This document shows positions 1 to 64,000 of a DNA stretch of 64,000 nucleotides, piece by piece; the first letter of the stretch is position 1; each line of letters starts with the position of its first letter. The position numbers and the translations under genes are program-made. The stretch spans positions 434,001-498,000 of the forward strand of contig NZ_JAAQPI010000004.1 in NCBI RefSeq assembly GCF_011683955.1, in the 5' to 3' direction. This DNA is from Pseudomaricurvus alkylphenolicus. GTDB taxonomy: Bacteria > Pseudomonadota > Gammaproteobacteria > Pseudomonadales > Cellvibrionaceae. The notes under the pieces were generated by a model. That model was not told the origin of the DNA. It ran no database searches and worked only from the letters and a program-made list of their open reading frames with translations.

Positions 1-213
1 CAGGCCAGGGTAATCCTGGCGAGCACGCAATTGCCGCAGCTGATCGAGACGCAGCCGGATCGAACGGTAGTCAAAATGTTTCGACTGGTCCATTCGTTTC
101 CAGCGCTGGTTGCCGCTCGCCGCATCATGGGCAATGGCGGCCTGTTGCCACTCTTCGTAGCAGGATGCCTGACGCATGGCGATCTCAGGCTTATGAAGCT
201 TGGTTGAAAACAT
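1..213 (-). CDS. Patatin-like lipase, DUF3336 N-terminus (partial)
   Basis: Only the first 71 codons lie in the window; the gene runs off the left edge. The start ATG is at 211-213. The visible N-terminus has the YEEW, AIAHD and FDYRSIRLRLDQLR pattern typical of the DUF3336 region that precedes the patatin hydrolase domain in bacterial and fungal triacylglycerol-lipase-like proteins. The catalytic Ser/Asp part is outside the window and cannot be checked. It starts 23 bases beyond the MMPL exporter gene on the same strand, so it is probably the last visible gene of the DUF1302/DUF1329/YCF48/MMPL operon. Its presence there fits a lipid or hydrophobic-compound theme, which is inference. Confidence 0.65.
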   Translation of the reverse strand, partial: MFSTKLHKPEIAMRQASCYEEWQQAAIAHDAASGNQRWKRMDQSKHFDYRSIRLRLDQLRQLRARQDYPGL

Positions 214-235
214 AGATAACACCTGACGTCCCACC

Positions 236-2674
236 TTAGCGTCCATTCTGTTCTGCAGGAACCAGCGTAGCTGCGGATTCTTCCGGAGCTTTACCTGGCT
301 TGGACTTAACCAGAAACGTTGCCAGAGCCGGCATCAGAATCAGCGCCCCAAACATATTCCAAATGAACATAAAGGTCAGCAGGATGCCCATGTCCGCCTG
401 AAATTTGATCGGCGACATGGCCCAGGTGATGACTCCGGCCGCCAGCGTGACTCCGATCAGGGCCACCACCCGGCCGGTAAAGTTCAGAGTCTCGTAATAG
501 GCTGTAGTCAGGTCCTTGCCCTGTTTTTCCTTGGCGAGGATCACGGTCAGAACATAGAGGGCGTAGTCCACACCGATACCCACACCCAGGGCGATGACCG
601 GCAGGGTTGCGACCTTGACGCCCATGCCCAGCCATACCATCAGTGCCTCGCAAAGTATCGACGTCAGCATCAGCGGTAAAACCGCGCACACCACGCCGGG
701 CACCGAACGAAACGTCAGCAGGCACAGCACAATGACGGCGCCATAGACATAGAACAACATCTCGTGGTTGGCCTTCTTCACGACGATATTAGTGGCAGCC
801 TCGAACCCGGAACTGCCCGCAGCCCCAAGGAATTCGATCTTATCGACGCCACCCCAGTCCGCCTTGAATTGTTCCAGGGTTTCCACCACCCGGGTCAGTG
901 TCGCCGCTTTGTGGTCAGCGAGATAAACTTGCATCGGCCAGATCGAACAGGCCGGGTCAACATATTCAAGAGTCACCAGTTCACTGATGGCATAGTTCAT
1001 GGTGTCCTGGTTGCGGAACAGTGATTGCCACTTGGGAAAGCCCTCATTGATCCCCATCATGATTTCGCGGGTCCGCACGTTAAGGCCACGGACGTCTTCC
1101 ACACCTTCCACTTGACGCAGACGCCATTCCAACTCATTGGCCAGACTCAATCCTTCGTGATCAATGCAACCATCGGCAGCGGTCTTGACGATTACTGCAA
1201 ACACGTCTGTACTCACAGAATAGTTTTCAATCATAAAGGCCACATCCCGGTTGTAACGGGAGTCCGGGCGCAGTTCTGGAGCGCCCTTGTCGAGATCACC
1301 GATCTGCAAGTCCTGGGCAACCACCAGCCCAATCACGGCCAGCACCACACTCACGGCAATAGCCATGGCGGCCGGCCCCCGGCGTGTAAACAGCAACAGA
1401 AAGCGCCATAGCCAATGCATATCCTGCTGGCTCTTGGGGGGACGCTGGGCGCGAATAACACTCTTGCGCCCGACACCGGTGTATGACAATACAATGGGAA
1501 TCAGAATCAGGTTGGTAAAAATCAGCACCACAACGCCAATACTCGCGGTAATGGCCAGATCCTGGATCACCTGAATCTGAATGATCATCAGCACCGCAAA
1601 ACCAACGCCGTCAGACAAGAGCGCGGTCACTCCGGCAATAAACAGACGGCGGAAGGTATAGCGGGCGGCAACGTACGGGTGCGCACCCCGCCCGATGTCC
1701 TGTAGTACACCATTGAGTTTCTGGGCACCGTGAGACACGCCAATGGCGAACACCAAAAATGGCACCAGAATGGAAAACGGGTCCAGCTCAAATCCCAACA
1801 GCGCGAGAATACCCAACTGCCATACCACGGCGACCAAAGTGCAGGCGATCACCATAACGGTGGAACGCAGGCAGCGGGTATAACCGTTTAGCAATACGGT
1901 GGCGATAATCACCGCTAGGGCAAAGAAACCCATAACCGCCATCAGGCCATCGATCAAATCACCGATCAGCTTGGCAAAACCGATAATGTGGATGGATCGA
2001 TTGGTATCATTCTCTGTAAAGGTTTTGCGAATTTCCTCCAGTTTTTCACTCAGCCGGGCGTAGTCAAGACGCTCTCCAGTTTCAGGATTAATCTCCAACA
2101 GAGGAACAATAATGGCGGCGGACTTCTCATTATTTGCAACCAGATCGCCGCCGATTCCCGCGCGCAGGATATTGCGTTTGACTTCTGCAATGGACCGCTC
2201 TGAACCATCGAAATCTCCGGGAATAACCGGCCCCCCCTCAAAGCCCTGCTCCGTGACCACCCTCCAGCGAGTGTTGGGGGTAAACAGGGATTTCATGCCG
2301 TTGCGGTCAACACCGGGAATATAGAAAATGGCGTCGTTCACCTGCTCAAGGAATTTGAGGTTCTCTCGGGTAAACAGCGTCCCCTCGTCCACCGCCACAA
2401 CTACCCGCAAGTTGTTGCCCAACCCCTTGAGATCGTCGCGGTTCTCCTGATAGTTGACAACGTATTGGTGCGCCTTGGGCAGGGTTTTCTCAAAGCCGGC
2501 CCTGAGATCAATCTGTGTCGCGTAAAAACCGAGAAAGACTGTGACCAACCCACACAGGGCCATCACTATTCCACGATTGTTGAAAACCAGTTTCTCCAGC
2601 CAGGTTCCGGAGTTAAAATCGAACTTGTTCAGATCCGAAATAATCGGCAGATCTGACTCTGATGCATGCGCCAT
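236..2674 (-). CDS. MMPL/RND-family exporter
   Basis: An 812-residue inner-membrane protein with the RND/MMPL layout: a TM helix near residues 35-55, a large periplasmic loop, a TM bundle near 240-400, a second TM near 440-460, a second loop, and a second TM bundle near 640-790. Conserved helix motifs are visible: FAIGVSHGAQKLNG in the first half and GVGIGVDYALY in the second. The GVSHG form is characteristic of the MMPL branch that travels with YCF48, DUF1329 and DUF1302 genes. It lies 25 bases downstream of the YCF48 gene. The family exports lipids or hydrophobic compounds using the proton gradient; the substrate here is unknown. Confidence 0.85.
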   Translation of the reverse strand: MAHASESDLPIISDLNKFDFNSGTWLEKLVFNNRGIVMALCGLVTVFLGFYATQIDLRAGFEKTLPKAHQYVVNYQENRDDLKGLGNNLRVVVAVDEGTLFTRENLKFLEQVNDAIFYIPGVDRNGMKSLFTPNTRWRVVTEQGFEGGPVIPGDFDGSERSIAEVKRNILRAGIGGDLVANNEKSAAIIVPLLEINPETGERLDYARLSEKLEEIRKTFTENDTNRSIHIIGFAKLIGDLIDGLMAVMGFFALAVIIATVLLNGYTRCLRSTVMVIACTLVAVVWQLGILALLGFELDPFSILVPFLVFAIGVSHGAQKLNGVLQDIGRGAHPYVAARYTFRRLFIAGVTALLSDGVGFAVLMIIQIQVIQDLAITASIGVVVLIFTNLILIPIVLSYTGVGRKSVIRAQRPPKSQQDMHWLWRFLLLFTRRGPAAMAIAVSVVLAVIGLVVAQDLQIGDLDKGAPELRPDSRYNRDVAFMIENYSVSTDVFAVIVKTAADGCIDHEGLSLANELEWRLRQVEGVEDVRGLNVRTREIMMGINEGFPKWQSLFRNQDTMNYAISELVTLEYVDPACSIWPMQVYLADHKAATLTRVVETLEQFKADWGGVDKIEFLGAAGSSGFEAATNIVVKKANHEMLFYVYGAVIVLCLLTFRSVPGVVCAVLPLMLTSILCEALMVWLGMGVKVATLPVIALGVGIGVDYALYVLTVILAKEKQGKDLTTAYYETLNFTGRVVALIGVTLAAGVITWAMSPIKFQADMGILLTFMFIWNMFGALILMPALATFLVKSKPGKAPEESAATLVPAEQNGR

Positions 2675-2698
2675 GATAGCTTCTCGGATGATTGAATC

Positions 2699-3826
2699 TT
2701 ACTGTGGAAGTGTCAGCTTGTGGATGCCGTCGGGCCCACCCACCAGCAAAGTGCCGGACGGTCCTTCGGCCAGGGTATAAACCCTCGTGCCACTGCTGAT
2801 CGGCAGGCGGCTGAAAGATGTGCCGTGATCGCTACTGACCAGGAGGTCCCCTGCCATACCGGCAAACACGAGACGGCCGTCCGCCAGACGTACAGAATCC
2901 ACCAGTGAACTGGACGCGGGTTTCTGAGCCTCAGACCAGCTCTTGCCCTCATCGGCGGTACTGAACAGGCGACCACGCAGCCCACCCAGCACAATACGCC
3001 CGTCGGCTGCCGCCACGCTGGTAAAGAAACTGCCCTCCCAGGGCACATTCTCTACACGTACCGCCTTGCGACGGTTACTGTCTCCGATCATCAACAAACC
3101 CGCTTCACCGGCAATGAAGAAGCGGCCTGGCTCTGGTAAAGGAGCAAAGTCGAACAAGTGATAAAACGAGTCATTTTCGGTGGCATGGAGCACATGTTCC
3201 CAGTTTTGTCCTCCGTCCCGAGTACGCAGCAGCATCCCGTAGGCACCAAAGGCATGGCCGTGGGTATCGCTGTGAAAATATACCTTGAACAAAGGCTTGT
3301 CGGCTCCCTGCTCAATGGCAAACTGCATCTCCTCCACCAGATAGCTATAGTACGGGTCCCGCGGGTATTGAAGCGCCAGCTTTTGATAATAGGCCAATCC
3401 CTCAGTACCATAACGCAGACCGTCATATTGTTTTTCCCAGGTTTTACCAGCATCGACGGAGTGTAGAATCAACCCTTCGTGGCCCACCGCCCAGCCTTTG
3501 TCCGGAGTAGGAAAATGAATATCGAGAATGCTGCTGCGAACCGGCACCTGAGCCTGGGTCCAGGTTTCTCCGTCGTCCTCTGACCACAGGATGTGGCCTT
3601 GAATACCCGTCGCGTAAATGCGTCCGTGGAACTTGCGGATTGAATAGACCAGCGACTCTGTGGCAATTTCGCTGCGCACGGCAGGCAAGTTCAGAACGTC
3701 GAAATCCTTCGCCCAGCTCCCCTGCCAGGGCGCCAGCATCAAGAGTATCAAGGTTCCGATCAGGACTCGCGTATCTGACGTTCGTGTATGAGACGTTCGT
3801 GTATGAGACGTTCGTGTATGAGGCAT
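2699..3826 (-). CDS. YCF48/BNR-repeat periplasmic protein
   Basis: A 375-residue exported beta-propeller. A hydrophobic stretch (LIGTLILLMLAPW, about residues 22-34) followed by SWAKDF suggests a Sec signal peptide. Asp-box repeats recur along the chain: SEDDGETW, SVDAGKTW, TRDGGQNW, TADEGKSW and SSDHGTSF. This matches YCF48-like (photosystem II stability factor) and sialidase-type propellers, here without enzyme motifs. The start at 3826 follows a GGAAG-like ribosome site. Residues 3-20 are an HTRTS repeat encoded by a 15-bp DNA tandem repeat, so the annotated N-terminus extends oddly far before the signal helix. It lies between the DUF1329 and MMPL genes; paired genes of this type are thought to form an envelope transport system. 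Confidence 0.8.
   Translation of the reverse strand: MPHTRTSHTRTSHTRTSDTRVLIGTLILLMLAPWQGSWAKDFDVLNLPAVRSEIATESLVYSIRKFHGRIYATGIQGHILWSEDDGETWTQAQVPVRSSILDIHFPTPDKGWAVGHEGLILHSVDAGKTWEKQYDGLRYGTEGLAYYQKLALQYPRDPYYSYLVEEMQFAIEQGADKPLFKVYFHSDTHGHAFGAYGMLLRTRDGGQNWEHVLHATENDSFYHLFDFAPLPEPGRFFIAGEAGLLMIGDSNRRKAVRVENVPWEGSFFTSVAAADGRIVLGGLRGRLFSTADEGKSWSEAQKPASSSLVDSVRLADGRLVFAGMAGDLLVSSDHGTSFSRLPISSGTRVYTLAEGPSGTLLVGGPDGIHKLTLPQ
3771..3822. repeat. 15-bp tandem repeat at the YCF48 start
   Basis: About 3.4 copies of a 15-bp unit (GTATGAGACGTTCGT on the plus strand; the leftmost copy reads GTATCTGACGTTCGT). Because 15 is a multiple of three, copy-number change would add or remove five residues (HTRTS) at the N-terminus of the YCF48 protein without a frameshift. 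Confidence 0.9.
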
Positions 3827-3962
3827 AGCACTGCTTCCGTTTACTAATTGGGTTCACATGCATTAACCGGCACCTGCCAGTTAATGCACAAAGCCTCAGC
3901 AAAGTTTCGGTATTGCCTTGCTTACAAATCCAATGACCTGTGTTATATCCAGTGGTGCGCGC

Positions 3963-5324
3963 TTAGCGCACGCCACCACGGGCCAGGCCTTTGGCGGTGA
4001 AGTACTTTGCGTTCTGATTGACACCGGTTCGGAAGCCACCCGGAGCGGGTTTGGTGTTGATGTTATAAATACCCTGGAGTAAATCATAAGCTCCATAGGC
4101 GAAATGATAGTTGGACTTGATGTCGTACAGGTTGGCACCATAGGCGAACTGCACGCGCCACAAATCACCCTGTCCATCGTAGTTTTCGGCGGCCAGTGCT
4201 TGCCAACTGTCCTCATCGATATAGAGACGACGCTTGGCATAGAGGTGACGCTTGCCTTCCTTGAGTGTCGCTTCCACCACCCACACACGATGTTTCTCCC
4301 AGCGAATCAGCTCCGGGTCCAGAAACTTTTCACCCAGCGCATCTTTGACTTCCGTCTGGAAAACGAAATCGTAGCAATTGTAGGGAACCATCATCTCTTT
4401 CTTACCAATCAGTTTCCAATCGAAACGTTCAGGCGACCCATTCAGAATAAAGGCATCGTCATAGGTAGAGGTACCGGCAACGGCGGGATTGGGTGTATCG
4501 AAGGAAACCGCCGGTGCCAAACGCACGCGCCGCTGCCCGGTCAAATACTGCCACGCCTTGCGGCCTTTGCCTTCGGTAAAATCCGCACCCGGTTCATGCA
4601 CCAGCAGAATCTCGCCAGCCCGTCGGGTCGGAGCCTTGTAGTTGAGTCGTAACTTCAACCAGGGCGTATCGTCCATCAACTTATTCGGAGTTTTGTACAT
4701 CGAGAAGACGTTAGTCATATAACCGGTTGTAGACAAAATGGGCTTTCCATTGGCATTCACATAGTAGGTGTCGTAGGTGACCGAGTGATCAGTCAGATAA
4801 CGTGTAAGGTGATTCCAGAGCACTTCCAACCCTGTTTCCGGGATTGGAAAGGGTACTCCAGGCAGAGAATTCGCGATACGTTGTCCGTTATCTTCCAAAG
4901 TGGCGTTGGTAGCGTTCTTCAGCGTGTTGTCGTACAACCAGTCCGGCGTTACGAAGTCACGACGACTGGGATATACCTGCATCCTGAAACCATCGCCGCC
5001 CAATTTTTCAAACATGGCCAGGGAGCCCTGTGTAAGATTGTCGGCATGTTCTTTGTAATTATTCTGGTCAATGGTAAACAGGACTTTGTCATCGGGATAG
5101 GCATTGACATAGTTGTCGGAGCCCGCCACAAAATTATCCGGTATGGGCGAACCTTTGGGATTCCATGGAGGGATAGAACCGTCGGCGTTACCTGATGCTT
5201 GCGCCCCCATGGGCGTCAAGTCCTTACCCAGGCGCGAAGCCTGATCAGTGGAAACTGCAGCCATAGCGCCGCTGATCATGGCGCCGGTCAGGCACAGGGC
5301 CGTCAACATTCTTCTTTGTATCAT
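3963..5324 (-). CDS. DUF1329 outer-membrane/periplasmic protein
   Basis: A 453-residue exported protein. MIQRRMLTALCLTGAMISG followed by AMAAVS is a clear signal peptide. The mature part has typical DUF1329 features: LGKDLTPMGAQASGNADGSI near the start, PPWNPKG, PDKVLFTID, and a long C-terminal beta-rich part with RVWVVEATLKEG and YIDEDSWQ. DUF1329 proteins have a LolB-like fold and usually sit beside DUF1302 genes. The DUF1302 gene is 40 bases upstream and the YCF48 gene is downstream on the same strand. The likely role is as a periplasmic partner of the DUF1302 barrel and MMPL exporter in handling a hydrophobic compound, inferred from context only. Confidence 0.85.
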   Translation of the reverse strand: MIQRRMLTALCLTGAMISGAMAAVSTDQASRLGKDLTPMGAQASGNADGSIPPWNPKGSPIPDNFVAGSDNYVNAYPDDKVLFTIDQNNYKEHADNLTQGSLAMFEKLGGDGFRMQVYPSRRDFVTPDWLYDNTLKNATNATLEDNGQRIANSLPGVPFPIPETGLEVLWNHLTRYLTDHSVTYDTYYVNANGKPILSTTGYMTNVFSMYKTPNKLMDDTPWLKLRLNYKAPTRRAGEILLVHEPGADFTEGKGRKAWQYLTGQRRVRLAPAVSFDTPNPAVAGTSTYDDAFILNGSPERFDWKLIGKKEMMVPYNCYDFVFQTEVKDALGEKFLDPELIRWEKHRVWVVEATLKEGKRHLYAKRRLYIDEDSWQALAAENYDGQGDLWRVQFAYGANLYDIKSNYHFAYGAYDLLQGIYNINTKPAPGGFRTGVNQNAKYFTAKGLARGGVR

Positions 5325-5364
5325 CGTTAGTACCTCTCAATACAGCCGTATATGTTTATGTTTT

Positions 5365-7191
5365 TTAGAACGAGCGCTTTAGAGTCAGCGACAAGTTGTC
5401 ACGATCTTTCAAGAGTCCTCCCAACCCGGCGTTGACCGGACCAAAGAAAGCGTTGTAACTCGCTGATAGGATCCAGGTTTGATCGATATCGAGGACAATT
5501 CCGAGACTGGCACTGCCGCGCTCCTCGTCACCACCGAAAGAAAAGGGGCTTTTTTCACCATCAATGGTGTAAGAAAGACTCATGGGCACGCTCAGGTCCC
5601 ACCCTGGATAGACTTGATACCAGGTAGGCTTGAATACAGCGCCAATGGTGCTGACAACTCGATTTTCGTATACACGATGATCCACCAGACCACAGTTTGC
5701 ATTGCAGTCGTCCAACATCTGGAAGGTCGCCTCCAGCAGATAGGACCCACCTTCCCAGAAACCGTTGTCATTCAATAAACCAAGGCCATTAAGGACCACT
5801 GACCAGATATCACCTTGGGCGCCAAGGAAGTTTCCGGAATTGTAGTCGTCGTAGCTACCGGGAATATGGCCGAGACCAAGGGCGCCTTCGATACTATCAA
5901 CAAAGGGGGTCGGCGCACCGTAAAAGCGTCTCAGTGAGTTGGCAAGATCCGGGGCGATAGGAGCGTTCTTGCGTAGAACTATATCCGCGCCGACGCTGAT
6001 ACCGTTGATTTCTTTTGCCAGGGAAATCGCGAACAAGTCAATATCGTCTTTGAAAATCCATCCGGCCTGGCCGGTCACAATATTGCCCGCTTCAACATTG
6101 ATCTCCGGCGCGTTGGGTGGGCAAGGCTGCAGTACACCGGCTGAACAGCCACCTGCCCAGCCCTGCAACAGGGCACCCGCCACCGGGTTGCCCGCCTGAG
6201 CCTGAACCGCGGCCAACTGGCCGGTATCAAATCCCGCGTGCAGGCCGTGTAGATTTTTGTCGACGTAGTTCAGATAGATAAAGGAAGTCTCCAGCCCCCA
6301 TCGCTCAATGTAGTACTGAAGATTGATTCCCCACTCGTCACTCTCGGTTTTGTCGTTGCGCATTCGCATTCCCACGGCAAACGGACTACCGGGCGTGACG
6401 GTGATAAACTCGCTGTCTTCTGTCAGGCCTTCAGCCGGGCTAAAAAAGGTGCCCGTTTCCGGCATGCGATAGCGCTGGTGTTCGAAGCTGTAATAGGCGT
6501 TGAGAGTGATATTGTCAGACAGCTGCCACACCCCGGACAGTTTCGCGGAAGGAATAAACAACTCTTTGGCTTCACTGCCAGGAACGGAGAGGGACTTGGA
6601 GAAATCCAACGCGGCCATGGCTCCACCAACGCCTGCAATAGCTCCCGTGGCCAGCAGGCTGTTCCCCCAATAGATAGTATGACGGCCGGCACGCAGGCCC
6701 AGCGAACTCTCCCCAATATCCCAGCTGCCAAAGAAGAAGGCATCCAGAATCTCGGCATCGGAATGGTGAAGATCCTGTGCTGCATCGGAGTACTCCCCCG
6801 GAGAAACGCTAGCAGACGCCCACGACAAGCTGCGATCGACGGGGTGATCAGAATCTTTGTACTGATGATCGTACCACCCGGATGCGCTGATTCGGAATCC
6901 GAAATTGTCTTTGAAAATAACATCGAACTCGGACAGAACATCAACTCGTGTACTGATCAAACCCAGGCCAGAACGATCCACCGACAGATCGGAATCATCT
7001 GCCAGATACCAGGCAGCACCCGCGCGAGGGGTATACACATCTTCATCCTGGGAGGCGACCCGCGACATCAGGTTCAGTTTGACAGTGTTATCCCAACGTA
7101 TTTCCCAGTCACTGGACGTATCGAATTGAAAGGCATTGACGTTGGCACAGGCAGCCGAAAAAGCCGCCATTGCCATAAGGCATTTATTCAT
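5365..7191 (-). CDS. DUF1302 outer-membrane beta-barrel
   Basis: A 608-residue protein with signal peptide MNKCLMAMAAFSAACANVNA and a mature part full of alternating aromatic/polar strands. It ends in LKRSF, whose terminal Phe is a typical beta-barrel assembly signal. Family marks include FDTSSDWEIRWDNTVKLNL at the mature N-terminus and the RAGRHTIYWGNSLL segment. DUF1302 proteins are predicted outer-membrane channels often linked to hydrophobic substrate metabolism. A strong GGGAGAG ribosome site precedes the ATG at 7191. It is the first gene of the minus-strand operon, has a hairpin in its leader (7239-7255), and is divergent from an AraC regulator that probably controls it. Confidence 0.85.
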   Translation of the reverse strand: MNKCLMAMAAFSAACANVNAFQFDTSSDWEIRWDNTVKLNLMSRVASQDEDVYTPRAGAAWYLADDSDLSVDRSGLGLISTRVDVLSEFDVIFKDNFGFRISASGWYDHQYKDSDHPVDRSLSWASASVSPGEYSDAAQDLHHSDAEILDAFFFGSWDIGESSLGLRAGRHTIYWGNSLLATGAIAGVGGAMAALDFSKSLSVPGSEAKELFIPSAKLSGVWQLSDNITLNAYYSFEHQRYRMPETGTFFSPAEGLTEDSEFITVTPGSPFAVGMRMRNDKTESDEWGINLQYYIERWGLETSFIYLNYVDKNLHGLHAGFDTGQLAAVQAQAGNPVAGALLQGWAGGCSAGVLQPCPPNAPEINVEAGNIVTGQAGWIFKDDIDLFAISLAKEINGISVGADIVLRKNAPIAPDLANSLRRFYGAPTPFVDSIEGALGLGHIPGSYDDYNSGNFLGAQGDIWSVVLNGLGLLNDNGFWEGGSYLLEATFQMLDDCNANCGLVDHRVYENRVVSTIGAVFKPTWYQVYPGWDLSVPMSLSYTIDGEKSPFSFGGDEERGSASLGIVLDIDQTWILSASYNAFFGPVNAGLGGLLKDRDNLSLTLKRSF

Positions 7192-7238
7192 ATCTCTCCC
7201 CGGAGAAGCTCTATTTTTGGTGAATTTTTGGAAAAAGT

Positions 7239-7255
7239 GCCTCCCATGGGGAGGC
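7239..7255 (-). promoter_or_regulatory. Leader hairpin with U-tract before DUF1302
   Basis: The 7-bp arms GCCTCCC and GGGAGGC close on a 3-base loop. Read on the minus strand they are followed by ACTTTTTCC, so the transcript would form a terminator-like stem and U-run about 50-65 bases before the DUF1302 start. It could be an attenuator or a terminator of an upstream transcript. Confidence 0.4.
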
Positions 7256-7435
7256 CAACTGCTACTACTGCAGAGAGAACTGCATCACTGTGAATTGTTT
7301 GGAAGGCTGCCATCGAATCATCAAACTAACCTCTCTAGAATGTCGTAGCTATTTGTTCTCTGATATTCTTATAATGGTTATCAAGCAAAACGCTCGGTGC
7401 CACTTTAGTGGAATCAGACCCTGCTTGACTATGAT

Positions 7436-8557
7436 ATGAGCAACCAGGAACAATTGATAAAATGTTACACCTCGACATCCCCGCTCATTAACTTGAATGC
7501 CATTGCAATGAAATCCGGCCAAGACAAGCAAGACATCGGAATCCGTACAGCGATCCTCTCAGACCTTCTTTCCACTGCGAGAGAATCAAATGTGGACATT
7601 GATTCCCTTTTACAACGTTGCGATATAAAACCGGATAGATTTATTACTCGACAGGGAAGAGTACCGGTTGCCAATGCAGTTAAGCTGATTCGTCGATGTG
7701 GATTTTTGATGGGTGATGAGTATATGGGTCTGCTGAGCAGACCACTGCCCGTGGGATATTTTCGCATGGCGATATTAAATGCCGTACAGCAGCCCACCCT
7801 GGGGGAGGCCCTTCAGCGTTTCTTTGAATTCAACAATCTTTTCTTGCCGGATTTGAAAACAAAATTAGTAAACAGACAACAGTTTTCAGAAATTCATCTG
7901 GTACGCAATTCCGGCGTCCGCTTTCGCAATAACGTCGCCGTAGACATGATCATCGCCATCATCCACCGCCTATCCAATTGGCTTTGCGATGAGTTGATTG
8001 TAGTGGACAGTCTCGAGCTGGACCACGAACCCCGCCTCTATCGACGGGAATACAAGCATATCTATTACGGCGCCGTCGTCAAATATCACGGTGACATCAA
8101 TCGCCTTGTCTTTGACAGGCACTACCTGGATCTACCCGTGATTCAAAACGAAACCGATGCCGAAGCCTATTACCAGCGCGCACCGTTGGATCTCTTTCTG
8201 CCCCAGGACGTACAGGGAGAAACCAGCCGGGTGATAAGAAAGTTAATCAAGCAACAGTACACAACCAGAAACGTCATCGCCAACCTGCAAGAAGTCTCAG
8301 CGTTATTGGACCTGGGCCCTCAAACCATTCGCCGCCGCCTGGCCAAGGAGGGAACCAGCTACAACAGCATAAAGTCTCGGGTAAAACGCGACGTTGCCAT
8401 GCGTGCCCTGAACGATCCGGATTTGACCATTGAAGAGGTGGCAATCCGTATAGGTTATTCAGAGCCGGCGGCATTTATTCGCGCTTTTAAGTCCTGGACC
8501 GGGTTTTCGCCTGCCAGATTCAGAAGGGGTGGATTTGAGACCGACACAGTGGATTAG
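7436..8557 (+). CDS. AraC-family regulator (OruR-type)
   Basis: A 373-residue regulator. The N-terminal two-thirds matches the arabinose-binding-like domain (PF12625 type) of OruR/ArgR-like AraC proteins, with YMGLLSRPLPVGYFRMA and QRFFEFNNLF. The C-terminal about 100 residues hold the double helix-turn-helix: VSALLDLGPQTIRRRL, then IEEVAIRIGYSEPAAFIRAFKSWTGFSPARFR. No good ribosome site lies before ATG 7436. The in-frame ATG at 7508 (MKSGQDKQ) is an alternative start that fits the family length better. It is divergent from the DUF1302 operon and is probably its ligand-responsive activator. Confidence 0.85.
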   Translation: MSNQEQLIKCYTSTSPLINLNAIAMKSGQDKQDIGIRTAILSDLLSTARESNVDIDSLLQRCDIKPDRFITRQGRVPVANAVKLIRRCGFLMGDEYMGLLSRPLPVGYFRMAILNAVQQPTLGEALQRFFEFNNLFLPDLKTKLVNRQQFSEIHLVRNSGVRFRNNVAVDMIIAIIHRLSNWLCDELIVVDSLELDHEPRLYRREYKHIYYGAVVKYHGDINRLVFDRHYLDLPVIQNETDAEAYYQRAPLDLFLPQDVQGETSRVIRKLIKQQYTTRNVIANLQEVSALLDLGPQTIRRRLAKEGTSYNSIKSRVKRDVAMRALNDPDLTIEEVAIRIGYSEPAAFIRAFKSWTGFSPARFRRGGFETDTVD

Positions 8558-8624
8558 TTTGTGGCGGTTCCAAAAATGGGCATGGTTCAAAAAACCTTGT
8601 TTTTGATCCATGTCGAAATATTCA

Positions 8625-9302
8625 TTAATCTGGACAGGGCGCCCCACCCTGAATCCAGATTTTCATTGCCATTACAAAATCCTTATGGGTTCCCGGCGCT
8701 GAGCTTCTGCCCGGCCCCGGCTGCCAGGCCCAGCGAATCAGAGGGTCATCGTGCACATGGTGCACGAATTCCTTTTTGAAGGTTTTCATATCATTACGGC
8801 TGCCGCGAAACGCCAGAAAGCTGTTTTTGGCCGGATTGAGCCAGTTTTCGCAAAGTTCATGAGGCTCGATCCCCACCGGAACAACCATAGTGGCGGGCGG
8901 CATGTGCCAAACAAAGCCCGGCATCAAATTGTTGGCGGCCCCCGGTGGCATACCGGGGGCACTGCCATTTTTTGTTTGATGACAGCTGCGGCAGTTAACC
9001 GGTTTATCGGATTTCGGCACGGGTTGAAACTGAAAGTTGGCGAACATCAGCTGCAGATTGTTGGCCGCACTGATGTTCATGGGGTGCCGACGTCGGTCAT
9101 CACCGACCGTGGGTCGGTGAACGCCATCAATTTCCTGACCGTGACAATTGGCGCAACGGGGATGTGTGGCCACCTGGTGTAAATATCGAAAGGCGTTTTC
9201 AGGAGAAGCCTCGTTCTTAAACACCTGATAGGCATCGGCCGTGGCACCATTGCCGATCAATGCGCCTACTGCCACTAACAGTAGCATAAGTAATCTGTTC
9301 AT
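8625..9302 (-). CDS. Di-haem c-type cytochrome
   Basis: A 225-residue exported protein with signal peptide MNRLLMLLLVAVGALIGNGATA. Two haem c motifs are present, CANCH near residue 54 and CRSCH near residue 103, with MPPATMVVPVG further on as a possible source of a Met ligand. Its ATG overlaps the stop of the molybdenum-hydroxylase gene in a TGATG arrangement (9300-9304), implying translational coupling. It is probably the periplasmic electron acceptor that takes electrons from the hydroxylase into the respiratory chain, as in other IorAB-like enzymes that use cytochrome c rather than NAD or oxygen. Confidence 0.8.
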   Translation of the reverse strand: MNRLLMLLLVAVGALIGNGATADAYQVFKNEASPENAFRYLHQVATHPRCANCHGQEIDGVHRPTVGDDRRRHPMNISAANNLQLMFANFQFQPVPKSDKPVNCRSCHQTKNGSAPGMPPGAANNLMPGFVWHMPPATMVVPVGIEPHELCENWLNPAKNSFLAFRGSRNDMKTFKKEFVHHVHDDPLIRWAWQPGPGRSSAPGTHKDFVMAMKIWIQGGAPCPD

Positions 9303-11599
9303 CAGGATGTCACCTCCGCCGTCAGACCATTCAGCACATGCTGGGCTTTCATCGGCAAATCACGCAGTCGCACACCAACGGCCTGATAGACCGCGTTGCC
9401 TATCGCGGGGCCGATGCCAATCACACCGGGTTCACCCAGTCCGGTCGGTACCTCTTCACTTTCGACAAAATGAATATCCAGCTCCGGAATCTCGTTCATT
9501 CGCAAAGGCAAGTAACTGTTGAGGTTGACGTCTTTGACCTGCCCCTTTTCGAACTCGGTAAATTCGTTCAGCGCCAGACTGACACCCCAAAAGGCGCTAC
9601 CCTCCAGCTGAGCAAGCGCACCATCGGGATGCACGATCAACCCTGCATCGACAACCATGGTGATTTTTTTGACCGTGATTTTGCCCGTCTGTCGATTTAC
9701 ATGCACATGCGCCGCCGTGGCGATCCAGGCGGGCATGGTGCGCTCCTGTCCAGCGGTAACGGCAACGCCAACGCCTTCATTTATCGGTAGTTTATTGCCA
9801 TAACCAATGCGCTGCTTTAGTACATCCAGTGTGTTTTTCAAACGCAGGGCACCACCGACACTCTCCGGTGCCTTGCCCGCTTGTTTGCCTTTTCCATCCA
9901 GCATAGACAAACGGAATTCAATCGGGTCACGCCCAGTTTTGTGAGCGATCTCGTCGATAAAGGATTCCAGCCCCCAGACAATCCAACCCTGTCCCACCGA
10001 TCGCAGCCAACCCGGCAGGAATGTCTCTTGCGCCAGAGTATTGTTGATCACCCGCGCCCGGTGATTCGGCATGCTGTACCAATGATCGGCGCCACTGGCG
10101 GAGAAAGGATCGAACTTGCCCTTTTTGTCCAGGCTCTCGGGCATAAAACCTGGCGCCATGTCCAGAGTCGGCCAACCCGAAGAATGGGCCGTGTTTAAAC
10201 CGGTCAGTGCATTGTCATTCAGACTGGCTTCAAATCCGGAAACCGATGGTGAACGCACTTGGTCAAAACGGGAATCATCGGCGCGGGTGAAAATCAACTT
10301 TACGGGCTTGCCGGTTTGCTTGGCTGTCAGTGCCGCCGGGATCATATAGTCTCCGTAGAGCCGACGACCAAAACCGCCACCCAGGTAATACTGGTGCATC
10401 ACAATCCTGTCTTCGTCCACCTGCAGCGCCTTGGCCAATACCGGAAGTGTCAGTGACTGCCACTGGTTACCTGCATGAATATGCCAAATACCTTGCTTTA
10501 ACTCCGCGGTCGTATTCATGGGCTCCAACGCGAAGTGCAGAGCCGTATTGGTGCGATAGATTGCACTCAAATGATTACTGGCATCTTGTTTCGCGCGATC
10601 AACATTACCCTCGTCAACAAATAGTACCCCCTCTGAAGTTTCGTTGACTTGTCGCTCGCCCTCCGACAGTATTTGCTGCTCATTGATATCGGCTCTGGAC
10701 CCCGCCTGGTAATTGACCGAGATAACGTCTGCCGCCTTGATGGCCGTAGGATAGTCCCGAGCCAGAACCGATACCCAACCCTGAAGGGTGTCGCTGGGGT
10801 CTTCCAGAATCTCAAAACCCAGATAACCCGGCAAGGATTTCGCACCGCTGTCATTCACAGACACTACCTTGCTGCGATAACGCGTCGGTGGCAGGATCGG
10901 GCGTGCGTATATCATGCCATCAATTTCGACGTCGATACCGTACTTCGCACTACCATTGGTTTTGGCGGGAATGTCCAAGGCCTTAAAGTCTTTCCCAATC
11001 AGTTTGTGTGCAGACTTTGATTTCAGAGGTAATTTGGCCATTTCCTCCTGGGAAAAGTTGCGGTTAAAGTGCCCCTTTTGCACTATCTCTGAAAATTGGA
11101 GTCGACCCTTTGGAGTCACCACGCAACCGCCTTCCGTGTCACAGTCTGAGGCTTCGACACCGGCCAGTTCAGCACCTGCTTCAATCAAGGCCATGCGGCC
11201 CGCAGCGCCGGCTTGAGACAACGGCTTGTAAGACGTGAAGATCGACCAGGAACCGCCGGTGATCATGTAACCCCACTTGGGATCTGTGTCTACATGGCGA
11301 ATTTCCATCTGCTCCCAGTCAGCACCCAGCTCATCCGCTATGATACGAGCCAGTGCGGTGCCTACGTGTTGTCCCATTTCCGCCTTGGCGATATTGATCA
11401 GGACCTTGCCAGTGGCATCGATTTCGAACCAGATGGTGGGGGAAAACACTTTGTCCGCCAGGGACTGCTGCGCCGTAGCCGTGGCAGCAAGAGCCGAAGG
11501 CGCAAACGCCATCATGACAGAAGCGCCCACGGAACCAATCAGGAAATTACGCCGCGACACATTGGCGGACTGATAGCGAGCCTGTTTGATGGATGTCAT
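9302..11599 (-). CDS. Molybdopterin-dependent hydroxylase, large subunit (IorB-like)
   Basis: About 765 residues from the ATG at 11599, which has a strong GGAGG site; an in-frame extension to 11668 lacks one. The N-terminus has a twin-arginine signal, SRRNFLIGSVGASVMMAF, so the enzyme is exported folded. Xanthine-dehydrogenase-family marks include YYLGGGFGRRLYGDY, the GLESFIDEIAHKTGRDPIEFR segment, and near the C-terminus GLGEPGVIGIGPAIGNAVYQAVG, which carries the catalytic Glu. It belongs to the isoquinoline 1-oxidoreductase/aldehyde-oxidase-like branch. The 2Fe-2S subunit lies directly upstream and the cytochrome c downstream. The substrate (aldehyde, N-heterocycle or other) cannot be read from the sequence. 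Confidence 0.88.
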   Translation of the reverse strand: MTSIKQARYQSANVSRRNFLIGSVGASVMMAFAPSALAATATAQQSLADKVFSPTIWFEIDATGKVLINIAKAEMGQHVGTALARIIADELGADWEQMEIRHVDTDPKWGYMITGGSWSIFTSYKPLSQAGAAGRMALIEAGAELAGVEASDCDTEGGCVVTPKGRLQFSEIVQKGHFNRNFSQEEMAKLPLKSKSAHKLIGKDFKALDIPAKTNGSAKYGIDVEIDGMIYARPILPPTRYRSKVVSVNDSGAKSLPGYLGFEILEDPSDTLQGWVSVLARDYPTAIKAADVISVNYQAGSRADINEQQILSEGERQVNETSEGVLFVDEGNVDRAKQDASNHLSAIYRTNTALHFALEPMNTTAELKQGIWHIHAGNQWQSLTLPVLAKALQVDEDRIVMHQYYLGGGFGRRLYGDYMIPAALTAKQTGKPVKLIFTRADDSRFDQVRSPSVSGFEASLNDNALTGLNTAHSSGWPTLDMAPGFMPESLDKKGKFDPFSASGADHWYSMPNHRARVINNTLAQETFLPGWLRSVGQGWIVWGLESFIDEIAHKTGRDPIEFRLSMLDGKGKQAGKAPESVGGALRLKNTLDVLKQRIGYGNKLPINEGVGVAVTAGQERTMPAWIATAAHVHVNRQTGKITVKKITMVVDAGLIVHPDGALAQLEGSAFWGVSLALNEFTEFEKGQVKDVNLNSYLPLRMNEIPELDIHFVESEEVPTGLGEPGVIGIGPAIGNAVYQAVGVRLRDLPMKAQHVLNGLTAEVTS

Positions 11600-11600
11600 A

Positions 11601-12095
11601 TCAAGCCTCCAGAGAATCTTGGTGGCCTGCAGGGTCATAAACTGCCACGGCATTATCGTTGGCTGCACGCTTTACAGCTTTGTGAATGCGTTTGTATGCC
11701 ATACAGCGACATAGATTGGAACTCATGTGGTTAACAATATCCTCATCGGAGGGATTGGGGTTGTAACTGAGCAAGGTTGCCGCCTGCATAATTTGGCCGG
11801 ATTGGCAGTAACCGCACTGTGGCACCTGCTCTTCGACCCAGGCTTTTTGCATGGGGTGGGTGTTGTTAAGGCCTTCGATAGTAGTGATCTCGGCACCCTG
11901 TGCCAACTCCAGGGGATATGAACAAGAGCGTATGGCATTGCCATCCACATGCACGGTACAGGCACCGCACATGGCGATACCGCAACCGAACTTGGTACCT
12001 TTAAGCTTAAACTCGTCACGAATAATCCAGAGTAACGGGGTATCTTTACTGGCAGCAGTTTTGACCAACTTGCCATTCAATCTAAATTCAATCAT
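11601..12095 (-). CDS. Molybdenum hydroxylase, 2Fe-2S subunit (IorA-like)
   Basis: About 164 residues. The N-terminal ferredoxin-like 2Fe-2S domain has GCGIAMCGACTVHVDG, and the C-terminal helical 2Fe-2S domain has CGYCQSGQIM and LCRC. This two-cluster layout is that of the small subunit of xanthine-dehydrogenase/IorAB enzymes. I chose ATG 12095 (MIEFRLNGK) because a GAAAG site lies 9 bases upstream; ATG 12104 is in frame but has no room for a site, and the frame stays open to 12167. Its stop lies one base from the Mo subunit start, so the two are coexpressed. It passes electrons from molybdenum to the di-haem cytochrome. Confidence 0.88.
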   Translation of the reverse strand: MIEFRLNGKLVKTAASKDTPLLWIIRDEFKLKGTKFGCGIAMCGACTVHVDGNAIRSCSYPLELAQGAEITTIEGLNNTHPMQKAWVEEQVPQCGYCQSGQIMQAATLLSYNPNPSDEDIVNHMSSNLCRCMAYKRIHKAVKRAANDNAVAVYDPAGHQDSLEA

Positions 12096-12172
12096 GGCTG
12101 ACATCTTTCGAAAGGAGGGTGTGATTGTTAAGTGAGAGAAGGATAATGAAGAGGCGGCACTCTCCACAATTA

Positions 12173-12190
12173 GTCACCAAAAAGTGACTG
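12173..12190. promoter_or_regulatory. Operator-like dyad before the Mo-hydroxylase operon
   Basis: A perfect dyad AGTCAC-CAAAAA-GTGACT in the gap between the LtrA stop and the 2Fe-2S subunit. Its core GTCACCAAAAAGTGAC resembles GTTACCAAAAGTAAAC inside the 27-bp repeats near the HxlR gene, so it may bind the same or a related regulator. Confidence 0.4.
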
Positions 12191-12223
12191 GTCGGAAAAA
12201 AGTAACCGCCTTTGGCAGATTAA

Positions 12224-13363
12224 TCAGGCGTGTGCGTCCAGATAATCATCCACATCGACGCTGAGCACTCTCAGATGCGTGAGCGCAACATAGACCATCA
12301 TGCCAAGTGTCATACCCACCAGGGAGTACTCAATGGCCGGCATGAACGAACTGGCAATGGTGATTGACACACAGATCACGGTATTACCCACAATGGCTTT
12401 GCGCCATGGTGGAAAGGCGTACCAGTAGGGAATCTGTTTACCGAGATAGAAAAACACCAGACCCACGATGGCCAACAAACCGAAGGTTGGCCGATCCAGA
12501 TCCCCCAAAATTGAGTGTCGAATCAGATTGGCCAGTATCAACAGCCCCATACACAAGAACAGATGGCTGAACACCAGCAGGTTGGGCGCATCAAGCCTCT
12601 GGCTGCGTTCCATGGTTTCGAAACTGTCGAAGTAGATCCACCAAATGGACCCCAGCAATGCGAAACCGAATACGGAACTGAGTATGGCCGTCTTCGTCCA
12701 TTCGACTTCACTCAGCGCTGCCACCATGGCAATCACCGATTCGCCCAGAATAATGATCGCCAACAGACCGATACGTTCCACCAGATGCTTGCGATCCACA
12801 GGGCGAGTCAGGGTCTTCTTCTGCAATATAGCTTGCAGAAATATATCCAGGCCGATGCCGCCATAGAAAACCAGATACCGAAGCGTGCCATCAAAAGCCA
12901 CCGACAGCAGACTGACCAGGGCACCGGCTCCGATAATTGCCCCCATATCCTTGGCGAAGTTCACTTCGTCGCGAAAGTGGTGGTGCACATAGAAATACTG
13001 GGCAGCAAGAATCAGTCGAACTCCGGCATAGAGTGACGCAAATTGTACAAAACCCTCACCCATACTGCTCTCAGCAAAGGTGGAAAACACCACCATCAGC
13101 CCCATCACTGCCAGGGTAATCATCCGGTCGTAGCGGCTGTCGCTGTCAAAGCGATTGGAGAACAAAGTATGGGTCATCCAGATCCACCACACGGGAATAA
13201 ACACCAACGGGAAGCGCAGCAGTTGCTCGGTACCGATGTGGCCATCGTGGGTGTGTGCCAGATCATGGGTAACCACACCGATAACCGCGACAAAAACAAG
13301 GTCGAAAAACAGCTCCAACCAGGTAGCATGGCGTGAATCGTGTTTATAGAGTTGAGAAATCAT
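12224..13363 (-). CDS. LtrA-family membrane protein
   Basis: About 379 residues, almost entirely hydrophobic, with ten or so TM helices. The N-terminal HATWLELFFDLVFVAVIG segment is the signature of the low-temperature-requirement A family (PF06772). The function of the family is unclear; the name comes from a Listeria cold-growth mutant. The ATG at 13363, with GAAGAGG upstream, is preferred over the GTG at 13369. It begins two bases after the stop of the cupin gene, so the two are cotranscribed and probably share the mdaB-like promoter controlled by the HxlR regulator. Confidence 0.82.
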   Translation of the reverse strand: MISQLYKHDSRHATWLELFFDLVFVAVIGVVTHDLAHTHDGHIGTEQLLRFPLVFIPVWWIWMTHTLFSNRFDSDSRYDRMITLAVMGLMVVFSTFAESSMGEGFVQFASLYAGVRLILAAQYFYVHHHFRDEVNFAKDMGAIIGAGALVSLLSVAFDGTLRYLVFYGGIGLDIFLQAILQKKTLTRPVDRKHLVERIGLLAIIILGESVIAMVAALSEVEWTKTAILSSVFGFALLGSIWWIYFDSFETMERSQRLDAPNLLVFSHLFLCMGLLILANLIRHSILGDLDRPTFGLLAIVGLVFFYLGKQIPYWYAFPPWRKAIVGNTVICVSITIASSFMPAIEYSLVGMTLGMMVYVALTHLRVLSVDVDDYLDAHA

Positions 13364-13365
13364 AG

Positions 13366-13740
13366 TCACCTCTTCTCTTTGGCCTCAACGATCACCGCCA
13401 CAACTTCCGTGTTGCCGACATTGGTAACCTGATGACTCCAGGCCTCGTGCCACATCACTTGGCCATCGGGCACCGTTACGACCATGGTTTTGCCGTTCTC
13501 CAGTGTGATGGCAAGCGTGCCTCCACGCTCAAAGTAAACGGTTTCATTGTTGTGATGGTGCATGGCATCGGCGTCACCTGGCTTCAGCACCATCTTCAAC
13601 ACCAGGACTTCTTCGTTTTCAGTAAGTACCTGGTAGAATTCCGGTGACGCTGTATGAGCGGCGGTGAGCTTGTCCGCCAGCGCATGACCGCAGACTATAA
13701 GAGCCGTGGCAAAGGCAAGAGATTGCATCAGCGTTTTCAT
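13366..13740 (-). CDS. Secreted cupin-domain protein
   Basis: A 124-residue protein with signal peptide MKTLMQSLAFATALIVCGHALA and a single small cupin barrel. The cupin metal motif is visible as MHHHNNETVYFERGG, with a second motif near HEAWSHQVTNVGN. It is probably a periplasmic metal-binding protein; no enzyme activity can be assigned. It lies 71 bases after the flavodoxin-fold oxidoreductase and abuts the LtrA gene, all on the minus strand. Confidence 0.75.
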   Translation of the reverse strand: MKTLMQSLAFATALIVCGHALADKLTAAHTASPEFYQVLTENEEVLVLKMVLKPGDADAMHHHNNETVYFERGGTLAITLENGKTMVVTVPDGQVMWHEAWSHQVTNVGNTEVVAVIVEAKEKR

Positions 13741-13811
13741 GTTGCATTGACCTCATTATAAGATCCGGCAACAACGTTTCAGTGGCGTTGCCGGTTAGTC
13801 ATCAGGACCTT

Positions 13812-14396
13812 TTAGAGTTGCGCTTCGATGTGACTGGCGAAACGCTTAAAATCGTTTTCAGTGTCTGCGTTTTTCATCACATCGTAGCAAGCAAAGGTCT
13901 CCAACCCTTCCATGCCAAAGAACCGGAAGTTCATATGCATGGGGAAGAACAAATCGTCCACACTCTTACCCTGGAACAAGTATTCGCCAGAGTCGTTAAA
14001 TGACTCTTCGGGTGCGTTAAAGGTTAGCGACAACATATACTTCTTGCCGGTAAGGGTGCCGCCAGCGCCGTAGTTCTTTTTGGGCTCTTCCGCCGTGCGG
14101 CCGTCGCCGTTGCAGAGGGCGCCGCCCATACCCGCGGTGTAGACTTCATCCATGTACTTTTTGAAAGTCCAGGGCACCCCCATCCAGTTCACAGGGGTCT
14201 GCAGCAGCACGATGTCGGCCCACTGGTGATTTTCCAACTCTTGCTCCACGTCCCAGGTATCGTCAACCACCACTATGCGGGTCTGGTGCCCCTTGGCTTC
14301 AATCAGCTCCTGGGCCATTTGCACCAGGGCACCATTCAGGCGACCTTCGGAAAACGGGTATTGATGGTGGGCGTTGATAATCAGAACATTACTCAT
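13812..14396 (-). CDS. Flavodoxin-fold NAD(P)H-quinone oxidoreductase (MdaB-like)
   Basis: A 194-residue cytosolic protein of the Flavodoxin_2 fold. It opens with [22 protein letters not shown], the FMN/FAD-binding loop of MdaB-type quinone reductases. It also has [25 protein letters not shown] and [18 protein letters not shown], typical of the modulator-of-drug-activity-B branch. Such enzymes reduce quinones by two electrons and protect against electrophiles. It is divergent from an HxlR regulator. In this family HxlR proteins commonly sense quinones or electrophiles and control such reductases, which supports the assignment. Confidence 0.85.
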
Positions 14397-14455
14397 AACG
14401 TAAACCTCTTAAGGTGATTCGATCAATGAATACAGGTGAATTGTTGTTGCCAGGT

Positions 14456-14507
14456 ATACTATGGTAACCTTTTACCCATGTTCAATTAGTTTACTTTTGG
14501 TAACCTG
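14456..14507. promoter_or_regulatory. Divergent mdaB-like/hxlR control region with copy 1 of the 27-bp element
   Basis: On the minus strand -35 TTGAAC (14480-14485) and -10 TAGTAT (14456-14461) are 18 bases apart, aimed at the quinone reductase. The spacer holds a dyad, GGTAA-CCTT-TTACC (14463-14476). Bases 14481-14507 are a 27-bp element whose exact inverted copy lies at 14932-14958. The element overlaps the -35 box, as expected for regulator binding. Confidence 0.55.
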
Positions 14508-14562
14508 CAATCCGGGGTCGTTTGAAAGTTCGACAAGAGTAAAATCACAGGAGGAATCGACA

Positions 14563-14919
14563 ATGGGTGGCGTTGTACAAACCGATGCACGCGGCAGAAA
14601 AACCGTATTGGACGCCTGCACAGAGCCCTGTGCGATCGAAAAGGGCATGCGCATGATCGGCGGCAAGTGGAAGGGCTCCATCCTCTGGCACCTTCAGGAC
14701 GAACCGGTTCGCTTTAATGACCTGACGCGATTGCTGGGCGGCGCCAGCAAGAAAATGGTGGATCAACGGCTCAAGGAGTTAGAGAGCGAGGGCATGGTAC
14801 TGCGCAAGGTCATTAACGACCGGCCAGTCGCGGTCACCTACGAGCTGACGGATTTTGGCCGTACCGCACTGGATATTCTGGACAGTCTGCGAGAATGGTC
14901 GGAGACCTATATTGAATAA
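14563..14919 (+). CDS. HxlR-family transcriptional regulator
   Basis: A 118-residue winged-helix protein. The ATG at 14563 has a perfect AGGAGG site 8 bases upstream; the open frame to 14461 would run through the promoter. The HxlR signature is present: ACTEPCAIEKGMRMIGGKWKGSILWHL, then FNDLTRLLGGASKKMVDQRLKELESEGMV. The Cys residues near the N-terminus (DACTEPC) match the redox or electrophile-sensing Cys of YodB/HypR/QorR-type members. It lies between two copies of a 27-bp element, one at the divergent reductase promoter and one before the GFA gene, and so probably regulates both, and possibly itself. Confidence 0.88.
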   Translation: MGGVVQTDARGRKTVLDACTEPCAIEKGMRMIGGKWKGSILWHLQDEPVRFNDLTRLLGGASKKMVDQRLKELESEGMVLRKVINDRPVAVTYELTDFGRTALDILDSLREWSETYIE

Positions 14920-14931
14920 AGGGGTGCGCTC

Positions 14932-14981
14932 CAGGTTACCAAAAGTAAACTAATTGAATCCTCCCCAACAGAGCGGATAAT
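14932..14981 (+). promoter_or_regulatory. Promoter of the GFA gene with copy 2 of the 27-bp element
   Basis: Bases 14932-14958 are the exact reverse complement of 14481-14507 (core GTTACCAAAAGTAAAC on this strand). -35 TTGAAT at 14954-14959 overlaps the element and -10 GATAAT lies at 14976-14981, spacing 16. Relative to its promoter the element sits as it does at the quinone reductase promoter. Confidence 0.6.
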
Positions 14982-15011
14982 AGGTCGTCATGATTATTGC
15001 GGAGTTCCACC

Positions 15012-15416
15012 ATGTCCGACACCCATCACATCTCTTGCGACTGCGGTAGCGTCAAACTGACAATGCAAGGCGAGCCCAAAGTACGCGGCTTTTGCCACTG
15101 CGAAGACTGCAGGGATCTGCTCAAGATTCCCTATCATTCCGTAACCGCGTGGGAGTCCGATCAGGTCACATTCACCTCAGGCGAACAGGAAGCCGCAACC
15201 TTCCAACACCCCACAAAACGCATGCAACGCATTTACTGCAAGCACTGTGGCGAAACCTTGTTTAATACCAATGCTATGGGTTGGCGAATCATTTCCCAAC
15301 TGTTGATTCGCAAGTGCTACAATGATGAGCTTCCTGAGGAGCTGAAGTCTAAAATGCACTTCTTTTACGATCGACGCATCGTTGACATCGACGATCCGTT
15401 ACCGAAACGGCCTTGA
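15012..15416 (+). CDS. GFA/CENP-V-family zinc protein
   Basis: A 134-residue protein with the zinc-binding Cys pattern of the GFA (glutathione-dependent formaldehyde-activating)/CENP-V fold: CDCGSVKL, CHCEDC and CKHCGETLFN. The ATG at 15012 follows a GGAG site; a TTG 15 bases upstream is a poorer start. Many GFA-fold proteins are not formaldehyde enzymes, so only a zinc-dependent thiol or C-S related role is safe to suggest. The promoter carries the HxlR-linked 27-bp element, placing the gene in the same electrophile-response unit as the quinone reductase. Confidence 0.82.
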   Translation: MSDTHHISCDCGSVKLTMQGEPKVRGFCHCEDCRDLLKIPYHSVTAWESDQVTFTSGEQEAATFQHPTKRMQRIYCKHCGETLFNTNAMGWRIISQLLIRKCYNDELPEELKSKMHFFYDRRIVDIDDPLPKRP

Positions 15417-15466
15417 GTTGTTGGCAGCAGTAGAGACGAAGGTAAGCACCTCCGTCTCCGATCGTG

Positions 15467-16285
15467 CTAGGTTTTCTGTGCCCGCAACATATCACCCAAT
15501 GCTTTACCAAACAGGGATGAGCCTCGCAGATACAGACCACCATCAACTTCAATCACCTGTCCAGTAACAAAACCGGCCAACTCAGAAGAAAGCATCAGGC
15601 ACATATTGGCAACGTCGGTTTTCTCGCCCAGTCGGTTAAGAGGTGTGTAGTCGATGGATACCGCCAGAGACTCCTCGCTGGCGGATAAACGTTTCATGCC
15701 TTCGGTATCGGCAATAAAGCCCGGCACTACTGAGTTGATGCGAATACCCTCTTTACCCCATTCCAATGCAAGCACCCGCGTAATCTGATCAACGCCCGCC
15801 TTGGCAGCCCCCACATGGCCCTGGGCTTCACTCGGCTGATAGCCTTGCGGAGCCGAAATATTGATGATGCTACAACCCGGTTTTTTCAGGAATGGGTAGG
15901 ACGCCTTCATGACGTGCAAGGTGCCCATCAGATCAATTTCGACCACGGCGCGAAAAGCATTGACCGACATATCTGCGACGAGCGCCGGAAAGTTACCCGC
16001 CGCTCCGGACACCAGAATATCGAAGTCGCCCAGTTGCTCATGAAAGAATGTGAGCCCCGCGGCAACCGCTTCTGAGTCACGTACGTCGAAGGCCTGACCG
16101 ATTGCCTTTGATGCACCTGCTTTCAGCAGCGAAGCCACCGTGTCGTCAACTTTGTCCTGGCTGCGGCTCGCCACTGCCACACAGGCGCCCTGCCCGGCAA
16201 ACGTTTCCGCAATCCCGCGGTTAATTCCGGACGTGCCACCAACGACGATAACCACTTTATCTTGAAAATCCAGCGTAACAGCCAT
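15467..16285 (-). CDS. SDR oxidoreductase, 2,4-dienoyl-CoA reductase type
   Basis: A 272-residue Rossmann-fold short-chain dehydrogenase. The cofactor loop is GGTSGINRG, and SGAAGN takes the place of NNAG. The usual catalytic YxxxK is HVGAAKAG, so the Tyr is absent but the Lys is kept. The following RINSVVPGFIADTEGMKRL strongly resembles the peroxisomal DECR2 branch, where this motif form is normal. It is therefore probably an NADPH-dependent 2,4-dienoyl-CoA reductase for unsaturated acyl-CoAs rather than a dead SDR. It is convergent with the GFA gene and appears monocistronic. Confidence 0.82.
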   Translation of the reverse strand: MAVTLDFQDKVVIVVGGTSGINRGIAETFAGQGACVAVASRSQDKVDDTVASLLKAGASKAIGQAFDVRDSEAVAAGLTFFHEQLGDFDILVSGAAGNFPALVADMSVNAFRAVVEIDLMGTLHVMKASYPFLKKPGCSIINISAPQGYQPSEAQGHVGAAKAGVDQITRVLALEWGKEGIRINSVVPGFIADTEGMKRLSASEESLAVSIDYTPLNRLGEKTDVANMCLMLSSELAGFVTGQVIEVDGGLYLRGSSLFGKALGDMLRAQKT

Positions 16286-16348
16286 CTCAATTCCCCGGAG
16301 TAAAAGTTAAGGGTTTTGTTAGTATAGATGGCTTATACAGGTAGACAA

Positions 16349-16383
16349 CGAAATAGCGCCCCATAAATGGGGACGCTATTTCG
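16349..16383. terminator. Hairpin terminator between TonB receptor and SDR
   Basis: CGAAATAGCGCCCC pairs with GGGG-A-CGCTATTTCG around an ATAAAT loop (14 paired bases, one bulge). It lies just beyond the 3' end of the minus-strand TonB receptor gene. The U-run is weak, so termination may need help. Confidence 0.55.
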
Positions 16384-16407
16384 CCAATCAGGAGGGCAAT
16401 GTATCTA

Positions 16408-18822
16408 TCAGAAACTGTACTTCAGTTTCAAACCATAGTTTTGAGGATACAGAGGCGTGGTCTGCAAACGGTCGTTACCACCGGTGGTGGAACGGGCCGT
16501 AACCTCTTCATCCTCGATGTTTTCGATAAAGGCCTCGATTGCAAAACTCTCCTCCGGTGAGATCCAGGTCAGGCGGAAGTCCGTCTTGCTGTAGGAGTCC
16601 TGCACGCCACCCGGAGTATTCGGCAGGTTGAAACCATGGTTGGAGTAATCGTCAGAATAGGCAACCTGAATGGAGGGCGTCAGAACACCGTAGTCACCCA
16701 GCTCGATATCGTACAGGGCGCTCAGGTTAAAACTGAACTCTGGAGTAAACGGCGCACGCTCACCCGCCAGGTTAACGAAATTATTCACTACACCATTTTG
16801 CAACTGGTAAGGGTTAGATGAACCAAACTTACCATACTCAGCGTCCACCCATGCGGCGTTAAAGGCGATTTGCATCCCCTCGATCGGCAACACCAACAGC
16901 TCGATTTCAAAGCCGTCGGCTTCAATATCACCACCGTTGACCGAAGTGGTGGTCACACCACCACCGGGAATTTCGGTCTGGATACTGGTCAACAGGTTGG
17001 TGTACTCGGTGTGGTACGCCGCCAGGTTAACCTGCAGGCGATCATCCCAGAAGCGGCTCTTCAAACCGAGCTCCCAGGATTCCGACTCCTGTGGGTCAGT
17101 GATGTTGCCATTGTGGCTCAATGCACCTGAGAGGAAACCGGTGGAGCCACTGACGTAGGCCATCATCTCTTCGTTGATATCGTATTCCAGACCAAAGCGC
17201 CAGGTGGTATCGGTGTACTTTTTCTCCGGGAACACGCGATCAACACCGGAGCTGTAATTAAACACATAGAGATCGGTGGGGCTGCCGGCCAGTGGTGCGG
17301 TGGGTGAAGGGGGAACAAAGGTCACGAACTTCTCGAAGTCCGGCAGACCGCTGTAGTTACTGGAACCGCCAACGGCCTCCTTATCCTCAGAGTTGTAACG
17401 CAAACCGGCAATCACACGAAACTCATCGGTGAGTGAGTATTCCACCTGGCCGAAGACACCAAATACATCGGTCTCCGTGCGCAGTTCTTCGGCATAACGG
17501 CTGCCGTAGACGGTAGTGGTGTCAACAATTGGGGTACCACTTTGAACGGTGTGCAGTACACCATTATCGTCGGGGACCTGAATACGGTTGTTATCGTGCG
17601 CCGTGTGGCTGTACTGGTAGTAACCGTACTGAGTCTCGTCGTGGGAGAAGTACATGCCGGCGGTCCACTGCAACGCACCGTCATCAGTGGACACCAAAGT
17701 AAATTCCTGGGTCCAGGACTCAGCGTAGTCGGTGGCGGAGCCACGGCTGAATGGCTGGCCGCTATAGTCAATGTCGCCAGCGGCATCCATCTTAAAGTCG
17801 GTATAGGAGCTGATGGACTTGAAGGCCATGCCGTCCAGATCCCAGTTCACTTCGATGGTGACATTGTCCTCAGTCAAGTCGCCATTTTCGACATAGTCGT
17901 ATTCAATATCGTAAAAGCCTTGGGTGGCATAGCTAACTTCGCTCAGACCGGCACCATTGCGGGGGTTCTGGCAGTCCAGAAATTCGCCATAGAGGTCGGT
18001 CAGGCCGTTAGCCGTTACCGGGCGACAAATCCCCGCGGTGGAAAAGAGGCCTACAAAAGTGCCTTTTTCTTCAGCGCTGGAGACGCGAGCCAGTACTTCC
18101 AAATTCTCACTTGGCTGCCACAGCGCAGAAACCCGCAGGGAGACATTGTCATCAATCCCCAGGTCTTTACCCGCGCTGTTCTCGATCCAGCCGTCACTGC
18201 GTTCGGTGAGTCCTGCGACCCGCAGGGCAAAGGTATCGCTGACAGGGATATTGAGCACACCCTCAGTGCGCACGACCCCAAAGCGAGCCGCAGTCACTTC
18301 CAGTTCGCCGCTCTGTTCCTCAAGGTCTGGGCGATTGGTATGCAAGTTAATGGCACCACCAAAGGTATTACGACCGTAGAGTGTTCCCTGAGGGCCCTTC
18401 AGGACTTCAAGACGCTCCACATCATAGAAAGCACGGGTCTGCTGAGAAGCTCGGGGTTTGTAGACACCGTCTACAAACAGGCCCACCACCGAGGCATTGT
18501 CACCATAGGTGTTGTTTGAATTGGTGCCGCGAATGGCAATCTTGGCATCGTTGCCATAGGTACCGTATGAGATACCAGCGCCGATCAACTCAAGACGGGA
18601 AATGTCCGTCAAACCCGCTTTGTCCATACCTTCAGCGGTGATGGCCTGTACTGACTGGCCAATATCCTGCAATCCTTCCTGCCGTTTCTGGGCTGTGACA
18701 ATTATCTCTTCCAGTGCCCAAGTATCTGCATCTGATTCGGCGGCCGATACCGACACCGGCAGCAGCGCAGCACCCATGGTGATCAACGCAATTTGCTTGG
18801 CTAGGAAATGCTTAGCTGTCAT
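16408..18822 (-). CDS. TonB-dependent outer-membrane receptor 1
   Basis: An 804-residue receptor with signal peptide ending near SVSAAES, a TonB box EEIIVTAQKR, then the plug domain (IAIRGTNSNNTYG, VDGVYKPR, VERLEVLKGPQGTLYGRNTFGGAIN) and a beta-barrel ending in YGLKLKYSF. The plug and terminal aromatic signals are typical of the family. The ligand is unknown. It stands alone between the SDR and the NTF2-like gene; the terminators on both sides suggest its own transcript. Confidence 0.9.
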   Translation of the reverse strand: MTAKHFLAKQIALITMGAALLPVSVSAAESDADTWALEEIIVTAQKRQEGLQDIGQSVQAITAEGMDKAGLTDISRLELIGAGISYGTYGNDAKIAIRGTNSNNTYGDNASVVGLFVDGVYKPRASQQTRAFYDVERLEVLKGPQGTLYGRNTFGGAINLHTNRPDLEEQSGELEVTAARFGVVRTEGVLNIPVSDTFALRVAGLTERSDGWIENSAGKDLGIDDNVSLRVSALWQPSENLEVLARVSSAEEKGTFVGLFSTAGICRPVTANGLTDLYGEFLDCQNPRNGAGLSEVSYATQGFYDIEYDYVENGDLTEDNVTIEVNWDLDGMAFKSISSYTDFKMDAAGDIDYSGQPFSRGSATDYAESWTQEFTLVSTDDGALQWTAGMYFSHDETQYGYYQYSHTAHDNNRIQVPDDNGVLHTVQSGTPIVDTTTVYGSRYAEELRTETDVFGVFGQVEYSLTDEFRVIAGLRYNSEDKEAVGGSSNYSGLPDFEKFVTFVPPSPTAPLAGSPTDLYVFNYSSGVDRVFPEKKYTDTTWRFGLEYDINEEMMAYVSGSTGFLSGALSHNGNITDPQESESWELGLKSRFWDDRLQVNLAAYHTEYTNLLTSIQTEIPGGGVTTTSVNGGDIEADGFEIELLVLPIEGMQIAFNAAWVDAEYGKFGSSNPYQLQNGVVNNFVNLAGERAPFTPEFSFNLSALYDIELGDYGVLTPSIQVAYSDDYSNHGFNLPNTPGGVQDSYSKTDFRLTWISPEESFAIEAFIENIEDEEVTARSTTGGNDRLQTTPLYPQNYGLKLKYSF

Positions 18823-18973
18823 GTGAACTCCTCACTTATGTGATTATTTTTGGCTTTTGACTTCGAATGCAGTCAAGTTGAATTTGAATATACTCCCACC
18901 TATCGGCACATTCTTTCGCTCGCGTACTGTTTTTTTACTGCCCCCTCATTTTGTTGTTTAGGGGTGTTAATGC

Positions 18974-19011
18974 AAAAAAACCGGGCTTGCGCGGATTTCG
19001 CGCAGGCCCGG
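18974..19011 (-). terminator. Rho-independent terminator of the NTF2-like gene
   Basis: A 13-bp GC-rich stem (18981-18993 with 18999-19011, one G-T pair, GATTT loop) is followed on the minus strand by seven T. It lies 50 bases beyond the stop at 19063. A textbook intrinsic terminator. Confidence 0.9.
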
Positions 19012-19062
19012 CCTGGGTAAGGTCCAATTGGAGAGGATGCCCGAATTAAGAGTAAGCGGGGA

Positions 19063-20085
19063 TCAGGCGGCCTCGCGAAGCCCCTTGACCCGTTCCAGCA
19101 AGTCCACACCGATTTGCAGGCAAGCATAGAGCAGGTCCACCAGCACCCAATCCTCGTGCAGCAGATCGTCCCGGCGGGTGTAAAAATCCATAATGCGCCA
19201 TTCAACCCGATTACCGGTAGGTGCAATACCCATAAATTCGCCGGTGTGAGTGCCCTGAAGCGCTCTGAGTCCGCCCATGGCAGCGCAGTGTCCTTCACCA
19301 AAGCGCGCCTTGTGAAAGCCGCCGATACGATCAGGATGGCCCGCGACAATCGGTCCCTGGGCATTGCGGTAAAACTCTTCCATACCAAAGGCACTGCCTA
19401 TACCACTGGGGCCATACCAGACCATATCCTCGGTCCAGTGGCCTTCCATACCCGGCTTTTCGCGATCGGTTTTATCGTACTGCATGCCCTTGAAGAGCAT
19501 GTTGTAAAGCACCTGGAAGGATTTTTGCGACTCTTGTTCGTCCTGGGGCTCCAGCAGCACGCCATTGCCTGCCATCGGTCCGGGTACCCAAATCTCGCGA
19601 CCGGGGCTGGGGGGGACCACGTCAACGCCTGCCTGCTTCATCAAGCTAATGATGTCGAACAACGTATAGATCTCAACGATCTTACCGTCCACAAGGCGGC
19701 TAAATTCACCAAATCGAAAATGCACGGTCTGGCCAGTGGCGGGTATGCCGAGAAAGTCCTCGGCAAAGGTACCAATGTAGTCGCCCATGCCCGCAACCCA
19801 ATCCTGCGTATCTTCCAATTTATGGACTTCTGGACCTACCTGTCCACCCAGGAACAGATACGTGCGTTTATGCAGATCCGGGAAGGAACGTAGCAGTGGT
19901 TGCCAAAGCTCCCGGTAGAGGGCGTCGCGTCCCTGGATGTTGTTAAAGGGGTGAGGTCCTTGCCAAAGAATGTCTTCGTCCATAAATTCATCGAGCAGAT
20001 CACCGATCCGGCCGGGAGCCTGATTGCAGCGCTGCCAGAAATTCCACACGGTGGTCTTGCTTTGTTGAACGATGGGATGAGTCAT
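19063..20085 (-). CDS. Double NTF2/SnoaL-like protein 1
   Basis: A 340-residue protein that looks like two tandem SnoaL-like (NTF2 fold) domains. The first, about residues 15-160, has DLLDEFMDEDILWQGPHPFN and FLGIPATGQTVHFRFGEF; the second, about 195-325, has EGHWTEDMVWYGPSG and GIAPTGNRVEWRIMDFY. Single SnoaL-like domains are polyketide cyclases, isomerases or dehydratases; fused pairs are mostly uncharacterised. There is no signal peptide, so it is cytosolic. It lies 68 bases downstream of a small secreted protein gene and ends at a strong terminator. A second double-domain protein of similar length is at 29238-30227. Confidence 0.75.
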   Translation of the reverse strand: MTHPIVQQSKTTVWNFWQRCNQAPGRIGDLLDEFMDEDILWQGPHPFNNIQGRDALYRELWQPLLRSFPDLHKRTYLFLGGQVGPEVHKLEDTQDWVAGMGDYIGTFAEDFLGIPATGQTVHFRFGEFSRLVDGKIVEIYTLFDIISLMKQAGVDVVPPSPGREIWVPGPMAGNGVLLEPQDEQESQKSFQVLYNMLFKGMQYDKTDREKPGMEGHWTEDMVWYGPSGIGSAFGMEEFYRNAQGPIVAGHPDRIGGFHKARFGEGHCAAMGGLRALQGTHTGEFMGIAPTGNRVEWRIMDFYTRRDDLLHEDWVLVDLLYACLQIGVDLLERVKGLREAA

Positions 20086-20153
20086 AAAGTGCCTGTTTAA
20101 AAGTGCCTGCGTAAACCTATACGGCTGTGATAAACGTTGATCTCCAGGATTGC

Positions 20154-20570
20154 CTATAGTCCTAGACTGTTGCCCTTAACGACCAACGCATTGAAAGAGT
20201 GTTTGCCCTCGAAGTAGGCAACGATCCGTCCCCGTGAGTCGCGAAAAAGTGGAAAACACTTCTCGCCGTTGCCCCAGGTGTTCCAGTGGGAACACAGCGC
20301 ACCGCCTTCAGCGCGCCAACGCCCCGAGTCACGACTGCTGCCAGACTCGCCCCGCTCTTGTCGCAGGTTCAGGTAGTAAACCGCCCAGAAGCTTTCTTCA
20401 CCTCGCTTGGCGCCGTCGCTGACCAGAGTATTGCCCTTGAGCAACGTGCGAATTTCGGCGTCGCTCAGGGGAGTAAGCATGTCTTTGGTCTCCTCCGAGA
20501 GGGCATAGCGGCTGGTCGCTGCCAGAAAGCAGATACTCACAATCGCAAGATGAAGGAATCTCTGGGACAT
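20154..20570 (-). CDS. Small secreted protein, unknown
   Basis: 138 residues with a signal peptide (MSQRFLHLAIVSICFLAATSRYALS). The mature part starts with LTPLSDAEIRTLLKGNTLVSDG, then has GRWRAEGGALCSHW, GNGEKCFPLF and GRIVAYFEG. The two Cys residues could form a disulfide. This pattern recalls small periplasmic proteins of unknown function in proteobacteria, but I cannot name the family. It lies between the AraC regulator and the NTF2-like gene on the same strand. Confidence 0.65.
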   Translation of the reverse strand: MSQRFLHLAIVSICFLAATSRYALSEETKDMLTPLSDAEIRTLLKGNTLVSDGAKRGEESFWAVYYLNLRQERGESGSSRDSGRWRAEGGALCSHWNTWGNGEKCFPLFRDSRGRIVAYFEGKHSFNALVVKGNSLGL

Positions 20571-20676
20571 AAACGTTCCTGGGTGCGGTGGGGGTCTGAA
20601 AAGACTACACCTCGGAACGGGGATTTACTTACTTTAGCGTACGCTTTTTTTACGGCCGCCTCACTTAAGCGCGTCC

Positions 20677-21726
20677 TTACTGGGACAGCCGTTTGGCAGC
20701 CGGCAATACGGTCCCGGCATGACGAAATTGTTTGGGGCTGCAGCCGAATCGCTTCTTGAACGCCGTACTGAACGCCGGCGCGTGCCGAAATCCCACTTGC
20801 AACGCAATCTCCATCAGCGAACATTCACCTTGCTGCAATAACCGCATCGCATGCTGCAGCTTCAGTTCGCGACAGTATTCAAAAATTGGCGATCCATAGA
20901 GAACCTTAAATCCAAAACAGAGCTTGTTGCGGTTGAGTCCAACCTGATGGGCAAGATCATCAATACTCGGCGGATCAATATAGTTTCCTTTGATGATCCG
21001 GTGAGCATCTTCGAGCAACTTAACATCGCGCTGGTGCAAGTCCAGCGCCGACGTATCGTCTGGGCCACTCAGCAAGGCTTCGGCGACAAAACTGATGATC
21101 TCACGCGCCTTGCCCTCCAGATACAACCGCAGCAAGTTGCCGTTCAAACGGCACTGCATCACCTCAGTGGCCACCGAAGCCAGCTCTGGAGACAGCGGAA
21201 GAATCACTACCCGAGCGCGGCGTTTCTCATCCTGTTCGAAGTCCTTGAATAGCGAGGGCATGGATTGCATATCCAGATGCCAGACATCGCTGAGCAGTCG
21301 CCTGGGTAACAGCAAGGTGACTCCGCAATGTCGACTGTCATTATCGGTAACCTGATAAACTTCGAACCCTGGGGGCTGATCAATCAGGTAACAGACCTGG
21401 CCGGAGAAACTGCTACTGCCTTCATTGACCCCCTCGAAACGCCCCTCTCCCACCAGGCTGAGGCGAATGCGGATCATATCGTCCCCCATCAGCTGCTGAC
21501 GGGCCCTGCCGTTAAAGGAGACATCACCTCGGGAAAATACCAGCTCGCTGCCGGGTTCACTGATTTCGTAGCTACCGCCGTAACCCGAGGCCAGGCTACT
21601 GTCGAAGGCGTCCGAGCGGTAGCGAACGCCGAAGTCTGATGGCTGCATCAAGGTGGAGTCGGGTTTAACATGGGCCTGAACATCGGCGAAAAAACGATCT
21701 ACAATCTGTTGGTGTGCAAAACCCAT
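20677..21726 (-). CDS. AraC-family regulator (PchR-like C-terminus)
   Basis: A 349-residue regulator. The C-terminal helix-turn-helix pair reads PPSIDDLAHQVGLNRNKLC and CSLMEIALQVGFRHAPAFSTAFKKRFGCSP, close to PchR/YbtA-type AraC proteins. The N-terminal about 240 residues are a sensor-like region with no named domain. The gene is 57 bases downstream of purU on the same strand, so it may be read from the sox-purU transcript or from its own promoter. Its target could be the small secreted protein and NTF2-like genes that follow. Confidence 0.82.
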   Translation of the reverse strand: MGFAHQQIVDRFFADVQAHVKPDSTLMQPSDFGVRYRSDAFDSSLASGYGGSYEISEPGSELVFSRGDVSFNGRARQQLMGDDMIRIRLSLVGEGRFEGVNEGSSSFSGQVCYLIDQPPGFEVYQVTDNDSRHCGVTLLLPRRLLSDVWHLDMQSMPSLFKDFEQDEKRRARVVILPLSPELASVATEVMQCRLNGNLLRLYLEGKAREIISFVAEALLSGPDDTSALDLHQRDVKLLEDAHRIIKGNYIDPPSIDDLAHQVGLNRNKLCFGFKVLYGSPIFEYCRELKLQHAMRLLQQGECSLMEIALQVGFRHAPAFSTAFKKRFGCSPKQFRHAGTVLPAAKRLSQ

Positions 21727-21783
21727 GGTTCAACTGACCTAATTTTTGTGAGTGGCGATGGTGCGTCAGAACTGAAGTATAGA

Positions 21784-22656
21784 TTACAGGATAACGGTCC
21801 GCGCTCCGTTCAGCACTACTCGCCGCTCAACATGCAACTTAACGGCCCGGGCCAGGGTCGTGGCCTCAGTATCATGCCCCAACACCACCATATCGGCCGC
21901 CGTCTGAGCGTGGGTTACCGGTCGTACATCCTGAGCGATAATCGGCCCTTCATCCAAATCCGACGTGACGTAGTGGGCGGTTGCGCCAATCAGTTTTACG
22001 CCCCGCGCGTGTGCCTGATGATAAGGCTTGGCGCCTTTAAAGCTCGGCAGAAACGAGTGATGAATATTGATCGCCCGACCTTCGAGCTGTTGACACATAT
22101 GATCGGACAATACCTGCATATAGCGCGCCAACACCAGAAGATCCACGCGTTCTTTGTCCATTAATCCCAGAATTTGCGCCTCCTGCTGAGGCTTAGTCTC
22201 TTTACTGATGGGGAAATGGTGGTAAGGAATACCATACCACTCGACCAAACCGCGACAATCGTCATGGTTAGACACCACACCAACGATATCCACTGGCAGG
22301 ACACCGGATTTCCATTTGGTCAGCAGCACGTTCAGACAGTGGTCGTACTTGGACACCGCCAACAGCAACCTGGGGCGGTAGTCCATCGGCGTCATGCTGT
22401 ATTCCATGTTGTAACGATCCGCCAACTGAGCAAACTGCTGCTGAAAACGATCGATATCTTCGGTAAGGGAGCGATCATCAAATACCTTGCGGTAAAAACA
22501 CGTGTGATTATCCGGGTCGGTGTAATGAGAGGTATCGGTAACAAAAGCACCACAGCGATAGAACAACTGCGACACTTCCGCAAAGATGCCCAGACGATCC
22601 GGGCATTTGTAAGTCAAAATATACTGCTTGCAGGCGGTCTGCTGCGTCATCGACAC
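21784..22656 (-). CDS. purU: Formyltetrahydrofolate deformylase
   Basis: A 290-residue enzyme that hydrolyses 10-formyl-THF to formate and THF. An N-terminal ACT-like domain (TYKCPDRLGIFAEVSQLFY) is followed by the formyltransferase-fold catalytic domain with INIHHSFLPSFKGAKPYHQA and TAHYVTSDLDEGPIIAQD, which hold the Asn, His and Asp of the active site. Its length is normal. It starts five bases after the soxG stop and is the last gene of soxBDAG-purU. Here it would recycle THF loaded with one-carbon units from sarcosine oxidation, the usual reason for this linkage. Confidence 0.95.
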   Translation of the reverse strand: MSMTQQTACKQYILTYKCPDRLGIFAEVSQLFYRCGAFVTDTSHYTDPDNHTCFYRKVFDDRSLTEDIDRFQQQFAQLADRYNMEYSMTPMDYRPRLLLAVSKYDHCLNVLLTKWKSGVLPVDIVGVVSNHDDCRGLVEWYGIPYHHFPISKETKPQQEAQILGLMDKERVDLLVLARYMQVLSDHMCQQLEGRAINIHHSFLPSFKGAKPYHQAHARGVKLIGATAHYVTSDLDEGPIIAQDVRPVTHAQTAADMVVLGHDTEATTLARAVKLHVERRVVLNGARTVIL

Positions 22657-22661
22657 ACTCC

Positions 22662-23330
22662 TTAACGTTGACCGGTTTCAATACGACACCCGAATTCGCG
22701 TCCGGCATCCAACAGCCAACTGGCCAAATAGTCGGCAAAACTGCGACGGATCACCAGATCAAAACTGCCGTCGGCCTTTTTGCTGACCAGCGCCGTGGCC
22801 TTGGCCAGGGTAGTCTGGACGCAGCGACCTGGGCCAAAGTGTCTGGGATGAAAGTCGTAACCACTGGATTTCTTCAGAACGGTGGCCACCGCTTCTCCAC
22901 TGAGGTTAATCAATGTCTGGCCGCCGCTGATGTCCACGATGGCAATATGGCCACTGATGGCTTGCCGCAGTGCCGTTTCAGTCCGGCCTTCCGAGCCACC
23001 CGGGACTATCAGCAGCCATTCGTTGGGCCCCAGCCAGTAAATGCTGTTGTCGCCGTTGGTCTCAAACGTTCCCGGCGAAAGCGGTAATGTCACCCCCAAC
23101 ACCTGCTCCACTCCAGCTGTGAACAACTCACTCTGCGGATTACCGCGTAAATTCAGGTGCCCTCGAAGCCCGGCTTCTTCAACCACTAACCCAACCGCGC
23201 CCTTTTTTGCCTGTGCCATACCGGAAAATTTACCCAGGAAGTAGTGCAACGGCGACTCGATACTCACTGCGGCATTGACTGATGCAGAGACTGTATTGGT
23301 CGTGGCTTTGTCTTCAATAATTTCAGACAT
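22662..23330 (-). CDS. soxG: Sarcosine oxidase, gamma subunit
   Basis: About 222 residues from ATG 23330 (MSEIIEDKA), which overlaps the soxA stop by 8 bases; the longer frame to 23396 would lie inside soxA. It has the gamma-subunit features LFTAGVEQVLGVTLPLSPGTF, YWLGPNEWLLIVPGG and GEAVATVLKKSSGYDFHP, ending in FDLVIRRSFADYLASWLLDAG. The subunit is related to the GcvT fold and completes the heterotetramer. Confidence 0.92.
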   Translation of the reverse strand: MSEIIEDKATTNTVSASVNAAVSIESPLHYFLGKFSGMAQAKKGAVGLVVEEAGLRGHLNLRGNPQSELFTAGVEQVLGVTLPLSPGTFETNGDNSIYWLGPNEWLLIVPGGSEGRTETALRQAISGHIAIVDISGGQTLINLSGEAVATVLKKSSGYDFHPRHFGPGRCVQTTLAKATALVSKKADGSFDLVIRRSFADYLASWLLDAGREFGCRIETGQR

Positions 23331-26300
23331 TCTGACGATCTCCCTTGGGGTCGTAAAACACGGAGCTGACAATCTCAGCAGCAATATTGCGGCCATCGGC
23401 CAGCGGGCAATGCACCACCTCGCCCATGCGGTTGAGCCCCCCCTTGACCACCGCCAGCGCGAAGCTGTGGCCGAGGTTGGCGCTGTAATAACTGGAGGTC
23501 ACGTGCCCTTGCATATCCATGGGTATTGCTTGGTTCGGGTCGTTGACGATCTGTGCTCCCTCGGGCAACACTTCCTTTTCATTCAATGGTTTAAGCCCCA
23601 CGAATTGCTTGCGGTTTTCTCGCACAGTGTCGCTGCGCTCCAGAGAACGTTTGCCAATAAAGCTGAAAGCCTTTTTCTTGCCCACCACCCAGTCCATATT
23701 CATGTCCTGGGGTGTCATGGAGCCATCGGTGTCCTGGCCAACGATAATAAAACCCTTCTCGGCTCGCAGAACGTGCATGGTTTCAGTGCCGTAAGGCGTT
23801 ATATCAAACTCCCTACCGGCCTCAATCAACTTCTCCCAAATGTAACGGCCATAGTGGGCGGGTACATTCACCTCGAACGACAGTTCGCCGGTGAAGCTGA
23901 TGCGGAAAATACGCGCCTTCACGTCTGCCACAGTGCCGTCACGCCAATCCATAAACTTGAAGCTGTCGTTGGACAGGTCCACGTCTTGGCACACTTTTTC
24001 AATCACTTTGCGAGCGTTGGGCCCGGTCACGGTGGCAGTGGTCCAGTGGTCAGTCACGGAGGTAAAGTACACTTCCAGTTCCGGCCATTCCGTCTGCTGC
24101 CACAGTTCCAACCAAGCCAGAACCCCGGCGGCACCACCGGTGGTGGTGAACATCAGATAGTGGTTTTCTCCGAGACAGGCGGTCACGCCGTCGTCAAAGA
24201 TCATGCCATCTTCTTTCAACATCACACCGTAACGGCACTTGCCCGGTGCCAGCTTGAGATAGGCATTGGTATAAATTCTGGTGATAAACTCAGCGGCATC
24301 CGGCCCCTGAATATCAATCTTGCCCAAGGTCGAGGCATCAAGGATACCAACACTGTTGCGCACGGCCAGACATTCACGATTGACCGCATCGTGCATGGTC
24401 TCGCCGGGTTTCGGGAAGTACCAGGGGCGCTTCCATTGCCCCACGTTTTCAAATGCCGCGCCGTTTTCCACATGCCAGCGATGCATCGCAGTGTAGCGCT
24501 CGGGGTCAAACAGCTCTTTGACATCACGCCCGGCGATAGCGCCGAATGTGGTGGGTGTATAGGACGGTCTGAAGATGGTGGTACCTGTTTCCGGAATGCC
24601 TTGCCCCAAGGCCTTGGATAAGATCGCCATACCATTAATATTACCCAGCTTGCCCTGGTCGGTACCAAAGCCCATCGCCGTATAACGTTTAACGTGTTCT
24701 ACGGATTCATAGCCTTCGCGAGCCGCCAATTCAATACCGGCTGCGGTGACGTCCAATTGAAAGTCCACGAACTGCTTGGGTGCGCGACTGGTTCGTTTGC
24801 TATGGGGCACCAGGAACAGCGCCTGCTGTGGTTGTTCCTGCAGCTCCGTAAACTTCGGAAGCGGCAGCTGTGAAGTGTCCGTTCCAAATCCGGCCTGTTG
24901 CGCCGCTTCGGCTCCTGCACGAGCCCCTTCCTGAAGGCAACCAAGCAAGCTGTAGGTGCCGTTAGCGGCACCGGCGGAACGCTCTTTTTGTTTGGATTCA
25001 CCCGGCAGGAAGCCGACCACGTCATCACTCCAGACCGGTTTGGCACCGGTATGAGAGCTGAGATGAATGGCTGGGCTCCAACCGCCGGAGCTGGCGAGCA
25101 GATCGCAACTCAGCGTTTGAGGCGGGCCAGTCACGGCACTGCCTTCGCGATTTAGGGGTGCCACCAGCGCTGCTTTTACTCGTTTGCCCCCACGAGCTTC
25201 AATAACACCGTAGCCATCCAGAATATCAATGCCCAGCTTTCGAGCATAATCAACCCATTCGCCTTTTGGGTTGTGTCGGGTATCCACCACTGCGACCACT
25301 TCACGTCCGGCGCTGTGCCAGTCAATGGCGGTCTGATAGGCACCGTCGTTGGTGGTAAAGAGGACGAGTTTGTTACCCGGCGCCACCCCATAACGATTAA
25401 CATAGGTGCTAACACTGGAGGCGAGCATCACGCCTGGAACATCGTTATTGGCAAACACCAGCGGCCTTTCGATCGCGCCAGTGGCCAGCACCACCTGACG
25501 GGCACGTACCCGATGCAGGCGTTGCCGCACACCCGTGGTCGCCACCGGACCGAGATGATCCGTGCGACGTTCGAGGATCGCCAGGAAGTTGTGGTCGTAG
25601 TAACCAAAAACGGTACTGCGCGGTAACAGTTCCACATTATTGAAATTACTCAGTTCAGTGATCGTTTGTGAAACCCACTCACGACATGGCTTACCATCCA
25701 ACGTCTGTGTCGCAGCCAACAAACTTCCGCCAAACTCATTTTGTTCGTCCGCAATAATCACTCTGGCACCAGTGCGCGCCGCTTCCAGCGCCGCCATCAG
25801 ACCAGCGGGGCCTGCACCCACCACCAACACGTCGCAGTGCTGATTAAGTTTGTCATAAACATCCGGGTCGGCCTCCACCGGCGCACGTCCCAGACCGGCG
25901 GCTTTGCGAATCCAGGGTTCGCTGAACTCCCAAATTTTTTTCGAACCCATAAACGTCTTGTAGTAAAAACCCGGCGGCATCAGACCGCCGAGCAACCCCA
26001 GACTGCCTTTTATGTCGAAGTCGACACTGGGCCAGCCGCTGACACTGTTCGCCTCCAGCCCTTCGTAGAGTTCTACCTGAGTGGCACGCAGATTGGGAAC
26101 CGTCTGCGAGCCGTGACTGATCTGTACAATGGCATTGGGTTCCTCAGCGCCATGGCCGACAATGCCTCTCGGACGACCGTATTTAAAGCTGCGCCCTACG
26201 ATGTCGACACCGTTGGCCAACAGTGCCGCAGCCAGGGTATCGCCCTGTCGGCCCTGGTAGCGTTTGCCGTTAAAACGAAAATAGATCGGCTTGCCGTTGT

Positions 26301-26331
26301 CCGCACCGCGGTCAATTCTGCGGGTAAGCAT
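23323..26331 (-). CDS. soxA: Sarcosine oxidase, alpha subunit
   Basis: A 1002-residue subunit, the normal length. The N-terminal ferredoxin-like region (FRFNGKRYQGRQGDTLAAAL) lacks cluster Cys, as usual. A dinucleotide-binding domain follows with LVVGAGPAGLMAALEAARTG, then an aminomethyltransferase (GcvT)-like C-terminal half near residues 600-990 that binds THF. The enzyme oxidises sarcosine to glycine, making 5,10-methylene-THF and peroxide. Its ATG overlaps the soxD stop as TAATG. Confidence 0.96.
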   Translation of the reverse strand: MLTRRIDRGADNGKPIYFRFNGKRYQGRQGDTLAAALLANGVDIVGRSFKYGRPRGIVGHGAEEPNAIVQISHGSQTVPNLRATQVELYEGLEANSVSGWPSVDFDIKGSLGLLGGLMPPGFYYKTFMGSKKIWEFSEPWIRKAAGLGRAPVEADPDVYDKLNQHCDVLVVGAGPAGLMAALEAARTGARVIIADEQNEFGGSLLAATQTLDGKPCREWVSQTITELSNFNNVELLPRSTVFGYYDHNFLAILERRTDHLGPVATTGVRQRLHRVRARQVVLATGAIERPLVFANNDVPGVMLASSVSTYVNRYGVAPGNKLVLFTTNDGAYQTAIDWHSAGREVVAVVDTRHNPKGEWVDYARKLGIDILDGYGVIEARGGKRVKAALVAPLNREGSAVTGPPQTLSCDLLASSGGWSPAIHLSSHTGAKPVWSDDVVGFLPGESKQKERSAGAANGTYSLLGCLQEGARAGAEAAQQAGFGTDTSQLPLPKFTELQEQPQQALFLVPHSKRTSRAPKQFVDFQLDVTAAGIELAAREGYESVEHVKRYTAMGFGTDQGKLGNINGMAILSKALGQGIPETGTTIFRPSYTPTTFGAIAGRDVKELFDPERYTAMHRWHVENGAAFENVGQWKRPWYFPKPGETMHDAVNRECLAVRNSVGILDASTLGKIDIQGPDAAEFITRIYTNAYLKLAPGKCRYGVMLKEDGMIFDDGVTACLGENHYLMFTTTGGAAGVLAWLELWQQTEWPELEVYFTSVTDHWTTATVTGPNARKVIEKVCQDVDLSNDSFKFMDWRDGTVADVKARIFRISFTGELSFEVNVPAHYGRYIWEKLIEAGREFDITPYGTETMHVLRAEKGFIIVGQDTDGSMTPQDMNMDWVVGKKKAFSFIGKRSLERSDTVRENRKQFVGLKPLNEKEVLPEGAQIVNDPNQAIPMDMQGHVTSSYYSANLGHSFALAVVKGGLNRMGEVVHCPLADGRNIAAEIVSSVFYDPKGDRQNV

Positions 26332-26639
26332 TAGCGGGCATCTCCTGTTTGATTGGCAACTGTTGTCACCGTGGGGTTTTCACCCATGGGGTACGACTCC
26401 AGAATTTGATAGCTGACCGTGTCGCGGGTGACATTAAAGTAGCGTCGACAACCGGTCTGGTGATACCACATTTCGTGATGCAAACCACGGGGGTTTTTTC
26501 GGAAAAACAAATAGTCTCCCCACTGCTCATCGCTCTGGGCTTCAGGCTCCGGCGGGCGCGCAATGTGAGCCTCGCCACTGTAGCTGAACTCCTCTTCCTC
26601 ACGAGTTTCGCGGCAATAGGGGCAGTAAATTTCTAACAC
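26331..26639 (-). CDS. soxD: Sarcosine oxidase, delta subunit
   Basis: A 102-residue zinc-binding subunit. CPYCRETREEEEFSYSG with the later His and GCRRYFNVTRDT gives the Cys3His site of the family. It lies 26 bases after soxB and overlaps soxA, in the standard order soxB-soxD-soxA-soxG. Confidence 0.95.
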   Translation of the reverse strand: MLEIYCPYCRETREEEEFSYSGEAHIARPPEPEAQSDEQWGDYLFFRKNPRGLHHEMWYHQTGCRRYFNVTRDTVSYQILESYPMGENPTVTTVANQTGDAR

Positions 26640-26665
26640 AATAAATATCCTCTAAAAGTCGCGAA

Positions 26666-27934
26666 TCAATGAGCCACACCGGCAGCGCCGTGCTCGTCGA
26701 TCAAAGCACCGCTGGAAAAGCGATCCAGACTAAAAGGCGCCGCCAGGGGATGAGGTCGGTCATTGGCAACGGTATCGGCAAACACAAAACCGGAACCAGG
26801 CGTGGCCTTAAAACCACCAGTTCCCCAGCCGCAGTTAAAATAGAGCCCATCGACCGATGTCTTGCTGATCACCGGGCAGGCATCGGGGCAGGTATCCACA
26901 ATGCCGCCCCACTGGCGGTTCATGCGAACCCGGCTGAAGGCGGGAAACAGTTCGCAAATGGCCTGCAGGGTGTGTTCGATGACGTGAAACGATCCCCGCT
27001 GACCGTAACCGTTGTAGGCATCGGTGCCGGCTCCAATCACCAGATCACCTTTGTCAGACTGGCTGATATAGCCGTGCACCGCATTGGACATCACCACGGT
27101 GTCGAGACAGGGTTTCAATGGTTCAGAGACCAATGCCTGCAGCGGTCGGGATTCCAGCGGAAGTCGCAATCCGGCCATGGCCGCCATCACACCGGAATTA
27201 CCCGCCGTGACACAGGCCACCTTGCGAGCACCAATAAAACCCTGAGTGGTTTCGACACCAATAACCGTCCCATTCTGGCGACGGATGCCGGTCACCTCGG
27301 TTTGCTGAATCAAGTCGACGCCTAATGCATCAGCACCCCGCGCATAGCCCCAGGCCACGGCATCGTGGCGGGCGGTGCCGCCGCGCGGCTGCCAGGAGGC
27401 ACCCAGTACCGGGTAACGGCAGTCGGGTGAGGTGTTTAACAAAGGTACGATGTCTTTGATCTGGGAAGGTGTCAGCACCTCACCATCAATACCGTTGAGT
27501 CGGTTGGCATTCACCCGGCGCTCGATGTCCCGCATGTCCTGCAGATTGTGCCCCAGGTTGAGCACACCGCGCTGGCTGAACATGACGTTAAAGTTCAACT
27601 CCTGGCTCAGCCCTTCCCAAAGTTTCATCGCCAGCTCGTACAGATGAGCAGCTTCGTCCCAGAGATAATTGGATCGGATAATGGTGGTATTGCGAGCGGT
27701 GTTGCCACCGCCCAGATAGCCTTTTTCCACCACCGCGACGTTGGTGATCCCATGTTCTTTGGCCAGATAGTAGGCCGTGGCCAGACCGTGGCCGCCACCG
27801 CCCACAATCACCACGTCGTAGTCGGTCTTGGGCTTGGGGTTACGCCACGCCCGCTGCCAGTTTTCGTGGTAGCTCAGGGCATTTTTGATGAGGCTCAGGC
27901 CGCTGTAGCGGGCCTTTGCAGAAGGCAGTTTCAT
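26666..27934 (-). CDS. soxB: Sarcosine oxidase, beta subunit
   Basis: A 422-residue flavoprotein. The FAD-binding loop [18 protein letters not shown], then [21 protein letters not shown], and a C-terminal [16 protein letters not shown] are all diagnostic. The beta subunit holds the amine oxidation site with covalent FMN. It is the first gene of soxBDAG-purU, whose promoter must lie in the 216-bp gap to the divergent GlxA-type regulator. Confidence 0.96.
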
Positions 27935-28020
27935 GGTGTCGGTCCATTTGCAGTGATACTGCCTATTGGACCAATTGCCGCTTAGTGGCAGCTAGAAGGG
28001 AACTGACGACCTCTGGGTAC

Positions 28021-28126
28021 AAAAACGACATTAGGCTCGAAAATGTCATAATCAGACAGTGATTAATCCACCATAATTGAAAATTTACGCCATAACGCCT
28101 AAAGTACAATCACCTCATGTCGTTTA
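28021..28126. promoter_or_regulatory. Divergent soxB/glxA-like control region
   Basis: AAACGACAT at 28023-28031 and ATGTCGTTT at 28118-28126 are a perfect 9-bp inverted repeat about 95 bases apart, and ATGTC at 28043-28047 forms a closer pair with the first arm. They are candidate sites for the divergent GlxA-type activator; no clear -35/-10 was assigned. Confidence 0.4.
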
Positions 28127-28150
28127 TGGTCTGTTTGTCATCCTATTAAA

Positions 28151-29230
28151 ATGTCTCAGTCACTCCCCCAAACAACCGCTGCCAAACCCCAGTTATCGGT
28201 AGGTTTTATTCTGTTGCCACACTTCACACTGTCGCCGTTTGCCGCCTTTGCCGATGCGCTGCGACTGGCCGCCGATGAGGGTGATCACAGTCGCCAGATC
28301 CACTGCCAGTGGACGTTGATGAGCACCAGCCTGGACAGCATTGAATCCAGTTGTGGCGTAAAGGTGGAACCCTGGGAGACACTGCGCGACCCCTCAGACT
28401 TTGACTATATCGTTGTCGTTGGCGGCTTGTTGCATCAGGGGCCTACCGTCAGTCGCACAATCCTGGATTATCTCAGGCTGGCGGACCAACAACACGTAAC
28501 CCTGATCGGGCTCTGCACCGGCTCTTTTGCGTTGATCCGTGCCGGGTTGTTGGACGGTCGCCGCTGCTGTGTGAGCTGGTTCCATTATCAGGATTTATTG
28601 GCAGAGTTTGACCAGGTCATCCCGGTGGCCGACCAGCTCTATGTGGACGACGGTGATCGTATCACTTGCGCCGGCGGTACTGCCTCGGCCGATCTTGCGG
28701 CAACCCTGATCGAACGGCACCTCGGTCTCAGTTGGGCGCGCAAGAGCCTGCGTATTCTCGTCATGGATCAACCACGCCCGGCAAACACACCGCAGCCTCA
28801 ACCCGCCACCGAGAAATTGGCAGTGAACAACAAATGGGTAAAGAAAGCGCTGCTGTTGATGGAGCAAAATATGAGTCGACCGCTGGCAACCGACGACATT
28901 GCCGGTAAGCTCAACTTATCCAAGCGCCAATTGGAGCGGCTGTTCAACCAGGAAACGGGAGAGAGCCTGCAAAAGCTGTATCGCTCCATTCGCCTTCGAT
29001 TTGGGCAATGGTTATTGCAGCACTCGCAACGGTCGATTACCGATATTGCCCAGGAATGCGGCTTTGCCGATACCGCACATTTTTCCCGGGCGTTCAAAGC
29101 CGCCTATGGTTGCAAGCCCACTGACATCAGGGGCGAGAACGCCAATGTCAGCAATAACCACACAACTGCGGTTCAGTTTATGAACGGTGAACCCGCCAAT
29201 CCACCCACGACTGAAACTGACAGCAAATAG
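28151..29230 (+). CDS. GlxA-family AraC regulator (GbdR/SouR-like)
   Basis: A 359-residue regulator with an N-terminal DJ-1/PfpI-like amidotransferase domain (DFDYIVVVGGLL, then LIGLCTGSFALIRAGLLDG) and a C-terminal AraC helix-turn-helix (LATDDIAGKLNLSKRQLERLF; ITDIAQECGFADTAHFSRAFKAAYGCKP). This is the GlxA class that includes GbdR, SouR and CdhR, activators of betaine, sarcosine and carnitine catabolism. Its divergent position beside soxBDAG-purU makes activation by sarcosine or dimethylglycine likely. Confidence 0.9.
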   Translation: MSQSLPQTTAAKPQLSVGFILLPHFTLSPFAAFADALRLAADEGDHSRQIHCQWTLMSTSLDSIESSCGVKVEPWETLRDPSDFDYIVVVGGLLHQGPTVSRTILDYLRLADQQHVTLIGLCTGSFALIRAGLLDGRRCCVSWFHYQDLLAEFDQVIPVADQLYVDDGDRITCAGGTASADLAATLIERHLGLSWARKSLRILVMDQPRPANTPQPQPATEKLAVNNKWVKKALLLMEQNMSRPLATDDIAGKLNLSKRQLERLFNQETGESLQKLYRSIRLRFGQWLLQHSQRSITDIAQECGFADTAHFSRAFKAAYGCKPTDIRGENANVSNNHTTAVQFMNGEPANPPTTETDSK

Positions 29231-29237
29231 ATGGGCA

Positions 29238-30227
29238 TCACTGCTGCTCTGGCAGTCCTCGGTGAGCAATAATCTGCTTCCAAAGTGCCACTTCGTCAAT
29301 GGTGATCCACTCCATGGTGACCTTACCATTGACCATGTAAGCCTGCGTCAGACCCATGATATAAACCGGTGCTCCGCTGGGGGCACCGAACTTTCCCCAA
29401 CCGGTGTGGGTGGCTTCCACGCTCCAACGGAACGCGATGCGCAGCGGCTGGCCCGGATCACGGTTGACGATCAGGTGGTCAACACTGAAACGGGCATCGG
29501 GGAACGACGCCAGATAGTCAATGGCAAAGCGGTCAATGTCGCTGTGACCAATCAGGGTCTCGCTCCCCGGTGCTGACACGCAGGCACCTTCGGCATAGAG
29601 TTCACGAATCACCGCGGGTTCTTTCTCGCCCCAGCAACGGCTCCAGCCATTGGCGTAAACCTGGGCCTGCTCACTGTCATCAATCACATTGACATAGGTG
29701 CCCGCCACATCCGTGGCTGGAGAAAAGAACAGCACCTTGCCGTGAGCTTCAAGGTCATTGCGCGCCTGATGCAGAGCCAATTGCTCGGCATTGGTGCCCA
29801 GGCAATTGGCAAACGCCGACTGGTCACGAACCAGCCACTCCTCCACCACCTGATTTTTCTTCACCACGCACTCGGCGATAATTCTCGAGCGCACCGGTAA
29901 TCCCGTGGCCTTGCCGTAGGCGCCACTGCCGGTATGAGTCATCACCGAGATCAATCGGTGAGAGGAAATAAAACCGGTCTCCTCATTGCCCTGCCAGATC
30001 ACATCCTCACCCACCAACTGACGGTCCGGGAACTCGTGCAGAGTCTGCAAGGTCGCGGCAGTAACACTGGTGTTATCAGTGAGGATACCGCTGGGTGCGC
30101 GCACCAGCACATCGTCTGCGTAATAGCGCTTGAGTTTGGGGCCAACACCCCGGTCTTCCCAGATCTCGCGGGTGATGCCGAGAATATAGTCTGGCAGGTC
30201 TTTAAAGTGGGGGTCGAAGTCTTTCAT
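29238..30227 (-). CDS. Double NTF2/SnoaL-like protein 2
   Basis: About 330 residues from ATG 30227 (MKDFDPHF); an in-frame ATG at 30239 and a longer frame to 30467 are less likely because the latter runs into the control region of the rho-like gene. Two NTF2-like domains can be traced: KLKRYYADDVLVRAPSG to LVRDQSAF, and GWSRCWGEKEPAVIRELYAEGACVSAPG to MEWITIDEVALWKQI. It is cytosolic and has no known function. It is convergent with the GlxA-type regulator (8 bases apart). It has the same two-domain design as the protein at 19063-20085 and brackets the sarcosine genes with it, but shows little sequence likeness by eye. Confidence 0.72.
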   Translation of the reverse strand: MKDFDPHFKDLPDYILGITREIWEDRGVGPKLKRYYADDVLVRAPSGILTDNTSVTAATLQTLHEFPDRQLVGEDVIWQGNEETGFISSHRLISVMTHTGSGAYGKATGLPVRSRIIAECVVKKNQVVEEWLVRDQSAFANCLGTNAEQLALHQARNDLEAHGKVLFFSPATDVAGTYVNVIDDSEQAQVYANGWSRCWGEKEPAVIRELYAEGACVSAPGSETLIGHSDIDRFAIDYLASFPDARFSVDHLIVNRDPGQPLRIAFRWSVEATHTGWGKFGAPSGAPVYIMGLTQAYMVNGKVTMEWITIDEVALWKQIIAHRGLPEQQ

Positions 30228-30338
30228 GGGGTGTCTCATACCGACATTTTCGGGTTCGAATGCAATTATGGCAAATATTGGGGCAGTTGAAAGCGTTTCG
30301 CCAGAATAAAAGTGACTAAGACGTGGAAGAAAAGCGGC

Positions 30339-30359
30339 ATTTGAATCAAGGATTCGAAT
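30339..30359. promoter_or_regulatory. 21-bp dyad before the rho-like gene
   Basis: ATTTGAATC-AAG-GATTCGAAT, 8 of 9 positions paired, lies 55 bases before the start of the rho-like gene. It is a plausible operator for an unknown regulator. Confidence 0.4.
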
Positions 30360-30413
30360 ACGCCCGTGTGGTACGATGAGGCCACATTTTCTAGCAGGCG
30401 ACGTCCCGACAAC

Positions 30414-31388
30414 ATGACGAGAAAAACATTGCGCTTGAAGGCGGCAAGACATAAAGGTCAAAAACATGTCGATGAAGTGGTTGACAACGTCACTGATGGA
30501 GACCCAAAGAAACGATTCTTCAATGGCATCGCAATCAATCCTTCGCCGCGCATAAATCTGGAGTCAGGCTCTCCGAAACTCACAACACGAGCGATAGATT
30601 TGATCACGCCTATTGGAATGGGACAGCGAGGTTTGATTGTCGCTCCGCCGGGCTCCGGGAAAACGACGCTCCTGAAACAGGTTTGTCAGGCGGTGGGGAA
30701 CGCTTACCCTGAGATCAAGCTGTATGCATTGCTCATTGATGAACGACCGGAAGAAGTAACGGATTTTAAACGAAGTGTACCCGCACAAGTACACGCCTCC
30801 TCTTCCGACGAAAGCTATGAACAACACGTACGCGTTGCCAATGAGCTGCTTGATGCCGCCTGCCGGGTAGCCGGCGAGGGTCACAACGTCATGATCGTTA
30901 TTGATTCTCTGACAAGGCTGTCACGAGTCCATAATGCGGAGAGAAAAAGCAGTGGTCGCACTCTGTCAGGCGGAGTTGACGCCAGAGCCCTGGAAATACC
31001 GCGTAAGCTATTTGGTGCCGCCAGAAAGATCGAGAACGGTGGCTCGCTGACCATTCTGGCGACCATACTCGTCGATACTGGAAGCCGTATGGACCAAGTG
31101 ATATTTGAAGAGTTCAAAGGCACAGGGAATATGGAAATCGTTTTGTCTCGAGAGACGGCGAATCAGCGAGTTTTTCCTGCCGTGGATATTGCCAAAAGCA
31201 GCACCCGCCGTGAGGAGCTGCTTCTAAACCCGAAGGATTTCAAGAGAGTAAGAGCATTAAGGAGAGCATTGTCCAGTTCTAACTCTGTAGCAAACACAGC
31301 AAGACTAATTGAACTACTCAGAGAATACTCAACGAATTCGGATCTATTAAGTGCTATCGACAAGGACGTATTATCTTCCAAGAGCTGA
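30414..31388 (+). CDS. Stand-alone Rho ATPase core (Rho paralogue)
   Basis: A 324-residue protein that aligns with the C-terminal RecA-like part of termination factor Rho and begins where the linker after the RNA-binding domain should be; housekeeping Rho is about 420 residues. Walker A is APPGSGKT (residues 77-84; Rho normally has PPKAGKT), followed by the catalytic-Glu segment DERPEEV, Walker B IVIDSLTR, the Q-loop SGRTLSGGVDA, the R-loop DTGSRMD, EEFKGTGNME and the arginine-finger segment STRREEL. The ATPase and translocation parts thus look intact, but the Rho_N and cold-shock RNA-binding domains are absent, and there is no room for them upstream. The start ATG 30414 is the first Met of the conserved frame. 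It looks AT-richer than its neighbours by eye, so transfer is possible. Its role is unknown. Confidence 0.85.
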   Translation: MTRKTLRLKAARHKGQKHVDEVVDNVTDGDPKKRFFNGIAINPSPRINLESGSPKLTTRAIDLITPIGMGQRGLIVAPPGSGKTTLLKQVCQAVGNAYPEIKLYALLIDERPEEVTDFKRSVPAQVHASSSDESYEQHVRVANELLDAACRVAGEGHNVMIVIDSLTRLSRVHNAERKSSGRTLSGGVDARALEIPRKLFGAARKIENGGSLTILATILVDTGSRMDQVIFEEFKGTGNMEIVLSRETANQRVFPAVDIAKSSTRREELLLNPKDFKRVRALRRALSSSNSVANTARLIELLREYSTNSDLLSAIDKDVLSSKS

Positions 31389-31448
31389 CCATTGGCGGGC
31401 AGTGTACTGAGGGTTTGTGTCGTTATTGTTGCAATTGCTGGAATTTTC

Positions 31449-31466
31449 ATCCAGGGTATACTGGAT
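31449..31466. terminator. Possible weak hairpin between convergent genes
   Basis: ATCCAG-GGTATA-CTGGAT lies between the convergent rho-like and MarR genes. The stem is six bp with no good U-run; the position is the main argument. Confidence 0.25.
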
Positions 31467-31506
31467 ACCTACTTTCCTGTGATTTGGCTTTCTCTCATTG
31501 TACTTG

Positions 31507-32031
31507 TTAGTCGTCCAGCTTCGGATAGAGCTCCTGCCCCGCTGCAGGCGCCGAAACACCCATCCGGTCAAGGGTGCCGACATCCAATACTGGCGATGCA
31601 TCAATATGCTGTGCATCCATCATCAGAGCAACACGCTGCAATGAAGAGATGATCATCATTTGCTCCCAGTCCTGCAGATCTGAGAACTGCCGAGTAAAAT
31701 GTTCCTGCAGTGGAATCGGCGAATCTTTAAGCATCTCCGTCGCCTTGTCGGTTAGATAAGCATGGACCTTGCGTTTGTCTTCCGTAGAGCGCTCACGATA
31801 GACCAACTCCCGCTTTTCCAACCGATCCAGAATATTGGTTACCGTCGCCTGGCTCAGACTGATTTCGTTGGCCAGCTCACCAATGGTCACCTGGGCCTTA
31901 TCCCGAATAGCCTGGAGTAACAGGATCTGTGGGGCCGTCAGGCCCGTTGTCTTGGCCAGGTGTTTGGAGTGGAGGTCGGTGGCTCTGATCACTCGGCGCA
32001 AGGACACCAATACTTCGTCGATACGGTTCAA
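31507..32031 (-). CDS. MarR-family regulator
   Basis: A 174-residue winged-helix protein: TGLTAPQILLLQAIRD, IGELANEISLSQATVTNILDRLEKRELV and RSTEDKRKVHAYLT are the MarR helices and wing. It lies 69 bases downstream of the BCCT transporter on the same strand and is likely a local repressor of the transporter or of the whole TonB receptor-sulfotransferase-BCCT unit. Such MarR genes often accompany choline/betaine uptake genes (BetI is TetR, but MarR partners occur), so the ligand could be choline or a relative. Confidence 0.88.
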   Translation of the reverse strand: MNRIDEVLVSLRRVIRATDLHSKHLAKTTGLTAPQILLLQAIRDKAQVTIGELANEISLSQATVTNILDRLEKRELVYRERSTEDKRKVHAYLTDKATEMLKDSPIPLQEHFTRQFSDLQDWEQMMIISSLQRVALMMDAQHIDASPVLDVGTLDRMGVSAPAAGQELYPKLDD

Positions 32032-32100
32032 TGTAGTGACTCTTTTAAGTTGACATCACCTCATTATCCGACAAATAAGCCGCCTGAGCCATACCCAGTA

Positions 32101-34074
32101 TCAGCGAATCATATCCAGGAAGTGACGGTGCTTTTCATAGTGATCCAATACGTCATTAATCAACTGCTCCTTGCTGTAACCCATCACATCATAGTTCTGG
32201 CTGCCTTCATTGAGGAACGGCTCAGCACGGTAGTAGTGCTGGTCTTGGGAGTTCTTGCCACCCTCCATGGTCGTCGCCAGGGTAAAACCCGGTCGCTGCA
32301 ACCGTCTAAGCCGGATACTGTACTTAAAATCGATTTCTGAGCCGTGGTTAATGCTCAGGGTCACCCGATCATTGGCATTGTTTACCTTGGCCTGATAACC
32401 GCAGCTCTCCAGCTCGTCGGCGACAGACTGCAATGCGCTGGTGGCAGTCGAGGCGATATATTCTTTCACTGGCGAAGCCTTGGGCAACTGTGCAAGATTT
32501 TCAATCCGCTCCTTCCAGCTGTCTTCACCAGGATGACCGACGATGGATGAGGGGGTGGTGTTCATGGTATGGCGTAAACTTCGTCGCTTTAACAACTCAA
32601 TGTGAAGCGACTTGTAGAGTGCGTAGATAATCAGGAGCAGTACTACTGAAAACGGCAGAGCACCAATTATCGTAGCAGTCTGCAAAGACGCCAGTCCACC
32701 TGCCAACAGCAAGATGATGGCAACGATGCCGATCATTGAACACCAGTAAAGGCGCTGCCAAACAGGTGTTTTGTCCTCACCATTGGAAGACAACATATTC
32801 ACTACCAATGCCCCCGAATCCGCGGAGGTAACAAAGAAGATTACCACCATCACGATGGCCAAACCGGCTAGCAGGTTAGATAGAGGGAAATACTCCAAAA
32901 ATTTAAATAAAGCCAGGGCATTGTTGTTCTTAACCGCTTGAGCCAGCTCCGGGCCCTGTTGGTTGATGATATCGATGGCACTGTTGCCAAAGATAGTCAT
33001 CCAAAGAAAGGTAAAACCAGCGGGCACCAGCATCACACCAAGCACAAATTCCCGAATGCTCCTGCCGCGCGAGATACGCGCGATAAACATGCCGACAAAG
33101 GGAGACCATGATATCCACCACCCCCAGTAAAAAATAGTCCAACCGCCCAACCAATCCGTGGGATCATAAGCATAGAGGTTAAAGGTTTTGCTGACCAGAT
33201 CAGACAGATAGTTGCCTGTATTCTGGACGAAGGTTTGCAGTAGTAGCAGTGAAGGCCCAACAATAAACACCAGCGTCATCAGCGAAATCGCCAGCGCCAT
33301 GTTGACCTCTGACAGACGGCGAATTCCGCGATCCAGACCCGACAGCACCGAGGCGGTTGCAAAGGCAGTGACTGCGATGATGATAAGAATCTGTACTTGT
33401 ACTGACTCGTTCACACCGCCGAGATAGTTGAGGCCGGCGTTGATCTGGGCCACACCGTATCCCAGAGAAGTCGCCACCCCCAACACGGTACCAATAATGG
33501 CGAAAATATCGACCGCGTTACCAATACCGCCATGCACTTTTTCACCGATCAGCGGATAAAGTGCGGAGCGCAGTGTCAGCGGCAAGCCATGACGATAACC
33601 GAAGTACGCCAGCGACAACCCGACAATTGCATAAATCGCCCAGGCGTGTAATCCCCAGTGGAAGAAAGTGAGTTTTAGGGATTCTCGGGCAGCATCCAGA
33701 GTACCGGGCTCACCCAGCGGAGGCTGAATGTAGTGCATAACGGGTTCAGCAACACCAAAAAAAAGCAGCCCAATACCAATACCGGCGGAGAACAGCATCG
33801 CGAACCATGTGGAGTAGCTGTAATCTGGTTGGGAGTGATCAGGCCCCAGTTTAATATCACCGAAGCGACTCAATGCAAAGTACACTACACTCAAACTGAT
33901 GGTGGCCACAACCAGCACATAAAACCATCCAGCGGCCTCGACAATCTGCCCCTGGATGGTTTGAAAGTAGTCGGTCGCTGCCTCAGGGAACAACGCTGCA
34001 ATGGCCACCATCAGGAAGATGATGGCAGAAGAAATAAAAAAGACGTGTGTGTGCAGTGAATTATTTTGCTTCAT
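32101..34074 (-). CDS. BCCT-family transporter (BetT-like)
   Basis: A 657-residue, 12-TM betaine/choline/carnitine transporter. The aromatic box WTIFYWGWWISWSPFVGMFIARISRGR and the TM3 segment AGIGIGLLFFGVAEPVMHY are diagnostic. The long C-terminal cytoplasmic domain (AEPFLNEGSQNYDVMGYSKEQ) matches the osmosensing tail of E. coli BetT, whose TM3 motif, as I recall, is GIGIDL; here Asp is Gly as in sodium-coupled relatives. It would supply choline, betaine or a sulfonium analogue such as DMSP, the first feeding the sarcosine genes 4 kb away. It lies 17 bases after the sulfotransferase gene. Confidence 0.93.
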   Translation of the reverse strand: MKQNNSLHTHVFFISSAIIFLMVAIAALFPEAATDYFQTIQGQIVEAAGWFYVLVVATISLSVVYFALSRFGDIKLGPDHSQPDYSYSTWFAMLFSAGIGIGLLFFGVAEPVMHYIQPPLGEPGTLDAARESLKLTFFHWGLHAWAIYAIVGLSLAYFGYRHGLPLTLRSALYPLIGEKVHGGIGNAVDIFAIIGTVLGVATSLGYGVAQINAGLNYLGGVNESVQVQILIIIAVTAFATASVLSGLDRGIRRLSEVNMALAISLMTLVFIVGPSLLLLQTFVQNTGNYLSDLVSKTFNLYAYDPTDWLGGWTIFYWGWWISWSPFVGMFIARISRGRSIREFVLGVMLVPAGFTFLWMTIFGNSAIDIINQQGPELAQAVKNNNALALFKFLEYFPLSNLLAGLAIVMVVIFFVTSADSGALVVNMLSSNGEDKTPVWQRLYWCSMIGIVAIILLLAGGLASLQTATIIGALPFSVVLLLIIYALYKSLHIELLKRRSLRHTMNTTPSSIVGHPGEDSWKERIENLAQLPKASPVKEYIASTATSALQSVADELESCGYQAKVNNANDRVTLSINHGSEIDFKYSIRLRRLQRPGFTLATTMEGGKNSQDQHYYRAEPFLNEGSQNYDVMGYSKEQLINDVLDHYEKHRHFLDMIR

Positions 34075-34091
34075 GAATGCTCAATCGTATG

Positions 34092-36131
34092 TCAAAGCTG
34101 GGATTCAGCAGTAGAGTCAGATAAAGAAATTGAATCCGGCAAAGAACTAGCCGGCAAATAGTTAACCAGCGTTGCGCCCAGGGCCTCTTCTAGCGGAGCG
34201 AGGTACTCTTCAAAGTGGCGCCAATGATCCAGACCACCGCGATACAACGGCTGCCTGACCTGTTCAGAACTCGCGGTGCGTACTTCTCGGCGATTTTGAT
34301 GAAACGACAGGCAGGCATCATCGAAGGGCAGCCCGCAATAATCCAATAAGCGACGCACCTGAGGCTCAAAGTCCTCGACCAGCTGTTCATATTGAACCTG
34401 CAGGATTTGATCAGGAAACACTTTTTGCCAGTGCTCCATCAGCTGGACATAATCTCGGTAATAGCGACCTATGTCGTCGAGGGAATAGCTGAACTCCTGG
34501 CCCTGGGCAAACAGCTGTTTGTAGCCGCTAAAGCAACAGGCCATCGGGTGACGACGGGCATCAATGATCTTGGCGTTAGGTAGCATCAGCTTAATCAGGC
34601 CAATATGACGGAAGTTGTTGGGCATTTTATCGATAAAATGAGGGGCCCCCTGCCGAAACACCTGCGTGTCCCGTATATACTCCTGGCCGTATTGTTGTAA
34701 GCGTTCTTCATTCAGCTCCTCCAGTATCGCCGGGTAGCGGTGGTGATCCTGCAGTTTGCGTCGGCCATTGAGTCTATGCGCCAGATTAAGAATATTGGGC
34801 AACTCCAAGGTGCCGTCCACCTCGGGGTGGGACGACAGGATCTGCTCCAGCAGTGTCGAGCCTGCTCGCGGTAACCCAACGATAAAGATGGGGTCCGGCG
34901 CATCGTAACCCAGCCCTGCTTTCAACTGCACCAACTCCTCTGTCACCACCTGTCGTTGAAGCACCATCTCGTGCTGAATCCGGTCGTGTCGGTAACCGCT
35001 TTGTTGTTGCTTGGCCTGGTTACCCTGGCGGTAATAGTCAAAGGAGGCCTGGTAGTCTTCGCTATCTTCCAAGGCTTTGCCCAACGCAAAACACAGATGA
35101 ATCCTATCCTCACCAGACAATGTCGTCCGAGACAAGAGAGACTTCATGCTGACTCTGTCTGATTCATTAAAAACGTAGGTTTTCAGATTCGCCAGCGACC
35201 AGTAGGCATCACCAAAACCCTCTCTCAGTTCGCTGGCCCGACGATAGGCATTGATCGCAGCGCTTTGGTCACCGCTGGTTTTGTAGGCATGCCCCAGAGA
35301 CAGGTAGATCACCGATGGATTCGGTGTGAGATCAGCCCACTTGCTGTAGAGGCTTATCGCTTCTTCGTAACGGCCCAAGGCCAATGCCTGATTGGCTAGA
35401 GCCACAGCAGCCGATGGATTTTCCGGCAGCCGAAGACTTAATTCCAAAGCTTGGTCATACGCGAGCTGAAACTTCTGACGCTGCTTGAGCACATCAACAT
35501 AGTCAAAGCGTGCCTGCACAAAATCCGGATGCATTTCTAGCACACTCTGCAACAGAAATTCTGCATCGTCGAGTATATTGAGTTCCAGGCCCAACCGAGC
35601 CAGCAGTCGCATAGCTTCGGGGTGATGAGGTGTTTTCTGAAGGAATGCCCGGCACAGCTTTTCCGCTTTGTAAAGCTTGCCTTCATGCAGCATACTGGTA
35701 ACGCTCAGCAACTCCGGAGGCAGCGACTTTAGCCACTGCAGTTGCTGTTGTGCCGCCTGTTTGGCCTTGCCTGTTTCTAGTTGAACCAGGGCCGACCAGC
35801 TGGCCACCAGCGCTGGGTTACCTTGCACCGCGCGGCGGTAGTCGACCAGCGCTTGCGGCTCTTGTTGCTGCGCGATGCGGATGTGGCCGCGCTCTTGCCA
35901 GAGGCGACCAAACTCTGGGGCCGCTGCCTGCAGTTGTTCCAGAGTGTCCAGAGCTTCCCAAAAGCGCTTGGCATAGCGCTGGCAAACGGCTAGAACGTAG
36001 AGCGATTCTACGTCCTCAGCGTTATCTCGGAGCTGGCTCTTCGCCACCGCAATAGCTTTCACCAAATCGCCGCGCTTTAGCCAATCAGCAGCCGAGAGAG
36101 TCTCGTTTCCGTCAACCTTGATATCACTCAC
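34092..36131 (-). CDS. TPR-sulfotransferase fusion
   Basis: A 679-residue protein. Residues about 10-390 are tetratricopeptide repeats (for example AEDVESLYVLAVCQRYAKRF and SVIYLSLGHAYKTSGDQSAA). The C-terminal about 260 residues are a sulfotransferase: IFIVGLPRAGSTLLEQILSSH is the PAPS 5'-phosphosulfate loop, followed later by INAKIIDARRHPMACCFS-like 3'-phosphate-binding sequence (NAKIIDARRHPMACC). No signal peptide is visible. It has a short 16-base gap to the TonB receptor upstream and 17 bases to the BCCT gene, so all three are probably cotranscribed. The acceptor is unknown; this fusion often neighbours TonB receptors in marine and sphingomonad genomes. Confidence 0.9.
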   Translation of the reverse strand: MSDIKVDGNETLSAADWLKRGDLVKAIAVAKSQLRDNAEDVESLYVLAVCQRYAKRFWEALDTLEQLQAAAPEFGRLWQERGHIRIAQQQEPQALVDYRRAVQGNPALVASWSALVQLETGKAKQAAQQQLQWLKSLPPELLSVTSMLHEGKLYKAEKLCRAFLQKTPHHPEAMRLLARLGLELNILDDAEFLLQSVLEMHPDFVQARFDYVDVLKQRQKFQLAYDQALELSLRLPENPSAAVALANQALALGRYEEAISLYSKWADLTPNPSVIYLSLGHAYKTSGDQSAAINAYRRASELREGFGDAYWSLANLKTYVFNESDRVSMKSLLSRTTLSGEDRIHLCFALGKALEDSEDYQASFDYYRQGNQAKQQQSGYRHDRIQHEMVLQRQVVTEELVQLKAGLGYDAPDPIFIVGLPRAGSTLLEQILSSHPEVDGTLELPNILNLAHRLNGRRKLQDHHRYPAILEELNEERLQQYGQEYIRDTQVFRQGAPHFIDKMPNNFRHIGLIKLMLPNAKIIDARRHPMACCFSGYKQLFAQGQEFSYSLDDIGRYYRDYVQLMEHWQKVFPDQILQVQYEQLVEDFEPQVRRLLDYCGLPFDDACLSFHQNRREVRTASSEQVRQPLYRGGLDHWRHFEEYLAPLEEALGATLVNYLPASSLPDSISLSDSTAESQL

Positions 36132-36147
36132 GGGTATACTGAACCTC

Positions 36148-38538
36148 TTAATAGGTCCAGCTTACGCGCATCCCCAGTGTGCGGGGTCGATTAGTCACCG
36201 TTCTCGGAATGTCGTCCATGGTACTGATAAACAATTCCGCCCGCTCGTCAGTCAGGTTCTGGGCATAAAATTCCAGATTCCACTGGTCCGTGCTCACACC
36301 AATGGCACCATCAAAGGTTGCGTAGCTATCCATTTCGTAACGATCACCAATCACAATCGAGCTATAGGCACTGCTGCTGTATTGACCGCTCAGCTGCCAA
36401 TAGGCCTCCATTGCACTCAGCGCAAAGTGATAGCGCAGTCGCAGATTAGCCTGAAACTCGGGCGACATGGCCAGATCGCTACCCTGCTCGACAATAAATT
36501 CGCCGGAGCGCTCAGGTTTTTTCACTAATTCCGAATCATTGAAAGAGAATGCACCATTGATAGAGAGCTTATCCGTGGGCCAGTAAATCAGATCCCCTTC
36601 AATACCGCGCACCTCTGCCTCGCCGGAGTTGAAGGTACTGGTCAAGTTGGTGCCCAATCCACCGTCCTCAATGGGTTGTGGGTTAAAATAGGAGGTTTGC
36701 AGATTGCTCCACTCTACGTAATAGATGGCACCATTAAACTGCATAGATCCATCAAGCAACGTAGTTTTCCAACCAAATTCCAGATTGTCCAGCGTATCGG
36801 ACTCAAACGACTGAGGCACCACCTCATTGGACGCGCGATTGAAACCGCCGGGGCGAAACCCCTCCGAATAGGTAGCGAACAGAAGTACATCGCCATTGGG
36901 TGCCCAATTAACGGTGGCCTTGAAAATGGTGTCCTTTTCGTTCTCGGGCTCCAACAGCTCATCGTAATTGCGCCCCCACTGTAAATCTTCTGGGCCTCGG
37001 TTGATAAAGTTCGAGGAGCCTACCATTTCCATGTCGATATCGTAGCGGCGAGCCCCCAGCGTCATGCTCCACTGGTCATTGAATCGGTAAGTCACTTCAC
37101 CAAAGAAGGCCAACTGCTCCTGAGTGCGGGTAATGTCGTTAATAAATGCCACACCCGCCGGACGAACATTGGGGTTGGAATTGCTGGCCTCGCGAATGGG
37201 CTCATTGGGATGAAACCCCTGCACGACGGTCCCCTGGTAAATCCAATCACCTCGGTTAATAGACTCGGAATCATCGTAATAGACACCACCCACGAAGTGC
37301 CAGGTGGCATCCGGGTCGGTAGAGATACGAATTTCGTGCACTTCGCGTTCATACTCGCTCTCTCCCACAAAACCCATGATCGGAGCCTCACAACTGCTGT
37401 AAGACGGGTATTCACAGATATAGTAAGGAACAAACGAGCCCACATTGGCGTAACCCGCGTAATCGATGGAGGATTCGACTTCACGATCCAGGTAGGAACC
37501 GGTATAGATCACATCGAGCATGCCCAGACGGCCTTCCAGCGTCAAGGAGACATGTGTAAATTCGTCTTCAAGATCATCTTCAAAAAAGCGTGTCGCTTCC
37601 AGATCCCCTACTTCAGGGTCGTAATCAAACACTCCGTCAGTACCCAGCTCCTGGTCGGTCACCTGAACCAATAGCTCCCAATCGTCATCAATCGCGAGTT
37701 TCGCGCCAGCACGAACACCCCGGTAATAGGAGTCGTTAAAGTCTTCCTCCACCAAGTGCGAATTGTCGGCGGACTTGAACTCGGAGGACTCGAATTGTCC
37801 GCCAGTTTCGCCAGGACCATTGCCGTTTGAAAAAGCCGGGTTATCGAACTGATCCAGAGATACGGTGCTGGCGACATTGTCGATGTAACCACCATTGCGA
37901 ACATCGTAAGCCGCCAGGCGTATGGCCAGCCGATCCTTGATCACTGGTATATTGACCATTGCCTCCAGAGAATAGTTTTCCGAACCCTCGTAGGTACTGG
38001 AGCCCGACGCAGACACACTGGCCTCCACTTCATCCAGCTTAGGCTTGTTGCTGATCAAGCGCACTGTTCCGGCCTGTGAGCTGGCACCAAACAGAGTCCC
38101 TTGAGGACCAGGTAAAACCTCTACCCGCTCCATATCGGTCACATAGATATCCAGGTTACGGCCCGCCGCTGTTACCGGCGCCTCATCAAGATAGAGTGCA
38201 ACATTGGGTTCTGACCCGGCCGCACTCGACAGCATAACCGCCACCTGATCGGTGGAAATACCCCGTATATAGATGTTGTTTTGGCCGGGCCCGCGGCCGC
38301 CGAAATTCACATTGGGCAGAAACTTCAGATAGTCGCTGAAATCACCAATATTCAGCTCATCCAACGCTTCTCCACCAAGAGCTTGAACCGTGACAGGGAT
38401 ATCCTGCGTACTGGCCTCACGTTTGGTAGCGGTTACCACCACCTCTTCGATCTGCATTGCACTCACTGGCATGGCGCACGAAATGGCCATAGCAACGGCA
38501 CTCGCCAGGTGATTTCTGAGAAATTGGCGCTGGATCAT
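36148..38538 (-). CDS. TonB-dependent outer-membrane receptor 2
   Basis: A 796-residue receptor with signal peptide ending near MPVSAMQ, TonB box IEEVVVTATKR, plug motifs (NIYIRGISTDQVAVM, YLDEAPVTAAG, MERVEVLPGPQGTLFGASSQAGTVRLI) and a barrel ending in LGMRVSWTY. It is the first gene of a tight unit with the TPR-sulfotransferase, BCCT transporter and MarR gene. It has no recognisable ligand signature. Confidence 0.9.
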   Translation of the reverse strand: MIQRQFLRNHLASAVAMAISCAMPVSAMQIEEVVVTATKREASTQDIPVTVQALGGEALDELNIGDFSDYLKFLPNVNFGGRGPGQNNIYIRGISTDQVAVMLSSAAGSEPNVALYLDEAPVTAAGRNLDIYVTDMERVEVLPGPQGTLFGASSQAGTVRLISNKPKLDEVEASVSASGSSTYEGSENYSLEAMVNIPVIKDRLAIRLAAYDVRNGGYIDNVASTVSLDQFDNPAFSNGNGPGETGGQFESSEFKSADNSHLVEEDFNDSYYRGVRAGAKLAIDDDWELLVQVTDQELGTDGVFDYDPEVGDLEATRFFEDDLEDEFTHVSLTLEGRLGMLDVIYTGSYLDREVESSIDYAGYANVGSFVPYYICEYPSYSSCEAPIMGFVGESEYEREVHEIRISTDPDATWHFVGGVYYDDSESINRGDWIYQGTVVQGFHPNEPIREASNSNPNVRPAGVAFINDITRTQEQLAFFGEVTYRFNDQWSMTLGARRYDIDMEMVGSSNFINRGPEDLQWGRNYDELLEPENEKDTIFKATVNWAPNGDVLLFATYSEGFRPGGFNRASNEVVPQSFESDTLDNLEFGWKTTLLDGSMQFNGAIYYVEWSNLQTSYFNPQPIEDGGLGTNLTSTFNSGEAEVRGIEGDLIYWPTDKLSINGAFSFNDSELVKKPERSGEFIVEQGSDLAMSPEFQANLRLRYHFALSAMEAYWQLSGQYSSSAYSSIVIGDRYEMDSYATFDGAIGVSTDQWNLEFYAQNLTDERAELFISTMDDIPRTVTNRPRTLGMRVSWTY

Positions 38539-38806
38539 GTGGGGTCCCTGGGGTTGAGTTTATTTATAGCTCTAAATTATAGAAGACAAATTGTATGATC
38601 TCTATGATATTAAAGAACACATTTTATCCATGTATAACGTAGTTCGCAGAAGATAGTGCAAATTTGAAGTATTTTGCCCCCATTTCCGACAAGTTGATCA
38701 AATTGAACACTATGAAAATTGGTGTTTTATGACAACTCTAGATGCTTTAGATGGCTTAGTTAGGGTCGAACTAGACAATTCACACTGGCCAGCCTAAGCT
38801 GCCTGG

Positions 38807-39706
38807 ATGTCTACAATACAACCTACAGCTACTGCAGTTTCCCTCGTTCTCGGCAGCGGCGGCGCCCGGGGTCTCGCTCATATCGGCGTTATCCGCTGGT
38901 TAGAGGAGCATGGATACCGAATAAGCTCGATTTCCGGATGTTCGATTGGTGCCCTCATCGGAGGCATCTACACCGCGGGCAAACTGGATGAATTCGAACA
39001 TTGGATTCGTGCTATTCAGGCGCTCGATGTGCTGACACTTTTGGACGTATCACTGGTCAAGGGCGGCTTTATTAAGGGTGACAAGATCATCGACACCCTT
39101 AAGACCCTGGTCGGTGATTTTACCATCGAGGATCTGGACATCCCCTTTACGGCGGTGGCGACCGATATTGATAACGAAAGGGAAGTGTGGATCAATCGCG
39201 GTTCGCTGTTTGAAGCGATCCGAGCTTCCATTTCCCTGCCTCTGTTTTTTACACCGGTAGAGCGCAACGGCGTAAAGTTGATTGATGGCGGAATTCTGAA
39301 TCCAGTGCCCATTGCGCCAACCTTTAATGACGACACGGATTTGACCATTGCGGTTAATCTGGGCGCCAGCCGAGACTGTTATGTCGAACTCGAAAAGCCG
39401 GAAGCAGCCGCTGACAACAACTCCTTTTTTGAAAATGGCATTAACAACTTTATTAAAAGCCTGATGTCCAGCGCCCCGAAACAGAAAGCACAATGGGGGA
39501 TGTACGATGTGGCCGACCAGTCCTTTGATACGATGCAGAGCGCTATCGCCCGGCAAAAGCTAGCGGCGTACCCACCGGACAAGGTGATTCAAATTGCGCG
39601 AAATCAATGTGGCATTCTGGAGTTTGATCGTGCCGAGGAAATGATTCAGTTGGGTTACCAAAGGACTGCCGAAACACTGGCCTCTATGGACCATTCCGGA
39701 AATTGA
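38807..39706 (+). CDS. Patatin-like phospholipase (RssA-like)
   Basis: A 299-residue hydrolase of the patatin family. The oxyanion loop is GSGGARGLAHIGV, the nucleophile elbow is GCSIG near residue 46, and the catalytic Asp lies in IDGGILNPVP. This compact form matches RssA/YchK-type proteins (about 300 residues). It is cytosolic and would hydrolyse lipid acyl esters. It is divergent from TonB receptor 2 with a 268-base AT-rich gap. The start is the first Met of the conserved frame; the ribosome site is weak. Confidence 0.88.
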   Translation: MSTIQPTATAVSLVLGSGGARGLAHIGVIRWLEEHGYRISSISGCSIGALIGGIYTAGKLDEFEHWIRAIQALDVLTLLDVSLVKGGFIKGDKIIDTLKTLVGDFTIEDLDIPFTAVATDIDNEREVWINRGSLFEAIRASISLPLFFTPVERNGVKLIDGGILNPVPIAPTFNDDTDLTIAVNLGASRDCYVELEKPEAAADNNSFFENGINNFIKSLMSSAPKQKAQWGMYDVADQSFDTMQSAIARQKLAAYPPDKVIQIARNQCGILEFDRAEEMIQLGYQRTAETLASMDHSGN

Positions 39707-39747
39707 GTACTATTGAAGCCTGACCCGCTGCTGACGTCAAGACCAGG

Positions 39748-40644
39748 TTACGGGGTAAACCACAGTTCCCGGCGCTGAATGGGGGTACCGGTTGGCAGAA
39801 GGGGATTGACCAACTGGACTCGATGACGGGTTTCAAAGTTGGATCGCCGAATCTGCTCCCCATGCCGTTCCCAAAAAAGTTTGTCGAACTCGCCATTGGC
39901 GATCATGTATTCCAACCCCTGTAGCAGGTCCTGCGCCAGCACCTCGTCATCGTTGCGTACAAAGAAATAGACGGCGGCAGGATATTGCAACACCAGGTGC
40001 TGATCGACGGCGAGCGTCAGGTGTTTGCGCTCTTCGAACTCTGTCCATACCTCTAAAGCGGAGCGCGGATAGTAGTCAATTCGTCTGCTGGCCAGCATCT
40101 TGAAGAGGCCTTCGTAGGTAGAAGATGATTCAACCGCAAAATGATTCCATTTGAGAATTTGGGTATCCGGCCAATCGTGTACTTGACCGGCGCGCAGCGC
40201 TGAAACACTCTTCTCCGTGTTGGCCGCTTTGAATAGATCAAGATTGCTGTAGGATATCAGCGGTATTCGCCAGCCGATCAGTCCCTTGAACAGAGGAATG
40301 GGGATTGCGCGCAGTTTGATCTCCCGCTCCTTGGTGGTCATAGTCCAGACTATATCCAACTCACTGTTCTCGGTCAGAATCCTCAGAGCTCGCCCCTCCC
40401 GGATGGAGGTGGTATTGGGCTTCAAGCGATAAGGTCGTTCCGAATGTGACAAAGCCTTCTCCAAAAGCGGAAGGACATAGTTTCGATTTGGGCCAATCTC
40501 CGCGAATTGAGCGGGATATTCGATATCCCTGGCCTGCGTGAACCCAGAATCCACCAATAAGGTTAACAGTGTTGCAGCCCACAGCATACGGGTGACAAGT
40601 CGACCCGATGCTTCATCGGGTATTGGGGGCGAGTGAGCAATCAT
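39748..40644 (-). CDS. Solute-binding-protein-3-like exported protein
   Basis: A 298-residue protein with a hydrophobic segment near residues 19-33 (RMLWAATLLTLLVDSGFTQA) that acts as a signal. The rest resembles an extracellular solute-binding domain of the amino-acid/PBPb fold: YVLPLLEKALSHSERPYRLK, ILTENSELDIVWTMTTKER, and DYYPRSALEVWTEF. No ABC permease or ATPase lies nearby, so it may be a sensor or orphan binding protein. ATG 40644 has AGGA upstream; ATG 40587 is in frame and would shorten the signal. Confidence 0.7.
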   Translation of the reverse strand: MIAHSPPIPDEASGRLVTRMLWAATLLTLLVDSGFTQARDIEYPAQFAEIGPNRNYVLPLLEKALSHSERPYRLKPNTTSIREGRALRILTENSELDIVWTMTTKEREIKLRAIPIPLFKGLIGWRIPLISYSNLDLFKAANTEKSVSALRAGQVHDWPDTQILKWNHFAVESSSTYEGLFKMLASRRIDYYPRSALEVWTEFEERKHLTLAVDQHLVLQYPAAVYFFVRNDDEVLAQDLLQGLEYMIANGEFDKLFWERHGEQIRRSNFETRHRVQLVNPLLPTGTPIQRRELWFTP

Positions 40645-40866
40645 GTTGATCCTGTGCTGTGTTGATCACCTGCGCGAAAGTCTCCCATTCGCACTATTTA
40701 AATAGAATAGCAGAGCCGGGAGATTGCCACTGAAAGACTGATACCACCTCTATTTCATCAAGCCCAGTTCATCCATGAAGTCACACAGGGAGCAAGTTTA
40801 GTCAAAGCTTGGGAGTAATTGAGTGGCTGGCGACAGTTGGGAAGATAATTGCTCACCGCAAGCCAA

Positions 40867-41064
40867 TTATGCCGAGATAACTTGATAGTGTTTGCGAACA
40901 TAGCGCTTGCTGCAGGTTAGCACTTCGTTTTCGCCAACCTGGATTTTCCATGAACGCCCTCCGTCGGGGGCATCAATCAGCAAGGCAATTTTCTGAGTGG
41001 CCTTCGATAAAATGACCAGCGGCACCTCTGGCCATTTCGGAATGCGGTAGATTTCCGTGCACAC
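40867..41064 (-). CDS. Small hypothetical protein after acyl-CoA ligase
   Basis: A 65-residue reading frame starting at GTG 41064, nine bases after the ligase stop, with AAAGG 6 bases before. It has a mixed charged composition (PKWPEVPLVILSKATQK; CSKRYVRKHYQVI) and no signal or TM helix. Position and ribosome site favour a real last gene of the operon, but no family is recognised and it may be a chance frame. Confidence 0.4.
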   Translation of the reverse strand: MCTEIYRIPKWPEVPLVILSKATQKIALLIDAPDGGRSWKIQVGENEVLTCSKRYVRKHYQVISA

Positions 41065-41073
41065 GATCGGCCT

Positions 41074-42720
41074 TTATTCCATCAATGCTGACACGGGACC
41101 GCTTTGCTCCAGGGAAAGCAGATGATGATATTTGTCCCACAGACTTGCTCGTTTGATCTTCAAGGTGTGAGTCAACAGGCCATTTTCGACACTCCACGGC
41201 TCGTCACAGACAATCACTCGCCCCATCTTTTCGTGGTTTTCAAGCTGGCTATTGAGTTCAACTGCCCAGGTTGCCAATGCTTGTTGGACCGATTCAGGGT
41301 CCATGGTTTGCGCTTCGGTGGAAAGCACGACCAGCATCACCGGCTGTGCCAGACCCAAGCCTTGCAGGCACAATTGGTCCACGTAAGGGTGTTTGGCAAA
41401 TTTTTCTTCAATGGGAACCGGAGCTACGTATTTGCCTTTTGCTGTCTTGAACAGCTCGCTGACTCGCCCCGTCAATGTGAGAAAACCATCTTCGTCAATC
41501 CTGCCCCGATCACCAGTGTGAATCCAGCCATCCACTATGGTTTTTGAAGTCTGCTCGGCATTCTTCCAATAGCCACTGAACAAATAAGGCGTTCGAGCCA
41601 GTACCTCACCTTCGGTGGAGATCTTTATCTGGCAACCGGCGATCGGCCTGCCAACGGTACCGGGCTTGCGAAAATCCGGATCGCTGGCGGTGGCCGGTAA
41701 TACTTCCGTTTGGCCCCAGACTTCACACAGTGGCAAACCCGCTTGCTCGTACCATTGGTGCAAGGAAACGGGTGTGGGGGCCGACCCCACCAAAGCGACC
41801 TTAACGCTGGACAGACCGAGAAAGTCTTTGACCTTGCGACCGGCCTCTACCGCCGTACTCCTGTCAGCAAACGCTTGTTCCAGCGTATCCCGACCAAACT
41901 CCGTCATCGCCCAGGTCTGAAAGTTGGCGTAGATTCGAGGCGCACCGAAAAACTGCGTCGGCCTGGCGTAGGCGACGTCAGACTGAAAGGTTTCCAGTGA
42001 ACGATTAAAGAAAACCTGACAGCCGCTGTACAGGGACGACCCCCAGACAATGACGCGCTCGGCGATATGACTCAAGGGCAGGTAGGAAAACAACCGGCCT
42101 CTTTCATTGGTCGCATAGTGGTCACTGTAGCCCTTGGACGCCTGGTAGAGAAAGTTGAGGCTGATCATTACGCCTTTGGGAAGACCTGTGGTTCCCGAGG
42201 TATAAACAATGGAGGTCAATTCCTCACTGCTTCTGGGCTTGATGGTTGCCAGTGGTTCGATCGAGTCCCAGATGTCATTGAGGCAATGCCTGCAATCGTT
42301 GACCGGACCATCTTCTGTTGCCAGCAACAGCAAGGATTCGGGCAGCGAGGCTTTTATGCTCTCCCAGTTCGAAGCCGGCCCAATAATCAGAGCTTGCATA
42401 TCGGAATGGTCAATTACGTATTGGACGGTATCCAGGTTCATGGTGGTAAATATTGAAACCGTGACATAACCAGCCATCATGTTCGCGAGATCAGCGATAC
42501 ACCAGCTGGGCGAGTTGTCGCTCAATATACCAATGCGAGCACCACGCTCTATGCCCTGTTGTTGGAGAAAACGGGCCAATTGCCTGGCTTTTTTGCCCAC
42601 GTCTGCACGGGTCAGCATTTCCCAATTGCCGGTAAGGTCCGGCTTGTGCAGGTAGGGCGCCTCAGGCGACTGCGCCTCAAACTGCAGAAAGCTATCCACG
42701 GTGTTGGTTATCTTGTTCAT
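41074..42720 (-). CDS. AMP-forming acyl-CoA ligase
   Basis: A 548-residue adenylate-forming enzyme. The phosphate loop is SIVYTSGTTGLPKGVM near residue 171, and the C-terminal ATP/AMP motif is GWIHTGDRGRIDEDGFL, then GRVSELFKTAKGKYVAPVPIEE, which is typical of long-chain or bulky-acid CoA ligases. It activates a free acid to acyl-CoA and is the entry step of the pathway inferred here. It is third in the minus-strand operon after thiolase and acyl-CoA dehydrogenase, with 35 bases to the dehydrogenase stop. Confidence 0.9.
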   Translation of the reverse strand: MNKITNTVDSFLQFEAQSPEAPYLHKPDLTGNWEMLTRADVGKKARQLARFLQQQGIERGARIGILSDNSPSWCIADLANMMAGYVTVSIFTTMNLDTVQYVIDHSDMQALIIGPASNWESIKASLPESLLLLATEDGPVNDCRHCLNDIWDSIEPLATIKPRSSEELTSIVYTSGTTGLPKGVMISLNFLYQASKGYSDHYATNERGRLFSYLPLSHIAERVIVWGSSLYSGCQVFFNRSLETFQSDVAYARPTQFFGAPRIYANFQTWAMTEFGRDTLEQAFADRSTAVEAGRKVKDFLGLSSVKVALVGSAPTPVSLHQWYEQAGLPLCEVWGQTEVLPATASDPDFRKPGTVGRPIAGCQIKISTEGEVLARTPYLFSGYWKNAEQTSKTIVDGWIHTGDRGRIDEDGFLTLTGRVSELFKTAKGKYVAPVPIEEKFAKHPYVDQLCLQGLGLAQPVMLVVLSTEAQTMDPESVQQALATWAVELNSQLENHEKMGRVIVCDEPWSVENGLLTHTLKIKRASLWDKYHHLLSLEQSGPVSALME

Positions 42721-42755
42721 GGGTTTGCCCTCAAAATTGGCGGTTCCGTAAAGCG

Positions 42756-43895
42756 TTACAGATCCAATGACTTGCCGATAATCATCTTCATCACTTCAGA
42801 GGTACCGGCAAAAATTCGGGTGATTCTGGCGTCGGCGTAGAGTCTCGATATTGGGTATTCATCCATATAGCCATGCCCGCCAAAGAACTGCAGACACTGA
42901 TCCACAACCTCGCCCTGCAGTTCACTGCAGATAAGCTTGGCGGTGGCCGCATCGGTTGAATCGACGCTGCCGTCGTTGATATCTTCCACTAGCCGATCGA
43001 GGTAGGCTTGGGCAATATCAAGTTTGGCCTTGAGCCCGGCGAGGGTAAATTGAGTGTTCTGATAGGCGCCCAGCGGCTTGTCAAATACCTGCCGATCCTT
43101 GACATACGCCAGGGTTTCTTCAAATGCATGAACCGCCGTTGCCAGATTCCAGATCGCAACAACGGCGCGCTCCTCAGCCAGACCGCTCATCAGATAGTAA
43201 AAACCCTTGCCCTGCTCTCCGATCAGGTTGCCTTTGGGGACCTTGACGTTGTCGAACACCAGCTCGGCGGTATCCTGCGAGTGCATACCCATCTTTTTGA
43301 GCTTGCGCCCCCTGGCAAAGCCCTCAACACCGGCCTCAACTACCAACAGACTGATCGCCTCTTTAGCTTGATCACTGGTGCGGGCGGCCACCACAAAGAC
43401 ATCGCCAATAACACCGTTGGAGATAAATATTTTGCTGCCGTTGAGAAGATAGTGGTCACCCATGTCTTTTGCGGTGGTCCGCATCCCCGCCAGATTGGAG
43501 CCGAAATCCGGCTCCGTCATGGCAATGGCAAGTACGCTTTCACCCCTGACGGCAGCGGGAATGTATTTTTCCTTTAACGCCTCACTGGCGTACTTCAGAA
43601 AGTAAGGAGCGACTATGGTATTGTGCAGATACACCAGCAACCCACTTTCGCCACAGAGCCCCATTTCCTCCGCCATGATCTGCTCGTAGCGAAAATCGTT
43701 TATTCCGAGTCCGCCCAGATTTTCCGGGGCTGCCGGAATCAGAAAACCATAGTCGCCGGATTTTTTCCAGACCTCTTTGGATACATAGCCCTGCTCAAGA
43801 AATTCGTCTCGACGCGGAACCACTTCCTGTTGCATAAATGCGCGAAACGACTCGCGAAAGATATTGTGCTCTTCTTCAAAAATTCGGCGTTGCAT
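42756..43895 (-). CDS. Acyl-CoA dehydrogenase
   Basis: About 379 residues from ATG 43895 (MQRRIFEEEH), five bases after the thiolase stop; the open frame to 43976 runs inside thiolase. FAD/substrate motifs are AIAMTEPDFGSNLAGM and GSKIFISNG. Near the C-terminus RIFAGTSEVMK lacks the Glu of the SCAD/MCAD base (YEGT in those), while EERAVVA near residue 240 offers a Glu at the position used by isovaleryl-CoA and long-chain dehydrogenases. That suggests branched or long substrates. It would desaturate the activated acid next to the CoA ester. Confidence 0.9.
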   Translation of the reverse strand: MQRRIFEEEHNIFRESFRAFMQQEVVPRRDEFLEQGYVSKEVWKKSGDYGFLIPAAPENLGGLGINDFRYEQIMAEEMGLCGESGLLVYLHNTIVAPYFLKYASEALKEKYIPAAVRGESVLAIAMTEPDFGSNLAGMRTTAKDMGDHYLLNGSKIFISNGVIGDVFVVAARTSDQAKEAISLLVVEAGVEGFARGRKLKKMGMHSQDTAELVFDNVKVPKGNLIGEQGKGFYYLMSGLAEERAVVAIWNLATAVHAFEETLAYVKDRQVFDKPLGAYQNTQFTLAGLKAKLDIAQAYLDRLVEDINDGSVDSTDAATAKLICSELQGEVVDQCLQFFGGHGYMDEYPISRLYADARITRIFAGTSEVMKMIIGKSLDL

Positions 43896-43900
43896 GATGC

Positions 43901-45082
43901 TCAAACCCTCTCGATAAGAACCGCCATACCCTGCCCCGCACCCAGGCACATGGATAAAATGGCGTAGCGCCCGCAAGTATCCGCCAGGTGATCCATAGCG
44001 GTCAGCGCCATACGCACACCGGTCGCCCCTGGCGGATGCCCGATGGATATGCCGCCGCCATAAAGATTGGTGCGCTCACGAGGAATGCCCAACTGCTGCT
44101 CCGCGTGCAGATTAACCACGGCAAAGGCTTCGTTGATTTCGAAATAGTCGATGTCTGCCACTGCCAGGTCGCGGCGTTGCAACAGATTGGCGATGGCCGG
44201 CACCGGGCCACATCCCATAATACGCGGGGGCACACCCACCACTTCCCAGTCGACGACTCGCGCTTTGGGAGACAAGCCATTGGCAACCGCGCTTTCGCGA
44301 TCTGCCACGATCACAAACGCGGCTCCGTCGGTCATACCACTGGCATTGCCCGCCGTTACGCGGCCGTTTTCCCGAAATGCAGGCCTAAGCGTCTTGAGTT
44401 TTTCCAGCGTGGTTTGCGGACGAGGAAACTCATCCTGTTCGAACAGGCGAGTGCCCCTTCGCTCAGGCACCTCGATCGGGGCGATCTGACGAGCCAGAAA
44501 TCCCGACTCCATGGCCGCAGCGGCGCGTCGCTGGCTGGTCAGTGCGTATTCGTCCATGGCCTCTCGCGTGTAGCCGAAATCATCGGCCAGGGCCTCGGCG
44601 GTCCCCCCCATCAAGGTCAGATCAAAAGGGTCACGATAGGCATAATCGATGGTGTCCACGACCTGACTGTTGCCGCGTTTCATGCCCCAGCGACTGTCCA
44701 CCAGTGCGTAGGGTGCACGCGAAGTATTTTCATAGCCACCGGCCAGTGCCACTCGACTGTGACCGGTGAGAATCTGCTCGGCCGCCGAAACAATAGCCTG
44801 GGTACCCGAGCCGCAGGCCCGTGATACGTTCAAAGCCCGACTGTCTTCCGCCATTCCCGCTTTCAGGGCGATCACACGACTGGCGTGGTAACCCCCCTGA
44901 TCCACCGGTACCACATTGCCACAGACCAGGTGGTCCACCTGTTGCGCTGAAAGATTCTCAGACGCCAGCGTCGCCTTGGCGGCATGCGCCGCCAGATCGG
45001 TACCGGCAATGGCGGCCAGGGATTTACCAAAATCTCCAAAGGGAGTGCGCTTTCCACCACACAAGACAATTTCTGTTTTCAT
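43901..45082 (-). CDS. Thiolase (acetyl-CoA acyltransferase)
   Basis: About 393 residues from ATG 45082 (MKTEIVLCGG, GGAG site upstream); the frame to 45160 enters the promoter box. The nucleophile Cys lies in RACGSGTQAIVSA. The active-site His loop is GGGISIGHPPGATG, and the second Cys is in CLGAGQGMAVL. It cleaves a 3-oxoacyl-CoA with CoA to acetyl- or propionyl-CoA. It is first in the operon thiolase - dehydrogenase - ligase - small ORF, whose promoter box (45153-45209) is shared with the mutase operon. Confidence 0.92.
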   Translation of the reverse strand: MKTEIVLCGGKRTPFGDFGKSLAAIAGTDLAAHAAKATLASENLSAQQVDHLVCGNVVPVDQGGYHASRVIALKAGMAEDSRALNVSRACGSGTQAIVSAAEQILTGHSRVALAGGYENTSRAPYALVDSRWGMKRGNSQVVDTIDYAYRDPFDLTLMGGTAEALADDFGYTREAMDEYALTSQRRAAAAMESGFLARQIAPIEVPERRGTRLFEQDEFPRPQTTLEKLKTLRPAFRENGRVTAGNASGMTDGAAFVIVADRESAVANGLSPKARVVDWEVVGVPPRIMGCGPVPAIANLLQRRDLAVADIDYFEINEAFAVVNLHAEQQLGIPRERTNLYGGGISIGHPPGATGVRMALTAMDHLADTCGRYAILSMCLGAGQGMAVLIERV

Positions 45083-45152
45083 GAGACTCCACTCCGGCAA
45101 CAAATCAATAATTGAATTTCGAAAACCAACGGTATGACTTAGACAGACATCA

Positions 45153-45209
45153 TTAACCAAACAAGTATTTGTTTTTCTATTAGATCAAGTTTACCCCGGT
45201 TCGTCAAGT
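45153..45209 (-). promoter_or_regulatory. Promoter/operator box A, thiolase operon
   Basis: On the minus strand -35 TTGACG (45202-45207), 17-bp spacer, -10 TCTAAT (45179-45184). Directly downstream lies AAACAA-GTAT-TTGTTT on the plus strand (45159-45174), a perfect 6-bp-arm palindrome. The whole box matches box B (52354-52410) at about 47 of 57 positions, 34 of the first 37. A repressor here would block transcription start. The TetR gene begins 84 bases beyond. Confidence 0.75.
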
Positions 45210-45292
45210 CAGCCCCTGTTGAATGCTTAGTCATTGAATTTATTAGTGTTTTGTTTGAAAATCTGATCTCTGTGAAAACCGGATGAATACTC

Positions 45293-45898
45293 ATGAGCGG
45301 CAAATCAACTTCGAGCTCCAAGACAACAACCAAAGCGAGACGCTCTCACAACCGCGTCCAACCGCTACTGGATGCTGCCGCCAAGTTATTTGCCACCAAG
45401 GGTTACAAAGAAACCACGATGCGTGACATCGGCTCAGAGATCGGCATGCTGCCGGGGTCGGTTTACTACCACTTCAAATCCAAACAAGAGTTACTGTTAG
45501 CGGTTTATGAACAGGCCGTCACGGGCATCAAGACTCGGTTGCTGGCTGCCATTGCTGACGAACAGGACCCCTGGCGAAAACTCGAAGTCGCTGTTGTCAC
45601 ACACACCGAGACCATCCTGGACCAAAATGACTATGCCCACGTGATGATCGGTGTGCTGCCCGACAAGGCACCTGAGATCCAGCAGGAGCTCACGGCCTTG
45701 CGAGACGGCTACGAAGCCATTTTGATTGAGCTGATCGATGAACTCCCCGTGCGAAAAGGTATCGATCGCAAGCTCTTGAGGCTCATGCTCTTAGGCGCCA
45801 TCAACTCCACTCAAATCTGGTATCAGGAAGGTACGATTTCGCCCGAGGAAATTGCACGTACCTTCGTAGGTTATATCAAAGATCCGGTCGCCAAATAG
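45293..45898 (+). CDS. TetR-family regulator of the mutase/thiolase operons
   Basis: A 201-residue TetR protein. The DNA-binding helices are VQPLLDAAAKLFATKGYKETTMRDIGSEIGMLPGSVYYHFKSKQELL; the C-terminal ligand domain has no named subtype. ATG 45293 is the first Met. It is divergent from the thiolase operon and faces box A. The AAACAA-N4-TTGTTT palindrome has the size and form expected of a TetR site, so this protein is the best candidate to bind boxes A and B, with an acyl-CoA as inducer. That link is inference. Confidence 0.9.
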   Translation: MSGKSTSSSKTTTKARRSHNRVQPLLDAAAKLFATKGYKETTMRDIGSEIGMLPGSVYYHFKSKQELLLAVYEQAVTGIKTRLLAAIADEQDPWRKLEVAVVTHTETILDQNDYAHVMIGVLPDKAPEIQQELTALRDGYEAILIELIDELPVRKGIDRKLLRLMLLGAINSTQIWYQEGTISPEEIARTFVGYIKDPVAK

Positions 45899-45905
45899 CC
45901 GACCG

Positions 45906-48050
45906 TCAATAGTTATAGCTCAGTTCGACCCCCCAGGTTCTTGGCGTGCCTCCCCAGGCGATACCGCCCAGTACGTTCAAGCCCCAGGTAAAGTGCTCTT
46001 CATCGGTCAGGTTTTTTCCGAACAGGGCAACCCCCCATTTGTCGTCTTCACTCAGAAAACGAACGCTTGCCGACACATCCTCGAAAGACGGTGAATCAAT
46101 AAAATTACCATCGTCGAGTTTCATTTCTGCCGTGTGGCTGTAACTGATTCGAGACACCAGCACACCCCAATCCGCCACTTCCTGTTCATGAGTTAACGCC
46201 AGCATAATTTGCTGATCGGGTACTCGGCCAAACTCCAGGTCCTTCGCCTCCGGGTCCACAGTGCCATCGCCATCAATGTCAAAGTTATCGTAGCTGTCGT
46301 AGGATGCATCGGTGTAGCCGTAGTTGAGGTTTAACACAAGATTGTCCAGTAGCTGCGCCGTCAACTCTAGCTCAGCCCCTGCTATGGTCGCCGCAGCCGC
46401 ATTGAGTGTCGTTTGCAACAAGGTCACTGGATCAACAACGGTGCGCTGGAGATCGTCATAGGTGTTGTAATAGATAGCGGCGTTAACTCTCAGGCGATCG
46501 TCCAAAAAGTCCGCCTTCACCCCCAACTCAAAGGCATCGACAATCTCTTCGTCATAAGGTGTCGTCAGCGGTGACCCGCGCATGGCAAATCCCCCGCTGC
46601 GAAAGCCCCGGGTAGCCGTACCGAAGAGCAGCACATTCTCAGCGGCCTGGTAGGATAAACTCACTTTCGGGGAAAAGTTGGTCCACTGCTCACTGTCTTG
46701 CGGGCCAAAGATACAGTCCATGACAACATCCGCATTGGGGTCACAAAACCCAGGGGTTGCCGCTGCACCAAAGGCAGCTGTGCGGGCTGTTTTTTCTTCC
46801 CTGGTATAACGCCCACCCAGATTGAGTGTCAGAGCGTCTGACAAATTGATATCCACATCTGCAAAAACGCCTTTGGAATTGTGGTCAAGCTTTGCTTGAG
46901 TGTTAACGTTCACCACCGGGTTTCTTTGCTCGACGTAATCCCAGGACTGTTTAAAATAATAGGCGCCGACCGTAAAGCGATAGTTATCCGAGAACTCAGA
47001 AGCGTAGCGAATTTCCTGACTGAATTGATCCTGATCCAAAGCTGCGGACTGTGAGAATATGTCGGCCGACATTGCGTCTATATCCACGCGATCCCGAGCA
47101 TCTACCGCTCGATAGCCGGTGACTGATGTCAGGGTACCGTGACCCAAATCGTAGTTGACTTCCAGGGCATAGAAGTTGACGTCGCCATCCGTCAAACCTT
47201 CATCGCCCTGGTTGGTGGTAAATTTTTTTCGATCAGAATCGCTTAGCTGGAAGGTCACACCGCCATCACCTTCATTGCTGTACTTTTCAGCGATGAGCGT
47301 GAGATCCAGCTCATCGGAGGGTGTGTACTTCAATACACCCCGCAGCATTCTCGATTCGGACTCTCCCGATTCCCCACCCAGCGAGTTATTGCGAATATAC
47401 CCGGATCGATTCTTATCCTGGACAGCTACTCTGACTGCAAGCTTATCCTCTAAAATCGGAGCCTCGAGGTAGCCGGCAAAGTCACTTCTCCCATAGCTGC
47501 CTGCGGTTATCTTTCCACCAAAGCCAAAGTCGCCGCTCGGCCGGGCTGATCGAACATTAAATGCACCAGCGGTAACATTGCGACCAAACAGCGTTCCTTG
47601 AGGACCACGAAGAATTTCAACCGACTCCAGATCGTACGAATCAAGCAACCCACCATAGTTTACGCCCCAGAAAACACCGTCTTGAACGAGGCCCGCGGTA
47701 GGTTCATCAGTCGGTACAGAACCACTCAGCCCCATGCCTCGTATAAAGACATTGGCCACACCGGCTCGTGTACCTGCGTTTTCAACCTCAACATTGGGTG
47801 ACAGGTCTCCGAGATCAGCAAGGTTCTCAGCAAAGACGGCCTCCATTTGTGAGCTTCCGAATACCGATGCCGATACGGGTACATCCTGGAGGCTTTCGGC
47901 AGCCGCCCTCTTCCTTGCTGTAACCACCACCTCTTCTAATAAACTGTTGATGGTACTGCTTGAGTAGACGTCCGCAGATGTCAAGGATATCGCGCCAAAG
48001 ATGGCTACACTCAAGGCGGTTTTTGTACTCAGATCGCTCTTTATTTTCAT
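45906..48050 (-). CDS. TonB-dependent outer-membrane receptor 3
   Basis: A 714-residue receptor with a signal region, TonB box EEVVVTARKR, plug motifs (NVFIRGMGLSGSVPTD, GLVQDGVFWG, VEILRGPQGTLFGRNVTAGAFNV) and a barrel ending in WGVELSYNY. It lies 112 bases after the AraC gene that ends the mutase operon and is convergent with the TetR gene. It may bring in the substrate of the mutase/ligase pathway; its own promoter was not identified. Confidence 0.9.
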   Translation of the reverse strand: MKIKSDLSTKTALSVAIFGAISLTSADVYSSSTINSLLEEVVVTARKRAAAESLQDVPVSASVFGSSQMEAVFAENLADLGDLSPNVEVENAGTRAGVANVFIRGMGLSGSVPTDEPTAGLVQDGVFWGVNYGGLLDSYDLESVEILRGPQGTLFGRNVTAGAFNVRSARPSGDFGFGGKITAGSYGRSDFAGYLEAPILEDKLAVRVAVQDKNRSGYIRNNSLGGESGESESRMLRGVLKYTPSDELDLTLIAEKYSNEGDGGVTFQLSDSDRKKFTTNQGDEGLTDGDVNFYALEVNYDLGHGTLTSVTGYRAVDARDRVDIDAMSADIFSQSAALDQDQFSQEIRYASEFSDNYRFTVGAYYFKQSWDYVEQRNPVVNVNTQAKLDHNSKGVFADVDINLSDALTLNLGGRYTREEKTARTAAFGAAATPGFCDPNADVVMDCIFGPQDSEQWTNFSPKVSLSYQAAENVLLFGTATRGFRSGGFAMRGSPLTTPYDEEIVDAFELGVKADFLDDRLRVNAAIYYNTYDDLQRTVVDPVTLLQTTLNAAAATIAGAELELTAQLLDNLVLNLNYGYTDASYDSYDNFDIDGDGTVDPEAKDLEFGRVPDQQIMLALTHEQEVADWGVLVSRISYSHTAEMKLDDGNFIDSPSFEDVSASVRFLSEDDKWGVALFGKNLTDEEHFTWGLNVLGGIAWGGTPRTWGVELSYNY

Positions 48051-48161
48051 GTTGATACTCTCTTCGTGATTATGGTTAGAGTATCTCGTAACCCTATGGC
48101 AACCGGTTATTCAGAATGCGTCAGTGTGTGTTCAGGAGGCGCACACTTTGCTGCGGACTGT

Positions 48162-49154
48162 TCAGTGCTTTCTCATGGTCTCACTGGGCGTACAACCATA
48201 GACTTCTTTATAGGCACGGGAAAAGTGACCAAAGCTGGCGACACTGTATTTGTGTAATATATCGGCTACCTGTTCTCCGGCGGCGCAGTTACGCAGTTCC
48301 TCGTGAATGGCACGAATGCGCTTATTGGTGATATATTCTTTAGGGGTCTTACCGGTATAGGTTTTAAAGCCTTTCTGTAAGGTTCGCGTGGAGACACATA
48401 CCGCTGCAGCCAACTCAGACAGGGAAATAGACTGCCTCAGGTGCTCTTCGATATAAGTGATAGCGCTACGAACATGCCTGGGGTTTTTGAGCACCGTTTC
48501 GCGCTTTAGAAAATGGCTGTAGTTATGTGGCTGGATATCCAGGAGCAACGACATCAACATCTTGTTAACCGACTGCAAAAAATGCTCGCTCGCCCCGACG
48601 TCGCCAAACAGTGACAGTTGCTCGCAGAAATACAAAAGACTGCGCAGCCATGACTGACTGTGTTCGTTTCCATCCGGCATACTCAAGTCAAAAACCAGGG
48701 GTTGTTTGATATCGGCGTTAAGTAACTGACAAAGATGCTGCTCCAGAGCTTCCCGTTCAAACAAAATGGTCAACCGGCGACTCCCGCGCCACAAACGCAT
48801 CCGGTAGTTCTCAGAAGGAGAGATAACAACGGTTGAGCCCTTTACGGTTTGCGCTCGGTTGCGTTTGCTTTCGACTTCCGTGCACCCGGCCAATGTGGTC
48901 TGGGTAATAAAGCAGTCGCTCTGCTCGGGCAGTATTTCTATATCTTCGCCATAGGAACTGCAGAACAGCTTGGTGCCATAAAAGGAGATGCCATTCAACT
49001 GTGTAGCGGTGTTGGTTCGTCGGCCAATAACATCAAGCTTATGCGGACTGAGTTTTCGGACCACGAAGTCTTCTACCGCGTCGATGTCGGTCGATTGAAA
49101 CATTGGATAACCGGTCAGGAGCATCGCATGATCATTATTCATCGTGTTCACCAT
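48162..49154 (-). CDS. AraC-family regulator
   Basis: A 330-residue regulator with an AraC_binding_2-like N-terminal region and a C-terminal double helix-turn-helix (SISLSELAAAVCVSTRTLQKGF; YSVASFGHFSRAYKEVYGCTP). It starts 20 bases after the MeaB stop, making it the fourth gene of the mutase operon, and precedes TonB receptor 3, a likely target. A second layer of control by pathway substrate is plausible. Confidence 0.85.
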   Translation of the reverse strand: MVNTMNNDHAMLLTGYPMFQSTDIDAVEDFVVRKLSPHKLDVIGRRTNTATQLNGISFYGTKLFCSSYGEDIEILPEQSDCFITQTTLAGCTEVESKRNRAQTVKGSTVVISPSENYRMRLWRGSRRLTILFEREALEQHLCQLLNADIKQPLVFDLSMPDGNEHSQSWLRSLLYFCEQLSLFGDVGASEHFLQSVNKMLMSLLLDIQPHNYSHFLKRETVLKNPRHVRSAITYIEEHLRQSISLSELAAAVCVSTRTLQKGFKTYTGKTPKEYITNKRIRAIHEELRNCAAGEQVADILHKYSVASFGHFSRAYKEVYGCTPSETMRKH

Positions 49155-49173
49155 TTTCCGCTACACCTATGGG

Positions 49174-50133
49174 TTAAAGTATTGCTCCGTACCGAATGCG
49201 AATAAGATCGGTAATCGCCTTCTCGTTGTCGCAGTTGCCTTCAATAACTGCAGTAATAATGCTGGCGGATTCGGGGCTGGTGTCGCCCTGCAACCAGCAC
49301 TTAAGCTGTTCGGCAGCCTGTTGCGCCAGTAATCGGCGGGTACGGTCCAACAAGCGCTCACTCTTGCTGGCGTTAAACTTCGACTGTGATTGACTGCCGA
49401 TGGCCGACACCAATTCCTCGATGCCCGATCCCGCCGTGGCGATGGTGCTGACAACCGGCACCTGTTGCGACTCTTCCCTGCGCAACTGCAGCATTGCTTT
49501 TAGCTGGCGTTCCGTGCGCTGCGCCAGAGGCGAGTCGGCCTTGTTAACCACCAGCACATCGGCGATTTCGAGAATGCCGGCTTTAATGGCCTGCACGTCA
49601 TCACCCAGGCCCGGTGCGTTAATCACCACGTTAATATCTGCGACCTCGGCCACTTCAGTTTCGGACTGCCCGGCGCCGACGGTTTCCAGAATCACCACAT
49701 CCCAACCGGCGGCATCGATCAGATCAACAACCCGGAGCACACTGGCCGACAATCCGCCCAAGTGACCGCGGGCAGAGAGCGAGCGAATAAACACGCCTGG
49801 GTCATCCGTGTGTTCGCCCATTCGGGTGCGGTCACCCAGCACCGAGCCGCCGCTGATCGGGCTGGAGGGATCAACCGCCACCACGGCTACGCGTTTATCC
49901 TGACCGCGCAGTTCTGTGATCAACGCGTTAATCAGCGTTGACTTGCCGGCACCGGGCGGCCCGGTGATGCCTATCACTTCCGCCTGGCCCGTAAACGGGC
50001 GAACGGCGTGATGCAGGGCATTACCGACATCCGCATGGGAGTCCACAAGACTGATGGCCCGCGCCAGCGAGGCCACCTCGCCGTTGCGCAGTCGCGACAG
50101 CAGGTTATCGACATAGTCGCTCACTTTGCTCAT
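49174..50133 (-). CDS. meaB: MeaB/ArgK-type mutase chaperone GTPase
   Basis: About 319 residues from ATG 50133, which has GGGAGG upstream; the frame to 50160 overlaps the mutase stop. The G1 loop is GITGPPGAGKSTLINAL and the G3 region VDPSSPISGGSVLGDRTRM is distinctive of MeaB. VNKADSP gives the base-recognition motif. MeaB loads adenosylcobalamin and protects B12 mutases from inactivation. Its place directly after the mutase large subunit confirms the B12 assignment. Confidence 0.93.
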   Translation of the reverse strand: MSKVSDYVDNLLSRLRNGEVASLARAISLVDSHADVGNALHHAVRPFTGQAEVIGITGPPGAGKSTLINALITELRGQDKRVAVVAVDPSSPISGGSVLGDRTRMGEHTDDPGVFIRSLSARGHLGGLSASVLRVVDLIDAAGWDVVILETVGAGQSETEVAEVADINVVINAPGLGDDVQAIKAGILEIADVLVVNKADSPLAQRTERQLKAMLQLRREESQQVPVVSTIATAGSGIEELVSAIGSQSQSKFNASKSERLLDRTRRLLAQQAAEQLKCWLQGDTSPESASIITAVIEGNCDNEKAITDLIRIRYGAIL

Positions 50134-50149
50134 ATCTCCCTCCCGGCAT

Positions 50150-51832
50150 TTACGCCACAATCAGCGGATGACCGAAACCCAATTCCTCGCGCAGCAGCGC
50201 AATGATCTCGCCATGGGTTGCGCCCACTTCCGCGGCTTCCACCACTCGCGCAAACACATTTTCATCATCGCTGTTGGCGGCGCGGGTGAGATTATCAAGC
50301 GCCTTGTTGATCGCTTGCTGGCTGCGGCCCTCCTTAAAGGCTTTGAAGTTGTCGATATGGGCCTGCATTTTAATCGGATCCGGGCGACTGGTCGCTACTT
50401 GCTCACCGCTGTCCTCGTCGTCCCGGTAGCAGTTTACGCCGACGATTTTCTCTTCCCCGGTTTCGATCTGCTCCTGACGCGCCATGGCGGATTCCCCAAT
50501 CATGCTCTGCACCAAACCGGTTTCAACGGCTTTGTACATACCGCCGGCGGCATCGACCTTTTCCATCACTTTCAGAATCTCTGCTTCCATCTGATCGGTA
50601 AGGCGCTCCACATAATAGGAACCGCCCAGAGGATCGATCACATCACACAGGTGCGCTTCTTCCCGCAGGATATTTTGGGTGGCCACCGCGATCTTGGCGG
50701 TCTCTTCGGTCGGGCAGGTGATGGGCTCGTCATAGGCATCGGTATGCATGGACTGAATACCGCCGAAGATGCCGGACATGGCTTGTACCGCCACTCGGGC
50801 AATATTATTGAGCGGCTGTTGGGCGGTCAGATCCACACCGGAGGTTTGGCCGTGAAACTTGAAGCGCCAGGAACGCGGATCTTTGGCGCCAAGGCGGTCG
50901 CGGGTAATGCGAGCCCAGATTCGACGCGCAGCTCGGAACTTGGCCACCTCTTCAAAGAAGCTGATAGAGATATCAAAAAAGAAAGTAAAACGCGGCAGAA
51001 TCGAATCCGGATCCATACCACGAGCGATACAGTCTTCGGCGTGCTGGATCGCCGAAGAGAAGGTAAAGGCAATCGTCTCCGCGGGCGTCGCACCCGCCTG
51101 TTGCATGTGCTGCCCCACTATCGACATAGGATTCCAGTTGGGCACATGCTCGCGACAGTACTCGATATGGTCCACCAACACCCGGCGCGACCCCGGCAAT
51201 GACAAGCGGTAGAACATATGGTTGGCCACAAAGTGGGAGATATAGTCACTCTGGTTGGAAGTGCCGGTAATCTTGTCCCAGGAAATCCCCCGGCGCTTGG
51301 CCACATTGAGCATAAAGGCAAACAAGGTAAACGGCGACGGATCGTTCATGGCCGCTGAAATCTGGTCCAGGGGAACACCATCGAGGCAAGTATCCATATG
51401 ATCAACGGTATTAACCACTGTGCCGCAGGTGCCCAGCAAAGGCAGGGGAACTGTATCGCAATCCACTCCACGGAAACCGGAGTTACAGGGCAACAGGCTG
51501 ATGGCATTGGCCCCCAGATTCAAAATGGACCGCACTCGCTCGTTATAGTCATCCGGCGTGCCTAAACCAATCAGCTGGCGCTGGGTCCAGGTGCGGCCGC
51601 GGTGCATGGTGGGGTAGATGCCCCGGGTGTAGGGGAACTGACCGGGAAAGCCCTGTTTATCCAGATACTGAGCTTGATCCGGTAACTGTTCCGGGGTATA
51701 GAGCGGCTCGATTTCGATGCCGGATATATTCTTGATAACGCGGTCATTGGAGCCGATTTGTTGGGCGTATTCCGACTGCCACTGTGCCTGCGCCTGTTTG
51801 ACGCCTTTACTGTTTTTCTCGTAACTGCCCAT
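50150..51832 (-). CDS. B12-dependent acyl-CoA mutase, large subunit (non-canonical)
   Basis: A 560-residue TIM-barrel subunit of the methylmalonyl-CoA mutase superfamily: [24 protein letters not shown] (His242, equivalent of the catalytic His244), [26 protein letters not shown] and [10 protein letters not shown]. The two substrate-selecting positions differ from all types I know. RQLIG has Leu87 where methylmalonyl-CoA mutase has Tyr89 (RQYAG), isobutyryl-type has Phe and 2-hydroxyisobutyryl-type has Ile. FVAN has Ala203 where those have Arg207 (VRN), Gln or Gln. The Arg that holds a free carboxylate is thus lacking, so methylmalonyl-CoA is unlikely. The B12 domain is a separate gene 2 bases upstream. 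Confidence 0.9.
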
Positions 51833-51834
51833 CT

Positions 51835-52296
51835 TTAACCCCCGAATGCCTGTTGTTTCTTCTCACGAGATTCTGCCGCCAGACCTTTTGCACACTCGAC
51901 GATATCGTCGCGCTGGGAGCCCGGTCCAAAAATGGCGCGCACGCCGGCTTTCAACAACATGGGGCGCTCCTGCTCAGGAATAATGCCGCCGACAAATACC
52001 TCCACGCTATCCAACCCCGCCTCGCGCAGCGCCGCCATCATTTCGGGGATGATCAGATGGTCTGTCGCCAAGGAGCTGATACCGATCAGGTCCACATCCT
52101 CCTGCAGGGCCAACTGCACCACGGACTGAATCTCTTGCCACGGTGGCGTGTAAATCACCTCCATGCCGGCATCGCGCAAGTAGGCCGCCACGATGCGGCT
52201 GCCGCGATCATGGCCATCCAGGCCAATTTTGGTGATCAAGGCACGCGCGGGACTGCCCTCAAGGTTGTGGGAGGTGACGGTAAGCGGTTGATTCAT
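51835..52296 (-). CDS. B12-binding small subunit of the acyl-CoA mutase
   Basis: A 153-residue cobalamin-binding domain. GLDGHDRG carries the DxHxxG motif whose His ligates cobalt; [10 protein letters not shown] and [13 protein letters not shown] complete the usual SxL and GG elements. It is first in the mutase operon, directly before the large subunit, as in split isobutyryl- and 2-hydroxyisobutyryl-CoA mutases. Transcription begins at box B 58 or more bases upstream. Confidence 0.93.
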
Positions 52297-52353
52297 GAAA
52301 GCTACTCCAATGCCAGTGACTGTGAAGGGATCGAATGAAGGGAACTCAATTCC

Positions 52354-52410
52354 TTAACCAAACAACTATTTGCTTTTCTATTGGATCAAGATTTGAGCGC
52401 GTCGTCAAGT
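52354..52410 (-). promoter_or_regulatory. Promoter/operator box B, mutase operon
   Basis: On the minus strand -35 TTGACG (52403-52408), 17-bp spacer, -10 TCCAAT (52380-52385), then AAACAA-CTAT-TTGCTT on the plus strand (52360-52375). Layout and sequence match box A at the thiolase operon, including TTAACC at one end and TCGTCAAGT at the other. The rest of the gap 52411-52607 holds no gene I can support. Confidence 0.75.
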
Positions 52411-52607
52411 AGAGGTTAAAAAGCGGGCGTTTTGGTCAATTGGGGCCAAACGGTGGTTATGTTGTCTGACCTATGAGGAAGCGGATCGCTTGTTGGAGGT
52501 AGCCTCCTGACCCACCATTGAAATGACGAATTGTGAGGGGCATTTGTCCGAAATTTACAAATTTGGCAAAATTAAGAGCTTGAATAAGATTCATAAGCCT
52601 TAAACCA

Positions 52608-53543
52608 ATGACAACCGAACAGCACCCACTACAGCAAGAACTAGACAACAACCTCACTAAATTCCCCCAGCAGGTCGCTAGGGTGTTTCATGGCCGAGGG
52701 CGTTTTTTTCCGGCACTCGAAAGCATAAATATTGAGTGGTATCCGCCGGTGTTGTTCGTTCAGTGTTATGAGGGGGAACTTGGCAGCGACGTTAGGTCTG
52801 CACTCGAGCAAGTGTTTGAACTCCATGCCAATGTTGAAACCGTGTTGGTACAATCCCGGCCCTGGCCCGATGTTGAAAACCAGATTCTGTTTACCCGCCG
52901 TAACGAAGAGCAATCGCTGCCTTTGGAATTTCATACCCCACTCACTGAAGAGCTGGTGTGTCACGTCAGCTTGGGTAAAAACCGCAATACCGGTGTGTTT
53001 CCCGATATGCGCAGCGGTTGGGCCTGGGTGCAAGAACACGCCTCTGGCAAGCGCGTGCTCAATCTGTTTTCTTATACCTCGGTATTTTCCCTGTTTGCCT
53101 TAAAAGGCGGCGCCAAGAAAGTTGTCAATATCGACATGTGCGGCAGCGCCACCAAAACCGCACAACTCAATCACGAGTTGAACGATCTACTCGATGAAAG
53201 AGTCTCGATTTGGAAAAAGAATATTCTTAAATCCAACAGCCAAATTGCCAAACAGTCAAAATTTGACATCATTGTTCTTGATCCGCCGCCTTTTCACAAA
53301 GGGTCGTTTAAGGGCTGGTCGGATTACCAGAAGCTGTTGCGGCGCTGTCGTAGTTATTTGAAAGTCGACGGTATCATTTTGGCAGCGCTGAATAATCAGC
53401 AGGTCACTTTTGCTGAGTTTGCAAGTGACATACTGGAGACGATTGAGGCGCCTGCAACCATTAAACAGTTGGCTCTTAACGAAGAAATTAAAGAACTGGA
53501 GCCCGATAAAGGGCTAAAACTTGCCTTGATTGAGTTGGGTTGA
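52608..53543 (+). CDS. SAM-dependent methyltransferase (RlmI/RlmK-like)
   Basis: A 311-residue Rossmann methyltransferase. The SAM loop is VLNLFSYTSVFSLFALKGGAKKVVNID; the catalytic motif is IIVLDPPPFHKGSF, as in 23S rRNA methyltransferases of the RlmI/RlmL type (Methyltrans_SAM family). It lacks the N-terminal PUA domain of RlmI, so it is a short variant. The substrate is probably rRNA or another RNA, but unproven. It is followed by a gene-poor decayed stretch. Confidence 0.82.
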   Translation: MTTEQHPLQQELDNNLTKFPQQVARVFHGRGRFFPALESINIEWYPPVLFVQCYEGELGSDVRSALEQVFELHANVETVLVQSRPWPDVENQILFTRRNEEQSLPLEFHTPLTEELVCHVSLGKNRNTGVFPDMRSGWAWVQEHASGKRVLNLFSYTSVFSLFALKGGAKKVVNIDMCGSATKTAQLNHELNDLLDERVSIWKKNILKSNSQIAKQSKFDIIVLDPPPFHKGSFKGWSDYQKLLRRCRSYLKVDGIILAALNNQQVTFAEFASDILETIEAPATIKQLALNEEIKELEPDKGLKLALIELG

Positions 53544-54199
53544 CAATGTTCGATGGTGGGCTGTCGCAAAATGGCCTGAACGGGGCGCGTCTGCTCATAC
53601 TCAAAACAGACTGTCGCCCCTGATTGTAAGCAGCTGTCAAGTGGCTAGTTTCCGTAATATACACTTCGTGCTGACTGACAAGTATGGAGAGTTTCACACT
53701 TTGATCATGATGCGTATAACAGGTACGAAATTTCTTTCTGAAATCCATTCTCTACGTCGCAGTATGTCATCCCAAAACCATCAATGAACCGCCAATGACA
53801 ATGCCACCTCGCCCTGCTCTTCAGACTGACCAAGGTCCCCCGGCTTTCCATTCCCTAGAGAAAACCGTACCTTCCATTACAGGTGATGCGGCCGAGTTGC
53901 ATTTTTTCATGTGCTCAGTCTTTCCCATGTATGCCGTCCCTGAATTAAGATCTCCGTGAGCTTTAGACCCAGGCCCTACCAAAAAACGGCCGTGGAAGCC
54001 GTGTTCCGACGTTTCGAACACCATCACCGAGAGGGTCGAGATCCGTTCCGGGAAAGCCGCTCGGTGCAACAGATGCGCGTCACCTGCCCTGAGGCCTTTA
54101 TATAGGTTCAACAGACCCAGTCGTTCGAAGAGTTGTAGTCGGTACTGATGTCACTGCCCCCGGATGTGATTACCGCCGGTCTCGACGGCGAACCGGTGC
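53544..54199. other. Gene-poor decayed stretch
   Basis: No intact gene is visible. A minus-strand open frame (53821-54111) with GDAHLLHRAAFPERIST and MKKCNSAASPVMEG has features I associate loosely with retroelement leader regions, but I cannot confirm it. Together with the transposase remnant on its right this looks like a graveyard of mobile DNA. Confidence 0.35.
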
Positions 54200-54467
54200 T
54201 GCGCTGCGGAAACCGACAACGAGCACTATGTGTATCTGCTCTGGCATCTGGAGCGGGTATCACAGCGCGTCGTCAGCTTTAGGAAGCCTAACCGATGAAG
54301 CACACATCTACCTGGCCGAACAAGATAAACTGGACCAAGACGAAGAGACGGCTACCTTACGCCATCTGCTAAGCACCACGTTGAGCTATAGAATTGCCAT
54401 CGGCCCGCACGCCGGCGTGCAGCCACTGAAAAGCAAAGGGCTTCAGACGCAAGATTTGGATATATAA
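54200..54467 (+). pseudogene. Frameshifted IS91-like transposase remnant
   Basis: Two frames continue one protein: LWHLERVSQRVVSF, then after a frameshift near 54285 LTDEAHIYLAEQDKLDQDEE and ATLRHLLSTTLSYRIAIGPHAG, ending at a stop at 54467. The second part resembles the segment before the C-terminus of IS91/Y2-type transposases (YRIAxGPxAG followed by an LQT motif, here GLQTQ). The N-terminal catalytic Tyr region and element ends are missing. Confidence 0.5.
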
Positions 54468-54663
54468 CTTCAGGTTAAGTGAATATCAATAAACATGAAT
54501 ATTATTAGCCTTAAGACTGGCTTAACATACCATTGAATTCTGGAGAAGGCCTAGAATTCACGGGTTAATATCGTGCGTTTAGGCTCAGAATCAACATCGT
54601 GAATATTTCCAATAATAACTTTCAACTTGTTACACGAGTTTCAGCCGAGGAGAAACGATAGTG

Positions 54664-56805
54664 ATGAAGAAACCCACGTTGAATGCCATGGCCAGTGCCC
54701 TTGTAGTGATGGCAGTTTCCACCCCTGCCGCTTATTCGTTTGAGCTTGAAGAAATTGTGGTTACTGTGAACAAGCGCGAGGAAAACCTGTTGGATGTGGC
54801 CGGTTCAGTGCAGGTTCTCAGTGCGGATATGGTTCAGGATTTCAAGCTGGATGACGTAGACGCCGTGGTCGACTTGGTGCCCAACGCGACGTTCAATGCC
54901 GCGCCCAGTGGTACACCGGTGATCGCAATAAGAGGCCTGGGCACTCGGCCAGGATCGGCCATGCTAGAGCAGGACGTAGGTCTGTTTGTTGATGGCGTTT
55001 GGCTGGGACGCAACAACCAATTGCAAGCAGCGCTGATGGATGTTCAAACCATTGAGGTGTTGAAAGGCACGCAAGCCACCTTGTACGGGCGCAATACGCT
55101 TGCCGGCGCAGTGAGCGTTACCACGAAAAAGCCGGGCGATGAGTTGGAGGGCTATTTGAAAGTCGGCTATGAGTTTGAGAACGACTCAAGCACTGTGGAA
55201 GGCGCGGTGAGTATTCCGGTGAGCGACAAGTTTTCGTTGCGTTTAGCCGCCAATTACGAGGACCAAGACGGCTGGGTTCAGAACACTACTCTGGACCGTG
55301 AAGAGCCTGAAGCGGAAAATAGTACCGTCAGGCTGACTGGTGTGTATAACACCGATAATGACTGGGCTATAACGGGTAAAGTACAGGCTACCAATAAGGA
55401 GCGAGTGGGCAATAGCTTCGTGCGATCTACAGGAGAATATGACGGTTCGACGGAGTTTGCCCCAAGTGTTTTCCCTACCCCCGCCGGAGTCGGCTATGAT
55501 GAAAATGCAGCTGGAACCCAAATCACAGTACCGATAATAGACCTCAAAGATGTCGGCACTGAAGTCGACTTCACGGACTGGTCTCTGCAATTTGACATTC
55601 CGCTGGGCGAACACACTCTGACGTCGGTGACAGCTGCTGGAGAAATGGAACTGGAGACTGTGTTTGATGTGTTTCTCCGTACCCCTGGTCCCCGCGTCAT
55701 CGGCTATTTTGACGAAGATTACGAGCAGTTTACTCAAGAAATCAGATTGACGTCTCCTGCCGGTGAAAAATTGGATTACATTGTGGGTTTGTACTATGTC
55801 GATCAAGCCATCGATCGCTTGACTTTTCAATATGTCAACGCTGCTGACCGCTTCTGGTATGGCGAACAGGATATGAATTCCTGGGCCGCTTTTGCCAGTG
55901 GTACTTTGTCGATCAGTGACTCCGTCCGAATTATTGCTGGTGCTCGCTATACTGATGAAACCAAAGAGGCTGATGTGATTGTCCATGGTCAACAGGAGGC
56001 CGATGCCGAATTTGGGTATAGACGTGAGACTATCGACGAAACGTTTCTGAATGGCTCAGTCACACTTGAGTGGGATGCTACAAGTAATGCCCTGGTATTT
56101 GCGGGTGTTGCAAAGGGCACCAAGTCCCCAGGCTTGGCGGATGGCGCCGCGATCCCAACGAACGCACAATACCTCGCGTCGTCCTCTCTGTTTATCCCAA
56201 AGGAAGAGGTCGTGACCGTAGAAGTGGGTGTTAAGTACGAGATGGAGAACGGCTACATCAATGCCACCTTATTCAACATGAATGTATCAGATTTCCAGAA
56301 TGCGGCTTTCGTTAATGGTGAAATTCAAATTGGCTCGTTTGACATGAGTATCGTCGGTCTGGAGGTTGATACTTTCCACTACTTGACTGAACAAGTCAGC
56401 TTGTCCGTTGGACTCGGCCTATTAGATGCCGAGAACGACGATACCGGGTCAGACGTTACCAGTGCTCCGGAGTTTTCAGCAAACGTGACCTTGGCCTATG
56501 AAACTGAAGAATGGATCAGTGGATTTTCCAACCGCGCCAGCTTAAACGCCAACCATAAGTCGTCACATTTCCTCAATGCTGTTAGCAATCCGAATAATGA
56601 GATTGATGCAGTAACCTTATTCAACGCGAGCTTAACACTTTCTCATCTTGCCTCAGGCGTTGATGTCTCCTTGTATGGAAAAAACCTCACAGATGAAGAG
56701 TATGCTGATTTCGCTTTTGGTGGACAGGCATTTCTTGGAACTGAGCACATGTATAGTGCGGCGCAAGGGCGGACCTTGGGTCTAGAGTTAACGTTCAACT
56801 TCTAA
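54664..56805 (+). CDS. TonB-dependent outer-membrane receptor 4
   Basis: A 713-residue receptor from ATG 54664 (a GTG at 54661 is also in frame; GAGGAGA lies upstream of both). Signal peptide to about AAYS, TonB box LEEIVVTVNKR, plug motifs VIAIRGLGTRPGSAM, LFVDGVWLGR and IEVLKGTQATLYGRNTLAGAVSV, and a barrel ending in LGLELTFNF. It is followed by a hairpin and then by sulfatase, DUF485 and sodium:solute symporter genes, so it probably imports a sulfated organic compound. Confidence 0.9.
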   Translation: MKKPTLNAMASALVVMAVSTPAAYSFELEEIVVTVNKREENLLDVAGSVQVLSADMVQDFKLDDVDAVVDLVPNATFNAAPSGTPVIAIRGLGTRPGSAMLEQDVGLFVDGVWLGRNNQLQAALMDVQTIEVLKGTQATLYGRNTLAGAVSVTTKKPGDELEGYLKVGYEFENDSSTVEGAVSIPVSDKFSLRLAANYEDQDGWVQNTTLDREEPEAENSTVRLTGVYNTDNDWAITGKVQATNKERVGNSFVRSTGEYDGSTEFAPSVFPTPAGVGYDENAAGTQITVPIIDLKDVGTEVDFTDWSLQFDIPLGEHTLTSVTAAGEMELETVFDVFLRTPGPRVIGYFDEDYEQFTQEIRLTSPAGEKLDYIVGLYYVDQAIDRLTFQYVNAADRFWYGEQDMNSWAAFASGTLSISDSVRIIAGARYTDETKEADVIVHGQQEADAEFGYRRETIDETFLNGSVTLEWDATSNALVFAGVAKGTKSPGLADGAAIPTNAQYLASSSLFIPKEEVVTVEVGVKYEMENGYINATLFNMNVSDFQNAAFVNGEIQIGSFDMSIVGLEVDTFHYLTEQVSLSVGLGLLDAENDDTGSDVTSAPEFSANVTLAYETEEWISGFSNRASLNANHKSSHFLNAVSNPNNEIDAVTLFNASLTLSHLASGVDVSLYGKNLTDEEYADFAFGGQAFLGTEHMYSAAQGRTLGLELTFNF

Positions 56806-56816
56806 CTACCCAATTC

Positions 56817-56855
56817 GGGAAATTTACTTTCTTTGCTTGAAGGAGTAAATTTCCC
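56817..56855 (+). terminator. 12-bp hairpin between TonB receptor and sulfatase
   Basis: GGGAAATTTACT and AGTAAATTTCCC are perfect inverted arms around a 15-base loop, 12 bases after the receptor stop. There is no U-run, so it may be a partial terminator or an mRNA-processing site that lowers expression of the sulfatase genes. Confidence 0.55.
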
Positions 56856-56966
56856 CTCGCCATCCCCGGTAAAATTTCCAACTTAATATTGTGCGGTTAT
56901 TAACCATAGTTGCCCTCCTCTCGCGCAACCGAATCTGACAAGCTGTTGGGAAATAGGACAATCAAA

Positions 56967-58700
56967 ATGCTTTTTCGAATACCCATAACACTAGCCTTTT
57001 TCGTGTTGTTCACTTCTATGTGTTCAGGTCAGGAAGACCGATTAGACACCCATAGGCCCAATGTACTTATCATCGTTGCTGATGATTTGGGCTATTCTGA
57101 TCTGGGAAGTTTTGGTGGAGAAATAAAAACGGAGAATATGGACATCTTGGCTCACAGGGGAATTCAGTTAACCAACTTTTATGCTGCCCCCACGTGCTCG
57201 CCGAGTCGAGCGATGTTACTGTCGGGAACGGATAATCATTTGGTGGGGCTGGGGACTCAAAAATATTATTGGTCTGAAGAGCAAAAAGGACGACCTGGTT
57301 ACGAAGGCCAGCTGAATAATCGTTTTGTCACTATCGCCACTCGGTTCAAAGATGCCGGTTATCATACCTATATGGCTGGAAAGTGGCATTTGGGATACGA
57401 CCGCGAGAGTTACCCCTCTGCCCGCGGCTTCGAGGAGAGCTTTGCGTTATTGGAGGGAGGTGCTAGTCACTTCGACCAAAGGGGTGTAATTTCGAAAGCT
57501 CCAAAAGCCAACTACCGAAAGAATGGTCAGGCGGTGGATTTGCCGAAAAATTTTTTCTCCTCCGAGTTTTATACGGATACCTTGATCAATAACATCGAAC
57601 GTAATCGCCAGGATGGAAAACCGTTTTTTGCATACGCCGCCTATACTGCACCGCACTGGCCACTACAGGCTCCGGCAGAGTTCAGTGACAAGTACAAACA
57701 CATTTATGATGTTGGCTATGAAGCCATTGCTGAAGCTCGACTAAAAAGAATGAAGGAAAAGGGCATACTATCGGAATATACCCTAGCGAATCCGGGCACG
57801 GCCTATTATCCTCAATGGAAACAATTGACCACTGCTCAGAAGGTCAGAGAAGCGCGATTGATGGAAATCTATGCCGGCATGGTGGAGTCTCTGGATTTTC
57901 ACATCGGTCGATTGATTACCTATCTTGAGGATACGGGCGAGCTGGACAACACCGTTATTTTTTTTATGTCCGACAATGGCGCTGAAGGAAGTAATCCGCT
58001 GGATATTCGGGCAGGAAAAACACCGAATTCAAGTTGGATACCTGAAAATTTTGATAACAGTTTGGAAAACCTGGGTAAGGCTGGCTCCTATGTGTCCGTT
58101 GGTCCAGGCTGGGCTCGTGTGAGTAGTACGCCATATCGATTGCACAAGGGATTTACAACAGAGGGAGGAATAAAGGTGCCTGCCTTTATTTACTACCCAA
58201 AGATGGCGAGGTCGACCGCAATCTCCAGTGAGTTTATCACGGTCCGGGACATCGCACCGACATTGATGGAGCTGGCGGGACTTGAGCCGAGTCTGAATTC
58301 CTATCAGGGACGCAAGGTTTTACCGGTAACGGGAAAGAGCCTGATTAAACACCTTTGGGGAAAAGAGCGTTCTGTCCACGGTGAACAATTCACAGCGGGC
58401 TGGGAATTATTTGGCCGTCGGGCAATCCGTTACGGCACTTGGAAGATGATCTGGCTTAACGAACCTTGGGGAAAGGAGGTTTGGGAGCTTTACGACCTGG
58501 CGAACGATCCAGGCGAGATGAACGACCTTGCTGCTGCTCGCCCGGACATCGTCAAGAAACTCAATTCTCACTGGGAAAGCTACGTCAGGCAGAATGAAAT
58601 GGTTGTGGTGGATAAGGTGGATATCCTCTATACCAACGGGAGGTCTCATTATCAAGAGAACCCCAACAAGCCACTTGAGAACACGTCGATAAATTACTAG
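56967..58700 (+). CDS. Exported sulfatase (arylsulfatase type)
   Basis: About 577 residues from ATG 56967 (AGGA upstream). MLFRIPITLAFFVLFTSMCSG is a signal peptide or poor lipobox. NVLIIVADDLGYSDLGSFGG binds calcium, CSPSR is the formylglycine site (Cys type), and YHTYMAGKWHLG the second signature. The C-terminal part has RYGTWKMIWLNEPWGKEVWELYDL. It removes sulfate from an ester in the periplasm or at the membrane; it needs a formylglycine-generating enzyme encoded elsewhere. The receptor before and symporter after fit import, desulfation and uptake of the freed acid or alcohol. Confidence 0.92.
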   Translation: MLFRIPITLAFFVLFTSMCSGQEDRLDTHRPNVLIIVADDLGYSDLGSFGGEIKTENMDILAHRGIQLTNFYAAPTCSPSRAMLLSGTDNHLVGLGTQKYYWSEEQKGRPGYEGQLNNRFVTIATRFKDAGYHTYMAGKWHLGYDRESYPSARGFEESFALLEGGASHFDQRGVISKAPKANYRKNGQAVDLPKNFFSSEFYTDTLINNIERNRQDGKPFFAYAAYTAPHWPLQAPAEFSDKYKHIYDVGYEAIAEARLKRMKEKGILSEYTLANPGTAYYPQWKQLTTAQKVREARLMEIYAGMVESLDFHIGRLITYLEDTGELDNTVIFFMSDNGAEGSNPLDIRAGKTPNSSWIPENFDNSLENLGKAGSYVSVGPGWARVSSTPYRLHKGFTTEGGIKVPAFIYYPKMARSTAISSEFITVRDIAPTLMELAGLEPSLNSYQGRKVLPVTGKSLIKHLWGKERSVHGEQFTAGWELFGRRAIRYGTWKMIWLNEPWGKEVWELYDLANDPGEMNDLAAARPDIVKKLNSHWESYVRQNEMVVVDKVDILYTNGRSHYQENPNKPLENTSINY

Positions 58701-58758
58701 ATCTACACGGTTGCCCCATCGTTGATCAGTGTTGTAATTAGTCTTTAGGAAACACGTT

Positions 58759-59073
58759 ATGCCATCAAGTTTTATTGAACAAATGAGGAATAGCCCTGGG
58801 TTTGTAGCTTTGTCCCGCAAAAGACGAGAATCCAGGATAGCAATGGTTGGCTTGATGATGCTGGTCTTTTTGACCTATCTGACTTGCTGGGCTTTTATCC
58901 CCGGGGTGATCAATGCTCGGGTGCCAGAGGATAGTCCGGTAAGCATAGGTATATGGTTTACAGTGGCCGTGGTTGTTCTCAGCATTATCCTCTCGGGATA
59001 TTACACGCTTGTGATCGGCAAAAAGATGGACCGGTTAAACCAGCAGCTGCTGAAAGAGGTCGATCATGATTAA
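58759..59073 (+). CDS. DUF485 membrane protein (YjcH-like)
   Basis: A 104-residue protein with two TM helices (MVGLMMLVFLTYLTCWAFIP and IWFTVAVVVLSIILSGYY). DUF485 proteins of this size accompany ActP-type symporters. Its stop overlaps the symporter start by 8 bases, showing translational coupling and a joint function in uptake. Confidence 0.88.
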   Translation: MPSSFIEQMRNSPGFVALSRKRRESRIAMVGLMMLVFLTYLTCWAFIPGVINARVPEDSPVSIGIWFTVAVVVLSIILSGYYTLVIGKKMDRLNQQLLKEVDHD

Positions 59074-60757
59074 ATATGATTTCGATGCGGCACAATCCCC
59101 AATATTCCGATTGTCGATGATCATCGGTAGCTTTTTACCATCGGGGTTGACTCAAGCAGCAGAGTCGCTATCGGGTATTGTTGAAAAACAAGCTCTCAAT
59201 ACACCTGCTATTGCTATTTTCCTGACTTTTGTCCTGGTTACCTTGGGAATCACCTACTGGGCGGCTACACGCACCCGATCTCGAAGTGATTTTTATACGG
59301 CAGGAGGGGGAATACCTGCCTGGCAAAACGGCATTGCTATTTCCGGTGATTTTTTGTCGGCAGCCACGTTGCTTGGTATCACCAGCAGTATTTACGCCAT
59401 GGGTGCTGATGGCCTGGTGATTATTGCCGGCACTTTAGGCGCTTGGCCAATCGTACTTTTCTTGATCGCCGAACGTTTACGAAACCTGGGTAGATTTACG
59501 TTTATCGACGTCGTTTCCTATCGGCTGTCCGCCACTTCCATTAGGCCCATTGCCGCAGTGGCATCACTGTTTGTCTTGATATTTTATTTGATTGCCCAGC
59601 TGGTCGGCGCGGGCAAGCTCATCCAGTTACTGTTCGGTCTGGATTATTTGCTGGCGATTATCTCAGTCAGTCTGCTGATGGTGTTTTATGTGGCTTTTGG
59701 CGGCATGCTCGCGGCCACCTGGGTGCAGTTTATCAAGGCGGTACTGCTCATTGTCGGTGGTACTTTAATGAGCCTGCTATTGCTGAATCACTTTAGCTTT
59801 GATCTCGGCCAGATTTTCACCCGAGCCACGGAAGTGCACCCGAGGCAAGAAAGCTTAGTAGAGGCAGGCGCCTGGTTGAAAGATCCCTTGTCAGTGATTT
59901 CTGTAGGCATGACCATGGTTTTCGGTTTTATAGGTTTGCCCCATATTCTGATGCGTTTATTTACAGTCAAGGATGCCGCCAACTCTAGAAAATCGGCTTT
60001 CTATGCGATTTCCATCATCGGCTATTTCCAGTTGCTCATCATCATTATCGGTTTTGGGGCTGTTGCCTTGATTATGGGTAATGGAGATTACCACGATGCG
60101 GAAGGTGCGATGATCGGGGGAAGCAACATGGTGGTGCTGCATATCACTCATTTCCTCGGCGGAGATCTTTTTCTAGGGTTTATTGCTGCGGTGACCTTTG
60201 CGACTATTTTGGCGGTGGTATCAGGGCTCACCATTTCCGCTGCAGCCACCATCGCCCATGATCTCTATGCCGGTTCCTTTGCTAAAGGTCCTGTATCGGA
60301 AAAAACAGAAATATTAGTATCAAAGCTATCGGTCATTGGAATGGGGTTGCTGGCCATAGTCTTCGGTATTGTATTTGAGCATCAGAATGTTGTCTTTATC
60401 TCCAATTTGGCAATGGCGATTGCCGCAAGTGCCAATGCACCAGTCTTGCTGATGGCAATGTATTGGCGTGGTATAACAACTAGGGGGGCGCTGGCGGGAA
60501 TAATTGCTGGCCTTGTCTCTTCCGTTATGCTTATCCTACTTGGCCCCCAGGTAATGGTAGATGTAATGGGGATAGAGCATGCGATCTTTCCCTATACTTA
60601 TCCTACAGTGATATCCGTACCTCTGTCCTTTTTGTCAATTTGGTACTTTTCCTCTACCGACAAAAGCTTGCGCGCGGAAAGGGAGCGTGAGGCATATGCA
60701 GAGCAATTTGTACTGTCAGAGACGGGGGTCGGCGTTACCGACGCAGTGTCGCACTAG
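59066..60757 (+). CDS. Sodium:solute symporter (ActP-like)
   Basis: A 563-residue SSS-family transporter with 13 or so TM helices. YTAGGGIPAWQNGIAISGDFLSAATLLGI and LVGAGKLIQLLFGLDY, then FGFIGLPHILMRLFTVKD, match the ActP/YjcG branch that carries short monocarboxylates in bacteria. With the DUF485 partner and the upstream sulfatase, it may carry the desulfated product. Confidence 0.9.
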   Translation: MIKYDFDAAQSPIFRLSMIIGSFLPSGLTQAAESLSGIVEKQALNTPAIAIFLTFVLVTLGITYWAATRTRSRSDFYTAGGGIPAWQNGIAISGDFLSAATLLGITSSIYAMGADGLVIIAGTLGAWPIVLFLIAERLRNLGRFTFIDVVSYRLSATSIRPIAAVASLFVLIFYLIAQLVGAGKLIQLLFGLDYLLAIISVSLLMVFYVAFGGMLAATWVQFIKAVLLIVGGTLMSLLLLNHFSFDLGQIFTRATEVHPRQESLVEAGAWLKDPLSVISVGMTMVFGFIGLPHILMRLFTVKDAANSRKSAFYAISIIGYFQLLIIIIGFGAVALIMGNGDYHDAEGAMIGGSNMVVLHITHFLGGDLFLGFIAAVTFATILAVVSGLTISAAATIAHDLYAGSFAKGPVSEKTEILVSKLSVIGMGLLAIVFGIVFEHQNVVFISNLAMAIAASANAPVLLMAMYWRGITTRGALAGIIAGLVSSVMLILLGPQVMVDVMGIEHAIFPYTYPTVISVPLSFLSIWYFSSTDKSLRAEREREAYAEQFVLSETGVGVTDAVSH

Positions 60758-61025
60758 GCGGCATAACGATAAGACATTGATGGCGGCTGAGCGTCTGCAT
60801 GAGCGCTGGCGCTCCCCCCAGAATGTTATGCCCATAAAAACTGGCCAAGGCTCCCTTGCAATACTTCAATCTGAAACTATCTGTATCTACAGTGGATCGA
60901 TCTCAAAATAATCACATTCGTATCTTTTGATGCCTGTTAAACCTGAGGTTATACTCGAATAGAATTTTCAGATTACTGGTTTTAGCCACGGCCCCGTGGC
61001 GACCTTGCCGATTGGAGATAAAGCC

Positions 61026-61925
61026 ATGAAATTCAATCAATTAGAAGCTTTCATTGCCATCGCCGAAGGCAGTGGTGTGGCTGGTGCTGCAGAACTGCTC
61101 TGTGTGTCGCAACCCGCGATAACCAAGAGCATCAGTAATCTGGAAGAAGATCTCGGTGCGCCTCTGTTTGATCGCTCTCGTAATCGGCTGGCCTTAAATC
61201 AAAATGGAACCATCTTACTGAGACGGGCCAAAGCGGCGAAAGCGGAGCTGCAGAGAGCGCGAGAAGAAATCAGCCTGATGAGCCAACACCAAAAGAACAG
61301 CCTCAAATTTAATTGTTCTCCGGCACTGTTGCCTAAGCTGATTCCACAGGCCATCAATCTGTTCAAAACCACCCACCCCGATACCCACGTAGAACTGGCG
61401 GGTCTGCTTGAAGACGATCCAAAGAACAAGATCACAGCACTGCTTAACGGCGAGTATGACCTGCTGTTTACAGTTCTCAATGAGAACGAAGAACTCTTAG
61501 GTGTCAGCTACGAAAAGCTGATGGAAATTGAGGTGATCTTTGTCGCCAGTGAAGGCCATCCCGCATTGCAGATGCAACACCCCAACTTTAAGCAGTTGGA
61601 GCAGTACGACTGGCTGTTGCCTGGCCACGGTGGTCTTCCCTATCAGCTAATACGTGCAGCATTTCGCCGAGTCGGTGCACGAATACCCCACAGCGCGCTG
61701 ACCATCGCCAACCGTCAGATCACCTTTTCACTATTGGAGCATGGCTCTTACCTGGCAGCAGTCCCATACCACTCCAGTTGTTTTGAACATACTCTGTCAG
61801 CGCTCCATGTCATCACGGTGGATACGGAACCTATGCACTGGCCTATCTATGTCATTCAGAGGGAAAACACCATTATGTCTCAACCGGCATCCGATTTCGT
61901 CGAACAAATCAAGCAGCTCTTGTAA
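61026..61925 (+). CDS. LysR-family regulator
   Basis: About 299 residues from ATG 61026 (GGAG upstream); the frame to 60996 is not needed. The N-terminal helix-turn-helix FNQLEAFIAIAEGSGVAGAAELLCVSQPAITKSISNLEEDLGAPLFDR is diagnostic, followed by the substrate-binding domain. It lies 268 bases after the symporter gene on the same strand and may regulate the sulfatase unit. No divergent gene is present. Confidence 0.9.
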   Translation: MKFNQLEAFIAIAEGSGVAGAAELLCVSQPAITKSISNLEEDLGAPLFDRSRNRLALNQNGTILLRRAKAAKAELQRAREEISLMSQHQKNSLKFNCSPALLPKLIPQAINLFKTTHPDTHVELAGLLEDDPKNKITALLNGEYDLLFTVLNENEELLGVSYEKLMEIEVIFVASEGHPALQMQHPNFKQLEQYDWLLPGHGGLPYQLIRAAFRRVGARIPHSALTIANRQITFSLLEHGSYLAAVPYHSSCFEHTLSALHVITVDTEPMHWPIYVIQRENTIMSQPASDFVEQIKQLL

Positions 61926-61931
61926 AGCCCA

Positions 61932-61948
61932 GTATCACTTGGTGATAC
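61932..61948. terminator. Hairpin between convergent LysR and binding-protein genes
   Basis: GTATCAC-TTG-GTGATAC, seven perfect pairs, lies 7 bases after the LysR stop and in the convergent gap. It is short but well placed for termination. Confidence 0.4.
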
Positions 61949-62059
61949 CTTTCGTGGGTTTTATCCTGAGTCAGCGTTATCTAATCAGTAAGGTTCCATC
62001 ACGAACTAAACAGCTTCCTATAGGAAAGGGTTTCTATATGGAAATACAACATTTTTAAA

Positions 62060-62776
62060 TCAGAACCGTTCGCGAATAAACTCACGCCTGATTCTCTTTA
62101 TTAACCCTTCTTTATCCATGTCCATTAATACGGAGCTTAAATCATCGACCAGATGCTTGTTTTTCTTATGGAGATAGTGATAAAGGTCGTAACGTTCTAA
62201 GGGTCGGCCAAGCATTGTAATCCCGGTAATTCCATTGGCTTGCATTGCATTCAGACCACTCAGTCGAGAGGCTACGACAACTTCAATTCTTCCTCCTTTG
62301 AGCATTTTAAAAAGTTGCGCATAGGTGTTGACCACTTGGATATTATCTCTCTCAGTTACCAAAGATCCCCTATCAACGAACTTAGCTCCACGCTGTATGC
62401 CAAGCCTAAATGGCTTTAAACTCTCCCAGCCATTCACACTGAAGTGAATATCTTCCGTAAAAACCACTCCTTCCATGACATTGATGGGCACTGTAATGGG
62501 AACCAGATTCGGATATTCTTTGTTCACTCCGCGTATGCGGTAGAGTTCGCCATCATAGACGCCGATATTGGATTCATGCAGAGCGCGAGCGGCAGGAAGC
62601 TTCCTTATTTTTATATCGATTTGAAGGCGCTTGTATGCTTCTTTCAAAACCCTTTCGGATACAAGACAATTAATAGACCCTTCAACAGCTGAAAAAGTAA
62701 GCGTTTTGTCGGCATATGATCGCATTGTAAGCACGCACGCAAGAATGGAAAAAACAGCAGCACCAGTGAATTTCAT
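62060..62776 (-). CDS. Small periplasmic solute-binding-like protein
   Basis: About 238 residues from ATG 62776 (AAGGAAA, 9 bases). MKFTGAAVFSILACVLTMRSYA is a signal peptide. The mature part has AVEGSINCLVSERVLKEAYKRL and a ligand-loop pattern like amino-acid-type binding proteins (GWESLKPFRLGIQRGAKFV). It has no transport partner nearby, as for the protein at 39748-40644; it could be a sensor. Confidence 0.7.
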   Translation of the reverse strand: MKFTGAAVFSILACVLTMRSYADKTLTFSAVEGSINCLVSERVLKEAYKRLQIDIKIRKLPAARALHESNIGVYDGELYRIRGVNKEYPNLVPITVPINVMEGVVFTEDIHFSVNGWESLKPFRLGIQRGAKFVDRGSLVTERDNIQVVNTYAQLFKMLKGGRIEVVVASRLSGLNAMQANGITGITMLGRPLERYDLYHYLHKKNKHLVDDLSSVLMDMDKEGLIKRIRREFIRERF

Positions 62777-63335
62777 ATCGCTGATTTCCTTAAAAGCAGG
62801 CAACTTTGTATATTGCCCTTATCTATCGAACAGGGAATCCATATAGTTACGTATATCCTCTATAGGCAGCATACCGCTGATCAATCCTCGTCATCCCCGG
62901 CGCTCCTATCTTCAATAACAATTATAGTTCTTTTGCAGGACGGTGCAGTGGTATTGGTCTTCTTTGTAAGCAAGTATTTGGGAAATTGTTTGGACCAAGA
63001 CCACCTTGGGCTTTTGAGGACAAAAAGAAGTCCTGTAGAAATGTATTTTTCTGCAGTGGCCTCATACAAACTAAGTCTAAGTCTGCGACGGAATCGGGTG
63101 TTTCACGATTATCAATCGAGATTCTTGATATCCTGTGGCGGGGTGTCAAGGTAGGACCAAGCTTCGGTTGAGCTACCGTTTTCCTGAGGGGATTACCGAA
63201 GAAAATCGCAAACACCACCGATTACTATTTATTGTGATCCTTAAGAGGATCAATCACAAATCAGAATAAGTCGTCTGAAAACCGCACGGCTTAAACACCG
63301 ATCATACGGCTGAAAACAATTAGGAAGAATATTGT
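62777..63335. other. Region without a recognised gene
   Basis: About 560 bases between the binding protein and the GST gene. Short frames exist on both strands, but none has a ribosome site, signal or recognisable motif. I see no terminator or repeat that I can support. Confidence 0.4.
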
Positions 63336-64000
63336 GTGAATAATAACGTGACACTCTATACGCATGCATTGAGTCCCTACGGACTAAAGGTATTTTGGGC
63401 GCTTATCCACAAACGAATACCATTTGATATGGTCTGCGTATCTCCTCCCGAATTTCCAGAGCTGAGTTTTACCGGGCAGACAGTGGTTCCCGTTCTAAAA
63501 GTTGCAGAAGAATGGCGACTTGATTCCACACCACTGATCCACTGGTTAGATGAAATCTATACTGACATCTCACTGACCGACCATTCGAGCGACCGATATG
63601 AGTGCGTTGAAGCCCTGGATAATTGGGTAACCGAAACACTCATTCCGGTCTTCTTTCGCCATCTCATAGACGGTGAAAACTTTTGGAATTGGATCATTAC
63701 CGGTATAAAGCTCGCTTCAACAATGAACAAGACCACGGCTAAGGTGCCAAAATGGATGTACCTATTCTGGGGCTATGCGCTCAGGAGAGCTGAATTTCTG
63801 ACCAAATCTGCCGCTAAAGTCAATCATTACCCCAGTCTGGCGACGATGAATTCAGCCGTAATTGGTCAGCTTGAAAAACACATAGGCGATGGACCATTTA
63901 TGGGAGGGCATGAACGCCTGACTATCGCAGATATATCAACCTATGCTCAGATCTATGCATGTGCAGCGCCTTCATTGCCAGGTACCCCAGATTTCCTAAA
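63336..64000 (+). CDS. Glutathione S-transferase family protein (partial)
   Basis: The gene starts at GTG 63336 with AGGAAG 8 bases before and runs off the right edge after 221 codons. The thioredoxin-like N-terminal domain has LYTHALSPYGLKVFWALIHK, the cis-Pro loop TVVPVLKV and DSTPLIHWLDEIY, which is the glutathione Ser region. The helical C-terminal domain has LTIADIS near residue 201. Its partner genes are outside the window. Confidence 0.85.
   Translation, partial: MNNNVTLYTHALSPYGLKVFWALIHKRIPFDMVCVSPPEFPELSFTGQTVVPVLKVAEEWRLDSTPLIHWLDEIYTDISLTDHSSDRYECVEALDNWVTETLIPVFFRHLIDGENFWNWIITGIKLASTMNKTTAKVPKWMYLFWGYALRRAEFLTKSAAKVNHYPSLATMNSAVIGQLEKHIGDGPFMGGHERLTIADISTYAQIYACAAPSLPGTPDFL

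Follow-up and report, generated by a model that had tools for sequence, protein, structure and literature searches.

Which acyl-CoA does the B12-dependent mutase encoded at this locus of Pseudomaricurvus alkylphenolicus rearrange, and with which other genes does it work? The whole stretch of DNA analyzed (hereafter the window) is 64,000 nucleotides long, and a first-pass annotation of it had proposed a working mutase for an uncharged, branched acyl-CoA, naming a pivalyl-like substrate as one possibility. The best explanation of the data, to which we assign a joint probability of roughly 0.6, is an AdoCbl-dependent mutase whose acyl-CoA substrate has a quaternary alpha carbon (pivalyl-CoA or one of its close homologs being the likeliest) and which stands in one TetR regulon with a chain-shortening operon. 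Within this explanation we infer the substrate, the direction of the reaction, binding by TetR and the cooperation of the two operons.

An intact mutase operon

Three close-set open reading frames (ORFs) on the reverse strand (52296-49174) encode a small subunit, a large subunit and a MeaB-type GTPase (Table 1). All three genes are real and intact. The MM_CoA_mutase domain of the large subunit scored 564.5 bits against a Pfam cut-off of 22.1, and inspection of the small subunit identified its DGHDRG as the DxHxxG motif. The length given for MeaB is counted from an ATG, whereas the automatic ORF list has a longer TTG start. An AF2 model of the large subunit (pLDDT 80, pTM 0.83) was compared with known structures using Foldseek: the best E-value (2.6e-38) was to 2-hydroxyisobutyryl-CoA mutase (HCM; PDB 4r3u) and the highest TM-score (0.86-0.87) to the fused isobutyryl-CoA mutase IcmF. 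The TIM-barrel domain and fold, the DxHxxG motif and the catalytic His together identify an AdoCbl-dependent acyl-CoA mutase. The first-pass annotation was also right that the catalytic machinery is preserved, with His242 found in 80/80 rows of the family alignment, DGHDRG in the small subunit and GPPGAGKST in MeaB.

Table 1. Coordinates of the mutase locus, the neighbouring genes and the shared element, in positions of the window.
Feature	Position	Strand	Details
AMP-forming acyl-CoA ligase	41074..42720	-	548 aa; Pfam AMP-binding 3.3e-62
Acyl-CoA dehydrogenase, LCAD-like	42756..43895	-	Pfam Acyl-CoA_dh_1 2.9e-42
BktB-like thiolase	43901..45082	-	393 aa from ATG (ORF list: longer TTG start); TIGR01930 406.8 bits, over cut-off
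Shared 37-bp element, operator-like palindrome core 45156-45173	45153..45189		between TetR and thiolase
TetR-family regulator	45293..45898	+	NCBIfam TetR-type matches, none over cut-off
TonB-dependent receptor, candidate outer-membrane uptake	45906..48050	-	Pfam TonB_dep_Rec_b-barrel 8.9e-43; membership uncertain
AraC-type regulator, directly downstream of MeaB	48162..49154	-	typed by eye from ORF; membership uncertain
MeaB-type GTPase chaperone	49174..50133	-	319 aa; Pfam MeaB 6.1e-86; TIGR00750 over cut-off; GPPGAGKST
Mutase large subunit	50150..51832	-	560 aa; Pfam MM_CoA_mutase 2.6e-169
Mutase small (B12-binding) subunit	51835..52296	-	153 aa; Pfam B12-binding 1.7e-22; TIGR00640 over cut-off; DGHDRG
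37-bp element, second copy, core 52357-52374	52354..52390		57 bp upstream of small-subunit start

Substrate-pocket residues

To place the pocket residues, the large subunit was aligned by phmmer against PDB chains, by MAFFT with HCM and methylmalonyl-CoA mutase (MCM), and by hhalign (19 family rows against 11 MCM rows). MCM residue numbers follow the P. shermanii enzyme, and counts out of 80 refer to the best 80 of 180 relatives confirmed in a scan of GTDB genomes. The first-pass annotation had set Leu87 (in RQLIG) opposite MCM Tyr89, and the alignments agree: this position is Tyr in 20/20 MCM rows, Ile in HCM and Leu in 80/80 family rows. Its second assignment, Ala203 as the equivalent of the substrate arginine Arg207, was mistaken. 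All three aligners insert one residue at Asn193, so that Arg207 matches Asn204 (and Q194, D196 and F201 match MCM Q197, D199 and F204), while Ala203 aligns with Val206 of MCM and an Ala of HCM. Asn204 occurs in 80/80 family rows; HCM has Gln. Two further departures had been overlooked: the position of MCM Tyr243 is Gln241 (80/80), and the MCM loop FDLA reads PCNS in the family (P115, C116 and S118 each in 80/80 rows, N117 in 77/80).

Altogether, none of the 80 family rows departs from Leu87, Pro115, Cys116, Asn204, Gln241 and His242; the corresponding residues in 20/20 MCM rows are Tyr, Phe, Asp, Arg, Tyr and His, respectively. Because these residues are invariant in relatives from several phyla, the change of the pocket is not a matter of chance. 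Loss of the arginine makes binding of a free carboxylate unlikely, and the smaller Leu/Asn pair and the absent Tyr243 would be consistent with room for extra methyl groups. The protein thus has Leu87 and Asn204 in place of both the Tyr89/Arg207 of MCM and the Ile/Gln of HCM, and it falls apart from the two HCM rows in the tree described below; identity as either enzyme was rejected on pocket residues and clade.

Distribution of the family

The best 80 of the 180 relatives were 63-80% identical to the window protein. Their loci were surveyed by tblastn with annotated references (≥35% identity over at least half the length), which replaced a longest-ORF census prone to antisense noise on GC-rich contigs. 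A small-subunit homolog was found in 76/80 loci and a MeaB homolog in 71/80, some contigs ending early. By record titles and tree labels, relatives belong to Pseudomonadota, Actinomycetota, Myxococcota, Nitrospirota, Acidobacteriota, Rokubacteria, Thermodesulfobacteriota and the SAR324 cluster, many of them as metagenome-assembled genomes (MAGs), which places the mutase in seven phyla or more; six plasmid records hold further members at ≥60% identity. In a tree of 110 rows (quick method, SH-aLRT support only, with long stems, one long unplaced row and no isobutyryl-CoA mutases among the rows), 87 family rows fell on one side of a single branch (support 100), apart from 20 MCM and 2 HCM rows, and the window protein was sister to that of a Halieaceae MAG (support 99).

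The gene is nonetheless uncommon and patchy in distribution, since no close copy (E 1e-150 or better) was found in any of 397 other Pseudomonadota genomes drawn evenly from the phylum, and relatives within the genus, family and order yielded only distant matches. Matches occurred in 20 of 57 such genomes, the best in each being 34-38% identical, a degree of similarity seen with MCM and other mutases; in each of the five genomes from the same genus there was one match of this kind. The P. alkylphenolicus genome itself (8.88 Mb in 70 contigs) has one other MM_CoA_mutase gene, a fused MCM on a different contig, so that the canonical enzyme for which the first-pass annotation had advised a search is present. 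Its central proposal, a mutase for an uncharged branched acyl-CoA and not for methylmalonyl-CoA, finds support in the invariant pocket, the separate clade, the small-large-MeaB trio and this separate canonical MCM.

Relation to known mutases

The closest characterized system is probably a dedicated isovaleryl-CoA/pivalyl-CoA mutase (PCM) with separate subunits from Xanthobacter autotrophicus Py2, reportedly described by Kitanishi, Cracan and Banerjee in the Journal of Biological Chemistry in 2015. We take Xaut_5043 of plasmid pXAUT01 to be the protein that was assayed. The plasmid carries, in the order TetR, small subunit, large subunit and MeaB (Xaut_5045 to 5042), a trio like that of the window. 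Its large subunit shares 72% identity with the window protein, lies in the same 87-row clade and has the same pocket residues. The window genes therefore share with PCM the clade of the Py2 protein, separate alpha and beta subunits and a MeaB. The loci differ in that a Liv-type importer and a 659-aa ligase adjoin the Py2 operon, whereas the window has a separate thiolase/dehydrogenase/ligase operon, a TonB receptor and an AraC-type gene of its own. The enzyme type has thus very probably been described before. Among the papers listed in a literature search of limited coverage, none describes a dedicated pivalyl-CoA mutase or this mutase family. The novelty suggested by the first-pass annotation is reduced accordingly (the family is wide and has an ortholog on the Py2 plasmid), while the non-MCM pocket stands. 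If PCM is indeed the Py2 protein, the present analysis adds an operator, a probable regulon of two operons, a link to a carboxylase and the correction of one pocket residue, for none of which an earlier account was found in the same limited search.

Other mutases are more distant. MCM shares the fold, the catalytic His and the B12-binding motif, but its Tyr89, Arg207 and Tyr243 are replaced in the window protein, which is 37% identical to the host's own MCM. IcmF (PDB 4xc6, and 5cjw with pivalyl-CoA) has the same fold and the top TM-score to the model, but is a single fused chain of ~1,100 residues with 27-28% identity; its B12 domain, GTPase and mutase lie in one chain, whereas the window has three separate ORFs. 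HcmAB (PDB 4r3u), which gave the best Foldseek E-value, likewise has separate small and large subunits and a MeaB-like protein, but is only 33% identical, has Ile/Gln in place of Leu87/Asn204, and retains the tyrosine of GYH where the window protein has Gln241. Its operon also differs in having its own ligase and a GntR regulator (PMC7176365).

A second operon and a shared operator-like element

A thiolase/acyl-CoA dehydrogenase (ACAD)/ligase operon lies ~4 kb beyond MeaB, divergent from the TetR gene (Table 1). The thiolase scored 428.5 bits with PRK09051, under the cut-off, and its best PDB match was BktB (4w61). The ACAD matched 2pg0 (345.6 bits) and LCAD 8w0t (319.2 bits) above isovaleryl-CoA dehydrogenase 1ivh (235.2 bits), leaving identity as an isovaleryl-CoA dehydrogenase unsupported. 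Thiolases 59-78% identical to that of the window occurred in 5/80 family loci (L023, L025, L050, L058 and L101) and on a Sphingobium plasmid; the second-best match in the P. alkylphenolicus genome is 43% identical. In 1 of the 397 other Pseudomonadota genomes (L131) a thiolase matched at E 1e-140 or better, a bar that differs from ≥59% identity, and no mutase was noticed by eye among the ORFs neighbouring it. By the census thresholds, homologs of the window ACAD were present in 5/80 family loci and those of the ligase, TonB receptor and AraC regulator in 0/80, while a TetR homolog (≥35% identity) was present in 63/80.

The two operons of the window share an upstream 37-bp element. Its two copies have the same orientation, differ at three positions and lie 57 and 70 bp from start codons; over the best 36-base stretch 33 bases are identical (maximum of 25 in 300 shuffles), and at ≤3 mismatches there are exactly two copies in the 8.88-Mb genome (control: 0). 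In relatives, the palindrome AAACN4GTTT was found within ~200 bp upstream of TetR in 35/61 tested family loci, for an expectation of 0.23; the test excluded 19 of the 80 loci (17 for want of a TetR match, 2 with too little upstream sequence). The exact core was absent upstream of TetR in the remaining 26/61 tested loci, and those that have it are proteobacterial, plus one Nitrospira MAG. Neither palindrome of the window is exact, each being one base off. With a matrix built from the sites of other genomes, the window copies nevertheless ranked first and second in the 64 kb. At 18.5 and 18.1 bits they fall slightly short of even the weakest training site (18.6 bits); the third match, inside the BCCT gene, scored 17.3 bits. 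No operator match was found in the closest relative (L023) or on the Sphingobium plasmid. A Bradyrhizobium locus (L032) had a further site just upstream of the start of its ligase/Liv operon. The shared element suggests that the mutase and thiolase/ACAD/CoA-ligase operons form one regulon, and we infer that TetR would bind these putative operators.

Carboxylase-linked loci and the host liu operon

The neighbourhoods of relatives vary. In the plasmids of Xanthobacter Py2, Roseovarius THAF8 and Diaphorobacter, the operon has genes for a Liv-type ABC importer and a CoA ligase as neighbours, and single importer components were found in 13 to 23 of the best 80 loci. In addition to its family member, plasmid pXAUT01 encodes a separate mutase that resembles HCM (83% identical to the HCM sequence). 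The Diaphorobacter plasmid (L112) has, a short way from its family member, a second mutase-family gene (near 24665-25656), of which 302 residues could be compared with HCM (47% identity). On the plasmid of Sphingobium sp. YC-XJ3, two very similar modules of TetR, small subunit, large subunit and MeaB with thiolase and ligase, sharing several protein accessions, are separated by IS6100 and IS1380-like transposases; this doubling is probably a recent duplication and perhaps mobile.

On Pseudosulfitobacter and Sulfitobacter plasmids, the mutase operon is directly followed by genes for a hotdog thioesterase, a TetR, a carboxyltransferase, a hydratase, a biotin carboxylase and an ACAD. The two Roseobacter plasmid modules are near-identical (same MeaB accession), and the linkage to a carboxylase should be counted as effectively one event; homologs of the carboxyltransferase were found in 0/80 family loci and of its biotin carboxylase in 1/80 (L068, 40%). 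Against the PDB, the carboxyltransferase matched the bacterial methylcrotonyl-CoA carboxylase (MCC) at 589 bits and the human one at 586, compared with 428 bits for geranyl-CoA carboxylase (GCC), which makes the latter identity less likely, and 261 or less for most chains named as propionyl-CoA carboxylase. Three chains outscored MCC: AccD1 (612.5 bits), 9tps (596.8) and an unspecified carboxyl transferase (595.8). Two of these bear propionyl-CoA names (AccD1 "acetyl-/propionyl-CoA carboxylase" and 9tps "propionyl CoA carboxylase beta"), though we take AccD1 to be an MCC subunit. The ACAD of these plasmids is LCAD-like (298 bits, against 231 for isovaleryl-CoA dehydrogenase), and identity as an isovaleryl-CoA dehydrogenase is unsupported. 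An MCC-like cluster would be expected if the product of the mutase were isovaleryl-CoA or a homolog, but the adjoining dehydrogenase is not isovaleryl-CoA-dehydrogenase-like.

The best match to the plasmid carboxyltransferase in P. alkylphenolicus (54%) lies within a liu operon (contig C23) that comprises a MerR-like ORF, an ACAD, a carboxyltransferase, a hydratase-like gene, a biotin carboxylase and an HMG-CoA-lyase-like ORF (MerR, hydratase and lyase named by eye). Judged from its gene content the operon is apparently complete, and its dehydrogenase is by sequence a clear isovaleryl-CoA dehydrogenase (668 bits with 4o5m); it could consume isovaleryl-CoA. Together with the carboxylase-linked plasmid loci, this operon lends support to the earlier idea of a pivalyl-like substrate. 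Across host contigs C1, C11, C18, C21, C23 and C70 there are at least five pairs of MCC/GCC-like carboxylase genes (the biotin-carboxylase match on C1 has one internal stop), which suggests wide branched-chain or isoprenoid catabolism.

Proposed route and alternative readings

In the route that we propose, the AMP-forming ligase would activate a longer tert-alkyl or gem-dimethyl acid, and beta-oxidation by the ACAD and thiolase would shorten the chain, from which the co-regulated thiolase could release pivalyl-CoA. The mutase would act at the point where the lack of an alpha hydrogen blocks beta-oxidation: the 5'-deoxyadenosyl radical would take a hydrogen from a methyl group next to the quaternary alpha carbon, the thioester carbonyl would migrate onto the methyl-derived carbon and the hydrogen would return, converting pivalyl-CoA to isovaleryl-CoA, (CH3)3C-CO-SCoA -> (CH3)2CH-CH2-CO-SCoA. 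MeaB would load and guard the cofactor, and isovaleryl-CoA would pass to the host liu operon for degradation. IcmF is reported to interconvert pivalyl- and isovaleryl-CoA (PMC10481361, PMC9974510), and such a rearrangement has been proposed for the degradation of pivalic acid (PMC2847961).

The enzyme might instead act on some other bulky uncharged acyl-CoA and accept pivalyl-CoA only as a side substrate, if at all; the acid could, for instance, be a quaternary one that bears an aryl group or a ring and derives from alkylphenols, terpenoids or steroids. Such a role would suit a pocket in which far more than two positions differ from MCM and HCM, a second operon whose ligase, LCAD-like ACAD and BktB-like thiolase point to a longer chain, a host with at least five MCC/GCC-like carboxylase gene pairs, and a Sphingobium plasmid on which a thiolase and another ligase accompany the mutase. 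We consider it rather unlikely, however: the active site is invariant across neighbourhoods of differing type (Liv transporter, thiolase, plasmid carboxylase), many of which share the operator, and this suggests one common acyl-CoA; moreover, the linked carboxyltransferase resembles MCC more closely than it does geranyl-CoA carboxylase.

A diverged methylmalonyl-, isobutyryl- or 2-hydroxyisobutyryl-CoA mutase would have the same fold and the observed 33-37% identity to MCM and HCM rows, but is highly improbable when Arg207 and Tyr89 are absent from 80/80 family rows, a canonical MCM is encoded elsewhere in the host genome, and the family forms a clade separate from MCM and HCM (in a tree without isobutyryl-CoA mutase); on pXAUT01, the presence of a separate HCM-like mutase beside the family member indicates that the two roles are separate there. 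We give equally little credence to the reverse direction, from isovaleryl-CoA to pivalyl-CoA or a tert-alkyl starter for biosynthesis. The reaction type is reversible, IcmF interconverting both compounds (PMC10481361), and pivaloyl-CoA has been supposed to be a starter for tert-butyl polyketides (PMC5355916), yet the neighbouring genes seem catabolic (CoA ligases, Liv-type importers, ACAD, thiolase, carboxylase), and no polyketide genes were noticed by eye among the larger ORFs of the window.

Other genes in the window

Several further gene groups were observed. Successive YCF48-like, DUF1329 and DUF1302 genes (2699-7191, reverse strand) lie beside an 812-aa ORF (236-2674, reverse strand) that matched no Pfam family at 1e-15 but by eye resembles an RND/MMPL transporter. 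Such a set occurs in degraders of steroids and other hydrophobic compounds. Genes for a sarcosine-oxidase-like alpha subunit and an FAD oxidoreductase (22662-27934, reverse strand) are a few kb from a BetT-type BCCT transporter (32101-34074, reverse strand), and perhaps form a betaine/sarcosine catabolism island with it. The gene at 34092-36131 (reverse strand) encodes a protein whose N-terminal half contains TPR repeats and whose C-terminal half contains a sulfotransferase domain. At 54661-58700 (forward strand), an ORF for a TonB-type receptor (by eye) is followed by a Pfam sulfatase, a candidate pair for uptake and desulfation.

Implications

Quaternary carbons halt beta-oxidation, and to our knowledge few enzymes that remove this block have been described. 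The corrected replacement of the substrate arginine, Asn204, matters for the re-engineering of these mutases, and the invariant pocket, the recognizable operator and the pathway context together make quaternary-carbon degraders searchable in genomes by sequence. A regulon that links chain shortening to a B12-dependent rearrangement is testable. A wider reading, which we offer tentatively and at somewhat less than even odds, is that TetR senses a tert-alkyl acyl-CoA and switches on both the ligase/ACAD/thiolase module, which would beta-oxidize neo- or gem-dimethyl chains to pivalyl-CoA, and the mutase that leads to leucine catabolism. If this is true, the occurrence of the mutase in at least seven phyla, and of the operator in many of its proteobacterial loci as well as in one Nitrospirota MAG, would mean that acids with quaternary carbons exist in nature and serve widely as a source of carbon.
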